Below, in pieces: positions 1-64,000 of a DNA stretch of 64,000 nt. The stretch lies in NCBI GenBank assembly GCA_037783545.1, contig JBBELK010000375.1:1240001-1304000 (forward strand). Direction: 5' to 3'. Origin of the DNA: Henricia sp. BOLD:AAB3569 (taxonomy: Eukaryota; Echinodermata; Asteroidea; Spinulosida; Echinasteridae). The notes beneath the pieces were generated by a model. It was not told the origin of the DNA. It did no database searches and saw nothing but the letters and a program-made list of their open reading frames with translations. Each line of letters starts with the position of its first letter. The first letter of the stretch is position 1. A program made the translations under genes and the position numbers.

Positions 1-779
1 AATGGTCACTGTTTTTCATGTTATCTTGTTTCTCATATTTTTTGATCCTCTTTTGGGAAGGCGACAAAGGCAAGCTGTTGAGAGCAAATACAGAAAAACT
101 ATGCTAGAAAAAACACAATTAAAATTTGCCTCGTTTTGTGCATTTAAACGGGTTGCATAAGCACTTTAACATGAAATAGGGCCTACATCCATGTCATTTA
201 AGCAAATTGAAATGTTAATGAAATTGCCTATATGCTAGGAGGGCAGGCCGAGACCTAGCCCAGGTCATGTACCGCATACTACATCCCTATAGCCCTAGGC
301 TAGGTCTAGGCTAGCCCAGGTTGGACGTCGCCTTCATCATGTTCATTGCCATTGCAACTCGTCTTTAGCCGGCCTAGCTATAGTAGGCCCACAAGAAAAA
401 AAACCAGGCTAGCCTAGGTTACACAAAGTCAATGTGACTGCCTAAGCTGATTTTTCGGTTAAAAAGGCACGGGAAAAAAGTAGCAATGCTAGCATTAAAG
501 TTTAGCCCATACAAAACAAATAAAACAACGATCGAACCGGTCATGCCGCTGCAGATGCGATAGGTATTCTGATGGCTGTGCTTGGACTTTGTCTTGGTCG
601 ATAGACGACGTTTATGCCGCCGCCTAACGGCCACCCGGTTCCGGAAAGCGGACAAAATTCTTTTCTGTGCCGACGTGACTAGCATGACTAGTGATAAATT
701 GCGCGAGAAGTTTTGTTTACACGGTCGCTCTGCCAACCAAAATGGCTGATTTGTTTTATCACGTGATTTGTATGCACGC
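1..779. other. No gene recognised; start of window
   Basis: I see no convincing exon or transposon here. Positions 240-420 are rich in short repeats of CTAGG/CTAGCC that can pair with one another. Positions 590-740 are CpG-richer. The upstream exons of the transporter gene whose exon starts at 1835 should encode the first three membrane helices. I did not find them here, so they probably lie left of the window. Confidence 0.4.
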
Positions 780-1330
780 ATACGCATAACGGACGTGGTA
801 GGCGGAAGTGAATTGAGTCGATTTTACGTACACATGTTTATATAGCGAGTAACGCGTTTGGCCGTTTCAAACTCTTAAAAGGCGGTGAATTTGTGTTTTT
901 GACACAAGATGATAACTGGTAATATAGAGTTCAGATACAGATTCAACCTACTGAATATCTGTATGGGGCTTATATTTGTGAATTTGTTAGTGAAAGGGTC
1001 TATTCACCTCCGTCTATCACGTCCGTTATGCGCATGTGTGCATACATTAAAATGTATTAGTGAAAGGGTATATATACGTGCCTTTACGGTTCCCCACAAT
1101 TCACTGCGCGCGGTACATTTCGCAGTGCATGATGGGATAGAAATATAGTACGCTCGCAGACGCGATCATTTACATTTGTGTACAAATGAATGGAATTTCC
1201 AAGGTGAGTGGAGTTCTCGGCCGCTTCAAACTCGTAAAACGTGACGAATTTGTGTTTTTGACACAAATGGTAACTGGTAATATTCAACCAACTGTATATC
1301 TGTTTTGGGATTATATTGGAGCCTAGGGGT
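780..1330. repeat. Dispersed repeat family B, two partial copies
   Basis: Positions about 780-970 match 40466-40665 almost base for base: the AACGGACGTGGTAGGCGG start, a TTTTTGACACAA box, then CAGATACAGATTCAACC. Positions 1188-1330 repeat the second half of the same unit in diverged form. Between them, 985-1060 carries the left end in reverse complement. A third relative is at 42475-42711. At the other two sites the family has a foldback core. Here only the outer part is present. It is most likely a non-autonomous DNA element; I saw no reading frame. Confidence 0.6.
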
Positions 1331-1834
1331 AGAATAGAACTAAGTCTCGTTTCAGGTCACACTTCCGGAGACCTGACGATATTCTTTGATTGTTCACCTT
1401 ATCGTACCACGTTTAAGCGTTCAAACGCCAATAAATTGGAAAATGAGCTTACAATCTATCGATTCATCAAATAAAATGTTGTCCGAACCTGTCACAAACA
1501 AATAAAACTGTTTGACCTGTTGTTTCCGGTTTTCAAGTACTTTACGAAAGGCAGGCTCAGGCTTGATGCATCTCAGAAATGTGGCTAAACAAATACCTGC
1601 GCCCTCTCGCGGTCAATAGTGAATAGTCTATGTACGTCGTGTATCGCGCGCTATGTCATGGTCGCGAATCTGCCAAAAAGCACGTCTTGCCAAACGAATA
1701 GGTACTTGTAAGCGTTTCGCGTTAACTTTGTGGCGTACTCGGGTGTTATGCGAACACTCCACCAACTTTCTAAATCGACAAAGGAATTTCAGTTTATGCT
1801 GATTATATGCAACATTTTGGTTGTATGTTAACAG

Positions 1835-2677
1835 GCACAGGGGCGGCGTGTGTGCTTGACATGACACGTGCAGAAGTCGCCTTCTACTTTCGCAGCAAAT
1901 ATGCTATGGCTGTCATCTTTGTGGTTGCGGCGTCTCCGATCGGTACGGTGGTTTACGGTCCCCTAATGCAAGTACTGCTAGTTACGTATGGCTGGCGAGG
2001 AGCAATGTTGCTGACCGGTGGGATTGGATTCAATCTCATGTGGGCCGCTATGCTGCTCAGAAGACCCAAAGACAGCATCAGCAGCTACAGACCACTTCCC
2101 GTCAATGATGCCACCACCTTGGGAGAATCCGATTCCAAGACGTCCGACTCCACTAACCAGCAAACCTTAACGAACCCGAGCCTCATCAAATACCTGACGT
2201 CTACCATGGGCCTTCACATCTTCAGAAATGTGTCCTTTATTCTCCTAGCTAGCAACAGAATGCTATACTGCACTGCATACGGCGGGGTGTTGGTGTACAT
2301 GGTACCGAACGCCATCGCTATTGGATTGGAGGTCTGGGAGGCCTCCCTTACCACAGTGGCTTTTGGAGTTGGGGGCTTGATCGGGAGCTTGATCGGGCTG
2401 TTTCCGGGAGCTCTTAAATTTGACATCTCTTTCCGTGTTGCCGTCCTGACGAGCGGAGGAATGACGGTCCTTGCACTGGCTGCAAGCCCCTTCGTGCCAA
2501 CCTTCCCCGGTCAACTCGGCATAGTGTTTGTCGCGGGCGTGACCATGCACCTACTGATCAGCGTCTCAGTCGTGATGTTTAGAAACCTTCCATTTGGCGA
2601 TGATTTGCACGTCATTTTGCTGGGCTGGGCAAGCTTATTGGCCGGTATCTCGGCTTCAGTCGGCGATGTCATAGCAG
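1835..2677 (+). CDS. Monocarboxylate transporter-like (SLC16/MFS) internal exon
   Basis: This exon encodes about 281 residues of a major-facilitator carrier of the SLC16 (monocarboxylate transporter) type. Such carriers are plasma-membrane proteins that move monocarboxylates or related small solutes. The reading opens with a Gly-rich helix-4 segment, then YFRSKYAMA. Next comes the helix 5-6 segment with YGWRGAML, a family hallmark. A polar cytoplasmic loop (about residues 90-125, Ser/Thr/Asp-rich) follows, then helices 7-11. The exon starts after TATGTTAACAG and ends before GTGAGT, leaving one base of a split Gly codon. That base fits the exon at 18413. The start codon and helices 1-3 are missing and probably lie upstream of the window. 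The substrate cannot be told from this part, and orphan members of the family are equally possible. Confidence 0.85.
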
Positions 2678-2851
2678 GTGAGTGTTTCTCAGGTTTTAGA
2701 CACATTTTAGACACTAACGATGACAAACATGAACGACTTAAGGATGGATAATGCAGCTTGCGTCTTTTAAGCCATGACTTCTCTTCCAATCTCAAAAGGG
2801 AGAAGCACATTGCAGGTATTGCTATAAGAGAAGCACATCCATGAGAGCAGT

Positions 2852-3920
2852 GGTCGATTTCACCAAAACTCTTCGTACGTTAAGGTCTATATAATAAGGC
2901 TTGCGATGGATCGTAGGGCTCCTATAGATCGTGGCTTCGATGGGTGCTGCGATGAATTTCACTAAACCTATCGTGAGCGCGATGTGTTCGATTATCGAAT
3001 AGGGATATTTGCATATTCACTCTAAGGCTGTTTGCTGTGCTGAAGTATGTTTTTAATAAAACGGTCGTCGGCAACATGAGTTCAAAAAGTATCCGTGTAC
3101 GTTCTGCGTAGTGCACGCGCGCGCGTTAAATTTAGCGCGTAACTTGCGGGATATGCGTACCAATACATTTTGTGCGGGGTCACCAAGCGCGTGGGCTGTT
3201 TCTGTTTTTCGCGTTTTTAAATCGCGCGTAGGACGCGTGTAGAACACGGTAGCATAATTCAAATGGTTATTCCACGGGTACACGTTGTGGACGACATATA
3301 GACAATGGATTGCCAACTGCAGCGTATCTTCCGTGTTTTTATATGCAGCAAAAACATCGACACTGAACAGTTTTGAAGCGACACTTTGTCACCTGCTAAA
3401 ATTGCATGTACAACGTTTCACAATTTTCTCTTGTTTATGTCGCTTAGCATAGAATCTATCAAGAGTGGCAACCATTTTTTTTGGGGGGGTGTGGGGGGGT
3501 GGGGGGGGGGGGTGGGGGGGGGGGGGGTGGGGGGGGTGGGGGGGGGTGGGGGGGGTGGGGGGTGGGGGGGGTGGGGGGGTGGGGGGGTGGGGGGGTGGGG
3601 GGGGTGGGGGGTGGGGGGGGGGGGGGGTGGGGGTGGGGGTGGGGGTGGGGGGGGGGGGGGGGGGGGGGGGGGGTGGGGGGTGGGGGGGGGGGAGTTACAG
3701 CTAGTTCGTTTCATCTTCCAAAAACAGCAAAAACCACGACCATCGTTGGTCAAAAAGTACGCTACGATGACCCATTGCCTCATCGTAGCTTACATTTGCC
3801 ATGGCAAATGCATCGGTACACTCATCGCAAGTTTCTTGAAATCGTTCTTAGGACGCAACACGAGTGACGGAGCGGTAACCCATCGCATCTCGAGTTACGA
3901 AGGATCGTAAACGTTAGTTT
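2852..3920 (+). mobile_element. MITE family A, copy 1 (about 1.07 kb)
   Basis: It starts GGTCGATTTCACCAAAAC and matches 47619-49018 along its length. Reversed partial copies are at 39430-40366 and 43060-43274. The intact copy ends in GAAATCGACCCC, the inverse of its start, so the family has short terminal inverted repeats. No transposase is visible. The 3' terminus of this copy stops where the next element begins at 3923. A long G tract has grown in its interior. Confidence 0.65.
3483..3692 (+). repeat. 210-bp (TG5-7)n G tract
   Basis: An almost pure run of G with single T interruptions on the + strand. It sits inside MITE A copy 1 exactly where copy 2 has only TTTTTGGGAGCC (about 48793-48804). 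It therefore looks like a local expansion of a GGG seed. It could form G-quadruplexes. The glycine-rich and proline-rich readings over it are artefacts of base composition. Its length in the assembly may be unreliable. Confidence 0.9.
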
Positions 3921-4420
3921 AATACCCCTGTCACACCTACCCGCGATCAACCGGCGATCGCTTTGCGCTCCCGGACTTTGAAAATGTTTCCTAGAAAGCG
4001 CAGTGACATCGCCAAAAATTGTGAAATGACATGCACCATGTAGCTCAACAGTATAGCTACGCTCTCACTGCGACCGTATTCCCAGTTTGATCTTCAGTGT
4101 GCTCTCAATACGCTATACCACTGCGCTCTGTGCGCTCTCAGTGCGTCCAAGTCATTGAGCTATATATATATAACTGGAGACGGCATCTGGCTGGAATCGC
4201 GTCCGCGCGTGCATTTTCAAAGTAGGGTAAACAACAATCTTGTTCGTATGCATTGTACACGTACTGCAGCAAAGCACGCAAAGTGACGCGTTAATACCCT
4301 CCCTACGCGCCGCCATTGTACGGCCGCGCATTTCTACACAAACACTCCCAGATGGCGTATCCAGTATATGTATGTAAATCAATGGTCCAAGTCGCTGTTG
4401 CTGCGCTCTCACTACGCTTT

Positions 4421-4660
4421 CAGGGGCCAATTTCATCGCGCTGCTCAGCACAAAAATTTGCTTAGCACAGGATTTGTTTGCTTTATTTTGCAAAAATGGA
4501 TTGCCAGCCAAAATCGAAAAATTGAAAGGTATTCTCCTACCCTTCCGAAGAACACAAGTTGTCGTATATTTTTGGCTTGTAATCCATTTTATAAAGCAAA
4601 TAAATCCTGTGCTAAGCGAATTGTTGTGCTTTAATAGCAGCGCCATGAAATCGGCCCCAG
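4421..4660. mobile_element. Palindromic MITE (CAGGGGCCAATTTC family), copy 1
   Basis: The ends are inverted repeats of about 70 bases: CAGGGGCCAATTTCAT with GCTGCTCAGCACAAA on the left, and the reverse on the right ending GGCCCC. A second copy lies at 39526-39770. It is non-coding and non-autonomous. This kind of terminus is common in marine invertebrate genomes, but I cannot place the superfamily safely. Confidence 0.7.
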
Positions 4661-4945
4661 TATGTTTGCAACTCGCTAAATGCGCGTGCGCGACGTGTAT
4701 AAATAGAACCCAGAGGGTAACTAGAGCTTATGTGCTTCACGAAGCACGAATATCAGCCTGAAATAGCTTTTATGAAAGGTTTTTATGACCTTTGAACACT
4801 GCAAAAGGTTGGGGAATTTTTTGACTGGAAATATTATCAAGATGCTGATCCATAGACCATATCGCAAATCAGTTTCCACCAGCAGAGGGCGTCCTTTGCA
4901 ATGCACTATTAGATTAAAAATGGGTCAAATTTGACCAAATTTAAT

Positions 4946-5551
4946 TACAATTGTCCTGCACTAGCGGGAATACAGCGTTTCCTTGATTATACTGTACAGT
5001 CTATTGCAATTGTCCTGCACTACCGAAATAGCCAATACATCGTTTCCTTGATTACTTACTGTACAGTCTATTGCAATTGTCCTGCACTAGCGAAATGGCC
5101 AATACATCGTTTCCTTGATTACTTGTACAGTCTAGCAATTGTCCTGCATTAGCGAAATGGCCAATACATCTTTTCCTTGATTACTGTACCTGCACTAGCG
5201 AAATGGCCAATACATCGTTTCCTTGATTACTATACAGTCTAACAATTGTCCTGCGCTAGCGAAATGGCCAATACAGCGTTTCCTTGATTTACTGTACAGT
5301 CTAACAATTGCCCTGCACTAGCGAAATGGCCAATACAGCGTTTCCTTGATTTACTGTACAGTCTAACAATTGTGCTGCACTAGCGAAATGGCCAATACAT
5401 CGTTTCCTTGATTTACTGTACAGTCTTGCAAATGTCATGCACTAGCGAAATGGCCAATACAGCGTTTCCTTGATTTACTGTACAGTCTAACAATTGTCCT
5501 GCACTAGCGAAATGGCCAATACAGCGTTTCCTTGATTACTGTACAGTCTAT
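4946..5551 (+). repeat. Minisatellite, about 62-bp unit, ten copies
   Basis: The unit begins CAATTGTCCTGCACTAGCG, continues AATGGCCAATACA and TTTCCTTGATT, and ends ACTGTACAGTCTA. Starts are near 4948, 5011, 5073, 5135, 5186 (shortened), 5244, 5306, 5368, 5430 and 5491. Central copies are nearly identical and the first is the most diverged, as expected from unequal exchange. There are no unique spacers, so this is not a CRISPR-like array. Confidence 0.85.
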
Positions 5552-5569
5552 GGCCCCTTACTAAAATGA

Positions 5570-5905
5570 CCCGTACTGACCATAGGTAGCCGATGGCCAA
5601 ATTCTGTGAACAACCCATATGTAGCTTGGTCCAAAGATGTTACTGACCACATTTGACATTAATTGGGTCAAGACTGTGGAAGAAGAAGCATTTTATAATT
5701 TTGAAGAAAATGACCAGTAGTGACCAGTAGTTGACCATTGACCTCACGTGGTGGTCACCCAAGATAGGACTCCGGTCAAGGAAGACTCTGTCCAAATCTG
5801 GTTGAAATCGGCCACGGCGTTTGGCAGTTATTAGCAGATATGTGATGTCACGTGACCGTTTGCCCGAAGAAAGAAAGAATTTAGAAAGAAAGAAAGAAAG
5901 AATTT

Positions 5906-5936
<31 letters not shown>

Positions 5937-5995
5937 ATTTAGAAAGAAAGAAAGAAAGAAATCGGACGATCACAATATACCAGCGTGCTGCGCAC
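5570..5995 (+). mobile_element. Probable LINE 3' end with GAAA tail
   Basis: The text GGTTGAAATCGGCCACGGCG followed by a GAAA-rich tract (5866-5961) and AATCGGACGATCACAATATA resembles 3' ends of RTE-like LINEs in invertebrates. No coding part is attached. The assignment is from the look of the 3' untranslated region only. The microsatellite alternates GAAA runs with GAATTTA interruptions. Confidence 0.35.
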
Positions 5996-6855
5996 GGCTG
6001 ATATAACTATACTGTACAATTAGCGCATTCGCCTGATTGCGGCCATGGTGAAGAGCAGATGCATAGTGATTGTGCGCAGATGATGGAGCTGTATTTATAT
6101 AAAAATCTGTGTTTGGGACTCAGCGGTTCGAAATGGGACAGTCAGATCATAAGAACGCAATGTAAAGCTATTTCAAACGTCGGAACAACGCCTTGGACGT
6201 TTTACGAGCTTCATCGTCTCAGTGGCAGCGCAGTGTGGACGTAGAATGAGTGGAAACAAGTCTATTAAGCTAAGCGTGGTAGAAGTGCAGTAAACGGCGC
6301 AACAAAAACGCCGTATGCACGTATTGAGAGTCCAATGAGCGTATAGCAGTCGCACACCAGTCGCAGGGGACGATTTCTGCGACCACAAGACGCTAGTGCG
6401 TTGTTGCTACGTCCACGATACGCCCATGTAGTTCGCTTTGCGCTGCCATGACGATTGTATTGCGTCATTACACTGCTCTCGTCAGAGCGCACGCAGGTGC
6501 GAATCCACATACAATCGCGGACGTCCCTTTGTTCCTCTTTTGTTTGGACATAGTCTATTTTTCCTTACTCTTGTTGGTTTTATACAGGAGCGAATCGCGG
6601 ACGTTCGCTTGCCAATCGCGGACGATATTGTTCTCTTTGTTAGACCTCCCTAAAACGTCCACGATTGTTTGGGAGAACAAGCGCACGCCGACCCGCTGCG
6701 CTGGTTTTGAGCATGCCCGAAACAAGCGCCGAGGTTCGGCGCTTAAGGTAGCTCATTGCGACCCCCTAGCTCATTGCCTCCCACTTTCATACTTTTCGGG
6801 TCGCAGTGGGAGCGCCAGCGTGATCGCGGGTAGTGTGACAGGGGTACAAGAGCAG

Positions 6856-7326
6856 GTCTATACTCGTCTACTCTGGCAAACACTTGTAAACTGTTTGCCT
6901 ACATTGGCAAACAGAAGCAAACTTCTTGAACAGTCACGTGATTACGATTGGCTGCCTCTATATAAACACGTGACCTTAAACTGGTTCCTGATCGGTTCAG
7001 ACATAAAACATGAGCAAACAAATGTTATGACCAAACTATAAATTTTGTCATGTTTTTCAGAAAGGTTTGCAGGTGTGGACGGCACATAAAACATTAGCAA
7101 ACAGCAAACTTCACCAAACTGTGTTTGCTCGTGTTTGGACATGCATGCTGTTGCTCATGTTTTATGTCTGAACCAATCAGTAACCAGTTTCAGGTCATGT
7201 GATTAGAGCCAGCCAATCGTGATCACATGATTGTTCCAGAAGTTTGCTTCTGTTTGCCAATGTATGCACACATAAAAACATAAGAAAACATACCTGTTTG
7301 GTATTTGCCAGTGTAGACGAGGCTTA
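6856..7326. mobile_element. 470-bp MITE with long inverted repeats
   Basis: The right end read backwards, AAGCCTCGTCTACACTGGC, matches the left end TACTCGTCTACTCTGGC. The interior halves also pair: CACGTGATTACGATTGGCTG against CAGCCAATCGTGATCACATG, and AAAACATGAGCAAACA against its inverse. It holds no reading frame. It abuts the 2.9 kb element on its left. Confidence 0.65.
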
Positions 7327-7469
7327 AGAATATCGGCTTTCCGGTGCTGTTTTGTGGTCGTGGGGTACAATGGCGGCCGGCTTCAATTCTCGTATAGCCA
7401 ACTGCTGTTGCAATGCATACTTCATCCAGTGTATATATAATATACCGATGAGTCTACATGCAGGATTGT

Positions 7470-7606
7470 AGTCTTTCTTCCTCCATTCTTCCGTCAGAAA
7501 GTACATTTCTTTTCTATTTTTTACCTTATGCAAACGTAAAAGAAAGAGAAACGCTGACAATTTCTTTGCAATGGTGAACATTGGGCTGGTCGCGAGCGAA
7601 CCCTGC
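7470..7606 (-). repeat. Split direct repeat B, outer copy
   Basis: About 135 bases starting TTCTTCCTCCATTCTTCC on the + strand and ending GAACCCTGCT. They match 9253-9389 almost perfectly in the same orientation. It is the outer B copy of the tyrosine-recombinase retroelement. The shared boundaries on both sides show where the repeat begins and ends. Confidence 0.75.
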
Positions 7607-8129
7607 TATTTTATTATTCCATTTAATTTTAAATGTCTTCTTTACACAAGGAATCGTTTACGTTTGAAACTTTTCAAAACAAATTGACAGTAGGCCGGAG
7701 TCTGAAGGTGTGGACATGGTCAATATCTTTACATCGTCAGTAAATCGATTTAGAATGTTAATATGTAATTCACGTGTATTGCAGCTTTGATTCGTAGTTA
7801 GTTTCAGATGCACTAATTCGGTAGCTCAATGTTATTCTAGTACTGTTCAAAGTCCAGGCGCGTAAAAATGATAATTGCAGGATATATTTTAAATGCAACT
7901 CTCTAAATTCCGATGTTTTTTGTGGCAAGCAAAGTGGAATCGTCATCTAGCTAGTACACGTTTCTAGCAGGAACGCTACAAACTACCATAGGCATTATTG
8001 CTGGTCTCAAATGCGGCACCAAATGGGGACAAGAGGCCGGAGAGCGTCCAGTATACTGTCTCTCGGGTGCGCGTGTAACTCAGTGGATGGGCGGAGCATT
8101 TAACGAAATTAAGGCCGTTTTTATAGTAT

Positions 8130-8842
8130 CAACTAATCTGCGAAGTACAAGGAGAACCGTATAATGTACAGTCCTTTCTGGTAACGTTTCGCAAGTCATA
8201 AAAGCGAAGAAATCCCGCGTAGGAAACGAAACAAACGAAAAGGACGCGCAGGTCGGCTAGTGTTGCGGACGAATCTCCATGGTGTAGATGGAGCTTTGCT
8301 AGGATGTCCGGTGTGATTGGATCCTTCCAGATAGTTGGCGAAGAGTTCACTCTTTTAACACCTTGCAGAGCCATCTTGACCATGGTGCTGTCCGTGGGTG
8401 ACGTGGGTGACGGCAAAACTGTGCGCCCACTTGACTGCCGCTGCTGCGAGATCGGCGGTGAACTTGGATCCGGTAGACGAGAGGTGGGATAGGTATAGAG
8501 GGCGAAATGGTATTGACCGGGACAGTGGAAACCTCTGGTTTAGATGAAGCCCAACTCTCCCATGCATTTGTACCATGAACACAAGTACTTCTTGGTGGTT
8601 GACTTGGCCTTTGACGACATCAAGAGAGACGGCAATGTGTGTTCTGCTAATGCGCGGAGGGATGGGTCACGAACGGAAGAGATGTAGCTGTTCCAGATAT
8701 CTATCGGGGAAAAATACCAAAAAGAAACCAAACAGCACGTGTACATTGTATTGGACGCACAAACACGTCTATGTGTTAAAAAGAGCAAAATGCCAACGAT
8801 TTTAAAATCGTAATTTCCGTGTAGAAAACGGTTGCATGCCAA
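8130..8842 (-). pseudogene. Tyrosine recombinase-like fossil
   Basis: Minus-strand readings carry the pieces expected of an Ngaro/Crypton-type tyrosine recombinase in the expected order. First comes an N-terminal SAM-like part (around RALAEHTLPSLL, then STTKKYLCSWYK). Next is a helical LYLSHLSST segment, then the start of the catalytic domain (ALQGVKRVNSSP, ITPDILAKL, and AGFLRFYDLRN). Such enzymes integrate the circular cDNA of these retroelements. It is a broken fossil. It lies between the inner A and outer B repeats, not inside the first A-B interval as usual for the family. Confidence 0.6.
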
Positions 8843-9087
8843 TCCATTATGTAAAAGTCACACAATCTTCTTAACTGGCCCAAATTACGATGCTTGACGC
8901 GTATATGGAAACGGTTCGATGCTGAGCGACTTCGCAGCAGGCGTAGCCTCACTGCTCGGTGGCCACGAAAAAACCCCTGTGGAGGAAACGTGGGTGCAAC
9001 CAGGACGCTCAGCGGGGGTGCACTCCCCCTGAACCGATATCCTGAAATATAGTCGATTATCAAAAACAATTGAAGGGTTGGGCGGGT

Positions 9088-9389
9088 AGGGCGAGTCTGG
9101 TGTAACAGGGTCTGTCGCTTGATTGAGAGTGAAAGCATTTGGCCGAATGCGCGCTATATAATGGTGCATGTCGCATTCTTTGTTCCGTAACACAAAAGCG
9201 AGCACGGCCAAAGCCAATAGAGCATATCGTTCAAAAAACGAAAAGAAATTCCACTTTCTTCCTCCATTCTTCCGTCAGAAAGTACATTTCTTTTCTATTT
9301 TTTACCTTATGCAAACGTAAAAGAAAGAGAAACGCTGACAATTTCTTTGCAATGGTGAACATTGGGCTGGTCGCGAGCGAACCCTGCTG
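9088..9389 (-). repeat. Inner B-A junction of the split direct repeats
   Basis: 9253-9389 is repeat B and 9088-9253 is repeat A. Repeat A recurs at 16685-17144, there interrupted by a SINE. Repeat B recurs at 7470-7606. The contiguous B-A junction is the signature of a split-direct-repeat retroelement. The A part also serves as the empty-site reference for the SINE. Confidence 0.75.
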
Positions 9390-9622
9390 AGAAACGCCAA
9401 AGAACGGGAAAAGTGAGGGGTGAAATAATCGAATGAATCGAAGGCACCAAATGGCCGAATGAAAAACATTCAGATAGTCAATTGTGTGAAATGTCAATGG
9501 TGTCAAACAACCATGCATGCAAAATTATTCAAACATCGAAAAAATACGAATGTAACCAGCAAATCTGGTAAGAGTCAAAATACGATGGTATCAAATAACC
9601 ATTAGGAAAAATGAACAGATAA

Positions 9623-11776
9623 TTATTCATTAGGTAAACAAGTTTGGCAATAACCAAAATCGGAACAACAGAAACCTCTTTTGCTAGTTCTGCGTGGGAT
9701 AGAGTGATCTATTCGTAGAGCAAGAGACAAAAAATTTGGCGAGCTGTTGAAAACGGAGTTTCGATCGAACAACGGTGGGGAAAACGAAATCTTAAGCAAC
9801 CGCCAGTCGTGGACGAAACCATTCAAATGGGTTCCGTCCGAACACAATGAGGGCCAAAAATAGGCCGATGTCCATTTGGGGACAATGAGCGTGCCTCGAG
9901 CCTTGCATTTAGAAAGATGTTTTAAGGCGGCTACAATTAGACAAACTGGCGGACAGACGTAATTGTTTTCACGAGACCAATCATGGCAGAAAGCGTCCAC
10001 GCCGGAGGTACCCTTGCACCAAAATCTGGAATTGTATTTACCGACTTTAGAATTACTCGGGGAGGCGAAACGATCAAAAGAATGAGGGCCCCAAATGGCG
10101 TCGATAAGATCAAAACTAGACTGATCAACGGACCAATCGTCATAATCCGTAATTATACTGATACTATCTGCGATCGTGTTAATGTTACGGGGTACCCACT
10201 CTGCCATTAAAACAATGTTAAATTTGAGACAAAGGTTAAAAATGGATATGGCCAGAGATTGCAAGTGCGGTTTAGTACTACCGTGTTCCAAGATACGAGG
10301 AACATTAGTGTTATCTGTATGCCATCTGATTTTCTCGTGCGCGAACTGTTCGGCAAGTTGAAACAATATCTTGAAAACTGCCGCTAACTCGCGCCATGTT
10401 GAGCTGCGCGTTTTCTCTGCTTCCGACCATAATTCATTGCATATCAATTGGGGAGAATGTTGTACGTAACCTCCCCAACCGACGTCGCTCGCGTCTGAAT
10501 AAACGATGCGAGACGGTGTGTGCTGATGCTTGATAGAAAATCCGTTAAGCCTGTCGAGGTTCGATTGCCAGAATTTTAATTCTTCGATTGTTTTGTCTGA
10601 AACGAGAACAGAATCATGCCACGAAATTCTGGATTCAATAGTTCGATAGGCGGCACGTGTCATAAGGCGCGTTATAGGGCCTAAGGCTATGGACATGGCT
10701 ATGAGCTGACCGGTGACGTTAGCGAGAGAACGGACTTGTATAGGAACGGCGAGGGCGTGCTTCGACATAATGTGATTAATTGAGGCATTAAGCTTAACAA
10801 TTTTAGAAGAGGGCACCGTAAAAATTAATGTGCGTGAATCTATGATCATTCCGAGGAATTTGATGGTGGTTTGGGGGTGCCAGATGCACTTCGTTGTGCT
10901 TGGAACAAAACCGCTTTTGACTAGAGTTTGCTGGACAATGCGAGAGTTGTGAAGGGCGGTAGTGAGATCCGGGGAAATGATAAGGCGCGCCAGTGGTAAA
11001 TGGTCTAGTTAATTTGGTGAAAATGTAACATGCGCTGGAGAGACCGAATGGTAACACGCGAAATACATAGAACTTTGTGGAAGAATTCTTGAACTTCCAC
11101 AAGAATCCGAGGTATTTTTGGTGAGGGATAAAAATATCGACGTGGTGGTACCCGGATTCGAGGTCAAAACTAAAGTAATATTGATCGTAATCAAGAACTT
11201 GTGTTTGTGGGCGAGATCTTCGTACTTGAACTTGGTTTTGAAAATAAATTGATTGGGATGACGTAGGTCGAGGACTAACCTTGAGAGGGTTACAGCAATA
11301 AGATGGACTACCGACCTCAATAATGCAACGCTTTTGCAAAAGCTCAGAGATGGCCTTTTCGACAAAGTCGGGGTGTTCCAAACTGGACACGTTATTTTTT
11401 GATAAACATGGGGGTGGAATGGTTAAGAATGGAATTTTGTATCCCGAATCCAAAATATCAATAACAAAAGCACTGGATTTCAACGCATCTTTCCAAAAAG
11501 GAATACATTGCTTCAATCTACCTTGAACTCCGTTTGGTGTCCGAGTGTCGTCTTGATGTTCCCAGTCTCTACGGCTTGTCCGAGGTTCTTGGTCCCTGCG
11601 GTCCTGATTGCTGTAGTGCTCGAAGTGAGGGGCATGATGTACGGATCGACGTGTCCATGAATTCCGCATTGGAAGCAGATGCGGTAGTCTTGAAGGGGGG
11701 CGCGGTAGGGACGAAAATACTGCTGCTGGCGAAAAGCAGTAGAAGAACGAGTAGCAGGCGGCAGCATCTTGGCTAG
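9623..11776 (-). pseudogene. RT and RNase H part of the Ngaro/PAT-like fossil
   Basis: The reading shows a reverse-transcriptase region with the typical YR-retroelement wording (FDLESGYHHV, then FRVLPFGLSSA). After it comes an RNase H domain with YSDASDVGWGGYV, WHTDNTNV and a WVPRNINTIADSIS segment. A zinc-knuckle-like CFQCGIHGHVD belonging to the gag side lies at about 11690. The order and wording fit DIRS-order elements, not LTR elements with a DDE integrase. It is broken; nothing suggests it is used by the host. Confidence 0.75.
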
Positions 11777-12728
11777 TCTTTGTGAAAGACTGTCTTACGT
11801 TGCTTGGTTCGTGTCCGTGCGCGGTCGACATTGCACCGTGTGGACAGGGTACTAGTTTATGCGCTATCTGGGTTCTGTCTGTAAGACAGTCTTTGGAATC
11901 GTTCCACCTGTCACGTGAGACCAGGGACTTTGACCTGAACATACATATTCAAACGAAGGTCATTTTGGAATCGCCCAATCGCAAAGATGATATCATTGCT
12001 CATGAATAATGATGTAAGACTGGTGACATGATAACGGATGGACGTACGGACGGAAGCGCACTGTACGCCCCACGGTACCGATGTGTTCCCCAAGTCGGCA
12101 GCGTAAAACGTTCGTCGTTGGACTTTTTTAGGTTTGCTTCTAAAGATTTCTGAGTATAAATAATGACCGCCAGAAGCAGGGGCTAATCAAAATTAGGAGA
12201 GACGAAGGACAGATCTTCGAAGGACATTTTACAAAAATAAAAAAATTCGAACCGTGTCCGGAAACTGGGCCATGCAGCAACGATAAATGTTTTCCTTCCT
12301 CTGTTGATTTAACGAGTAAGAATTTACAAGTCGGACATCACTATTCCTTGACAAAATGACTAAATTACCAATGTTGGCCGTCACTATAGGTGCAGATCTG
12401 ATAGAAAAACAAATTTGGCAGGAAGAAATGACGATTATATTTTAATTTGGACAAAACTTAGTAAGTCATAAGTAGATTCAGTTTACTTGTAAATTCTTTC
12501 CTTTTTCATATAAAATAATACCATTGGTAAAGGGTTGAGAAGTTGATCATAATTGTTTCTTTAAAAACAAAATGACTCGGCTAGCATTGTAATGTGCAGA
12601 TTTGATGGGAAAAAATGGACCCCTTGCACAGCGGCCATGACAGAAGGCAGTCCTATTTGCCTGGTCACATTGCGTGCAAGGGGTCTATATCAAGTGGCAA
12701 AAATTCAAGATTTTGGGAAAAAACACAT

Positions 12729-13058
12729 TTGTTCAGCCTGTCTCATATGTTTTGCACACAAGGTCTGAATTAAGCCATGATCACCTTCTCAATTCTTTCG
12801 GGTACTGGTACATGTACCTTATTATGAGAAATTGCCAACTATTTTGTTGTTGACAATTTGCAAATAAATTATTTACCATTTATTCAACACAAAAACCATG
12901 CATTTGTTCAGCCTGTCTCGCATGTTTTGCACACAAGGTCTGAAGCCATGATCCGGTACCTTCGTGCGAGAAATTGCCAGATACATGTATTTTTTTTTGT
13001 TTTGTTGACAATTTGCAAATGAATTATTTACCATTTATTCAACACAAAAACCATGCAT
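12729..13058 (+). repeat. Tandem duplication, about 165 bp
   Basis: CATTTGTTCAGCCTGTCTC, CACACAAGGTCTGAA, GACAATTTGCAAAT and ATTCAACACAAAAACCATG recur in the same order in 12729-12900 and 12901-13058. Diverged pieces of the same repeat (GTTGATCAT, CTGTCTCATATGTTTTGC) are scattered at 15370-15450, 31730-31800, 34330-34370 and 52330-52390. That marks an old dispersed family. No coding content. Confidence 0.6.
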
Positions 13059-15129
13059 GTATTTTAAAGGGTTTTGAATTATGGCCGAGTGAAATTTTAA
13101 AAGGCATACTTTAGTTCTGTAATGCGTTTGGTACCATTTTTGAAAGTTTACCAATCATGTCTTTAAACCCAAGGAATGAAAGCAATGATTGAAAGATAGG
13201 GCATAAACATTTTCTTGTGATAAGCAGATTGTTTTACTATAGTACTAATAATTAGTACAAATCTTATAAGTGACGTTATTAATACAGCTTGCTGTGTTGC
13301 TATATCAATGCAGGCACGTTTATGAATTTACTTGTCTTTCCAAAAAAATAATTGTCCCAAGCACTAATGACTATACATGTAAAGAATAAACAAAAACTTG
13401 GAGGTCAGAGTTCAATTGTTATGTAGCATTTATTTCGTGTAGTTGGAGGCATGCTTCCCAGTGGACTCATCAAACTGTCAAATTTTGTTCACATGTACGC
13501 TATTCTATACAGGAGCAGGGGTTGATATCACAAAGAATTGTGACGTGTCGCAAAAGTAGCCAAATCCATCGGAACTCGCTGAACCCGTTGCGAGATGTGA
13601 TGGATTTGGTATACTTGGTATACTTGTGACACGTCGCAAGTCTTTGACCCCATGGCCCAAATTCATTCTGCTCTTTAAGTTTAAGCAGGAATATACATGT
13701 ACCTTTATAGCTCAGAAAAATTAACTTTCAAAATCCACTAGCTAATCTCATGACATCAGTAAGCCAAGCATCACCACGAAATTGGGCACTTTTACAGTGG
13801 AGCTTTCATAAGGGCACAAAATGTGTCTATTCCCTCCTTGGACAGTTTGCTCAAAATGTCAACATGTAGGTTCATTCATGATTATTAAAGAACTGTCCTA
13901 GTTACATGTACATCTGCATGGAAGTTGTACCTTTCAATTAGGCCTCCATGTTATGTGAATACACCATGGAGTTTACATGTAGCTGATTACATGCTCAAAA
14001 GAGAATTTGTCAAGAAAGGCTTCAATACAGTCTAATTAATTCTGATTAAAGACTACTGTTTTGTGTGTGGCTGTCCGTTGCAATTGACATAAGTCACAAA
14101 GTCGTCGGCTAGCTGCAAGACATTTGAAATAAAAAGTCTTGTGTAGCTTTAATTTTCCATCATTCATCAAATACGGAAACCCCAGACACGAAGCAGCAAC
14201 AGGACATTTTACATTAAAAGAAGACCAAAGTGTGGAGACAAAGGATTGCACACTCTTCTGTTGGGAGAAGCCGCAATTAGTCAGGAAGTATACGGACTGA
14301 TGAGAATCCCGTGTAGATGGAGGTCAATCTTATTCCTCATTTTCTGAAGAAAAAAGAAAAAGAATCGCATACAATAGTAAATCGTGAGAATTTGGTAAGA
14401 ATCTGTCTAAAACAGCGTTTAATTGTAATTACTAATTTCATTTCCCCCCGTGGCTCATCCAAATGCACATCAAAGACACAGCATTTTCCACAGGTCTGGT
14501 CTCTACTACACCGTTTCAAGCAGGTACGAGTTGTTCATGCATAAAGCTGAACTGAACACTTGTGTAGGCAAAAGTGCCCTGTTTTAACATGATTTTTGTA
14601 ATATCAGCATGAAAAGCGTGTTATAAGGTGGATCTTGTATTAATAATTATGTGATTATTGTCACTGTTCCCCTGTACAGAGACTGCAAAAGGAAATACCA
14701 GTAAATGCTCAACATGGGTTTGTGCCTGGGGTTTGTGTGTGCCATCATGGGTGGATTGACTGCTATCTTGTGGCATTGGAATTTTTTTTAAAGAAAAGAT
14801 TATAAATTACAACAAATTTTACCTCGCAGAAATACTTTGCCGACAGAGATTCCATCTTCTGTACCGTACTTTATTGAAACTCTGCTAATTTGTGGGTCTG
14901 AGGGGAAAAAAGAGAAACGAAAGTGAAAGAAATGGTTAGAATGCAATGGAGCATGACATAATTAAAGTGTTTTCAAGCAAACACTTCAAATATTTTCATT
15001 GCTAAAACGTGTTTCCTGCAGACCAAATTTACCCGGTTTGTCCTCCAGATTGGAAGTGTGAACAAATAGAGCCCATGCTATGATGCTTTCCTGCTAGCAG
15101 CTATGTGCGTTTCCCCACATGGCTATATT
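13059..15129. other. Interior of the MULE, no gene recognised
   Basis: AT-rich sequence without a convincing reading frame. A 71-codon minus-strand frame at 14036-14251 (with CPVAASCLGFPYL and a Cys pair) might be a scrap of coding DNA, but I recognise no family. At 13535-13640, GACGTGTCGCAA and its inverse form a loose inverted repeat. Confidence 0.35.
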
Positions 15130-15202
15130 TCCCCCCCCCCCCCACCTTGTCCCCCCCCCCCCCCCCCCCCACCTTGTCCCCCCACCCCACACCCTCCCCC
15201 AG
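15130..15202 (+). repeat. C-rich tract
   Basis: Runs of C broken by ACCTTGT form low-complexity DNA within the MULE. The opposite strand is G-rich. Proline-rich readings here are not genes. Confidence 0.9.
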
Positions 15203-16169
15203 CCCCCCATCTGGAGGACAAACTCAGGAGGGTCGTCACCGTGACAAGATATTTGGGAAGTTGATCATAATTGTTTTCTTTAAAATGAATCATCTAGCAT
15301 TGGAATGTGGATATTTAATGGGAAATTAACAACATTTCGAGTGGCAAAATTTAAGATTTTGCGAGGAATCACTTAGAAATTTACAAACCTGTCTCATGTT
15401 TTGCAAGCAGTATGCACGCAAGGTCTGAAGCCGTGATAAACTTCCCGATTCTTTCCGAAATCATTTAGCATTTCCACAATAAAATTACGATTTCTTAACA
15501 GAATTTCACGTTTTGGTGATATTATGCCGTAATAACTTAAGACAGATGTAGTGCAGGCATTTCAGTAAAATTTTACCACGATGCGAGTGAATCTGCATAT
15601 CATGTAGCATGTGTAGTGTGTCATGTCCGGCCCCTATGCAAACATCATCGTTCGTTACATATGCGGATATTTTGTAAACACCATCATTTTACAGCATTCC
15701 TACCTTTCTTCAAATCTTGCACCTACGCCGCTGATCGAGAAGTACCTGCATCCTTTGCTAAACTGTCTGTCTTTTGATATAATTCTCGTCGCTTCTGTTA
15801 ACACGGTGACGATCCGCCATCATAAAGACTTAAGTCCTCAAAATCACCACGCACACTTTTGTATATCGTTACATGTATCGTGTGGAAAGTCTTGCATACA
15901 CTACAACTACTTCGAGGTACAGGGTACACGACCTTCACACTCCGTATATTCGGAAACAGTTTATGCTAATCATTACGTCACGTAGGAATGTGCTCGCGAT
16001 TTCGCGAGCAAACCACGTGACACGTGAAAGGATTCCAAAGACGGTCTTACGAACAACACCCATAAACTAGTTCCCTGTCCACACAGTGCGATATCGACCG
16101 CACGTACGGCGCATAAACTAGTTCCCTGTCCACACGAACCAAGCAACGTTAGACCGTCTTTCACAAAGA

Positions 16170-16652
16170 CTACATCTTGGCTTGATATGGTCTGGTACCG
16201 CTGCTGAAACGCTTCTTGGTGGCCGGTTTCTTTGCGGCGGCTGCCTTTTCTGCTTTGCGAATTCTCTTTTCATCGCCGGAGTCATCGGCCAGTGTATCGG
16301 TGACGTACTCCTTTACCACGCCCCAGCCGAGCTCGGATCTGTCGGCGAGTCGGATGAGTTTTTGGCGGTCTTTCACGGATTTTACAGTCTCCTTGAGGTT
16401 ACTTTTTGCTTGGTCCAGATCAAGAGTATCAAGGTTCTGGAGGCTCGTTTCTATAAAGTTTAACACTTTTTCGCAATGCGAATATTGTTGCTGATTTCCC
16501 TCCTCCTTGAGTGTAGGGGTATCGGCGAACTTCTGCTTTTTACAAGCAGATTCGACTCTGGACTCGATAGAATTTGTCAGTGATTGAATGGCTTGTAGAA
16601 TTTCTTGGTTGCCGCCAAGGGGCTGAGACTCTTCAGTGTCGTTGTTTGACAT
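16170..16652 (-). pseudogene. gag-like ORF1 of the Ngaro/PAT-like fossil
   Basis: About 160 residues beginning MSNNDTEESQPLGG, with a helical Gln/Glu/Lys-rich body and a basic Ala/Lys-rich end. This wording is common at the start of gag-like ORF1 proteins of DIRS-order elements. It lies directly downstream of repeat A, where ORF1 is expected. The MULE is inserted at its 3' side. It belongs to the fossil, not to the host. Confidence 0.65.
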
Positions 16653-16684
16653 AGCTTAAGCAGTAGGCCTATGTGGAATGGCCG

Positions 16685-17144
16685 CGAGTCTGGTGTAACA
16701 GGGTCTGTCGCTTGACCGAGAGTGAAAGCATGTTGTTGTTGTTGTATATTTTATGGCATCTTCGGCAACTAAGGCCCTTTATGCCATCAACTATACGGTT
16801 TTAGCTTTAACTATACTATATTATCAACTGGAGATGACGAAGAAGGAGTTGCAGTTTTAGAAGTGGGAGGAAAACCCCCAGAGAAATGCCCCAGGGGAAA
16901 ACCCACGCGGTCAAGTAGGGACTGCAAACCCAATCCACATACACGCCCCGGATTCGAACCCGGGACCCCAGAGGTGAAAGGCGAGGAAAGAACCCGTACG
17001 CCAACCCGACCGCCCCGAGTGAAAGCATTTGGCCGAATGCGCGCTATATAATGGTGCATGTCGCATTCTTTGTTCCGTAACACAAAAGCGAGCACGGCCA
17101 AAGCCAATAGAGCATATCGTTCAAAAAACGAAAAGAAATTCCAC
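16685..17144 (-). repeat. Split direct repeat A, outer copy, interrupted by a SINE
   Basis: Matches 9088-9253 on both sides of the SINE insertion (16732-17016). Shared landmarks are CTGGTGTAACAGGGTCTG, GCATTTGGCCGAATGCG and AAGCGAGCACGGCC. As the 5' terminal repeat of the retroelement it probably carried its promoter: CGCTATATAATGG gives a TATA-like box on the + strand, and on the minus strand the matching CCATTATATAGCG is TATA-like too. Confidence 0.7.
16732..17016 (-). mobile_element. tRNA-derived SINE with 12-bp target duplication
   Basis: On the minus strand the head starts GGGGCGGTCGGGTTGGCG (box A like) and has GGGTTCGAATCCGG (box B), both RNA polymerase III signals. The body includes GGGGTTTTCCTCCCAC, a type of block shared by many invertebrate SINEs. 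The tail is CAACAACAACAAC. The target duplication GAGTGAAAGCAT is at 16720-16731 and 17017-17028. The uninterrupted copy of the target is at about 9125 in repeat A. It needs a partner LINE for movement; the tail type does not tell which. Confidence 0.85.
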
Positions 17145-17349
17145 TTTGTGAAAGACGGTCTAACGTTGCTTGGTTCGTGTGGACAGGGAACTAGTTTATG
17201 CGCCGTACGTGCGGTCGATATTGACTGTGTGGACAGGGAACTAGTTTATGGGTCTATGGCACATAAACTAGTACCCTGTCCACACGGTGCAATGTCGACC
17301 GCGCACGTACACGAACCAAGCAACGTAAGACAGTCTTTCACAAAGACTA
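17144..17349. mobile_element. 206-bp foldback MITE related to the MULE
   Basis: It starts CTTTGTGAAAGACGGTC and ends with its inverse TCTTTCACAAAG. Both halves repeat GTGGACAGGGAACTAGTTTA and its inverse. The outer 150 bases are the two ends of the 4.4 kb element brought together, so this is the internally deleted form of the same family. It sits at the outer edge of repeat A. Confidence 0.75.
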
Positions 17350-18412
17350 GCAGGATTGGCGATCGGTCCAGAAAATGTAAGGCGGTGCAGAAATAGAGGG
17401 CGCTGTTTTAACTGCCACAGGAAAAAAAAGACTGACGCGTATGCTTAAAATCGACGCGCGCGCCGACCAGAACCACACCATATTTTTTTTTTGCCTTAAA
17501 TGTACACACCGGCCTACCCTTTACATGATTTAGTGATTTAGCATCACTGACAATAATTTTTCGATGGTCGTTGTGACAAAAAAAAATTAAAGTACATTTT
17601 TAAAAAATTAACAAAAGAGGCCCATATTGGGCTATACCAGCTATACCAGCAATCCATCGCTGTATAATACCATGTGTTTGTAAATAAAGGTGGCGTTCGA
17701 TACGGGCCGACTCGTTTTCCCTGACTAATCACACCTTGCATGATCCTTAAAGGTCAGCGCTGACTCGCGGAAGGTACTCGGACGCAGTGGTTTTTTGCAC
17801 GTCCGCAATGCATGGTGCTTTTTTCTTCGGATATTATTTGTATCGCCGCAAATCCGCGAAAATCTGAGAGATTCTCTCGTCCATATCAACACCCAGAAAC
17901 CTTCTAATGAAACCTGCTGGCAGATTTGTCTACGAATTGTAAAATACAGTATGTAAATAGTGTTCGTATAGGACATTATTTTCTATCAAGAAGATAAACC
18001 AACCGCGAATGACAAAAGCAACTCGCACTTCACGCTGGTTTCTACGGCTGGAAATAAAACTAACTCCAAGACCACGTGATTTTCTGGAACCGAAATCTGG
18101 TACCAGAAAATCACGTGACCTTGGTTTCTTTGACAAATGCTAAAAAACGGCAAAATTTGATGGTTTCATTTCAGGATCTATTTAGTTTGTTTCTAAAGGA
18201 CTTTTATAATCTTGTATGTGTCCATTTCGAGCCCAAAATAGCCCAACAAAGCCGGTTTGTCCCTTCAACGGGCAATGTTCGGCAGGTTTATCAGACTTGC
18301 TTATCAAACTGGTTTATCCTTCACCAGCAAGGGTATATAACCGTATACTCCGTCACGCCCAGAGGCTTTTTTTATTGAGATGAATAATATCAATGTCTCC
18401 TTCATATTTCAG
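17350..18412. other. Intron 3' region, repeat family G
   Basis: No exon seen before the acceptor at 18412. Positions 18040-18260 match 58590-58850 in reverse: TAACTCCAAGACCACG, a short hairpin made of ATTTTCTGGAACC and GGTACCAGAAAAT, then TCGAGCCCAAAATAGCCCAA. This defines a dispersed repeat. The hairpin centre differs in the two copies but still pairs. Confidence 0.5.
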
Positions 18413-18531
18413 GGTGGCTGTTTGACTTGAGGCATGATTTCATCGGAACCTACTTCTTGTACAGCGCAGTTATGGCCGCCAGCCTGCTATGCCTGTGGAT
18501 TGAAATTCTCCGAGCGCATGCCCGTGCATGA
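18413..18531 (+). CDS. Monocarboxylate transporter-like, last exon
   Basis: The exon opens GG|TGG CTG TTT GAC, completing the Gly codon left by the exon ending at 2677. It then encodes WLFDLRHDFIGTYFLY, the last membrane helix, and a short cytoplasmic tail ending AHARA before TGA at 18529-18531. In SLC16 proteins the AGWLFD wording just before the last helix is conserved, which confirms both the frame and the identity. The tail is very short for the family. The 3' untranslated region meets the 3' end of an antisense LINE about ten bases after the stop. An AATAAA at 18643-18648, inside the LINE, could serve as polyadenylation signal. Confidence 0.85.
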
Positions 18532-18712
18532 CAAGAGCAGCTGAATGGTTGAATGGTTTATTGATCTCTACGACCCCAACTGGAGTATGAGAGCCAGTAC
18601 AGGTTACAAAGTAATTAATATATAGGTTATGTAGTTTAAGAAAATAAAGTATATACAAGTTAGCTTTATATAATACATTATTAATATGCAAGAATTAGTA
18701 TAACCAAATGAC

Positions 18713-21700
18713 TTACGGAAATTTAGATAGTATTATCTTAATAAATTTAGCTAGATTAAACAATTGAAGGGAACCTTTTACATTAAACAATAACTCCAAT
18801 TTAACAGTGTTTGGGTTAGTCCGATAAAACGTCTTTATATAAGTGCGTCTGTCTTCGCGAAGTGCATTACAAACAAGAGTATAGTGGAATTCATCACAAT
18901 TGGCTTCAATATTACATAACGGGCATAGGCCTACTGTGATATTAACAGGTGATTGGGTGGGTAAATAGCGGACTTCGGATGATGGAAGGTGGTGGTTTCC
19001 ACAACGAAATCGAGCTAATGCTGATCTACTAGAATTATTTAATTTGACAAGGTACTTCTCAGAATCTAAGTTAGTTTTAATCAGTTTATAAAAGGTACAT
19101 AGTCTGTTATTTGAAATGTCACATTCCAAGTGCTGTTTAGCAATATCCTGCAGTCTACGATCAAAATCTTTAGAGAGTCTATTTTTAGAAAAAACACTTA
19201 TTTCAGTTTGATTCCATAGAACAGAAAATCCAGTATCATCTAACAATGGTTTAACACACCCGGTCTATAGAATGTACAATATTTTGGTCAAAAAGAGCTC
19301 TCATAAGACGATACACAGTGTTAGAAAGACTATTAGGACGGGTAGTTAAATGAAGCCAAAAATTAAACATACGTAAATACACAGTATATTTAAGTTCTAT
19401 TCTACCCAATTCACCATAAGCAATACAATTAGCAGTCCGGTAGTTGACCCGTAATAAGCTTTTCAAAAACTTTTTATGAAAACTCTCAATTTGGGCAATA
19501 TTAGAAAATCCCCAAATCTCACATCCATACAAAAGGACAGGAGAAACAATTTGGTCAAATAGTTGACACTGGATATCGATAGGTAAATCTAGTTTGGTAG
19601 CTTTAGTCTTTAGGCTAAACAACGCTCTTCTGGCTTGATCGACCTCCTTGTTGATGGCTTTATTAAACAAGCCGTTATAGTTCAACTGTATACCCAAGTA
19701 AATATAATCATGAACTACTTCTAGCTTATCCTCTCCAAATACAAAATCCGGGAAAGATCGAACTTTACCTTTAGAAAAAATTACAATCTTTGTTTTACTT
19801 GGGTTAACACTTAGATGCCAAAGTTTACAATAATCGTGAACAGCATTTAAAGCACATTGTAATTCATGGGTAGATTCTGAAAGTACAACAGTATCATCTG
19901 CATAAAGTAGGGTGTACAATTTCAAAAATACTTCTACATCATCATCACTCAGAAGATTACTAATGTCACTAGCTACAGTGGAAAGACCATTAACATTTGC
20001 TAATAAACTTTTCGAAGTCATTTAAATATATACTAAATAATAATGGCGAAAGGTTTTCACCTTGTCTAACACCTAGCTCACAGGGGAACCCCATTGAGAC
20101 TTTGTTACCAACTTTCACACAGGATTTTGCATGAGCATACATGTTGTAAACCACAGTAATTACCTTCCAGTGGAGATAAGCTTAGACCACAGTGAGGGTC
20201 TATGTACCAGGTCAAATGCCTTTTTATAATCAATAAATGCACAATAAACTCTGGTATGTCTGCTGAGATAGATTTCAATGAGTGAATGCAACACAAAGAT
20301 GTGGTCAAGAGTACTTAATCCTTCCCGGAAACCAGCTTGTTCATCCCCTAGGATGCCAGAGCCTTCAATAAACCATGTAAGCCTAGTGTTAATAATACTG
20401 GTGAATAATTTACCTAAACAGCTAAGTAAAGTGATTCCCCTGTAGTTGTCAGGGTCAACACTAGACCCCTTATTCTTGTAGATAGGTTTTATAATCCCAG
20501 TACACCAGTCGCTAGGGACTATTCCGGTATGCAAAACAATATTAAATAATTTAACAATTAATGACACAACACTTTCAGGGCAGTTTTTTAGGTGTTCATT
20601 TAAGACGGCGTCAATTCCTGCTGCTTTATTATTCTTAAGTTTTTTAATAGCTGAAACAACTTCTTCCGTAGTAAAGGATTCATTAATAAACTCATTTGTA
20701 GAATGAGTTATATTTCTCGGATCGAAATTATTAGAGTCAGAAGTGTTGTTACTGGAGCTTAACTGTTTGAAATGCTGGTAGAAGGATGATATAGATATGT
20801 TGTCAGCAGAATTATTTTTAGTATTAGTGGCTTCGTTAAGGATGTTCCAGTACTCTTTAGGATTAGTGCTTCTAAGATTTCTTAATTGTTTGTGTAACTG
20901 CTTAGAGTATTGCTGCTGTTTTAATTTAATACATTTCTTAAATTTTTTAGCATTAGATTTAATTTCTGAACGTGCCTCTGGTGCATCTAACCTTTTTAGA
21001 CTGTTTTTAACACGCAGATAATTGGCTCGTTCGGATCTACATTCTTGATCAAACCAAGGTTTGTTTAGCTTCTTATTAACTGGTTTAGGTTTATTGTTAC
21101 ATGCGGTATTTTTACACATTCCGATAGATTTGGAAGGATCGAGGCATAATGTAACTAATTGTTTAGTAAAGTTATCAATATTAGTCTGCGACGTTAGATC
21201 AAGATTTAAATTATTCAATTGTGAATGAAGGTCATTTATATCATCCTCGTTAAACTTTATCTTATATTCACCGGCAAGTTGCCGTTTCCACAGATGTTTA
21301 AACTGGCTATGGTTAGGATTAAGATACTTATCGTCATTATCAGTACTAGAATTATGATTATCGGAAGTATTAATTAGATTACGATTTATGGTGAACTTTA
21401 AGGTTAATTCTAAAGGGCAATGAACGTCTGACAGACATGGATCAAAATCACAGATTCCAAAGTTGGAAATACAGGTTAACAAGGCAGGAGAAGCCAAGAT
21501 GTAATCAACTACGCTGCTACCAGCAGCATTATTACATGTAAAATCCCCAACTAATTTGTCATTGCCAAATCTGCCATTAACAATCTTAAGGTCGAAATCT
21601 TTACATAAATTAATAAGCCTCTTCCCATTGTTGTTTACTGTAGTGTCCTTATTGAACCTACTCGTGGTTATACCCACATCATCTAAACATTCTTTGGTAT

Positions 21701-22229
21701 TTACAAACGTATTGTCAAGTGCGTCAAGAAGAATGTCATCAGTAGAAACAAAGTCATCAAGATTTCCAGTTCTTGCATTAAAATCACCGGCAATTAGAAA
21801 CGGGCAATCATACTTAGCAGTGAGAAAAACAATGTCATTAGAGATTACATCAAATATAGTAGGATCAAAATGGACCGACCCTTCATGAGGCATGTATATA
21901 TTACCAACAATAAACTGAGAACCAAAAGCATCTTTATTAATTAAAAGCCATAATATGTTATCAGACTGGGTTTCCTTTAAAACGGTTACATGTGGGAAAA
22001 GAGTATTTTTCACAAGACAACAAATTCCATGTACGCCTGGATATTTGTGGCCAACACCCTTTCTATGCATAATAACTGGAGAGTGATTAGTAAAATAACT
22101 GTTGTCAATAGAGTCTAATTTAGTCTCAGAAAGGCAAATTAAGTCAAAATCGTTGATAAATTTATCAAGTACACCATACTTAAGTTTACTGCGTAAGCCA
22201 CAGACATTAAGACTTGATAAACGAAACAA
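18713..22229 (-). pseudogene. LINE endonuclease-reverse transcriptase, frameshifted
   Basis: The first frame (22229-20160, 689 codons) starts MFRLSSLNVCGLRSKL. It has the APE-type endonuclease landmarks in order: SETKLD near residue 34, GNIYMP near 109, GDFNAR near 148, VVDYIL near 240 and SDVHCPLEL near 268. The RT start follows with NYRGITLL and FIDYKKAFD. The RT core continues in another frame with LLYADDTVVLSES (20021-19251). A C-terminal Cys-rich part with LARFRCGNHHLP and CPLC (19246-18713) sits in a third. Frame changes lie near 20165, 20010 and 19250. The protein nicks DNA and copies LINE RNA at the target. Clade is uncertain (CR1/L2-like). Confidence 0.85.
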
Positions 22230-22285
22230 GACATTGGGTTTGAGAAAATAACAATGATCATTGTAAATTACCTGGCTCGATTTAT

Positions 22286-22749
22286 TTACAACTTGGATGG
22301 GGTCGGGCCTGTCCTAGTGCCTTGAGTTGAAAAGGCCACACTCCTTGAGCTTGAGCTCCGACCAACCAAGATGAAACAAGTCATCGGGCGAGTCAATGAC
22401 CTGCCGTCTCTTCCTGCCACCGTCTTCAACCACACAGTGTGTGTCACATACAGCTTAGTGGTCTCTAGACTGGTTCCGTCTACATATTCCACATATGAGA
22501 ATATAGGGACAGGTAAAGGCACTTCAAGACGCAATGACGTTTTTTTCAATAGCTCTCTCGAAAAGTAACGATTTTTGCAGGATTTTCGGTCTTTTCCTTG
22601 TGTACAATAAGTTGGGTATTTGTTTGTCTACTTTCTACTTGATTTAAGCTACAAACAGCTGAAAGTGGCGATTTGTGGCCGTTTTCTAGGCCGTTTTTCG
22701 GCCTTCCAGGTGGTGCTGATCGGACGACGGACGCCATTTTGGATTTCAT
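22286..22749 (-). pseudogene. LINE 5' region with ORF1-like frames
   Basis: Upstream of the LINE polymerase, a frame starting MKSKMASVVRSAPPGRP (22749-22546) and another (22549-22286) with Ser/Thr-rich wording overlap slightly. They lie where LINE ORF1 or its remnant would be. I recognise no RRM, PHD or zinc-knuckle domain, so the role is open. The ATG in AAAATGGCG has a good translation context. Confidence 0.4.
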
Positions 22750-22761
22750 TATGTACAGTCT

Positions 22762-22998
22762 GAGGACATATACGGCACGGGGTTACGTAGACCCAACAAA
22801 GTACGCTTCAACACACGAGTGCTAAACAAGAACGTCACGCCTGAGCAGGTTTATACAGCAATGAAAAGGGAACTGGCACCAGTTGCGACCATCAAGTGCA
22901 TTGCTGATTTAGGAAACTCTTGGTACAACGTAACAGCCATGGTTAGCACAGCACGCCGTAGAAACAGGACTTTGTACGTCCCCTACGCGCATGCGTAA
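22762..22998 (+). CDS. Coding-like fragment, unknown (ORF1/gag-like?)
   Basis: An open stretch of 79 codons ending in TAA at 22996-22998, without an early ATG. It reads like real protein: KVRFNTRVLNKNVTPEQV, then MKRELAPVATIKCIAD, then SWYNVT. The alternation of a short basic strand, a helix and an ATIKCI-type strand ending in WYNVT recalls the small RNA-binding domain in some LINE ORF1 or gag-like proteins. That comparison is from memory. GTACAG just before it could be a splice acceptor. It begins exactly where the antisense LINE begins, so the LINE may have cut off its start. Confidence 0.4.
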   Translation, partial: EDIYGTGLRRPNKVRFNTRVLNKNVTPEQVYTAMKRELAPVATIKCIADLGNSWYNVTAMVSTARRRNRTLYVPYAHA

Positions 22999-24562
22999 TT
23001 ATCCACGGGTCCTCCAGCACTTCCATCACTTGATGGTACTTGTCTATAGTGGCGACTCTCGGGACCGTAAAAGAAGTGGCCACTATAAAGAGGTGGCATC
23101 TTTATAGAGGTTGCTTAAGCATTATACACATGGCATTTGGGACCAAAGGTGGGTGGCCACTAAATGCAGGTGGTCTGTTTATCAATGTGGCCTTAAAGTT
23201 GATTGCCCGTGTTTCGGTGAAAGGATTACAAAAAATTAATTTACACAAGCGAACGCATTTAGAAAGCTTACGTGTCTCTGTAACGAAAAATATCAAAAAA
23301 TTGAATTTCCGACGTCGGGAATTGGAGATACAAGCCTTTTTCTTGAAACGTGCTTCACATGTTGTACATGTGCGCGTACGCTCATATGTACATAGTATGT
23401 GTACAATGTACACATGTACGCGCACATCATAACCCTGATTTACGTCATAACCCTGTCGATTAAATGACCTGCCAGCCATTTAATCATTTCTTGTTTTTAA
23501 TCGACTGGCATTAATCCTAGACGGGTTTATACGTTCTTGGTACCAAAGAAAAGCTGATAACTTTTTATATTCTAGAAAAATACCTATTTAACTTTAAACA
23601 AAATATTGTACGCCCAAACACGGGCAGTGCAACTTTAATAGCAGGTTTCACTTAAACTATTCAAACTGACCGTTCTTTTGAATCCAGATCCTTCTCCATT
23701 AACCATGACATAGTCAAGCGTATAAGGAACGAATTGGAAGGAATTTACAAGTATGACATCACCTAAGGCCTCATGTACAAAATGTAGTACGACATTTGAG
23801 GGTCCCCTCCAGGTGAAATCTTCATTATTTTCCCTGCCAATTTCTGTTTGTATTTAAATCTGCACTGTACTGATGGCTAAAAAGTATTTTAAAGTAATTT
23901 TTGTTTAGTGATGTCCGACCTGTGAATTCTTACCCACGAATCACGATATTCAGAGAGCCATTGTATATGCTATAGCATTGTAGGTGTGGCAACGCTGGCC
24001 CAGATTTAGCCCAGGTTGGACGTCCTTGTCTCATTGCATTAATTTACGAAGGACGTCCCTAGGTTACTAAATCTCGACATAAGACGACTGACATGTACAG
24101 TTTTTAAGCTTTTAACCTTCTATGAGTATGAACGTCATACATTATCATTTGTGTCCTCATCTGCAAAAAAAAACTTTCATAAAAATATGCTAATATCTTA
24201 AAGCACAACCTAAAGTTGAATTCCTGGCCAAGGTGCCGTCGATCATAAAGTTCGGAATGATACAAATAAGTGTGCTCACACACAAGTTTTAAAACAGCTT
24301 TGTTAATTTTCTAAAGAAAAGTGCCATTTTGGACAGAGATACATTTTGTTTGGTTTTTCTTGCTAACTAGTGAAGTAAAATGTTCAGTAATTGCAAGGTC
24401 TTTAACGGTCAACATGAGGAAAATGTTTCGCTGAGTGCGTGTGCGTTGACAATTTTTTTGTTAAACTAAAAACGCGTTTTTAACAACCAAATGTTTGTTT
24501 TCTGCCTAAACAGCCTGTGACCCTCAAAATACAGCTTGGTAACCGCCATTTTGGGGTTCAGC
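22999..24562. other. No gene recognised; small repeats
   Basis: At 23050-23200, GGCCACTATAAAGAGGTGGC and related wording repeat imperfectly (GTGGCCACT, AGGTGGTCTGT), a degenerate tandem repeat. At 23355-23420, ACATGTGCGCGTACG and its inverse form an inverted repeat around GTACATAGTATGTGTAC. The remainder is AT-rich without exons I can support. Confidence 0.45.
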
Positions 24563-24635
24563 ACCTACTAAAGTGTGACGTCGGTTTCTAAGGTAATTGG
24601 GTCCAAACATTCGCTGGTAATCTGAAACGTCCATA

Positions 24636-25710
24636 GACTATGTAAGTTGACCTCGCGAACGTACGAGACCGCGCGAGACCACTGTTATTTCCGGGCAGCG
24701 ATATTTTTTTCCGTACCACATATTCGCTATGGGGCCTCATCGAGGTGTCCGATTGGTGCATTGTAAATGAATATTCATATTATTCTATATAGCGCCTTCA
24801 ACAGTCGAGTCGTTTGGTAGTCTAGTGGTTAAGACGTAGTACTATCAATCGAGGGATTGCAGGTTCGAATCTCCTCGAGTCGTATTAATTTTTTTCACTA
24901 TTAATTGAGGAAAGAGTGTGGTATGGTGTTGGGTTATGTTGAGGTAGTTATCGACTTATGCATAGGGGTTAAACCAATCAGAAGCAATGTTCGCTAAACA
25001 GCGGTACGGACAAAATATCGCTTCCGGGCACAAGACCCTATCTCTTCAACGCACGTCGCGAGCGAAATTCTTGGATTATTTTGTTTACGCAGGTTTTTGT
25101 AAACTCAGACGGCCCAAAACGCGTATCTCTAAATAAAATCTTGCATTCCAATTGATAAAGTGGGGTATATAATCAAAAATAAGCAATCGAAATGTAAAAA
25201 TTCACGATCTTTTCTAAGCCGACAAGTCAATCTTTGAAGATCGTAAACTACATGCAGCAAAAGATATGCAACACGCACAGCAGCCGACGTACGTAGGCCT
25301 ACAGTGTACATACAGACCTCGCTAGCGATAGGCGAAACGCCATCTACCAAAAGTAGAGCTTGCAGACTTTTTTTTAGAGTGCCCAAGTTCGAAGCATTCA
25401 TTTTCACATGAATCCACACTTGGGTCATCCATTCCAAATTGGATGAAGAATATGCTAGCAGATAAATTTATTCAGGTCACGAAATTTTCTTTAATTTTTA
25501 TCGTTTTTAGAGATAACTATGCATGTATTATATATTGTAAAAAAAACATTTTAGTTACCCGAATCACTTTCGGCTCGGTTGTATACTTAAGATTGGACAG
25601 ACAAATTTATATACAAAAACAAAATCTCGCCCGTGTTATAGGAATAGGCGTTTTAGTTGTGTTGTGCCCGGAAGCTCATATTTGACCTTTGCCGCGAGAC
25701 TTACATAGTC
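24636..25710. mobile_element. 1.1 kb element with GACTATGTAAGT ends, TA flanks
   Basis: Left end TAGACTATGTAAGT with CTCGCG close by. The right end is its inverse, CGCGAGACTTACATAGTCTA. A TA lies on each side, fitting a TA target duplication. The ends resemble those of the MITE it landed in (TAGACTACTAAAGT), so host and guest MITE may share a transposase family. A minus-strand 102-codon frame (25437-25129) has no recognised domain. A tRNA-like stretch is at 24806. Confidence 0.65.
24806..24882 (+). tRNA. tRNA-like sequence with Pol III boxes, probably a remnant
   Basis: GTCTAGTGGTTAAGAC forms a perfect 4-bp D-arm with a box A, and GGTTCGAATCTCC gives a box B. They are about 35 bases apart as in tRNA genes. 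The 77-base span is bounded by CGAGTCG on both sides, which pair with each other except at the centre. A T run (TTTTTTT) follows at about 24890, like a Pol III terminator. The anticodon stem does not pair well and the T stem is weak. I take it for a decayed tRNA or a SINE head, not a working tRNA. Confidence 0.4.
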
Positions 25711-25805
25711 TATTGGTAAAGCGCAGGGACCCAAAAACCATGGCATCACAAAAAGGGTGACGTTTTCACTTTAGTAGTCTATTATAGGGAGAGTTAACAT
25801 GTTAA

Positions 25806-26719
25806 GGCCCTGTCACACCTTGACGTTTTAGCCAGCGTATGCTGACGTATGACAAATTTGGCGAATACGCTGGCGTACGTCGAATAAGTTATTGGTAAGT
25901 TTTGTATAAGTTAAGAGCACGCTGAAACACGCTGGTATACGTCGTAGTAAGGCGAGGTCGTCGAAAAATGTTGTGCATGCACAGAAATTTTTGGCGTATG
26001 CCAGCGTGTGGCTCATAAGTCCCGCATAAGTTGTAGGTAAGTAATACGATCGTTGACACACGTTCACACACGTTACTTGTAAGTTACTCATAAGTCGAAA
26101 TACGTCGAGATAATGTCTAGCGTACCCAAAACTTATTTCTAACCTATGAGTAACGTGCTTTGAACCTATGTCGAACTTATCTCCAACGCATATTGAGGTA
26201 TGTATACGTATTCGACGTGTTCAGTACGACCACAGAACTTACTGAACGTGTTTCTAACTTACAGCTACCGTATAATGGCGTATTGGCAGCGTTTATGGTA
26301 ATTGGTATATACAAATGGGGTTGACAGGAGGAACACGTCAGTACTCCTCAAGACTCCATGGTCTAGTGCGGTTATAATTTGAATCGTCGAGCGGCAGCCT
26401 TTATATAGGGTACGACACGTGATCGTCGGCGATACGCTCCGCGTGCTGTGCATAAGTTAGACTATCGTTCGGCATAAGTTGTGAACGCCGGCAACACGCT
26501 AAGCATTCGTTGGTATTTGTTGGTATAAGTTATCTAAACGTTATGGAAACGTTCTATGTAAGTTACTACTACGGTATGTATACGTCCAACTCGTTATAAA
26601 TACGCTTTGTATACGCTCAAAATTGAAAAAAACATCGATAGTTCAGCGTATGCCAGCGTTTTAGAGAAATTTCCATACGTCAGCATACGCTGGCTAAAAC
26701 GTAAAGGTGTGACAGGGCC
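25806..26719. mobile_element. 914-bp MITE, TTAA-type, GGCCCTGTCACACC ends
   Basis: Left end GGCCCTGTCACACCTTGACG then TTTTAGCCAGCGTATGC; the right end is its inverse over about 50 bases with very few differences. It is flanked by TTAA (25802-25805) and TTTA (26720-26723), fitting a TTAA duplication with one change, as in Kolobok or piggyBac groups. The interior is built from degenerate short words (ATAAGTT, CGTATACGT, CGCTGG) and has no transposase. Confidence 0.75.
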
Positions 26720-26723
26720 TTTA

Positions 26724-27197
26724 CCAACTTTCCTCTTGTTGTCTGGATTTCAGGAAAAGAAAATCGCCAATTTCACCAGTCATCATTATAAGGGCGAAAG
26801 AATGCCCGTGTATCAATATATACTATAGACCGTATAGCTGCTATCTTTTGGGGCCACTTTTGATCATTAATTTGATCAAAAATTAATGTAAGCACAAAAT
26901 GTCCAACCATCATAGATCAAAGAAATTTACCCATGATGAGATGACGGCCAGCTTTTCGACGGGATCTATAAACACATTGCATGCCTTTCATTTTTAGACT
27001 CGTTGTTTTCATTTCAGGAACATTTATTTCAATGTTGTCATTTATCACAATAAATACAAACAATACATATTGCATAATATTGATATGTTGAACCGAAATA
27101 ATGTGTACAAAGCAGTAGCAATTATAGTGTAATTTGAGCAAGAAAATTAAAAACAATGGACAACATCTAGGGGCCGCGGCCGGCCGCCGCCCCGTGG
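26724..27197. other. No gene recognised
   Basis: AT-rich spacer with AATTAATG and TGATCAAAAATTAATG pairing loosely near 26865-26890, and a GC-rich GGCCGCGGCCGGCCGCCGCC block at about 27170-27195 directly left of the next element. No exon or transposon end is supported. Confidence 0.4.
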
Positions 27198-28158
27198 TTA
27201 TGCTACGTTTACACCATGTCCCCGGCAGTCCCGGCGCCCCGGTTTGGCCAAAACGTACCGTGCCGTGGAACTTTTGTCGTCTTTTTATTACTTTGGCTCG
27301 ACTCGGCCCTAGTTGGACCGGTGTGTTGCGTTCTACCACGGTGCGTTACGTCCCGGTACGGAAAGCGTGGCGCGCCGTGCCGGTTCCGGGCCGCGAGGCG
27401 GACGGCGCGCTACGTTTCAAGCGCCGTTCCACTACGAATGGGTCCACGTCCCAGGCCGGCCTGCTAAGTTCTGATGCGGTGCCTCACGTCCGTCCCGTTC
27501 GTGTCACGTTTGTTGTCCCGGCCCAATACGTTCCCGACGGTGTGCGAGGGTCTGCTGCGGCGACCTGCGACTGAACGTGGCAGCTGTCACGTTTCACGCC
27601 CGGTGGTCACCCGGTGGTCTCCCGGTGAGCCCCGGTGGGTATAAATAGTGCGCTCCACACCTTCATTTTTACTTTGTCCTGGAGCGCGACGCAGTGAGGC
27701 GTAACTGGCCGTGAGCAACAACCGTCACACACCTTGTCGCACCGCAGTTCACCAGGCCGCATTCACACCATGCTGTGGCCGCTACCGTGTCGGGCCCTGG
27801 CAGACCGTGGGGTGCCGGGCTTCCAAACGTGGCGGAGCGCGAGGCACCGGCCGCGATCAGAGGTCCCCGGCACCCCAAGGTGCCACACCCCGGTGAGTCA
27901 AGGCACACTGCGGTCCGTCACGCCCTGTGACGGAGGCCCCGTCCCACTGCGGCCCAGGACGATTCTCATTAGTGCCGGGACTGCCGGGGCAAAATTTTTG
28001 ACAGAGCTGCTCACCGGTCGGTGGCAAGGGTGAGCTACGGTCATTCACGTTTCGCCACCCCGGTCCCCTACGCTCCCCGACGTCCATCCCGGTGCCTCCA
28101 CGGTGCTCCTCTACCGGGGCGCCGGGACTGCCAGGGACATGGTGTAAACGTAGCATAA
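27198..28158. mobile_element. GC-rich 960-bp element with 45-bp inverted ends
   Basis: Left end TTATGCTACGTTTACACC then ATGTCCCCGGCAGTCCCG; the right end is the inverse with one or two differences, ending GTAGCATAA. The interior is strikingly GC- and CpG-rich compared with both flanks and is full of CCGG and CGGTG words. Long open frames in it are by-products of composition. No transposase. If CpG is methylated in this genome, so many intact CpGs argue for a young or unmethylated copy. Confidence 0.75.
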
Positions 28159-28528
28159 GGAATGTCTTTGTTGAAAGAATGCTTTGTTTGGCGAATTCCT
28201 GTGCTTTGTGGGTTGTCCTGGGGGTATCGAAAGCATGGTGTTTCTGTTGGCGTAGTGGATTCTAAGACTGGGCGGGGTAGATTTATAGGGCCATAACTAC
28301 AAAAGGTGTTTTTTTTCAGTTGTACGCGTACAAATCTGCTGAAGTCCGTCTAAAACATCCGCTTAACTGAAGTCGCCAACTACGAAGCAGTTTTATTGTT
28401 ACACGCGGACAAACTAACATGCCCCGTCACGAAACGCCCGTCTTTAACGAACAATGGGAATGGGCATGGGGTAGTTTTCCGGGCATTTAGCGCCATTTTA
28501 AACCAAGTAGTAGACGAAGAAACTTGGC
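28159..28528 (+). other. 5' region of the Harbinger remnant
   Basis: This stretch lies between the GC-rich element and the transposase start. It contains TTTTATTGTTACACGCGG and ends in GAAGAAACTTGGC just before the ATG. It may include the element's 5' untranslated part. I could not find a matching terminal inverted repeat. Confidence 0.3.
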
Positions 28529-29530
28529 ATGGACGCGCTGCAGATTCTGGCCCAACAAGAGGCCAACGAAATTAAAAATGAGAACCGAAGAGGTATGCCG
28601 CGAGTATTTAGATACAGGCGCAATCCTTTGGAGGAGTATGATGCCGCTAGTTTTATTAAACGCTTCCGACTTACCAAAGACACATTCAGTGAGTTGATTC
28701 GGTTTCTGAGACTGGAACTATAGAACATCCAACTCTCTTCCGTCTGTGTTACAGCTATAGCATGCGCTGTGCGTTTCTTTGGATGTGGGTCATTCCAGAT
28801 AGTTGTGGGTGATATATTTAGCATTTCTCAGCAAGCCTGTGGTCAAGCAGTGCATATTTGCAGCTTCGATTTGCATTTCATGTGTTATCCCGAAACTCCG
28901 ATTGATGCAAGGAGGGTAATGCAAGGATTTCAAGAAATGTAAGGTTTCCCCGGCGTCATCGGGGCATCGATGGTACCCATATCCCTATTCGCAATCCAGG
29001 AGGTGCCAACGCACATTTGTTCATGAACAGAAAGGGGTGGTACAGTTTGAACTGTCATCTAGTTTGTGACCACGAGCTTTTTTTCACGAACATAGTTTGC
29101 CGTTGGTATGGATCAGCGCATGATTCGCGAATTTGGGAGGAATCTGCACTAACTCAGCGTTACGCTTATGGCGAGTTGCCAGGAATTCTGCTTGGGGATC
29201 CAGCTTATACATCCAGCTTATACTTGTCGCCAGTTTCTTCTAACTCAGGTCCGTCAAGAGAGGAATAGACTACTAAAGTGAAAACGTCACCCTTTGTGTG
29301 TTGCCATGGTTTTTGGGTCTAAACTAAAACCAGTGAACTGTTTCCCTGCGCTATACCAATGGACGTTCAGATTACCAGCGAATGTTTAGACCCAATTACC
29401 ATGGCAACCGACGTCACACTTTAGTAGTCTATTATGCAGCAGAAAGAAGATACAATAGAGCTCATCGTAGGACACGATCGCTGATCGAGAATGCTTTTGG
29501 GATATGGAAAAGGCGTTTCCTTGTATAGCT
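28529..29530 (+). pseudogene. PIF/Harbinger transposase (HARBI1-like), broken
   Basis: The frame starting MDALQILAQQEANE has NPLEEYDAASFIKRFRLTK, the typical start of HARBI1-like DDE transposases. After an in-frame TAG at 28721-28723 the same frame goes on with TAIACAVRFFGCGSFQIV and VGDIFSISQQACGQ, the helix-turn-helix part. A frame change near 28950 then leads into GIDGTHIPI, MNRKGWYSLN, GSAHDSRIWEES and ILLGDPAYTSS, the catalytic DDE region. A 170-bp MITE (29264-29433) splits the 3' part. Beyond it SLIENAFGIWKRRF is the family C-terminus. The enzyme would cut at TWA targets; this copy cannot make it. Confidence 0.85.
29264..29433. mobile_element. MITE family D, copy 2, inside the Harbinger transposase
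   Basis: Ends AATAGACTACTAAAGTG and its inverse. Inner halves pair too: GGTTTTTGGGTCTAAAC against GTTTAGACCCAATTACC. It is inserted between the DDE region and the C-terminal part of the transposase. Sister copies are at 24563, 35854 and 38585. Confidence 0.85.
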
Positions 29531-30425
29531 TTTGGTAATCAGCTGCGATGTACGGTAAGTGTCGGAAACAGTCGAGTCTATTTTGGCAAAAAAAACAAAA
29601 AAAAAAACCTGTGGGGGCGTGGAAGGAGGGAGTGTTGGTCTACCTTTTTCCATTATAAAGGGGAATTATACCAAAGAAAAAGAAACAAAAGACATGTAGT
29701 GAATAAGTGCAACTCGTAAATTATTTTAATGAAAAGAACAAGAAATATTACCTACTTAAAAGCGAATATGAATTTCATATAGAATGGCAATTTTAGCGAT
29801 GCATCGCACTATCCATTTTGTCCGAATACTGGGCAAAGTGTGATGTTTTCAAGTACAAGTTCATATCGCTTATTGCCATCGTGTAAGTCGACTTAGGCGC
29901 GTATAAAGCAAAATGAATTTTCGTTGGTCAAGCACGAGTGAGTAATTTGCATAAGTATTGTGCGTAGGGCACATGCACGAAGTGAGGTGTTGAACAGGCT
30001 TGTTCAAGCGGATCACTGACCGTATTCGTTGCAAGCAAGACGGGCAGCTTGATTTTTATTAAACAGTATTTTGATTATTTTTGTCGATGATCCGGGCGCC
30101 CGGAACCACAATCAGAAGATTTGGCTCATGTTCAAGGAAGTCATACAGGTTACGCTTTAAAAGACAAGAAAACATACAAGTAGGTGGGTTCAAACTATTG
30201 TCGGAACCTGGTAAGTCAAGTTTGTTAGCAGTCTTAACCTATCAATGTGTCATGATCTATACATGTACGTTGTATGTACTCTTACAGTGAAGCTCGGTGT
30301 TCCCCAAACGTAAATTGTATTTACAATGTGCTTTTCTTGCAGGGGCGCGGCGAAATTGAGCGAGGGCGGCAATGAAAATAAATTATTTGCGATTGAGGGA
30401 CGAATTAGATAATTAAAAAACAGCT
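29531..30425. other. No gene recognised
   Basis: Includes a poly(A) stretch at 29587-29608, and otherwise AT-rich DNA that may still belong to the Harbinger element. A GATCCGGGCGCCCGGAACC hairpin is at about 30090. The second Harbinger gene (Myb-like protein) was looked for on both strands and not found. Confidence 0.35.
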
Positions 30426-30560
30426 GGGCTGCGTTCCACTTACGCAACCGATGCCAACATTCGCCACTGGCTACTAGTGATTTTGTGCACGCTTCTATGG
30501 AACTCCGGGTACCAGTTGTTGGCGAACCTTGCAAATGTTCACGTATTTCGAACGCAGCCC
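30426..30560. mobile_element. 135-bp MITE, GGGCTGCGTTC ends
   Basis: GGGCTGCGTTC at left and GAACGCAGCCC at right. The internal TTGGCGAACCTTGCAAATG pairs loosely with ACGCAACCGATGCCAAC. No coding content. Confidence 0.65.
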
Positions 30561-30700
30561 TGATTAAGTAAGGCGCGGATAATAAAACAACGCTTAAAGA
30601 CGTTGCTTAGTAATACGCGTACACGTCCGTTTTACCTAAGTCTAATCTCTAGACGCGCCCAAAGATAAACACCCGTTAGACGCCTTTCGTAGTTATGACC

Positions 30701-30869
30701 CTACATGTTCTACATCCCGCCCTGGCCGTAATACTCCCAAGACTGGCGTACACTTCATTTTGACACGACTGCGTTGTCCGTGTAGGTGAATTCGTCGATT
30801 GGAGGAAAATGAAGATGTGGACGCCAGTCTTGAGAGTATTACGGCCAGGGCGGTATGTAGAACGTGTAG
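30701..30869. repeat. Foldback, about 57-base arms
   Basis: CTACATGTTCTACATCCCG then CCCTGGCCGTAATACTC, and its inverse at 30812-30869. The centre is about 55 bases of unpaired sequence. Nearly perfect pairing indicates a recent foldback MITE. Confidence 0.75.
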
Positions 30870-31933
30870 AGATTTTGATTTTACCCAAATATTGCAATTT
30901 CCTGTAAAATAAAGTTCTACTCAAAGTATCGGCTTTAATAACATCATTTTCATTAAAAAGCCCGATTCTTTCAGCTATCTGGTGCCGTTACAATACGGAA
31001 ATAGATGACCACCTCAATTGATAACATATGCCAAAGCAAAATACAACTACAAAAGCGCTTATTTTTGTTCTACGCAATATATATTTTACATATATTTTAT
31101 AACTTTACTGTGCAAAACATTCTTACTTTTTGTTTTATTTAAAGTGTTTATGAAAAGGAACAAAAAATACCATACACGTTCGCAAGTTGAGACTATACGT
31201 GTACTAATTCTACGGAGCATGACATAAAAAACTCCAAGCATTTTCAAAGCTGCTAAAATCATGTTTCCTCACCTAATTTAAACTTTGAACATTATGTCAT
31301 AATAGGAAGAATTAGTAGCCAACGTGTATGCTAATTCAGTGGCGCACCCAGGATTTGTCGTTGGAGGGGATTGGCTGACAACTTGTCCCACGATGCTTAG
31401 TGCAAAATCCATGAGCCTGCATTTTGTTATGGCCATCCTGTCGATGACGTCACCAATGCTCTTATCCATAGCCCTTTGTATTGACATGACGGCGACGTCT
31501 GTCAAATGTTGGTTGCCCATTTCTTATTTCAGACAAAAAGGAACACTTGGGGTAGTGTCAAGCCCCCGAGGCGCCCTCACCCAGGTGCGCCACTGTGCTA
31601 TAGGGCCTATGTATATACTTATGAAAATACAAAACCCCAAATCACACAAAGTTAAACAAAATCTACATATATTATTGGTTTGAATACAATCGTATCTTAA
31701 AGCACTATCAGCTGTATCAATATCTTATATGGGAAAGGATTGAGAAGTTGATCATGGCTTAAGACCTTGTGTGCAAAACATATGAGACGGGCTGAAAATT
31801 TTCTAGTAAGTGTTTCCTTACAAAATCTTTAATTTTCCCACTCAAAAATGTGGGGTTTTTTTCCATAGAATCTGGGCTCACCGATGCTCGATGAGTCATT
31901 TTATAGAAAAATAAAACTGATTTCTCAACTCTT
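30870..31933. other. No gene recognised; scraps of a dispersed repeat
   Basis: At 31735-31800 the words GAGAAGTTGATCATGGC, GCAAAACATATGAGACGG and GGCTGAAAAT belong to the dispersed repeat also seen at 12729 and 52330. At 31324-31683 there is a + strand frame with VRHCAIGPMYIL-type wording that I do not recognise; parts such as GGATTTGTCGTTGGAGGGG look like a diverged repeat end. Confidence 0.35.
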
Positions 31934-32241
31934 AAGGCGGATACACACTATCACGGAAAAATCACACTTTCGCGCTGCGCTCACCGCATTGCATGAGCCC
32001 CCAATCGCCGATTATTCCAAAATAGAAAATTCCAGTTCTGGTATCTTGGGGCTTCTCTGATACCTCATTGGCTGCGCGTTGGAAATGTCAGCGCACCGCG
32101 GTCAAAGTTCAACACATTTGAACTTTGACCCAGCTCAAAACGTTTTGCGCGTCGCGATAGGCCGCGCACAAGCGGCAAACCAGTTTGTGTACAAACCAAT
32201 GGAACAGTGTGATTTTTCCGCGATAGTGTGAATCCGCCTTT
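31934..32241. mobile_element. MITE family F, copy 1
   Basis: Ends AAGGCGGATACACACTATC, then GGAAAAATCACACT, with the inverse at the right (AGTGTGATTTTTCCGCGA). The whole unit recurs in reverse orientation at 32573-32867. Central words include AGCGCACCGCGGTCAAAG and CGCACAAGCGGCAAACC. Confidence 0.8.
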
Positions 32242-32248
32242 ACCCTTA

Positions 32249-32571
32249 AAGCTAGGTTCATACTTCTCCGCCGAACTCACTCGCCGCACACTCGCCGAGT
32301 GTAGTCGCCGCAGAGTTTTCACGCGATCATGAAAATCCGCTTTGCGCATAGTAGTCGCCGAGGTATAAACGGGCCCTGCGGCGCACTTTGTATGCGCGTT
32401 TTAATTCAGAGCGCGCGCATAGAAACGGGTGGAAACGACCCGTCCGCTCAGATGCGGACTGACCGCGCACTGTTGAACTTGTTTGACCCTACTCGCCGCA
32501 ATTGCGGCGGACAAAATATCCGTTCCGCATGTAGATCGCCGAGCGAGTATGAATTGGGCCTAAAGGCGCGT
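32249..32571. mobile_element. MITE family E, copy 1
   Basis: Starts GCTAGGTTCATACTTCTCCG and ends GAGTATGAATTGGGC. Both halves match the two ends of the 1.2 kb element at 57325-58497, so this is the internally deleted version. It sits between two inverted copies of family F. Confidence 0.8.
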
Positions 32572-32572
32572 T

Positions 32573-32867
32573 CACACTATCGCGGAAAAATCACACTGTT
32601 CCATTGGTTTGTACACAAACTGGTTTGCCGCTTGTGCGCGGCCTATCGCGATGCGCAAAACGTTTTCAGCTGGGTCAAAGTTCAAATTTGTTGAACTTTG
32701 ACCGCGGTGCGCTGACCTTTCCAACGCGCAGCCAGTGAGGTATCAGAGAAGCCCCAAGTTACCAGAGTGGAATTTTCTATTTTGGAATAATCGGCGATTA
32801 GGAACTCATGCAATGCGGTGAGCGCAGCGCGAAAGTGTGAATTTTCCGCGATAGTGTGAACGCCCCT
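32573..32867. mobile_element. MITE family F, copy 2 (reverse)
   Basis: Reverse complement of 31934-32241 with few differences; begins AAGGCGCGTTCACACTATCG. The pair F-E-F makes a 930-bp block that can fold on itself. Confidence 0.8.
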
Positions 32868-32872
32868 ATAGT

Positions 32873-33399
32873 CCGCCGCACACGTGAGGTCGTTTGCTGA
32901 GCAAACGGTCATTCGTGGCCGTTTGCTCAGCACTTGGCTCACGTGTGTGGTGGCTATTTTGCTGCGTTTCTTGCCTCGCGAGGCTGTGAGCCAACAATCT
33001 AACGTGTTTGATTTCTTTTGCCTCGCGTGGCCAAAATCTCCGGGGGTGGTGAGCCAAGTGCTGAGCTAAAATAAATGTAGCTGGCCAATTAAAACCACGC
33101 GCGCGCACGCGAACCCCGCCAAGGTCACCACACTTTAGCAAATGTTTGGTGACCTTAGCAGTGCCCGCGCGCACTGTATTCATATCACGTGGATATGGGG
33201 ATGGTTTTTAATTGGCCAGCTACATTTATTTTAGCTCAGCACTTGGCTCAGCACCCCCGCACACGTGAGATTTTGGCCACGCGAGGCAAAAAAATATCAA
33301 ACAACGCAGCAAAATAGCCACTGCACACGTGAGCCAAGTGCTGAGCAAACGGCCACGAATGACCGTTTGCTCAGCAAACGACCTCACGTGTGTGGCGGG
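32873..33399. repeat. Foldback element, 525 bp
   Basis: CCGCACACGTGAGGTCG then TTTGCTGAGCAAACGG at left, with the inverse at 33320-33399. Inner parts also pair: TAGCTGGCCAATTAAAACC with GGTTTTTAATTGGCCAGC, and TTTTGGCCACGCGAGGC with GCCTCGCGTGGCC. Arms are about 200 bases with indels. Short CACGTG boxes recur five times, which could bind bHLH factors by chance. Confidence 0.75.
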
Positions 33400-33486
33400 C
33401 TTTTTATGCAATAAAATAATCATGTACACTAATCCAATCCAGCTACAGGAGTACTCGTCTTCTACCAAGAAAAAACGGAAAAACAA

Positions 33487-34217
33487 TTGAGTAGTCGATC
33501 ATGCATTAGACCTTATTTACGTTCCTTTATTTTTATATGTACGTTCCTTTATTTTATGTATAAGAATCTTAACAGTAGTTTATGTAACCTTGATTATCTT
33601 GAGTTGTGTGACCTGTACAAACTCTCTCCTCTCTCTGTTGGAAGATTTGTTAATGACTGTTTATTTCTTTACAAACACTTCCACAACCTTTTAAATATTA
33701 CTGATGCTAATCCGTTCAGTTTACATGTACCCACACGACGGACAAGGCATGCCAACGAACACGTCTTTTACATGTCCCACGAAGTCGCGTTGAGGTCAGA
33801 AAACGTGGCTTTGTTTCCAGAATTTCTTCCACCTACAACGGACTCCATGGAAAATGTGATGTGTTCGGTGTCGCAAGCCTTGGAAGTTTCCGGAACCAGA
33901 TTTACCGTGCCATTGCAGCTAACGCCATCTGATTTGCTTTGTGTTTAAATTGTTGCCGTGTTTCTTGTATATAGTCCCCCTTGTACTATAGTTTTCATTT
34001 ATTCAATTTGCCTTTTTTTCTTCTTCTTTTTTAAGCAGACTTTGTATATTTTGAATTTAATTAATTTGAATTTAATTCATTTTTACACATGTTTTATTTA
34101 ATCTATTTATTTATTTCATAGCATTGTTTTTTATAGCATTTATTTATGCCGTCCTGTAATTGGCGACTCGATCGCTGTTCGATTTGGTTGGTAAATAAAT
34201 AAAATAAATAAACAAAA
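33487..34217 (+). mobile_element. LINE 3' fragment
   Basis: The frame ending at 33948 has RFVNDCLFLYKHFHNLL, FSLHVPTRRTR and LFPEFLPP. This is the pattern found at the very C-terminus of many jockey/CR1-like LINE polymerases (a short LYK helix followed by VPxRxTR). It is followed by an AT-rich 3' untranslated region that ends GGTTGGTAAATAAATAAAAT plus more AAATAA repeats at about 34215. 5' truncation is usual for LINE copies. It belongs to a different family from the LINE at 18541. Confidence 0.6.
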
Positions 34218-35123
34218 AGATTGGCTAAAAACATTCTAGAGGTTGTTCATAAGAAAATCAAAATTTTCCCACTTTTAAATAAAATTTGTCTACCAAATCT
34301 ACACGCACGGGTTACATGTAAGTCACTTTAAGGGGGAAAAGCATGATCAACTTCTCTATTCTTTGCTGCAATTTAAAAAAACAATTTTCCCATAAAAGCG
34401 GAGCTCTACAGCTCAATTTATTTTCTAAAACAATACAATGAAAATATATTTACAAGTAAAGGGAAATATAACAAAGTTATGGTCACATCCTTTAAGCAAA
34501 ATTAAAGACGGTACACGTGATTGGTAAATTGTTACAAATAGTTTTATCCCCCTGTGTGATTGAAGATATGCATGATTAAAATCAACCTGAGCAAAAACCA
34601 GCTCCGTACTTTGTCTAACTTTTGAGAAAACAGTAAAAAAAGGGTTTGCAGTCATTTCGCCACAGAACCTCTTCGCCCTGAACCATTTCGCCCTGAACCA
34701 CGGCCTGTGCACGAAGTGGTTTTGGAGCGAAGTGGCATTGGGGCGATGGTGTGTTTGGCGATGTGATTTGGGGCGAAATGGCACTCGGGCGAAGTGGTTT
34801 GGGGCGAAATGGCACTTGGGCGAAATGGTTTTGGGGCGAATTGAATTTTCGTCTCATGAGACGAAAACTAATTGTTTTACTCACTTCTCAAAGACTATAG
34901 CACTTCCGACAAAACCATTTCAGGGGAAGTTTTCTACGGTCGTCATGTTTATATTGTGTAAGTTAGGCGTAAATCTGTGAACATTTCTGATTTTCGAGAT
35001 ACCAATCATTTATACTGCCTTTAAATCAAATACCATGTGTACAATACTACTTTTGTCAAAAGATGACATTATACACTAAATTATTTAACAAAAAGTAACC
35101 GAGAAATAACAAACAAAAAGGAC
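34218..35123. repeat. GGGCGAAATGG degenerate repeats and dispersed repeat H
   Basis: Positions 34660-34850 repeat GGGGCGAAATGG and GGGCGAAGTGG about eight times at 15-25 base spacing. From 34860, ACTCACTTCTCAAAGAC and GTCATGTTTATATTGTG recur at 45245-45380, and a shorter GGGCGAAGTGG run is at 45160-45230. The pair thus forms one dispersed unit of about 350 bases. It is non-coding. Confidence 0.6.
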
Positions 35124-35573
35124 GTGGGTCTGTCCACAGTAATGGGGTACATTTCTGTAACATTCAAGATCTTAGGTCCCAGTTCACTTCAAATGTCTTA
35201 ATTTTATCTTTAAATTATCAAGCTAAACCGAGCAAATAACTTTTTCACCAAGGAGTAAGAAAAATAGTCCTACAACATACATTTGTGAAAACCTCGTGCA
35301 CAAATGTTCCTATTACGCATGTAACAAAGACGGAAAAAAATGTCACAACATTGTCTGTCCACGTTACCTACGTAATAGGAAAATTTGTACACTTGCTTTT
35401 CAAAAATGTATGTTGTGGCAGCAATTTCTTACCTTTTTAGGCAAAAGTTATCTCCTGAGAACAAAACAAGGAAATTTCTTTAATTCTGAGATAAACTAAA
35501 GACATCTGAAAGGAATTATTGACCTATTTTTCAAATGTACCCCATTACTGTGGACAGACCCACATACAAGTTT
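35124..35573. mobile_element. 450-bp MITE, GTGGGTCTGTCCACAG ends
   Basis: GTGGGTCTGTCCACAGTAAT then GGGGTACATTT at left; the right end is the exact inverse over 30 bases. The interior has no domain. The 46-kb element (45831) has a related terminus (CCACAGTAAAGGGGTCATTT). Confidence 0.8.
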
Positions 35574-35853
35574 AGTGAACTGATACAATCACGTGTCTAT
35601 AATACTTAGAAGAAAAAAATTACGTTCTTTCCTCTTACAGTATATCTGGCCAAAAAAGACATCGTGTTAAGTCGTTGTTTTTCTAGTAACACGAATTTCT
35701 TCAAGTTATTTTTATACACATGTACAATATAATTATTAATTCCGTAAAAGACAACTTTATACACCTTATTTCCCAAATGACTCTGTGTAAGCGCCCTATA
35801 AGGAAAAAACGTAAATCACTACGAATAATATATATCTGATAAATAACAGGTCG

Positions 35854-36019
35854 AATAGACTACTAAAGTGTGACGTCAGTTGCCATGGTAATTGGGTCTA
35901 AACATTCGCTGGTAATCTGTCCATAGGTATAGCGTAGGGAAACAGTTCACTGGTTTTAGTGTAGACCCAAAAACCATGGCAACACACAAAGGGTGACGTT
36001 TTCACTTTAGTAGTCTATT
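35854..36019. mobile_element. MITE family D, copy 3
   Basis: AATAGACTACTAAAGTG and its inverse over a 166-bp palindromic unit, opposite in orientation to copy 2 and about 90 percent like it by eye. It gives the uninterrupted middle part used to read the split copy at 24563. Confidence 0.85.
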
Positions 36020-36875
36020 CTTGTTATATTTTCTAATAACCTTTTCGACAAAAAGCCAAGCATCAATATGTTTACTACAAATAATGAAAAGATGTTCAAT
36101 TGTTTCCCTTTCTACAATCCAAAAGATCTGTATAAAAGAAATCACCCCATACAATTTCAGAAGTTGGTTGAAAAATGTTCATATGAGAGCGTGTTCCAAA
36201 ACTGGTAAACATTAGATGAAAATTTCGGAATATTTTAAATTCATCAAAATAGTGCATCAAATGGTAGAGAAATGTCCACATTTTACAAATATACTAAAAA
36301 AAGAACGTTTTTCGCTGGGCACACCATGCCGCCAAATTGCATGCGATCTCTTACAGCGTGAGAGACGGACAGAAGGAACATAAAATTAAATGGCAGTTTT
36401 TTTCAATATGAAAAGTTTGCAATTCTCCCCTACAAAGGGGCCTGGGTAACATATTTTCACCTAAAGAGAGTATAAACCGCGGTCATGTATAATGATACTC
36501 AAGTTCATTGTCACTTAGGAGGTCGTGAAAAAAAAATGCCATTTTGTCCGTCCCTCACCTACCAAATACAACTAATTTCTTTTCCCTAGCTACTCGATTC
36601 TTTTTCGTTTTTATTAAAGTACCAACTATACCTATCCATATAAAATAAACAGTATACACCACTCATTAAGCCTTCTAGTTATATTTCACTTTTAAAACGT
36701 GAGGAACTGACATGTCTGCAAAAAATAAGATGGCGCGTGGGTGGGGATAGGGGAAGGGTTAAGTTGGATTTGGGCATAAAGGGGTAGGGAGAGATTGGGT
36801 GTATGTAATGCAATGGATTCTATTGATTCCTCACGCATGAAAAGTGACCCCTGCCTAAATTGTAAAGTAAATTCT
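36020..36875. other. No gene recognised
   Basis: AT-rich sequence with GGGGCCTGGGTAACAT and several A runs. I see no exon, repeat end or inverted repeat that I can support. Confidence 0.4.
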
Positions 36876-37096
36876 ATTACTATACCTCATAAATATTCAT
36901 GAGGCAGCCGCGGTATTTCATTGGTTCATTCCAGCAACTCAGCCGTGTGTTAGTTTTTACTAACACACGGGTACTATCACACGGCCTAGATTTGTCCCAG
37001 TACACTGTGATCTTTTTACCAATGACGCACGCGCTTCTCGTTCGTGCAGTAGAGATAAGTGCAAGAGCTCATTGTACCAGTCTATTATGGTACAAA

Positions 37097-37378
37097 ATGG
37101 CATCCAGCGGTGCTCGTTTTGCGATGTAAATAGAGGAAAAACATGGACAAAAAAAGACGCTAAAGAAACAAAACGAGCAGTATAGAAAAGCAGTTTGCAT
37201 ACTTGCAACATACGGTGAATGCAGGGGAATGACCATAAATAAGGTAGAACAGTTAGAAAAAAGGAAATTAAATGACTTTCTACTTTGCGACGTTCGCACC
37301 AAGTCTGACACTGACAGGGTTGACGGTGTGGTAAAATGGGCCAATAAAATACCGTGGCTACCTAATGAATATTTCTGA
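37097..37378 (+). pseudogene. Coding-like frame in element C (about 93 codons)
   Basis: From ATGGCATCCAGCGG the frame reads MASSGARFAM, a TAA, then some 82 codons with plain protein character (KAVCILATYGECRGM, then NKVEQLEKRKLNDFLLC, then VVKWANKIPWLPNEYF). It ends at a TGA inside the terminal inverted repeat. The second copy (50876-51155) keeps the text and the TAA but lacks two bases at about 50959. No family recognised: basic start, helical middle and a Trp-rich end might be a small DNA-binding protein or a captured exon. Confidence 0.4.
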
Positions 37379-37388
37379 GGTATAGTAA

Positions 37389-37559
37389 AACAAATACCAC
37401 ATGGTTTTTAAATGGAGATAGTGAAAACTAACGACTCTCGGTGTTGGATGATTGGCACTATCTCCCTCGGCTTACGCCTCGGGAGATAGTGCCAATCATC
37501 CAACACCTCGGGGTTGTTAGTTTTCACTATCTCCCATCAAACCATGTGGTATTTGTATA
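37389..37559. repeat. Foldback inside element C
   Basis: Arms of about 80 bases: CAAATACCACATGGTTT, GGAGATAGTGAAAACTAACG, GTGTTGGATGATTGGCAC and their inverses around CCTCGGCTTACGCCTCGG. The same structure is at 51172-51336. A relative of different sequence but the same layout is at 38452-38590. Confidence 0.8.
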
Positions 37560-38451
37560 ATATCTGATATATTGATTGTGTGTATTAACATCATTAGCAA
37601 ATACAAATATAGGTTCACTTAATTCAGCTTCCTTCTATTGTATTGGCAATACGACCAGCATTAATGGGCAAAATATTGCATCTCTCAGCCAAATCATTGA
37701 AGGAAATTATTTTACCTGTGTTCGTGATTTATCCCAAAGTTGTAATTCCTTGAGGCCTAAGGATTTTACTATCTAACACTTTCTCTCGGTTACCAGTAAT
37801 TACGCTATTGTTCCACATATATATTATTATACATGTAAATTATTTTCATCAGCGTCAGAACATTATTAAACGAGGTCTTCTAATTGGTTTGCACTTTCAT
37901 CACTCAAAAGACCAACGTGAACAACGATGCTCTCTTGAAGCGAAATAATTTACAAAGATGAACAACATATATTCATCAGGTAAAACTGACCTTCTCTATT
38001 TTAAAATAAATTTGCCATAATTTTGTTTTTACAAATATTTTTGTTACACCCTGTCTTGGAATACTGCAGTTTCATTGGTCCATAACGATTACATGTCCCT
38101 GCGATAAAAACTCATATCACCCGCCGTACGTAAATTTTAGTTCATATCGCCCATATCGCCCTACCATAAAGCGATCTGCGTGCACGTTTTGCGCGTCCAC
38201 AGCATGCGTGACGCTCTGTCCCGTTGGTAAAATAAACTACGTGTTACGCCGACTAGAGACACGCACATTCCAGTATTCCACACGCTGTGCGCCAAAACAA
38301 CATACTCGTACGCGCGGCACTTTCGCAATGTTACACACGCACACGTGGTAGTCCAGAGACTAGCGAAGGTGCAATTTAACATTTGTGCAATATTTGTGCA
38401 ATTTAAAATAATAGAAACGATATTCTGAGACCAAGACGGGATATAAAAAAA
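37560..38451. other. No gene recognised
   Basis: AT-rich to 38040, then CpG-rich DNA with CGTGTTACGCCGACTAGAG. Short frames do not resemble known proteins. No transposon ends found. Confidence 0.4.
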
Positions 38452-38590
38452 CAATTGTTGACTGGTGTGGTGTGGGTTATGGGTTTTAACACCCTCGGAA
38501 GCTCATAACACCCTCAGCTTTGCATCGGGTGCTATGAGCTCCCTCGGGTGTTAAAACTCCATATCCCACATCACGCCAGTCAACAATAGA
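38452..38590. repeat. Foldback with TTGTTGACTGGTGTGG arms
   Basis: TTGTTGACTGGTGTGGTG, GTTTTAACACCCTCGG and GCTCATAACACCC pair with their inverses up to GCCAGTCAACAATA. The centre is AGCTTTGCATC. Like the foldback in element C, the inner arm has CCCTCGG near a short GC loop. It abuts MITE D copy 4. Confidence 0.75.
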
Positions 38591-38755
38591 CTGCCGAAGT
38601 GAATACGTCACCTTTTGTTAGTTGCCTAGGCAATTGGATCTAAACTAAAAATCACTCAACCGTGTCCCAGTGCTTTTCCAATGGTACTTTTCCTGACGGC
38701 CATGATAGTTTAGATCCAATTGCCATGGCAACGCACGTCACACTTCGGCTGTCTC
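38585..38755. mobile_element. MITE family D, copy 4
   Basis: A diverged member: AATAGACTGCCGAAGTGA at left and CACACTTCGGCTGTCT at right, with CAATTGGATCTAAACT and AGTTTAGATCCAATTG as inner arms. Both ends carry matching changes (CTAAAG became CCGAAG in both), which marks a subfamily rather than decay. Confidence 0.75.
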
Positions 38756-39429
38756 TAGACCGATCCAGTAAGCTCCGCCAATTTAGAAATTGCCTCACAT
38801 GTAAGGCACGTGTGCAGTAGAGTCGCATGGCCGCGCCGTGCGTCAGCGTCCGCGCCCTGGTCAGCACGTATTGAAACACGCACATGCACACAGAAACTGC
38901 ACGCTCGAAAGCAAAATGCGCATCTAAGTATCCGGTCGTGTGCGTGCACGTACAACACGCCTGCAATACGCGTAACGCGCGCGATCGAACAAAAACATCT
39001 CGGCACACATCTAGAATACAGTGAATGCACAACATAGCAAAACGACAAGCTAATTTTGGTGAGTTTTTCCCGTTTACACAAAAACACATTGATGAAGGGA
39101 TTAAAAGTAGGTTTGGATAGTCTTATACAATCCGTTTTAAACCGGCTAGGGTCCTCTGCGCTGATAAAAATTATGTTTATGGTGTTTTTGCGTCACTCGT
39201 GCTGCATTTCGCCGTAGCTCTGTGCAAACAAATTTGAGGACTCAGGTAACCAAAATGGAGATCCACTTTTTGGTTACTTCAACCTGAGGCGGTGATTGGT
39301 TAATTCCAAAATGGGCGGAGCTTACTGGATTGGTCTATTGTTTAGTGTACATTGTCAGATATTATGTCAGAAAAGAAGTAAACTGTGAAACATTAAGCGA
39401 AATCCATGCGGTCTTTGGGTTATCGTTTA
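38756..39429. other. No gene recognised; CpG-rich then AT-rich
   Basis: 38790-39010 is rich in CGCG and CACGTACG words, like 49940-50220. At 39243-39290, CAGGTAACCAAAATGG and TTTGGTTACTTCAACCTG form a small hairpin. No coding exon is supported. Confidence 0.4.
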
Positions 39430-39525
39430 AAGAAAAATCTACGCGATATAAACAAGATAGGCCCAACATTTTAACATTTTGTACGTACGATTTTAGCAGC
39501 TAGATGACAATGTGTCGCTTCAAAA

Positions 39526-39770
39526 CAGGGCCCAATTTCATGGCGCTGCTAAGCACAAAAATTTGCTTAGCACAGGATTTGTTTGCTTTATTTTGCAAAA
39601 ATGGTTGCCAGCCAAAATCGTAAGTGATGTGTTTTGAAAGGTATTCTCCCGTACTCTTGCGAGGAACACAAGTTGGCGTATAATTTTGGCTTGTAATCCA
39701 TTTTATAAAGGAAATAAATCCTGTGCTCAGCAAATTTTTGTGCTGAGCAGCGCCATGAAATTGGCCCCTG
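39526..39770. mobile_element. Palindromic MITE (CAGGGCCCAATTTC family), copy 2
   Basis: Closely like 4421-4660 with about 75-base inverted ends. In family A copy 1 the same site reads ACTGAACAGTTTTGAAG uninterrupted (as the inverse here). The insertion therefore left no more than a 1-3 base duplication, at a CTG/CAG, instead of the 8 bases a hAT element would leave. Confidence 0.75.
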
Positions 39771-39911
39771 TTCAGTGTCGATGTTTTTGCTGCATGCAAA
39801 AACACGGAAGCTACGCTGCAGTTGTTGGCCATACATTCTCTACGTCGGCCACAGCGTCATGTGCGTGTACGTATGGGTGTACATGTGGAATACAAATTTA
39901 AATGATGCTAC

Positions 39912-39920
39912 CATTGATTT

Positions 39921-39951
<31 letters not shown>

Positions 39952-40247
39952 CACGAATCCGGTTGCTAAGGACTCCTTCCCTGCAAGTCCGCCATTACTG
40001 GGGGCCATCCACTGCCATGGACTGGGCGCTTTGTCTTGTTGTTAAATCAAACAGCGCAAAACGCGTACGCGTACACAGGCTTCGCAGGCAAATAAACGCG
40101 CAAAATTGTTCGAAGTGACAACATAATGTAACAGCATATCATCAACACCAAACCCACAGTTCATGGCACTGGATGGCCCCCAGCTATGGCGGACGTACAC
40201 GGACCATGACTTTGCAGGTCGGATTGGTACTGGTGTATAGCTCAATG
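39912..40247. mobile_element. MITE with 8-bp duplication GATGCTAC
   Basis: Left end CATTGATTTACAC, right end GTGTATAGCTCAATG. It is flanked by GATGCTAC at 39904-39911 and 40248-40255; family A copies 1 and 2 have the site once. An 8-base duplication fits hAT-type elements. An inner inverted repeat (GTCCGCCATTACTGGGGGCC against GGCCCCCAGCTATGGCGGAC) spans 39986-40196. A 28-base AT run lies at 39924-39951. Confidence 0.75.
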
Positions 40248-40465
40248 GATGCTACCGTGTTCTACACGCGTCCTACGCGCGACTTAAAAACGCGAAAAAC
40301 AAAAACCTCCCACGCGCTTGGTGACTGCACAAAGTTAACGCGCGCTTGCACTACGCAGAACGGACACGGCAACCTCGTCCCCAGGGTGGTAGAGCATACT
40401 CGTTCCTAGCTGTTCTACACCCTGGGATGTGATCATAGACCCTTTTTCTAATAAATTCAAATTTT

Positions 40466-40932
40466 ATGCACGCATGTGCATAACGGACGTGGTAGGCGGA
40501 AGTGAATTGAGTCGATTTTACATACACGTGTTTATATGGCGAGTAACGTCTTTGGCCGTTTTAAACTCGTAAAACGCGGTGAATCTGTGTTTTTGACACA
40601 AAATAACAGCTGGTAATATAGAGTTCAGATACAGATTCAACCTACTGAGTATCTGTATGGGGCTTACATGGGCGTCTAGTGGTGAACATTTTGAGATAAC
40701 TGTCGAAAAGCTGTGGTTACGGTATTGCGTGAAGCCGTGCGTGCATGGCGTCGCCAGTCATGGGTAGTGATCCCATGACTGGCAACGCCATGCACGCTAG
40801 GCTTCACGCAATACCGTAACCACATATTTTCGACAGTTATCTCAAAAATTCCACCCGTAGACGCCTGTATAACCTCAAAACATATATACAGTAGGTTGAA
40901 TCTGTATCTGAGCTTTATATTACCAGTTAGAA
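40466..40932. mobile_element. Family B element with 155-base foldback arms
   Basis: After the family start (AACGGACGTGGTAGGCGG) the arms AACTGGTAATATA..., CAGATACAGATTCAACC, GTTACGGTATTGCGTGAAGC and GGCGTCGCCAGTCATGGG run into their inverses at 40766-40932. The pairing is nearly perfect and would form a 150-bp hairpin. A third member (42475-42711) has the same core. Confidence 0.75.
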
Positions 40933-41318
40933 GCAAAATTTTCCTTGTTCTGCTGCCCAAAGAGTGATCCATTATGATTTCCAGTAGTTTATCAGTGAAG
41001 CCTTGGTTTCAGGAGAACTGCATTAACTAATAAAAATAAATTAACAAAAAATTATTTCCCTCTCTTCTCTCAGTACTAGCCATGCTAGTGCACTTATGAG
41101 AATGGCTATTTAAACACATCAATTTAAAATCTTCAGTTTTTCTCACAGCTAAATTTGGTTTTTAAAAAATCAAATATGCACTTAGGCCTACTGATGTTTG
41201 ATACTGAAGGACAAGGAAATGACTCATCAAGTATTGGTATAAGTGTAGATTTGATAGGAAACTCCATATTTGTGAATATGAAAAAATTGTAACATTTTGC
41301 AGAACATTTTTCGGTAAA
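40933..41318. other. No gene recognised
   Basis: AT-rich spacer between two elements; includes AAATTTGGTTTTTAAAAAATC. Nothing further is supported. Confidence 0.4.
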
Positions 41319-42336
41319 GGGGTCATTTCACCAAGGATTGTTTTTTCCAATCAGCCCGATCTGGACCAGATTGTCCCCGATGAATCAATTTTTTTGATCG
41401 GCCCGATTGTCGTCATGAATCGCCTCCAATCGTCCCCTTTTTTGACCCGATTGAGTCCCGACCAATGGACCATGGCTTGGAAACGAATCACGGACGTTCC
41501 TCGCGCGATCGACACGTTTCCGGGGCGCAAGTACCCGCAGGTACACGGCAAAGGCCCGGTAGAGACCCGCTTCTCGCGCGCAAGTGAGCGATCTTCGCGC
41601 GTTGTTCGGTCGAGAGAGGCATGCAGAGAGAGGCATGCAGAGAGAGGCCGAAAATGGGCGATTCCGGCGGGAGAGAGGACGCTTTCGGCCGCTCTGCGGC
41701 CGATATCTGCCGTTAATCCGCCGTTCTTCGCGCGAGAGTGGCCGAATGTAGGCGTATGTTGACGCAGGGAGCCGCAGGAAGCCGAAAGTAAACGGTCTTT
41801 GGACGATTTTAACGATCTTCGGACGTTCTTCGGCCGACCAAATTTGCCTAGATCGGCCGGAGATCGGTGTTTTTGGGGCCCGACTATATAAATCGAGCCA
41901 GATCGAAGCCTTTCATCACTTTCTGACCAGCCATGCAGGTCGGTCGTCCGAGGATTTGGTGAGGGTCGGGTGCTTACACTCCGCCGACACTACGCACGAC
42001 CCTCGGTAGAGAGCGGCAGAGGCTATACGAAAGCTCCAGAGGGCATGCGAGACAAGGGGACTTTCAGGGGACCCTCGGACGACCAAGACGACCACGGGCC
42101 GACGGTTTTTGATCGGCTACTGTTTTTCAACATGTTTAAAAACAGTAGCCGATCACTTTTTCGGTACCCGACCCTCGGAGGACTGAGGCGATCGCGCCAG
42201 ATCTTCCCCCGAAGGTATAGGGTAGTGCTCGACAGTGCGCGCAGGTTCCCGACTATTTTCGCAAAAATGCGGCCGATCGACCAAAAAAAGGATCGGGTAC
42301 TATCGGGACCAAAACAATCCTTGGTGAAATGACCCC
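41319..42336. mobile_element. 1.0 kb GC-rich element, GGGGTCATTTCACCAAGG ends
   Basis: GGGGTCATTTCACCAAGG then ATTGTTTT at left, exact inverse at right. The interior is GC-rich with repeated GATCGG, CGACCCT and CTTCGG words, and a perfect hairpin GATCGGCTACTGTTTTT/AAAACAGTAGCCGATC at 42112-42153. The open frames over it (122 and 120 codons) look like composition effects. No transposase. Confidence 0.75.
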
Positions 42337-42474
42337 TTATGAGTTGGGAAGTTGATCAGATTTTCTATAAAATGACTCATCTATAAGCATTGGAATAGGC
42401 AGATTCTCGTACGTAATTTTGTACACAAGTCAATGGGTACGTAAAACGCGGTGAATTTCTGTTTTTGACACAAA

Positions 42475-42711
42475 ATAATAACTGGTAATATAAAGCTCAG
42501 ATACAGATTCAACCTACTGTATATCTGTTTTGAGGTTATACAGGCGTATAGGGGTGGAATTTTTGAGATAACTGTCGAAAATCTGTGGTTACGGTATTGC
42601 GTGAAGCCGTGCGTGCATGGCGTCGCCAGTCATGGGTAGTGAGTCCCATGACTGGCGACGCCATGCACGCACGGCTTCACGCAATACTGTAACCACATAT
42701 TGTCGAGCTTT
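42475..42711. mobile_element. Family B element, copy 3, right arm cut short
   Basis: Same foldback core as 40609-40932: GCGTGAAGCCGTGCGTGC, CAGTCATGGGTAGTGAG and the inverse arm. The right arm stops at ACATATTGTCGAG, so the outer half of that arm is missing. Confidence 0.75.
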
Positions 42712-43059
42712 TATTCTATTTTCGGTTGGTCTTCGGGTTTAGAAAAGGCCAAAAGTCACTAATTACCTCTTCTGTCAGAGTACCACGAATCAGAATTACA
42801 AACAGTAATGCTCGACCATCAAGTTAATTGCGGGATCGTATAGTGACTCGGGGCAAATGAAACACAACTATGGCCAACAAAAAAGGGGAAACGAGACGAT
42901 TTGTCGGACAAACAAAATGGCTAAAAAAAAAAACATTCGGCATTAGTCAGTTTGTTGTCAAGGGGCGTGGCTACTAAAAACTGTTAACCAATCAGCATAC
43001 GAAGAAAAGGTTTCCATACCAGGGTCTACGCAGTAGCAGTAGACCATGGGGCCGTAGAC
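42712..43059. other. No gene recognised
   Basis: Mixed sequence with an A run at 42919-42930. No exon or element end supported. Confidence 0.4.
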
Positions 43060-43274
43060 CATTTGAACTCGTGTAGCCGACGACCGTTTTATTAAAAACA
43101 CAATTCAGCACAGCAAATAGCCTTAGAGTAAATATGCAAATATCCCTAATCGATAATCGAACGCATCACGCTTACGATAGGTTTGGTGAAATTCATCGCA
43201 GCACCCATTGTAGTCACGATCCATCGCAGCCTTATTATAGACCTTAACTTAAGAGTTTAGTGAAATCGACCCCT
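43060..43274 (-). mobile_element. MITE family A, copy 3 (5' end only)
   Basis: Reverse complement of the first 215 bases of family A, ending at the terminus GAAATCGACCCC. It shares TATGCAAATATCCCTAAT and CGCAGCACCCATTG with the other copies. The rest of the element is missing. Confidence 0.75.
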
Positions 43275-43885
43275 GGTTACGCTCTTTTAACTTGATCACT
43301 AGCTCGTAGCAGCCAAAGAAAAGGAACGTGGAAAACAGGATGACGTCATTTTCTCCATATATATCAGATTATAAAACTAATAATAAATATTGAGCAAAAA
43401 TGCTTTATACAGAACCCTGCCGAATTGAGCCGAAATTAGAGTAAATCGTCCACTGCAAGCACCGACTCGCGAGCGTGTTCACCAATGTTGCAGCTCCGAA
43501 AATTTCACAACCGAGCCCCGGTCAGTTGGCCACGTCGTAATCTTCATCTCACGACCGGACCACGCGGTTGCCTCGAAATTGCGCTCTAAGTAACCAAATG
43601 CATGAACATTCCGCTGTTGTTCTTTATAGACGTTTTAAGAGCGACTGCACTTGCTGCGATTATACAATGCTCCATGTTTGCTGAAATTCACGAATAAAAA
43701 GCACACCCTAAATTATCTTTCCGTAATTTATGTCACCGCATGCGCCAACAACTGATTTGGAAAGACGATGCCCAAATGTTGACTCGCGGATTAAAAATAC
43801 ATAGAAATGCAAAAAAAGCTGTGCTTTTTGCCCAGTTATTCGATTATTCGGGTTGCGTTACGGTTTGAACAGTCTGCGACGAGCG
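43275..43885. other. No gene recognised
   Basis: Unremarkable mixed sequence. It holds no repeat end or exon that I can support. Confidence 0.4.
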
Positions 43886-44061
43886 TTAAAGGCACAAGCT
43901 AGTCAGCAATGCGCGCGCGCCAAATTCGTGCCACGAAATATACGCAGCTCCATAGCAAAGGCATGGAGCTGCGTATTTCATGGCACGAATTTGGCGCGCG
44001 CGCATTGCTAACGAGTCGCGAATTTGGCACACACGCATTGCTGACGAGTCTGTGCCTTTAA
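43886..44061. mobile_element. 176-bp MITE flanked by TTAA
   Basis: TTAA at 43886-43889 and 44058-44061 surround AGGCACA...TGTGCCT. The arms of about 70 bases (CAATGCGCGCGCGCCAAATT, ACGCAGCTCCAT) pair with the other half. The right half carries an extra partial repeat (CACACACGCATTGCTGACG). A perfect TTAA duplication fits piggyBac- or Kolobok-type movement. Confidence 0.8.
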
Positions 44062-44422
44062 TATGCTAAAAGGAATGAAGAATGAAAGAAAAATGTTATC
44101 TGAGAAGTTTAAGATGATGGTGTAATTCTCGTGTTTCGCATGATTAGCGTCTGGAGGTGTAGGCCTACATGTACTGAGGTGGTTTCTTTCATATGCACGC
44201 TAATTAGTATCTACTTGACCGGACTAATTTTGTTTCTAGGTTTCTTCTCCAAAATACACAAACAATGGGAACGCAGGAACATGTATTTACAAATGTTGGG
44301 ATATTAACATGATCTAATACAAAGTCACCATATAACATTAAATGGGCATAACATTGAACAGGCGGTGCTCCACAACATTTTAAATGCAAAGTGTAAATTG
44401 GCTTCCCAAAAAAAATGTACAA
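44062..44422 (-). other. 3' flank of the minus-strand exon
   Basis: Probably holds the 3' untranslated region of the exon at 44423-44856. On the minus strand ATTAAA occurs at about 44056-44061, inside the neighbouring MITE end, and could act as a polyadenylation signal. No other feature. Confidence 0.35.
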
Positions 44423-44856
44423 TTAAATTGAACACAGATAACGAAAAGTAACACTAAATCTTTCAGATCCTTCGGTTTTAAAACCTATGTATTTGACATC
44501 TGGGCGCTCTTTATTGGTGTCCTGAACGAATGGCCGCATATCGCCTTCCTGTCCCATGGCTATCTTCCCGGTAGCAACGTCGTATGTCAGCCATAAGCCG
44601 CGAAACTCATCCGGGCTGAGTAGATAGGGACTATTAAAGAGCCTCGTGGAGCCGGGGCCGGAGTCGTAAGTAAAGGAAAGGTATGACTGTTTTTGGCCGG
44701 AAGGATTCATGCGGACGACGATGGTCTCTTTTGTAGGTTGGTGGCTTAGGATTATATTGGCCCCTTTCTGGCCCTGGATGCTTAGGGCGATTCTCTTGAC
44801 ATTGACGGCCGAGGGATGGAACTTCACTTCAGTCCCCGTCACCACCGTCTCGCATT
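44423..44856 (-). CDS. Terminal exon, FAMeT-like (Methyltransf_FA) domain
   Basis: The minus-strand exon follows the acceptor TTGTTGTTCTTAAG and starts AA|TGC GAG ACG, finishing a codon split with an upstream exon. It encodes about 143 residues ending YLCSI before TAA. Wording such as SYLSFTYDSG, LLSPDEFRGLWLTYD, GKIAMGQEG and VKYIGFKTEG fits the domain first named after farnesoic acid O-methyltransferase. In most animals that is a carbohydrate-binding-like beta-sandwich in secreted or surface proteins, not an enzyme. The gene's earlier exons must lie at higher coordinates; I could not find them with confidence. The domain assignment is from memory of the pattern. Confidence 0.65.
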
Positions 44857-45830
44857 CTTAAGAACAACAATCAAGAAAGGAAGTATTTGGCAGAAATATA
44901 TTGGTAGATTACCAAAATATCGTGTGGGCAATTGGAAGAGTATTAAAACAAAATTAGGAATTTAAATATAGAGAGTACTACTTGAAAGCCGTGTTCCGGG
45001 TATTTTATTATTATGTCTGTTGAGATCCAATGGTGGATAAAATAAGGTTTTGAATGCAGATAGACAATAAAATCTGGACAGATTTTGCAACCGTAACGAT
45101 TGAAATTATTAGAAACGAAATGTAAAAACTAAAGTGCTAAAATGAACCACAGCCTGTGCACGAAGTGTTTTTGAAGCCAAGTGGTGTAAGGGCGAAGTGG
45201 TTTTGAGGCAAGGTGGCTTTTGGGGAGAAGTGGGACGAAAAATAATTGTTTTGCTCATTTCTCAAAGACTATAGCACTTCAGACAAAACCATTTTAGGTA
45301 AAGTTTACTACCGTCATCATGTTTATATTTTGTAAGTTATGTGTAAATCTGGGAACATTTCGGATTTTCGAGATTACCAATGATGTGTTCTAACTTTAAA
45401 AAGCCCTAATAGTACATTCATAGACAAAGGACGCACTTACATGTGATATACAAAAAGTGTCTGTATCAATTTTGACTATTAAACCAACCCTTGACCCACA
45501 GCAACTACAAAAGCAACTTCCTTCCCCAAGTCATGACACAATTGGTATATAACTAGTCACAATTAACACTGTAGATGGAATGAAATTTTAAACAACTGAA
45601 TGTTTCAATAAAACAATAAACTCTTTAACATAAATATAAAAACTAGCAGGTGAATTGAAAAAGTAACTGGATTTCATTAATAAGTGTAATGGTATTGCAC
45701 TGTCTCTCAACCAGTTTGTGCGATATCTGATTTGCGGCCCGGTAGGCCTAAGTGAATATCTAGTCGTATACGAACAGAAGCACAGCTAGGGTAATGCCGA
45801 GAATGTGGTGACTGGCACATGAGTCGCTCC
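44857..45830. other. Intron-like spacer with dispersed repeat H
   Basis: 45150-45400 repeats the unit described at 34660-35050 (CCTGTGCACGAAGTG, CTCAAAGACTATAGCAC, TTTTCGAGATTACCAAT). The remaining sequence is AT-rich without a supported exon. If the exon at 44423 is real, this is the start of its upstream intron. Confidence 0.45.
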
Positions 45831-46290
45831 ACAGTAAAGGGGTCATTTTGGCAACACAGACCACATTTTCGAGGAAATACCTTTGTCTGGTCTCAAAATA
45901 AAAGAAATAAGTTTAAGTTGTTCTGAAGAGATAACTTACGAATTGTTACGAATAGTGTGACAACATGCCTTTCTAAAAACCCTGGACGGCCTAAAATGTA
46001 ACACAACTAGTGTCCGTCCCGATTACGAGCGTATATTGGAAATTTGAACACAGGGATTTTAGAGAGGCATGTTGTCACACTATTTGTAACCCTTTTTGGG
46101 CCTAAGTTATCTCTTTATAGAACAACCTAAACTTATTTATTTTATTTTGAGACCAGACAAATGTATTTTCTTTAAATTTCCAATATACGCTCGTAATCGG
46201 GACGGACACTAGTTGTGTTACATTTTAGGCCGTCCAGGTTTTTAGAAAGGCATGTTAATTGTCTGTGTTGCCAAAATGCCCCTTTACTGT
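45831..46290. mobile_element. 460-bp element with nested inverted repeats
   Basis: Ends ACAGTAAAGGGGTCATTTTG and the inverse CAAAATGCCCCTTTACTGT. Inner halves also pair over most of their length: AACATGCCTTTCTAAAAACC with its inverse, and CCGTCCCGATTACGAGCG with its inverse. It is thus an almost complete palindrome with a short unpaired centre. Non-coding. Confidence 0.8.
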
Positions 46291-46539
46291 AGAAAGATTC
46301 GCATATTCTTTGCAAATACAGTACATCAGTGTTTACCTCGTGCCGCAAGACTATCCATGTTCAACATTACAAGTGCATGTTCATAGGATTGGTACCGCTC
46401 CCCAATTATTATTTCTTTCTAGTATTCATACCAAGGATTCCTCAATAGTGCTCATTGCACTGTCACTCGAAAGCGTGAGGAAACTCATGAAGAATTATAA
46501 TTAGAAATGGCAAGAGACACCGGGTATGATCCCTTTGCT
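46291..46539. other. Short spacer, no gene recognised
   Basis: Mixed sequence between a MITE and a SINE; nothing supported. Confidence 0.35.
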
Positions 46540-46737
46540 CTTCACGAAAGAATGCTCTGGGATCCCTAGAGTGCGCTACCATTACCTAACACACTGGACC
46601 AACGGCTTTACATCCCTTCCGAAGGATAGAGCAAGTGTGGTTGAGTGCCTTGCTCAAGGGCACAGGTACCGTAGCCAGGTTTCCACCGATGATTGCGAGT
46701 CAATGACTTAAACCGCTCGGCCACAGTACCCCACACA
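46540..46737 (-). mobile_element. tRNA-derived SINE with V-SINE-like core
   Basis: On the minus strand CTGTGGCCGAGCGGTTTAAG is a tRNA-like box A head (Leu/Ser type). CCCTTGAGCAAGGCACTCAA followed by CACACTTGCTC resembles the core shared by V-SINE-type elements of fish and other deuterostomes. Box B is decayed (CGGTGGAAACCTGGC). It is an older insertion than the SINE at 16732; I found no target duplication. Confidence 0.65.
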
Positions 46738-47618
46738 TGCCCTATGATAATTCTGGATCGATTGTAACTTTGACGCGTGCTCAACCGTAATACCTGCTGA
46801 CCATATACAGGTGCCGCATACTGGGCAAATTTTCGTAGCAACCGCAACATGTGTAGTTTTCTGTTTCCATTTGAGAACCTTATCAATGTGGGTATTCCGC
46901 TTAAACGGCCTTGACATGCAAAACAACTGTATGCCTAGTCTTTGCTTCATATGATGGATTACATGTACTTGTTTAGCAAGACATTACAAATTAAAACAGT
47001 TCCCCTTTAACGCACTCCCCATTCCCTATTGCCTTCCCCGATGGTCTCCGGAAGTGTGGCCCAACGCGAGACTTACACCGTCTATTGACCCCGCCCCTTC
47101 CCCCGAATCCCAATCCCAATCCTACAGGCATTCGGATTCGGATTAAAATCCGGTAGTAGGTGCTTGTCAAAATCCGGTGAGATTCGGATTGGGTGCATGG
47201 GTGGTCATATTTGGTGGAGTTTGGATTGGGATTTGTGGTGGTTGGGTGGTCTTACTTGGGTGGATGGGTGTGTGCATGTATGGTCATACACTATGAGCAA
47301 CTAACAATGGAAATTGGGCACAAACCATTGTTATTAACAATGGTGTGTGCCCAATTTCCATTGTTAGTTGCTCATAGTGATATCCGGTGCGATTGGAATT
47401 GGGATTCGGGGGTGGAGGAGGCGGGTAGAGGTGGTATAGAGGAGACCGGGATTTGGGGGTGGGTGTGTGGTCATATCTGGTGCGATTAGGATTTGAGGGT
47501 GGGGTGGAGGTTGGATTTAGGTAAGGTTCAAAGTGACTTGTCATTACCACTACCGCACCCCCTCCCTCTACCTGCCCCCACACTAATGTCTTCCAATACA
47601 CATCATTATCGTCATCCT
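46738..47618. other. No gene; G-T-rich stretch and one strong hairpin
   Basis: 47100-47560 is built of GGATTCGGATT, GGTGGTCATA and TTGGGATTxGG words, a degenerate low-complexity region. In its middle (47291-47377) lies a near-perfect hairpin with 40-base arms: CTATGAGCAACTAACAATGG then AAATTGGGCACA, and the inverse. I see no exon. Confidence 0.5.
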
Positions 47619-49018
47619 GGGGTCGCTTTCACCAAACTCTTCGTACGTTAAGGTCCATAATAAGGCTTGCGATGGACCCTAGGGCTGCGATGGATCGTGG
47701 CTACGATGGGTGCTGCGGTGGGTTTCACCAAACCTATCGTAAGCGTGATGCGTTCGATTATCGATTAAGGATATTTGCATATTTACTCTGAGGCTGTTTG
47801 CTGTGCTGAATTATGTTTTTAATAAAACGGTCGTTGGCTACACAAGTTTAAAAGGTCCCCGTGTCCGTTCTGCGCAGTGCAAGCGTGCGCGTTAAATTTG
47901 GCGCGCAGCTTGCGGGACGCGTACCATACATTTTGTGCAGTCACCAAGTGCGTGGGCGGTTTTTGTTTTTCGCGTTTTTAAGTCGCGCGTATAGGACGCG
48001 TGTAGAACACGGTAGCATCTTTCAAATTTGTATTCCATGTACGTACACGACGTTGTGGCCGACGTAGACAATGGATGGCCAACAGCTGCAGCGGCAGCAG
48101 CCGCAGCATAGCTTCCGTGTTTTTACATGCAGCAAAAACATCGACACTAAAAAGGCCCTGTAGATGATCTGTTTTTGAGCGATTCTGCGAATAAAACCAT
48201 TATACATCAAAAGAAAGACATCAACAAACTCATCCGAAGAAATTTCAGCTTTGTCAAATATACCACGTTTAAAAAAACCATGAAAATCCATATGCATTTT
48301 CCTGGTCTTGGCGGGGTGTTTCAAATATTCGTTCTCAGCTTGATCGGGTACTATGTGGCTTGCGTCATGCACTCTGTAGCGCACATACTGCGTGTGCGCG
48401 CGATCCATAAAAATGCATCGCGTTGGAACACGCACACGGAGTACACAGCGCCCATGCATTTTGGACCGCGTAGATGAGAACCAAAAATAAGTAAATCGTT
48501 TGCAAACGCTCTAAATAATTTCATCTTTACGGATTATTTTCTGGTAAAATTATATCATTTTGAGCGAAAACCTTTCATTGGATAGTTGCTATTAATTCAA
48601 TCTTTACTTTCAGAACTTTTCCCCTGTAAACTCGTCGATTACTTTTTGGGGTCATTGCAAATGATCCACTGGGCCTTTAACAGTTTTGAAGTGACACTTT
48701 GTTACCTGCTAAAATCGTATGTATCGAATTTTAAAATGGTATCTCGTTTATTATCGCTTAGCATATAATATATCAAGAGTGACAATCAGTTGTTTTTGGG
48801 AGCCAGAATTCGTTTCGTCTTCCAAAAATCGCAAAAAAGTACGCTACGATGACCCATTGTCTTATCGTAGCTTACGGTGCGTTGCCATGGCAGATGTGCA
48901 TCGGTACACTCATCGCAAGTTTCTTGAAATTGATCTTAGGACGCAACACGAGTTACGGAGCGGTAATCCATCGCATCGCGAGTTACGAATGATTGTAAAC
49001 GTTATTGAAATCGACCCC
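47619..49018 (+). mobile_element. MITE family A, copy 2, with a nested MITE
   Basis: Complete at both ends: GGGGTCGCTTTCACCAAAC and GAAATCGACCCC. It matches 2852-3920 throughout, apart from the insertion at 48151-48677 and the G tract of copy 1. A direct neighbour begins at its last base. Confidence 0.75.
48151..48677. mobile_element. 527-bp MITE flanked by TAA
   Basis: Left end AAAGGCCCTGTAGATGATC; the right end is the inverse with two differences (GATCCACTGGGCCTTT). TAA stands on both sides and is once in the uninterrupted family A site (CACTGAACAG, with a change). A 3-base TWA duplication is typical of PIF/Harbinger, of which a broken transposase is present at 28529. Confidence 0.7.
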
Positions 49019-49936
49019 AGCAGCCGATTTCACATAACTTTACGCAATTGCGCAAGTCCACTTACGCCATAAATTATTGCGCAACTTGCGCAATACGTTG
49101 CGGCGCGTTTTACGAAAGTTGCGCCACATTTGGATATGGCGCAACTCGCCGACTTACGCCATAAAATGTGGCGTAACTTGCGCAATGGTTTTTGGTGGCG
49201 TAAGTTGGAAAAATGTGTCGTAGAACAGTGGAAAGTGGCGATAATGCAGCTATAGCTACACGTGCTTATTTACCGCATCGTCAACGAACTGAACCCCAGC
49301 CTTCCGTTAGTAGAAAACAGCCTTTATCAGTGAAATCTGCGACGCGACGCATGATGACCGAGCGACGGCAGCCATGATGACCGTGCAAAATTTGTCAAAA
49401 ACAACGACGTATGTTTTATGTATGACTATTTTATCAAGCGCAAACATCAAATAGGCCTAGTCGTTGATAAACTAGAAATTAGCCTCGTCCTAGAAGTTAC
49501 AAGTGCTAAAGTGAAAAAATAAACGTTGCGCAGCTGAGGAGAGTTTCGTGAAATCGATCTTGGGTTTATTGCGCAGCTACGCCATAAAGTTTCGTGAAAT
49601 CGGCTGCTGCAGCCGATTTTACGAATCCTTGCGCACTGCGTAAGCCCGCTTGCGCAGCTTTTTATTGCGTAAGCTGCGCAACATTTCTGTGATAATTACA
49701 CGCAAGCCTATTGGGCTTATGGCATTTTCAAAAATTGCGCAAGCTGCGCAATTTTTCGTGAAATCGGCTGCAGCAGCCGATTTCACGAAAGAGTGCGCAG
49801 CTTGCGCAACTTTTGCAAAATGGCGCAAGCCCTATAGCTTGCGTGTAATTTTCACAGGAATGTTGCGCAGCCTACGCAATAAAATGTTGCGCAAACGGAC
49901 TTACGCAGTGCGTTAGGATTCGTGAAATCGGCTGCT
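49018..49936. mobile_element. Three abutting MITEs with GCAGCCGATTTCACGAA ends
   Basis: Unit 1 is 49018-49607 (590 bp), unit 2 is 49608-49771 and unit 3 is 49772-49936 (about 165 bp each). Each starts GCAGCCGATTT and ends AAATCGGCTGC. Units 2 and 3 are inverted copies of each other (TGCGCAGCTTGCGCAA, ATGGCGCAAGCC). Interiors are full of TTGCGCAA words. They sit end to end with no spacer, as if each new copy prefers an existing terminus. Confidence 0.75.
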
Positions 49937-50649
49937 GGTCCTTTAAGACCAGCTGTGCGTACGTTCATGTGTGCATACGCGTACACACACACGCGCCTAC
50001 CATGCACGTGCGTAGGATAGGGCGTGCGAAGATGGCATGCACAGTCCGTTGTGGGCTTTTGCCGCACACGCAACACGCGGCAGCCGAGCCGTATTGATTG
50101 CTTTCGATGACGTATTACATGCGGGAATGTGTGGTGGGCAACAGTCACGCGCGTACACACGCGCGCCAATAGACGCACATGAACACGCGTAATAAATACT
50201 CACCAGCGTATTTTCATTCGAAGATGCCACACGCGCGTTGCGATACGTTCAAAATATTGAGCATGTAGTCAGCTTGTAAACACGAAGGTGCTTCTACTTG
50301 ATCGCGATTTTTAGCCTGAAGAAATACGTTTTTATCTTTATCGATACAACAGCCATGGCGCAACAACATAAAGCAAGGTTAAGCAACGGAGGTAAGTGCA
50401 ACCATTTTGCTTTTCTTGCTCTTTTTTGCCGGTTATCACTCGAGCCACGTGCGTTATGACAAATGCCAACCAAAATGGTGGATGGAAGGCGTGACGTCAC
50501 CGAAAAGCAATCAATACACATGGAAGTCTAGCCGGTACAAATTCACCTACTCCTTCGAGCTTTGTTTACGCGCGACACATTTTTCTCATTTTTGGAAATA
50601 AGAAAGAAAATGTTTCTGCTCTTTTTGTTCATAGTGTCTGGTAAAACAT
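49937..50649. other. CpG-rich stretch with a possible first exon
   Basis: 50000-50230 is CpG-rich and may be a promoter region. At 50355 an ATG in GCCATGGCG context opens MAQQHKARLSNGG and runs to GGAG|GTAAGT at 50391/50392, a strong donor. That would be a 12-codon first coding exon in phase 1. No partner exon in a fitting phase was found downstream, so this stays a suggestion. Confidence 0.3.
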
Positions 50650-51336
50650 ATTACTATACCTCATAAATATTCATGAGGCAGCCGCGGTATTTCATTGGTC
50701 CATTCCAGCAACTCAGCCGTGTGTTAGTTTTTACTAACACACGGGTACTATCACACGGCCTAGATTTGTCCCAGTACACTGTGATCTTTTTACCAATGAC
50801 GCACGCGCTTCTCGTTCGTGCAGTAGAGATAAGTGCAAGAGCTCATTGTACCAGTCTATTATGGTATAAATCAAAATGGCATCCAGCGGTGCTCGTTTTG
50901 CGATGTAAATAGAGGAAAAACATGGACAAAAAAAGACGCTAAAGAAACAAAACGAGCAGTAGAAAAGCAGTTTGCATACTTGCAACATACGGTGAATGCA
51001 GGGGAATGACCATAAATAAGGTAGAACAGTTAGAAAAAAGGAAATTAAATGACTTTCTACTTTGCGACGTTCGCACCAAGTCTGACACTGACAGGGTTGA
51101 CGGTGTGGTGAAATGGGCCAATAAAATACCGTGGCTACCTAATGAATATTTCTGAGGTATAGTAAAACAAATACCACATGGTTTTCATGGGAGATAGTGA
51201 AAACTAACGACCCCTCGGTGTTGGATGATTGGCACTATCTCCCTCGGCTTACGCCTCGGGAGATAGTGCCAATCATCCAACACCTCGGGGTTGTTAGTTT
51301 TCACTATCTCCCATCAAACCATGTGGTATTTGTATA
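50650..51336 (+). mobile_element. Composite element family C, copy 2
   Basis: Nearly identical to 36876-37559, including the internal frame (50876-51155) and the terminal foldback. The immediate flanks differ (CATATTACTATACC here, TTCTATTACTATACC there), so the similarity ends sharply at both borders. Confidence 0.75.
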
Positions 51337-51976
51337 CAACCACACAACGGGGTATGTATACGTCTCATTAATACCTAATGAGCGTTTCAGAAATCGAGAA
51401 AATTTCATTTTCGAAAACCGCACTTTTGCTTGCGATTTATCCACTTAAAACAGGCAATTTGAAATAAACTGTAGTATCGAAAAAAGTGCAAAAGCTGGAT
51501 TTTTCTTCAAGGGGTATAGTAGCTGTTTAAAATAAACGCCAAGTTTATAATCAGGTTTTAACTTCACCATTAAAGATATACAGTCCGTGGTTCTATGTTT
51601 TTGTCCGAACGAATTATATAGTTTTTTCTTGTGTATGTGTTTGGTCTGTTTCAAGTTTTAGTTGGAAAACAGGTAAACAAAGTATTTCCCTATTGATTTG
51701 TCCCAGTAGCAGGACAAGGGTTGCAGTTGCTAAAATTTACTGCGCCGAGCGTTTAAAATTATTCGTTTTCTTCTGGGTATATACTTATGGCCGTTGGTAT
51801 AGCGTTTTAGTTTTTCTTACTGCTTTTTGCAGTTTTGAGATGGTCAATTCCATGTCTTTGTTTCCTTTGTGGCCATCACGCATGGTTTGCTAGTGATGTA
51901 TGTTTCCGCCTGATTACGCGCATTGTTTGTTTTTTGTTTTTTTGCGCGGCGGGAGTTCATTTCGGGCGTGGCATTC
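51337..51976. other. Upstream of the two-exon candidate gene
   Basis: AT-rich sequence becoming T-rich. TTTTTCTTACTGCTTTTTGCAG at about 51808-51830 would be a good splice acceptor, so coding or untranslated exon sequence may begin at 51831. An 87-codon frame after it has a Cys-rich start (CLCFLCGHH) but is in a different frame from the downstream exon and is not supported. Confidence 0.35.
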
Positions 51977-52099
51977 ATGGCACAAGCAAACGCATCGCGG
52001 TGCAACCACTCCCGCATTCTTCATTCAACAGTGCCTGGTTTTCTGGAGGCCGGCATACCTGCCCCTGCCAAGATGGATGTCACTTTCTCTCTAATTAAG
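51977..52099 (+). CDS. Candidate first coding exon, unknown protein
   Basis: The ATG at 51977 opens 41 codons (MAQANASRCNHSRIL, ..., MDVTFSLIK) that end exactly in phase 0 before GTAAGG at 52100. An internal ATG at 52073, in CCAAGATGG context, is an alternative start. The next exon with a fitting phase is 54709-55095. No domain is recognised in this part. The exon could begin earlier, after the acceptor-like run near 51830. Confidence 0.4.
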
Positions 52100-52477
52100 G
52101 TAAGGAATTTAGAGTGTTATTCTGCTTTCTAGCGCAGTCAAATATCGAAGGCCTGTTTCATTGCACGATTGCCATTGTCAGGGCTTCCAGCAGGAAGATT
52201 TCTCCCGGTGGGCATATATTGCTACCTAAATTTGGTGCAACCTGCAAAAATCCACCTAACCCCAGATACTAGCATATCTACGGTTCAAAATTCCCGCCAT
52301 GTGATTAAGGGGCCAGTTGTCCAAAAAAAATAAAATAAAATTGATCATGGCGGCAGGCTTTGTGTACAAAACATATGAGACAGGAAACCAAAACAAAAAA
52401 CAAACAAACAAACAAATCCGATAATGTTCGTTAATGTGATCCGATAGGCCTACTTTACAGATATTTCGTCGGGCTAA

Positions 52478-54582
52478 TAGTAGGAGACCAGCCTGTAGGT
52501 CCCGTGACCAAATTCTGGGAACAAAGGTTTGAAAGTGTTTTTGTGTTCCCTGATGAATACCGAACAATTTTGACTTGGGCTTCCCCCTTGAAAATGTCAG
52601 GCATTTCCGGGAGGGGTCAACAAAGGTCAAACAGGGGTCAAAATTCAAATATATTCTAATTGTGTCGATATGCATATCAATCTACTCGCCTAGTCACGAG
52701 GATTCCAAAAATTTATAGTTTGTTATACCTCCGACCTTAAATGAGGGCGCTGTGGTCAAAAACGTCGAAAGGTCAACGCACTTTTGACTGGTGGTCAAAT
52801 TCACCAACACAGTTAACATTGTCCGATTCTAATGATTTTAGTGTCTAATAATATGTTTTCTGACATGGCAAATTCAACTAAGCAACTTTTAAAAGTAAAA
52901 GTGGTTGCCATAACCTTGAAATTTCAAAATGGCTGCTAAAAGGTTAACATAAATTAGCCAAAAACAACAATTTTTTTCCCAAACCCATGGATAAGAAATT
53001 ATTAAATGTTTGTCACCGAAACGTCACGAACAATTGAAACACTACATTTTTAAAACAAATAATGATTTTTAATTATGTGTATCCTTTTTCTTTAGAGCAC
53101 ATGTTCGATATAATATTGTACGGTATACCATATAAAGTGTATAGGTAAATGATGATGATGATGGGCTGTGAATATCTGCAACAATATAGCTTCAACAACA
53201 TGTTCCCTCATTGGGTAAAAGTTTATGGATGCAATGAAACTGACATTTTACGCTTGGTAAGTACCTCATTGAACCTTTCATACTTTTTTTCATATGTGAT
53301 TGGACCAAAGACACAACAAAAAGTTAATATTTACAAAACAATTGATGGCTTAAACTAGGTTTAAATGGGCCAGAGCCCATATGGCAATATTATGTAACGG
53401 TACATTCCTCAAGCTAGTAATATTAATTGAGTATACAGGACATATAATACTCTGAATCATTGCGACCTTATTTCATGCTTGATGAAAATTGGTCGATTTA
53501 CTTGATCTTCTCTGACCCATATGACTCAATTCTCCGACTCAATTCAGTGAGACAACCCACTGGAAAATGATCAGTAATCGTGTTGACCTTTATTGACTTT
53601 GCCGATTTTGAGGTTTAACACCTGTTCTTTGAGTGAAAAAAAGCCCCTTTTCCCCGTGCATCATATATTAAAAAACAAAACCAAACTATCTGTACATGTA
53701 CTTTGAAATGCGTAGCGAGTTGGTGAGAAACATAGACGTACTTTTTATGTACTCACAAAAGTTTGCAGTGCGGCGCTGTTTTCCGTGTCATTTTCCTGCG
53801 CTGAGCGTAGGGTCACGGAGCTCAGTGAGCAGATGCGCGCAATTTGTTCATATGGGTCAGAGAAGATCAAATAAATCGACCAATTTTCATCAAGCATGAA
53901 ATAAGGTCGCAATGATTCAGAGTATTATATGTCCTGTATACTCAATTAATATTACTAGCTTGAGGAATGTAATAATATTGCCATATGGGCTCTGGCCATT
54001 TGTTTTAAAAATGGAGTGTTTCAATTGTTCGTGACGTTTCGGTGACAAACATTTAATAATTTCTTATCCATGGGTTTGGGAAAAAAATTGTTGTTTTTGG
54101 CTAATTTATGTTAACCTTTTAGCAGCCATTTTGAAATTTCAAGGTTATGGCAACCACTTTTACTTTTAAAAGTTGCTTAGTTGAATTTGCCATGTCAGAA
54201 AACATATTATTAGACACTAAAATCATTAGAATCGGATAATGTTAACTGTGTTGGTGAATTTGACCACCAGTCAAAAGTGCGTTGACCTTTCGACGTTTTT
54301 GACCACAGCGCCCTCATTTAAGGTCGGAGGTATAACAAACTATACATTTTTGGAATCCTCATGACTAGACGAGTAATATGATATGCATATCGACACGATT
54401 GGAATATATTTGAATTTTGACCCCTGTTTGACCTTTGTTGACCCCTCCCGGAAATGCCTGACATTTTCAAAGGGGCAGCCCAAGTCAAAATTGTTCGGTA
54501 TTTATCAGGGAACACAAAAACACTTTCAAACCTTTGTTCCCAGAATTTGGTCACGGGACCTACAGGCTGGTCTCCTACTATA
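52478..54582. mobile_element. 2.1 kb foldback with about 735-base arms
   Basis: TAGTAGGAGACCAGCCTG, GGGAGGGGTCAACAAAGG, GCGCTGTGGTCAAAAACG, CATAACCTTGAAATTTC and CATGGATAAGAAATTAT recur as their inverses in the right half. The left arm (52478-53525) holds about 300 extra bases (53064-53368) absent from the right arm (53850-54582), which gives the unbroken text. The centre is about 325 bases. No transposase is seen. Arms this long suggest either an inverted duplication of one element or a foldback transposon. It lies in the intron of the candidate gene. Confidence 0.8.
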
Positions 54583-54708
54583 ATGTTTTAAAGTCGTAAG
54601 TCAGTCAGACCGCTCCGTTCGGAATCTTTGAGTTTACTCAAACATTTTTCGAATTGTTTTTTTTCAGCATTTATATAGATTGCAGTTTCTGTTGCATTCA
54701 TTTTGCAG

Positions 54709-55095
54709 GAAAATGCCGAGGCCTACTACGACGTAGATAGTGCTGCCTCCCCCTTATTCAAGGGTTTATGCAGCGCTTTCAAGATTTCAAAAAGGTGTTT
54801 CGAAGGTCTCGTCGCCGATGGTTGGGAGGATGTCGACCAGCTTTCGAATCTAGATGAGCGCTGGGGAGAGCACATTTCTGCTTTAGCACCCAACAGCGGG
54901 CAACGTCGGAACCTCGAGAAAATGCTGGAGCGGGTGGCTGCTGGTCCCTTGGACCAGGGTGGAAGGAGCGGTCCTTCAAAGAGGCTAAAGGTTCAAGACA
55001 ATGTACCTGAGGACCCAGAACCGGGGAGCGCAAGTAAAGGTGTAGCTAGTCCTAGCACATCCCAAGCAGCTGCGTCTATAACACCAAGGGAGTAA
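54709..55095 (+). CDS. Candidate last exon, SAM-like helical protein
   Basis: After the acceptor TTCATTTTGCAG the frame reads ENAEAYYDVDSAASP, then a helical part of about 65 residues (LCSAFKISKRCFEGLV, GWEDVDQLSNLDERW, NSGQRRNLEKMLERV). A low-complexity tail with a basic KRLKV follows, ending ITPRE before TAA. The spacing of helices and the G-R-L end recall a SAM or similar five-helix domain; this is a guess from pattern. Such domains mediate protein-protein contacts. A second donor-like site (TCTCAG|GTGAAT) lies 20 bases after the stop. The exon joins in phase 0 with 51977-52099. It could also belong to an unknown transposon. Confidence 0.45.
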   Translation, partial: ENAEAYYDVDSAASPLFKGLCSAFKISKRCFEGLVADGWEDVDQLSNLDERWGEHISALAPNSGQRRNLEKMLERVAAGPLDQGGRSGPSKRLKVQDNVPEDPEPGSASKGVASPSTSQAAASITPRE

Positions 55096-55227
55096 TCATG
55101 CAGGGAAACATCTCAGGTGAATGTTAATTATATTATATTACGTTAGCTTTGTCGCCTTTTCTTTGCGTCGGATTTGGTACGTTCAGAACCGCGCATAAGG
55201 AGAGTTGAGAGTTTCCACACGCGAAGC

Positions 55228-57310
55228 GAGGACGGTCCTCGAGTTGGATATTGTCAATTGCGCTATTGTAGTGCATGGGTTGTTGCATTTGCCATGCATT
55301 TTGTGGAGGACGGGCCTCCGAAATTAATGGATTCGCTAGTGGATTTCCATGTAGAGGGCGGGCCTCTATCCCTTGCTCGTTCGGCGGTTTTAGCCGCCCC
55401 CTCCCCCTTTTTGTTTATTCTCTTTTCCTCGCTCCGCCCCCTCTGCACCTGATGGAGGGGCGGTCACCAAAAAAAAACCAAGAGCATGGAAATATGGAAA
55501 TATCTACCACATGAGGACGGGCCTCGATTGTTTTAGCTGTGTCATAGTATGCGTTGTTGCATTTGTCGTGCACACTATGGAAGGCACCCCACCCCCTACC
55601 CCAAATCCAAGGTTTTTCCATTGCTCTCGCATATAGAGGGTGGGCCTCGGTCCCTTGCTCGTTGGGCCGTTCTTAACAAAGTTTTGCAATCCTGCCCCTC
55701 TACTTTTGCATATTTAGTAGCAAATATGTAACCGCACAGAAGGCCAAAACACGGGGTAAGGAGTTCAAGCTTTGCTAAATATTTATGTGGGAAAAAGTTT
55801 TCCAATTTGTAAGCACTGTTACATGGAGTTTACGTCGAAACGACCAACAGTTAGGGCTTTCCGATCTTTACACGAGGACGGGCCTTAGACATCGAATTCG
55901 TGAACACTTCGCCCACACCCCCTACCCTTTCAATACCGCATTGTTTTATGGGGTCACACTGCCCTGTACCGCATTCTTTCACACAACGCACTGTTTTATG
56001 CAACTTGCAATATTTACTATTTGTAAACCTAAATTTTCCATTTGAAGACTTCGTTTTACAGAAATTCATTGTGTATATTATTTGTAGGCAATGAAATGCT
56101 CTTTCATATGATACCAAACACTTGATTTGGTGGCGTGTGTTACCCTTTTTACGACCACGAGCTGCTCTTCCACCTTGACCGGCGACACCAGCTAGCTACC
56201 CAACGCGTCCACCGGCACCCCGTCCACGGCGGGCCTTTGTAGTAGAAGCACTCGGACCAGGCATATCGTTGTCATCCGATGACATAGACATGGAAGAAAC
56301 TTCACTAGATTCACCGGAATCCTCACTAAGTTCTCTTCAGAACTTTCCAAATCTATATCGGAGTCACTATCAGCAAATAACTCTGCTATTATTTACGCGT
56401 CACGATCAGCCATAATGGTGATATTTTGTCCCAAAAAACAAAAGAAAATTTGTTGCGTGTTGTTTTTCTCGGAAAATCGTAATGGAAACCCCACACGTGT
56501 TATACACCATTGTAAAGCTAGGTCAATGGACTTCCTGACTATATAAAATCCAACAACAGAGGGCAGCAAACGCAAATAATGGAGCTTCTCGAAAACAGCA
56601 GCCTTCTGTTGTCGAGTGAGCTCGACATTGGTACAGAAGCACACTGCGTTGCGCTGTCGAGTGAACTCGACATTGGTATTGAAAGGGATGGAGGACGGGC
56701 CTTTAGAAATGTTTGTGTTCCTCAATCCGGGTATAATTTCTTACCGGTTCAAGGAGGACGGGGCTTGGGCGTACATTTATGATTGCACGTCATGATAAAT
56801 GCCATAGAGAAGACGGGCTTCTTAATCATGCATGTCCGTTTTCGCCCCATTCAAAAATGCGTCGCCGCCATTTCTTATCAGGCGTCAATCCTTTTTAACC
56901 CACCCTTGTTATCTGGAGGATATGCATCCAGTATATGTTTACCATGGTACGTCATCGTCGACGTTTTAGAAAATGAGCCTCCGGATCGTTGGTACTAATT
57001 TTCCTATCCGACGTTCGGCCAAGGGATCTTTGACGTACAGTGGATGTCATGTGTCATGACAGCAGAGGACGGGCCTCGGCATCTGTTTTGGCAATACAGA
57101 GGGTGAATTTCAGTCCCCTTGGTCATTGGCATCATTCCCTAGAGGACGGGCCTCGGGTAAATTTCACCTTTCGTATGTTACCAGGGAATTGCCGCAAATT
57201 TCTGCCATTATGCCGTCTCCGGGCCTTGCGGGTAGGCCTCTGATACTCATCGTACGAAGCACGAAATCCCGTGGTGTCGACATTGCACCCAAAAGCAGAG
57301 GACGGGCCTC
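55228..57310 (+). repeat. Array of twelve GAGG-ACGGG-CCTC hairpins
   Basis: Hairpins start at 55228, 55306, 55354, 55513, 55636, 55874, 56691, 56754, 56809, 57065, 57142 and 57298, each 13 bases. All have the same orientation: a 4-bp stem GAGG/CCTC and a five-base loop ACGGG (variants ACGGT, GCGGG, GTGGG). Unit 9 has GAAG/CTTC, a paired change. Flanks often extend the stem differently in each unit: C-G in 1, G-C in 2, TA-TA in 3, A-T in 9 and 12. Spacing is irregular (35-805 bases between units), and most of the DNA between units is not repeated, except CCCTTGCTCGTT after units 3 and 5 and GTTGTTGCATTTG after 1 and 4. No function is known to me. Confidence 0.8.
56130..56413 (-). pseudogene. 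Decayed acidic/Arg-Gly-rich frame (transposase N-terminus?)
   Basis: On the minus strand ATGGCTGATCG opens MADRDA; after a stop the same frame reads IIAELFADSDSDIDLESS. A shift then gives SEDSGESSEVSSMSMSSDD, followed by PSASTTKARRGRGAGGRVG. An acidic Ser-rich start followed by an RG-rich stretch is usual at the N-terminus of piggyBac-derived and some other transposases, and also of host chromatin proteins. At least two stops and one shift show decay. It lies in the one large gap of the hairpin array. Confidence 0.35.
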
Positions 57311-57324
57311 TCATTTAAGGTTGA

Positions 57325-58497
57325 AGCCCAATTCATACTCGCTCGGCGACCTACATGCGGAACGGATATTTTGTCCGCCGCAGTTGCGGCGAGTAGGGTC
57401 AAACAAGTTCAACAGTGCGCGGTCAGTTCGCATCTGAGCGCACGGGTCGTTTCTATCCGTTTCTACTGTGCGCGCGCTCAATCCGTTCCTGTTCCGTTCA
57501 AGATAAACCAAGTTTATCTTTTTGCGCTTTGCGCGTGACCCCGACACGTCGTGACACGTATAGGCCTATGCCAACTTTGCAATGAACTGACAGCAGATGT
57601 TCACATGTTATACTGGTGCCATATAAAATGGTTTTTGTCAAGAAAAAAACAATTTCGTCACATGAGAATGAGCGATTATAAATGAAAGAACTGGGGAATT
57701 ACCCGAATTTGTACAATCATGGATTGTCATGGGTAATTCCATAAAAACGGGACACTGTCCCCCTTACGTTGTGACACTTCTGGAGTTGATTTTTTGTAAT
57801 TACCGGACTTCAGAATTACCCTCGGCATATAAATAATATGAGCTCATGAATCGAACATCACCTTTATCTGTTGATACTATAATACACAAAACATAACGAG
57901 AACGATTCAATAAACTAGTGCGATCTTGTAAATGCAAGTGTGGCATTTTGAAATATTTCGCTCATAATGTAATTTGAATTTATAAAGTCCAAGTTCGACA
58001 GCTGGGTAGAATCAGCAAATACCTTTTCCAGAACGAAACTGGTCAAAAAGACTTGAAATGTAATGGCTAGAAACAATTTTCTTGAATATTTTTAAGACAT
58101 TATTTCACATTAGAAATTGCACAGAAACTTCTTTAAACAATTTTGTTAACATATGAAATACCATTTTTACAAATGCATCAAAATGTCACACTTTGGGTCC
58201 TGTTTTTATGGAAATACCCATATGCCGCTTGCTCCCCGCGGTGGGGTATTTTTGAGAGATTAATACACGAAAGCTAACGGTCGATTGTACAGTAGCCTAT
58301 ACGGGGCCGGGTCGGCGCAACACCACCGCTGAGTATGAATTAAATTGCGCACTCAAAGTGCGCCGTGTGCCCGATTTTTACCTCGGCGACTTATATTAGC
58401 GCAAAGAGGACTTGTTTGAACGCGTGAAAACTCTGCGGCGACTACACTCGGCGAGTATGCGGCGAGTGAGTTCGGCGAAGAAGTATGAACCTAGCTT
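57325..58497. mobile_element. Family E element, 1.2 kb copy
   Basis: Left end GCCCAATTCATACTCGC and right end GAAGTATGAACCTAGC match the two ends of the 323-bp MITE at 32249. The 0.8 kb between them is AT-rich. It includes an inverted pair (GGGGAATTACCCG, TGGGTAATTCC) but no transposase. It begins 15 bases after the last hairpin of the array. Confidence 0.7.
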
Positions 58498-59541
58498 GAG
58501 GTTTTTTCAAATAGAGACGCGGCCGTATATGTAACTTTGGATGGGTCATTATGCATGTTCACACGAATAGGATTCGCTTTTACACATCCCTAGCCTTTTT
58601 ACGCTAAAAAATCATTACAGGGACAAACCGGCTGTTGGGCTATTTTGGGCTCGAAATAGACTCGTACATAATTCTGAAAGTCTTTCCGAAATAGATTTTA
58701 GAGAACCTAAAAAGAAACCACAAAATTTCGCCGTTTTCTTGCATTTTTCAAATCAATCGATGTCACGTAACTTATCGGAACCAGATTCTGGTTCCGATAA
58801 ATCACGTGTCCCTGGAGTTAGTTTTATTTCCAGCCGTATGGCAGTGTGATACAGTTGATGCCTAAAGTTTATTACTGCAGTATTGCATCAAATTCAGCTC
58901 TTATTTTTTTTCCAAATATGTATGAGTATTTGACAAAAGAGACTATTTATTAAGGTTATGAAACAAAGTTACACATAACTCTGAAAAATCGAACATAACA
59001 TTTTTACACAAAGTCCGAGGAACCGAAGCGAGTCCACCGTGGACAGTCTACCGGACAATGTGACATTTAACCCCATGGCACACACACGTTGCCCGCCCAA
59101 AACCGGTAGAGTGCCGTGGAACTACAATTGTACTTTCGTGAATGAAAACAAACTATGAATGTCAGCTCCTCTACAGAAAACGGAAAAACCATTCGGTCGT
59201 CCAGGCTGTCCAGTGAAATCTTCAGCAGAAAATTAAATATTTCCAAAGCAAAAAGCTTCCAAGTGAAGAGCGAATCGTTTCCGACAGAGTCGTGAGTCTC
59301 GCGCAATAGTTAACGGCTGGTAAAGCGTATAACTCGACTATTGACATTTAAAAAAAATTAATTTTAAGCTTTTGTTGGTAATTACGGGACACTTTGGCGA
59401 TCTTTTTCACAAGGACCATCAAAAAAGGATTGTCAAGATGCTGTTTCACTAAATTACGTAAACAGTAGGCCGGTGTGTACCTTTAAGTTATAAAAACAGT
59501 CAATTATTATGTTAGTTGTATTTTTACAAACACCATGCACA
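58498..59541. other. Repeat family G copy and spacer
   Basis: 58590-58850 is the reverse of 18040-18260 (GGGCTATTTTGGGCTCGA, a TATCGGAACCAGATTC hairpin, GGAGTTAGTTTTATTTCC). From 58860 to 59541 I see no gene. AGTCCGAGG...AGTCTACCGGACAATG gives no clear structure. Confidence 0.45.
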
Positions 59542-59710
59542 ATTCTATTACATAACATTCGTACAAGTCTTCAGAGGGTTTGCATTCCTTTCTACGTGAT
59601 AGGCATGCGGACCACACAATACATTCAAAGCATGTATTGTTATTCAAATGAGTCAGGCTGAGAGTCGTGCATATAAGGCCAGGTAGGAAAGCACAAGGCA
59701 TCTTTTTTTC

Positions 59711-61822
59711 GTGTGCACAGCATTGCGGACAGACGTCATGGACTCGCTGGATATCGAGGCACAGTCCGACTTTGACACAGAAATCCAACCTGGACAGGGC
59801 CTCGGGACTCGAGGCACATCGACTGAAAGCTTTGAAGCGAAGCTTCAAGCTAACTCTCGGGGGATAAAGAATTTATCTTCCTCTGTGGCTAGCATGCATG
59901 ATATGCTAGCGGCCCTACTGGATAAGAAACAGTATGACACGACACCGATGGTCGACCAAGAAACGCTATACGATGATGTCGACGATCTGGACTGGCTTGG
60001 TCAGCAGGGTACCTGCTATGACCCCCAACAAAGCCTAGAGCTGACCAGTAACGTGGCAGCTGAATCTCCCCCTGGCGCTAGTCATGGAGACTTTGACAAT
60101 CTTCCTTGTGAAGACATGTATAACATTGATGAGGCTACAGGCCAAGAGGTTTTTGCCGGTCTGGCTGAAAGAACCACAAAAGCCGTCACTTTGCCTATAA
60201 AAAAGGACGTGCTTTCCAAACTCGCCGACAAATATGTCACACCGGCCAATGCAGCGGCTGTAACAGCCCCTAGAGTGAACCCCGATTTGTGGGCAACAAT
60301 TCCGGTGACCGCTAGATCCAAGGACGCGGCCTCACAGCAGATTCAGAAACACGTCATCAAAGGCATGTTGCCATATCTGAATATTCTCACAGAGTTGCGA
60401 GAATCTACAAAGTCCGGTACTCCAGTAAAGGTGGACAAAATCAAAGAACTGGCCCTTGATGGCATTTCCATGACCGGCAACGCTTCATACCAAATGAGCA
60501 TGAAGCGGAGAGAGGAACTAAAGCCATGTTTAAACCCCATGTACAGAGGTTTATGTTCCCGCAATACACCGGTTTCCGAACAATTGTTTGGCAAGGATTT
60601 GAACGCCACCATGAAGCAAGTGGCCGAAGCATATAAAGCTGGCCGGAGATTGACATCTTCTGAGGGCAATAACAGACGGGGATCAAACAGACGCTATGAT
60701 CCATATCCCCGCAAGCCTCGTGGCCAACCCCAGGGTCGCAATTATACTGGCCGAGATCGCCATAGCTACGGGCAATCCTCATCATACTACCAGAGCGGTA
60801 ACCGTCGGGGACGTCACTGGGGAAAGAACCAGTCCAAATCGGCCGAGTCGAGCCAGGATACCCAGAATATAAAAAACTGGTATGTTTCCCCCGCTTACTC
60901 GACCAAAATTCTGGCGAGTGCCGGGCGGTTAAGAAATTTCCATTACAACTGGTCTCAGATCACCTCTGACAAGTGGATATTGAACACCGTTTCTGGTTGC
61001 CGAATCGATTTCATTGAAAATCCCGTGCAGACCTACTTGCCTCCAAAAATGTCGTTTAACAATAAGGAAATATGCCTTATTGACAAGGAAATTCAAGATC
61101 TCCTTACAAAGGGTGCCATTCGGCCCATCCATCGATCTGATTGCAAGTTCGTATCCAACATATTTCTTATTCCCAAGAAATCTGGAGGCCTCAGACCAGT
61201 TGTAAATCTGAAAAACCTAAATAAGTATGTTCGATATGAACATTTCAAAATGGAAAATGTAAAACTCGTTAAAGAGCTTATTGGTTGTAATGACTGGCTT
61301 ACATCAATTGATCTGAAAGATGCATATTTTTCGATTCCTATATGCCAAGAGCATCATGCATATTTATCCTTTTCTTGGAACGACCAATATTATGCATTTA
61401 CTTGCTTGCCCTTCGGGCTAAGTTCAGCTCCCCGTATTTTCACAAAAACAATGAAACCTATTCTAGCAGCAGCTAGAAGTAACGGGATTCGTCTGGTTAT
61501 CTTTTTGGACGACATTCTCATCATGGCCTCGTCAGTAGACGAGTGTCTAAACCACACCAAATTTATGGTACAGCTACTTGAGTCTTTGGGGTTCATTATT
61601 AATGAGGCAAAATCCTGCTTAACTCCCCAGACCAACGCCCTTTATCTTGGCTTGGAGTTTCAGTCATCCAAAATGACAATTAGTGTTCCAAAATCAAAAA
61701 TCCAGAAATTACAATCAGAGGGAACTCAGTTAATATCAAAACGGATTGTTACCATACGCCATTTGGCTAGATTCATTGGCTTGATTATTTCAACCTTTGA
61801 TGCATTTCCGAAAGGCAAATAG
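59711..61822 (+). CDS. DIRS-like gag-like and reverse transcriptase region
   Basis: The likely start is the ATG at 59738 (MDSLDIEAQSDFDTE). The first 350 residues are gag-like: an acidic start, a helical body and an Arg/Gly/Tyr-rich tail. The reverse transcriptase follows with SGGLRPVVNLKNLNKYV, LTSIDLKDAYFSIPI, FTCLPFGLSSAPRIF and IFLDDILIMAS in the usual order. That gag and RT share one long frame is a variation on the common two-frame layout. Part of the DIRS-like fossil; host use is not suggested. Confidence 0.85.
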   Translation: MCTALRTDVMDSLDIEAQSDFDTEIQPGQGLGTRGTSTESFEAKLQANSRGIKNLSSSVASMHDMLAALLDKKQYDTTPMVDQETLYDDVDDLDWLGQQGTCYDPQQSLELTSNVAAESPPGASHGDFDNLPCEDMYNIDEATGQEVFAGLAERTTKAVTLPIKKDVLSKLADKYVTPANAAAVTAPRVNPDLWATIPVTARSKDAASQQIQKHVIKGMLPYLNILTELRESTKSGTPVKVDKIKELALDGISMTGNASYQMSMKRREELKPCLNPMYRGLCSRNTPVSEQLFGKDLNATMKQVAEAYKAGRRLTSSEGNNRRGSNRRYDPYPRKPRGQPQGRNYTGRDRHSYGQSSSYYQSGNRRGRHWGKNQSKSAESSQDTQNIKNWYVSPAYSTKILASAGRLRNFHYNWSQITSDKWILNTVSGCRIDFIENPVQTYLPPKMSFNNKEICLIDKEIQDLLTKGAIRPIHRSDCKFVSNIFLIPKKSGGLRPVVNLKNLNKYVRYEHFKMENVKLVKELIGCNDWLTSIDLKDAYFSIPICQEHHAYLSFSWNDQYYAFTCLPFGLSSAPRIFTKTMKPILAAARSNGIRLVIFLDDILIMASSVDECLNHTKFMVQLLESLGFIINEAKSCLTPQTNALYLGLEFQSSKMTISVPKSKIQKLQSEGTQLISKRIVTIRHLARFIGLIISTFDAFPKGK

Positions 61823-61854
61823 CATTTCCGAAAGGCAAATAGCATTTCCGTCAA

Positions 61855-62553
61855 TTGGAGCATTTTAAAAGTAACGCCCTCCTGAAGGAATGTGGAAACT
61901 TTGACGCCAAAGTGGCAGTCACCCCTATGGTTATTCAAGAGATTGAATGGTGGTTGTCTCTACCCATTGATATGGTGAAATCACCTATTAAAATCCCGCC
62001 AATTGACTTGGTTATTTTCACAGATGCCAGCAAGACAGGCTGGGGCGCTATCTGCAAATCGGATAATTCATTCTCCCAGGGTAAGTGGTCAACCACCCAG
62101 CAAGATTTACATATCAATGCTTTGGAACTGACAGCAGTGCTGAACGGATTGCGCTCTCTTTGTGACAATCTAGACCATGCCCATGTCCTGATCAAATCGG
62201 ACAATAGCACAACAGTTTCATACATTTCGAAAATGGGCGGCACTGTCGGCACCTTGAATGACATCGCGTCAGCCATTTTTCAGTGGTGCGTCCAAAGAGA
62301 CATACATTTGTCCGCAACACATGTTGCGGGTATTGAAAACTCCATGGCAGATTTTCTTTCTCGAAAAGAACTAAATAAAGAATTGAATCTAGCGCCAGAG
62401 ATTTTTTCTGACATTGTGGGAAAAACCTTACAACCGCATATTGATTTATTCGCATCCCACGTCAATCATAAATTAAAGCGTTATGTCTCTTGGAAAGCAG
62501 ACCCTATAACGCTTGGGCAATTGACGCTTTTTCATTGTCCTGGTCGAACATGA
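61855..62553 (+). CDS. DIRS-like RNase H region
   Basis: FTDASKTGWGAIC, ELTAVLNGLRSLC, IKSDNSTTVSYISKMGG and ATHVAGIENSMADFLSR are the standard steps of the RNase H domain in DIRS elements. The IDLFASHVNHKLKRY wording follows, commonly found in the linker before the recombinase. Part of the same element as the neighbouring frames. Confidence 0.85.
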   Translation: MEHFKSNALLKECGNFDAKVAVTPMVIQEIEWWLSLPIDMVKSPIKIPPIDLVIFTDASKTGWGAICKSDNSFSQGKWSTTQQDLHINALELTAVLNGLRSLCDNLDHAHVLIKSDNSTTVSYISKMGGTVGTLNDIASAIFQWCVQRDIHLSATHVAGIENSMADFLSRKELNKELNLAPEIFSDIVGKTLQPHIDLFASHVNHKLKRYVSWKADPITLGQLTLFHCPGRT

Positions 62554-62647
62554 TTCCATATATTTTTCCTCCAATTTGTTTGCTTTCTAGAATTCTAGAC
62601 AAACTAAACAGAGACAAAACGCCGGCGAGCCTGGTAATCGCCCCGAT

Positions 62648-63769
62648 TTGGAAAGCCCAACCATGGTTTCCACAGATGCTCCAGATGTTAATGGCCCCTC
62701 CAATCATCCTACCAGTGGAATGTCTGGCTGCTCCACACCAGCTGCAACATCAAATACCGAACCTACGCTTGGCCGCTTGGCTCATCTCAAGTTTCAATGG
62801 CAAACAAAAGGCTTTTCAGTAGAAGCTTCCAACATCCTCGCAAACTCATGGAGGATGCGCACTGAAAAACAATACGACTCAGCATGGAACTGTTGGTCTA
62901 ATTGGTGTAGTCAACAACAGATTGATCCACTCAATCCCGCTTTAGCGGACATAATTAATTTTTTAGCTTATGAACACTCTCAAGGAAAGTCATATGCCAC
63001 TTTAAACACCTACAGATCGGCACTGTCATCAATACTACCTACGATTGAGGGGCATACAGCGGGCCAGCATCCCCTGATAGGAAGACTGCTTAAAGGGGTG
63101 TTCAATTTAACGCCCCCAAAACCGAAATATTCCACGATGTGGAAAGTTTCTACAGTTTTAGATTATCTCAGTTCATTGCCGGAAAACAAAGAGCTTCCAC
63201 TATTAAGTCTGAGCGAAAAACTTCTGGCTTTAATGGCCCTGGTATCGGCTCAACGCTCACAAACGTTGGCATGTTTAGACTTACGTTATTTTAATTTTCT
63301 TGACACCTCATGTGTCATTACAGTCATGGATATTTTAAAAACAACTTGCCCAAAGAAGGGCGTTGGAAATAACAAGATAGTTATTCCACAATTTGATGAG
63401 AACTCCAAGCTGTGCGTTCTTACCACACTAAAATATTATTTACAACGCACAGAGGTTCTTAGAGCCGAGAGTAAAGAAACTAGATTATTTTTGTCAACTA
63501 GGAAACCACATAAAGGGGTTACTTCCTCCACATTAGCTAGGTGGATGAAGAGTGTTTTATTTAAAGCAGGGATAGATGTTTCGATTTATTCTGCACATCG
63601 TTTTCGTAGTGCATCCACCTCTACAGCCTTTGCCCATGGTGTAAGTCTGCATGAAATTTTAAAGACAGCAGATTGGACAAACGCTAATACGTTTGCTAAG
63701 TTTTACCTCAAGTCAACAGAAGGATCGTCTTTGTCTTTTGGAAAAACAATACTGAGTTCTTGTAACTGA
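62648..63769 (+). CDS. DIRS-like tyrosine recombinase
   Basis: About 370 residues. The N-terminal half has the core-binding helices (YDSAWNCWSNWC, YATLNTYRSALSSILP). The catalytic half has LVSAQRSQTLACLDL (first Arg), YSAHRFRSASTS (His-x-x-Arg box) and FAKFYLKSTE (active Tyr). Family members join a circular cDNA to the target by site-specific recombination without making a target duplication. Part of the DIRS-like fossil. Confidence 0.88.
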   Translation: MESPTMVSTDAPDVNGPSNHPTSGMSGCSTPAATSNTEPTLGRLAHLKFQWQTKGFSVEASNILANSWRMRTEKQYDSAWNCWSNWCSQQQIDPLNPALADIINFLAYEHSQGKSYATLNTYRSALSSILPTIEGHTAGQHPLIGRLLKGVFNLTPPKPKYSTMWKVSTVLDYLSSLPENKELPLLSLSEKLLALMALVSAQRSQTLACLDLRYFNFLDTSCVITVMDILKTTCPKKGVGNNKIVIPQFDENSKLCVLTTLKYYLQRTEVLRAESKETRLFLSTRKPHKGVTSSTLARWMKSVLFKAGIDVSIYSAHRFRSASTSTAFAHGVSLHEILKTADWTNANTFAKFYLKSTEGSSLSFGKTILSSCN

Positions 63770-63865
63770 TTGGATTGAAATAAACGAGTAAAATATTTAC
63801 ATACATGTACTACAAGCGTGCGATCGATTAATATGTAACGTTACAACGTTACAAAGCTTTGAACA

Positions 63866-64000
63866 TGCAAACCCTCTGAAGACTTGTACGAATGTTATGT
63901 AATAGAATTCCTAAATTATGTAAATGAATGAAATATAATTGGAATTCTATTAATAAATAATGAGTACAAGTCGAAGAGGGTCCCTCCCCTCTTTCCTTAC
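63866..64000 (+). repeat. DIRS right inverted repeat and internal complementary region
   Basis: 63866-63909 is the inverse of 59542-59585. 63938-63985 (ATTCTATTAATAAATAATG, then TACAAGTCGAAGAGGG) is a diverged direct copy of the left repeat, as expected of the internal complementary region. It is cut by the window edge, so its full length is unknown. Confidence 0.7.

What the first reader, a model, noticed from the sequence alone, without database searches (positions are those of the whole stretch)
55228..57310. Twelve same-orientation covarying hairpins with an ACGGG loop
Seen directly: twelve 13-base units in 2.1 kb, consensus GAGG-ACGGG-CCTC, never inverted. One unit has both stem sides changed together (GAAG/CTTC). 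The base pair just outside the stem differs from unit to unit yet pairs in at least five cases (C-G, G-C, TA-TA, A-T, A-T). The text between units is mostly unrelated, so simple tandem duplication does not explain them. Constant loop, constant orientation and compensated stems are what one expects of an RNA element bound by a protein, or of a tiny mobile hairpin like mitochondrial GC clusters. I know no described family with this motif. The array begins 133 bases after the stop of a candidate gene.
Basis: partly seen in the sequence, partly recalled or inferred. Interest (0 to 1): 0.85.

Follow-up and report, generated by a model that had tools for sequence, protein, structure and literature searches.

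The report
Hairpin array inside a retrotransposon intron
The twelve repeated hairpins are part of a decayed jumping gene, and related jumping genes in the same genome carry similar but family-specific hairpin arrays in an intron that their copied RNA usually keeps, which suggests a signal that marks unspliced RNA.

Summary
The array is real: 12 units on one strand, with 0 of 100 shuffles as rich. It is not a free-standing RNA gene or a tiny mobile hairpin. It lies in intron 2 of a decayed tyrosine-recombinase (DIRS/Ngaro-like) retrotransposon, after a 408-nt exon (54709-55116) that ends at a splice donor. That exon has 122 matches in the genome, itself included (capped list). In 26 of 30 fetched loci (many near-identical; six classes) an array of 4-bp-stem, 5-nt-spacer palindromes follows on the exon's strand. 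Letters are class-specific (GAGG-ACGGG-CCTC, GGGG-ATGCG-CCCC, GGGG-CTGGG-CCCC, GAGG-TTGGA-CCTC and others), and class follows exon phylogeny. An intronless copy shows both splice junctions; 84 of 86 exon2-exon4 pairs lie at least 889 nt apart, so intron loss is rare. In the window, cores are 88% identical while flanks are at chance, so the motif itself seems selected. I think the array is a cis signal of unspliced genomic RNA (packaging, export or splice control). RNA-level proof failed: no G-U over A-C excess, covariation only suggestive. A DNA-level protein-binding array remains a serious rival.

The parts
51618..52479 (+). 5' part of the same decayed element copy (upstream of exon 2)
   Evidence: 92.7% match to sister copy L058 1065-1910; separated from exon 2 by other DNA, 52480-54580
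54709..55116 (+). Exon 2: SAM-like (by eye) / Gag-like coding exon, after acceptor AG at 54707-54708
   Evidence: 122 matches in the genome, this one included; acceptor and end read directly; both junctions shown in another clade by the intronless copy L046/L063. In this copy the frame shifts before the donor, so the ORF stops at 55095
55117..55118 (+). Splice donor GT (CAG|GTGAATG) that opens the hairpin intron
   Evidence: read directly; equivalent CAG|GT printed for 23 of 30 loci
55228..55240 (+). hairpin unit 1 GAGGACGGTCCTC
55306..55318 (+). hairpin unit 2 GAGGACGGGCCTC
55354..55366 (+). hairpin unit 3 GAGGGCGGGCCTC
55513..55525 (+). hairpin unit 4 GAGGACGGGCCTC
55636..55648 (+). hairpin unit 5 GAGGGTGGGCCTC
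55874..55886 (+). hairpin unit 6 GAGGACGGGCCTT
55923..56687 (.). foreign insert that interrupts the array
   Evidence: element matches stop at 55922 and resume at 56688, where L058 and L059 run on with only a few bases between
56691..56703 (+). hairpin unit 7 GAGGACGGGCCTT
56754..56766 (+). hairpin unit 8 GAGGACGGGGCTT
56809..56821 (+). hairpin unit 9 GAAGACGGGCTTC (double change, shared with L058 and L059)
57065..57077 (+). hairpin unit 10 GAGGACGGGCCTC
57142..57154 (+). hairpin unit 11 GAGGACGGGCCTC
57298..57310 (+). hairpin unit 12 GAGGACGGGCCTC
55117..57322 (+). what is left of intron 2 (hairpin intron) in this copy, insert included
   Evidence: matches L058 and L059 to 57322
58493..58535 (+). 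last recognisable fragment of the element in the window; no CCHC or RT exon found here
   Evidence: contig C375 is not among the 150 exon-4 places (150 of 601 candidates scored)

Best explanation
SHOWN: the units are a subfamily-specific palindrome array inside intron 2 of a family of tyrosine-recombinase retrotransposons (DIRS/Ngaro-like; recombinase seen in L063 and in L009-type copies). The intron separates a Gag-like exon 2 from a reverse-transcriptase exon 4. Splicing of exon 2 to exon 4 occurs, because an intronless copy exists. In nearly all pairs of the two exons found, the intron's length is still there, so the RNA that is reverse transcribed is as a rule the one that keeps this intron. 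INFERRED: a CCHC zinc-knuckle frame between array and exon 4 is an alternative exon 3. Because spliced messages lose the array, the array marks the full-length genomic RNA. Several to tens of short stem-loops give many binding sites for one protein, most economically the element's own Gag-like product (exon-2 domain and/or zinc knuckle). Binding would hold back splicing of intron 2 or select that RNA for export and packaging into the reverse-transcribing particle. Tandem duplication keeps renewing the array, and the stem-loop letters drift together with the protein clade that reads them.
For: Array 3' of exon 2 on its strand in 26 of 30 loci, the window's own among them (5-16 units within 1.5 kb; maximum of 20 shuffles each 3; upstream maximum 4); 253 sense against 15 antisense matches in those 26 loci. 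Class follows the exon-2 tree: 6 changes for 7 labels, the minimum, against 10.9 on shuffled labels; class A alone needs 2 changes. Donor CAG|GT printed for 23 of 30 loci; spliced junctions exon1|exon2 and exon2|exon4 in L046/L063, against donor and acceptor in L044, L045 and L049. L063 has no hairpin of its clade's class. Of 86 exon2-exon4 pairs, 84 lie 889-19275 nt apart and 2 (both on one contig) 166 nt apart. Classes C and D show no intron-1 acceptor (exon 1 apparently fused, judged by eye) yet keep the array. In the window cores 0.88 identical, flanks at chance. CCHC zinc knuckle between array and RT exon in L057, E 2.2e-6, behind an acceptor-like TTTTTAG. Precedent that intron-containing retroelement RNA needs special export: Cer1 (PMC10309623, abstract and outline seen).
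Against: No G-U over A-C excess anywhere, as an RNA stem would allow. Compensated changes barely exceed chance once related units are thinned, and unpaired double changes are nearly as many (8.5 against 7.1). My scan looked for perfect 4-bp palindromes, so that the class references are palindromes is by construction; that one palindrome recurs 5-16 times at one place is not. No transcript data. Most copies look dead, so decay hides selection. The exon-2 domain could not be shown to bind RNA: Pfam none, single-sequence fold poor at pLDDT 53, no fold match, and only non-significant profile hits (E 1.1-1.3) to a protein whose SAM domain I recall. In the L009-type family, to which the 100 listed of 4749 perfect units belong, coding is degenerate and units sit in 47-48-bp tandem repeats, so simple amplification accounts for much of the count. 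Folding energies of 19-mers are not all unusual (z from -0.10 to -2.59).
Confidence: 0.45

Rival explanations
1. DNA-level array: each unit is an inverted-repeat binding site (half-sites GRGG/CCYC, about 9 bp centre to centre) for a dimeric DNA-binding protein of host or element; many sites form an internal enhancer, silencer or insulator, as the zinc-finger sites of the gypsy insulator do (recalled).
For: Pairing shows no wobble preference; stems are more constant than spacers between classes; arrays of sites are typical of enhancers and insulators (recalled).
Against: The spacer is also conserved within a class and the orientation is fixed in nearly all units, though tandem duplication could explain both. 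A site working on DNA need not be confined to the intron, yet the upstream 1.5 kb of the 26 array loci hold no unit except in L034, whose exon lies about 1 kb from a second copy.
Confidence: 0.27
2. Selfish minisatellite: palindromes cause slippage or template switching during reverse transcription, so units multiply and homogenise without doing anything for the element.
For: Regular 47-48-bp, 58-bp and 71-bp arrays in L009-type copies, L061/L062 and L030; array length and spacing differ between families.
Against: In the window subfamily and in class E (L040), flanks are at or near chance while cores stay at 0.88 and 0.73 identity; an array of one palindrome kind recurs at the same place in six classes.
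Confidence: 0.2
3. Tiny independent mobile hairpin, like mitochondrial GC clusters.
For: Flanks unrelated, cores alike.
Against: Same units in the same order in sister copies; the 100 listed of 4749 genome places all fall in five copies of the L009-type element; strand nearly fixed.
Confidence: 0.03

Closest known systems
ALOG-type DIRS1-class retroposons (Iyer and Aravind 2012, PMC3537659; section 6 and search passages read)
   Same: Tyrosine recombinase ORF with ALOG domain (L063, PF04852 E 1.4e-15), zinc knuckle, RT-RNase H; many dead copies in marine animals.
   Different: The word intron does not occur in the paper's main text; no hairpin array in the section read; they report a methylase domain that Pfam did not show in the five ORFs tested here.
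Ngaro-like retrotransposons (PMC8547959 and PMC9210276, passages read)
   Same: Split direct repeats A1-B1A2B2: 64 nt and 81 nt, both 100% identical, in L009, and the same layout in L010 and L011.
   Different: Intron, hairpin and palindrom do not occur in PMC9210276; in PMC8547959 hairpin does not occur and the two intron passages concern virophage and host genes. Here a multi-kilobase intron with palindrome arrays splits Gag from RT.
Retroviral packaging and export signals confined to unspliced RNA (psi, RRE, CTE; recalled, export elements named in the abstract start of PMC4829213 in the listing)
   Same: Would lie after the splice donor and be lost from spliced RNA.
   Different: Not compared by sequence; here many small repeated units and no functional data.
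Smaug/Vts1 SAM domain with its hairpin ligand (recalled; listing only)
   Same: A SAM-like helical domain (by eye) and short stem-loops, some with a CNGG-like loop.
   Different: SAM identity not established; several classes lack CNGG.

Membership tests
Ngaro-like YR retrotransposon | split direct repeats A1-[ORFs]-B1A2B2 | tested here: met
   3 of 5 joined L009-type copies (L009, L010, L011) in self-comparison; L012 and L013 gave no pair in that search, though both match parts of L009's repeats. Not tested for the window copy, whose ends were not found
Ngaro-like YR retrotransposon | RT-RNase H ORF | tested here: inconclusive
   L057: RT_RNaseH E 1.1e-4 and RVT_1 E 6.6e-4, both below Pfam's curated cut-offs; L063 RVT_1 E 0.037
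Ngaro-like YR retrotransposon | tyrosine recombinase ORF | tested here: met
   L063: ALOG_dom E 1.4e-15, the domain tied to DIRS1-type recombinases in PMC3537659; catalytic residues judged by eye only
Ngaro-like YR retrotransposon | SGNH hydrolase domain (present in some Ngaro) | tested here: inconclusive
   an SGNH-like segment seen by eye before the YR in L063; Pfam shows none
ALOG-type DIRS1 retroposon | ALOG domain in the tyrosine recombinase | tested here: met
   E 1.4e-15, 58 bits against cut-off 26.6, one copy (L063)
ALOG-type DIRS1 retroposon | inactive adenine methylase domain | tested here: inconclusive
   no Pfam match in five ORFs of two decayed copies
RNA structural element | compensated stem changes above chance | tested here: inconclusive
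   8.5 against 4.6, mean P 0.05, 133 flank clusters; class A, related units: outer pair 5 against 1.1 (P 0.001), third pair 3 against 0.6 (P 0.017), second and fourth pairs not above chance; no stem pair of classes B-E below P 0.1
RNA structural element | G-U tolerated more than A-C on the RNA strand | tested here: not met
   47 against 55; 15 against 20; 16 against 44 genome-wide at the outer pair, the 16 being below its control of 24
RNA structural element | match to a described RNA family | tested here: not met
   Rfam gathering scan of the window: 0; L009 and L012: three weak matches (E 0.033-0.31), all below gathering score
SAM-domain RNA-binding protein (Smaug type) | SAM fold | tested here: inconclusive

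The most novel reading that the evidence does not exclude
A retrotransposon clade encodes both a fast-evolving hairpin-binding Gag-like protein and a matching array of hairpins placed in a retained intron, so that splicing itself decides which RNA is messenger and which is genome; protein and hairpin diverge together, so that each subfamily has its own private key.
Probability: 0.25. Interest if true: 0.85.

Novelty: new variant of a known kind. Interest (0 to 1): 0.7.

Why it matters
How tyrosine-recombinase retrotransposons choose their genomic RNA is, as far as I know, not settled. Here is a repeated, class-specific cis element at a fixed place, next to a co-inherited protein, in an intron that most copies keep. 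That makes genome-RNA selection in this group directly testable, and gives a natural series of protein and hairpin pairs (six classes) for specificity swaps in vitro.

Tried and rejected
Free-standing RNA gene or 3' UTR element: rejected, because the 'gene' before the array is an exon with a donor. Known RNA family: none at gathering score. Protein repeat: rejected, because unit spacings of 47/48, 58 and 71 nt do not keep one frame. TAL-effector relationship of exon 2: the PDB profile hits (E to 8e-10) add up many repeats of at most about 5 bits each, an artefact. SAM fold of exon 2: single-sequence prediction was poor and the Foldseek search with it tells nothing. The window's element 59541-63909 as the source of the array: rejected, it is a separate DIRS-like element with 45-bp inverted ends. 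One search stopped with an error within class F; its results for classes A-E stand, and class F enters. Literature: the listings (titles and starts of abstracts), in the held open-access library only, showed nothing on hairpin arrays or a conserved intron in these elements; PMC12477816 (passages) has Ngaro but neither 'hairpin' nor 'spliced'. One search failed on a search term and was not repeated, so the gypsy insulator is recalled. The host species was not identified. One search used 99 of the 150 exon-4 rows; one search repeats it with all 150.

Full report
WHAT IS IN THE WINDOW. The 12 units exist as described. Window cores are 0.88 identical by pair while eight flank bins give 0.21-0.30. 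The window is a piece of contig C375 of a 740.7-Mb genome without a name. The exact 13-mer occurs 2397 + 2352 times in that genome; the backward control pattern occurs 3 + 2 times. The 100 places listed of these 4749 all fall in five clusters with a repeated layout.

THE CLUSTERS ARE PARTS OF A RETROELEMENT. Those five clusters (L009-L013) lie in one interspersed element of about 10.3 kb, roughly 89-98% alike between copies outside the array. Its ends have split direct repeats: in L009 64 nt (1291-1354 and 11250-11313) and 81 nt (11175-11255 and 11519-11599), both 100% identical, with the same layout in L010 and L011; the same search gave no pair for L012 and L013. This layout is what distinguishes Ngaro-like elements (PMC8547959 and PMC9210276, passages read). 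The window exon just 5' of the array matches L012 1945-2127, 5' of the array there (59% aa identity, E 5e-22).

THE EXON FAMILY. A protein search with this exon gave 122 matches in the own genome, the window included; 150 of 298 candidates were scored. The window's nearest sisters L057-L060 carry corresponding hairpins in the same order, with losses and changes in single units. Element matches in the window are 51618-52479, 54581-55922, 56688-57322 and 58493-58535, separated by other DNA. The window copy is thus broken, and no RT exon was found for it.

OTHER CLASSES OF HAIRPIN. I scanned the 30 loci that came for any repeated 4-bp-stem, 5-nt-spacer palindrome; that the class references are palindromes is therefore by construction. 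26 of 30 hold 5-16 units of one kind on the exon strand within 1.5 kb 3' of the exon; 20 shuffles per locus gave at most 3, and the 1.5 kb upstream at most 4. Exceptions: L025 (array further on, 35 matches in L061), L029, L046 and L047. Classes: A GAGG-ACGGG-CCTC; B GGGG-ACGGG (or ACAGG, TTAGG)-CCCC; C GGGG-ATGCG-CCCC (about 71-bp period); D GGGG-CTGGG-CCCC; E GGGG-ATGAG-CCCC; F GAGG-TTGGA (or TCGGA)-CCTC. The loci are not independent: 31 exon sequences reduce to 19 distinct proteins. On their tree the seven labels (six classes and 'no array') need 6 changes, the minimum, against 10.9 for shuffled labels; class A by itself needs 2 changes. A and F (second pair A-T) fall on one side and B, C, D, E (second pair G-C) on the other, with modest support 79/90. 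So the second-pair swap is probably one compensated event.

THE ARRAY IS IN AN INTRON. In 23 of 30 loci the exon's end is printed as CAG|GT; in the window (L020) it is CAG|GTGAATG at 55117. Of the other six loci, L022 has its frame broken before the donor like the window, L024 a stop, L038 a changed donor, L029 no donor, and L046/L047 no intron. L046/L063 on contig C1051 lacks the intron: exon 2 '...GAGCCACAGCAG' runs into 'GAACTTTTGCG...' of the RT exon, where L044 and L045 continue with GTGAATAAT; its exon 1 is fused too, where L044 shows TTTTTCAG|GAAAAACCC. In L057 the array (2482-4252) is followed by a frame with a CCHC zinc knuckle (E 2.2e-6) that starts behind an acceptor-like TTTTTAG and ends at a stop, with no donor seen at its end, and by exon 4 with weak RT and RNase H matches after the acceptor TTTTATTCAG|GAGTACC. 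That the CCHC frame is an exon is inferred. L063 also has an ORF with an ALOG domain (E 1.4e-15), which ties the family to the ALOG DIRS1 retroposons (PMC3537659, section 6 read).

THE INTRON IS KEPT IN THE COPIED RNA. Pairing the 122 exon-2 places with the 150 exon-4 places gives 86 pairs within 20 kb on one strand: 2 at 166 nt (both on C1051, probably one event) and 84 at 889-19275 nt, of which 7 exceed 10 kb; the median of all 86 is 3853. By my reading, four of the 86 share their exon 4 with another pair (C842, where one exon 2 is split, C298, C192 and C99), so there are 82 distinct exon-4 places. Both lists are truncated by the tool (150 of 298 and 150 of 601 candidates scored), and only the fetched loci were seen to hold hairpins in the gap. 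Classes C and D show no intron-1 acceptor but keep the hairpin intron (by eye). If they lost intron 1, then RNAs without intron 1 but with intron 2 founded lineages of several copies.

RNA OR DNA? Tests against my reading are told in full. If the + strand RNA stem mattered, G-U should be seen more than A-C: 47 against 55 over distinct units, 15 against 20 in units shared by two or more loci. Genome-wide at the outer pair of class A: 16 G-U (control 24), 44 A-C (control 2), 5 double changes (control 3). Under independence 0.15 doubles would be expected, but the control is too close to claim more than the two that lie in arrays (C57, seen in L057; C291, inside the L061 stretch). GGGGACGGGCCCC: 16 (control 6), 15 of them in threes on five contigs. 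Column shuffles in class A: outer pair 5 compensated against 1.1 (P 0.001), third pair 3 against 0.6 (P 0.017), second and fourth pairs not above chance; the stem pairs of classes B-E show nothing below P 0.1. After keeping one unit per flank cluster (133 clusters): 8.5 paired double changes against 4.6, mean P 0.05, with 7.1 unpaired double changes. The RNA folds as drawn for the 19-mers of classes A, B and C (-6.9 to -8.9 kcal/mol) and for the window's GAAG/CTTC unit (-4.9); the class D and F examples prefer a 5-bp stem with a 3-nt loop and the class E example a 6-nt loop; z-scores range from -0.10 to -2.59. I conclude that a palindromic motif is maintained, and that RNA against DNA is open.

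MECHANISM. The best-supported reading is a signal of unspliced RNA, because the spliced product loses it and most propagated copies have the intron. Retroelements with introns need such signals: the Cer1 paper (PMC10309623, abstract seen) reports a retrotransposon protein needed for export of its unspliced RNA.

WHAT IS KNOWN. In the held library, the listings of searches showed no paper on hairpin arrays or conserved introns in DIRS/Ngaro elements; in PMC3266345 and PMC9210276 the words intron, hairpin and palindrom do not occur, and in PMC3537659 intron does not occur. Subscription journals and Repbase are not covered, so novelty is provisional.

Noticed in passing
window 59541-63909: Separate DIRS-like element with 45-bp perfectly inverted ends and frames for RT (E 3.5e-25), RNase H and tyrosine recombinase; a 20-bp unit repeated 2.5 times at 61802-61850 lies where the frame breaks.
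   Followed up: partly
C624:207003-235318 of the own genome (places only): Six RT-exon matches on one strand, five of them spaced about 5110 bp: a tandem array of element bodies, perhaps recombination products of a tyrosine-recombinase element.
   Followed up: no
L030-L034, L043, L048: In class C the roughly 71-bp repeat carries a second perfect palindrome TCAAATCTATTTGA besides GGGGATGCGCCCC.
   Followed up: no
window 23192-23603 and 53539-53845: Two fragments of the L009-type element's intron, 84% and 90% identical to L009, outside the given array.
   Followed up: partly
window 49607-49941: A 169-172-bp piece of the L009-type element (L009 9803-9974) present twice as an inverted pair.
   Followed up: no
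window 53000-54058: Inverted repeats (162 bp at 94%, 61 bp at 98%) in the DNA between the 5' part and exon 2.
   Followed up: no
window 4944-5550: Tandem array of a 62-67-bp unit CCTGCACTAGCGAAATGGCC..., about 90% alike.
   Followed up: no
window 54868-54936 (exon 2): The stretch EHISALAPNSGQRRNLEKMLERV resembles TAL-effector repeats in PDB profile hits; each single match is at most about 5 bits, so probably chance.
   Followed up: partly
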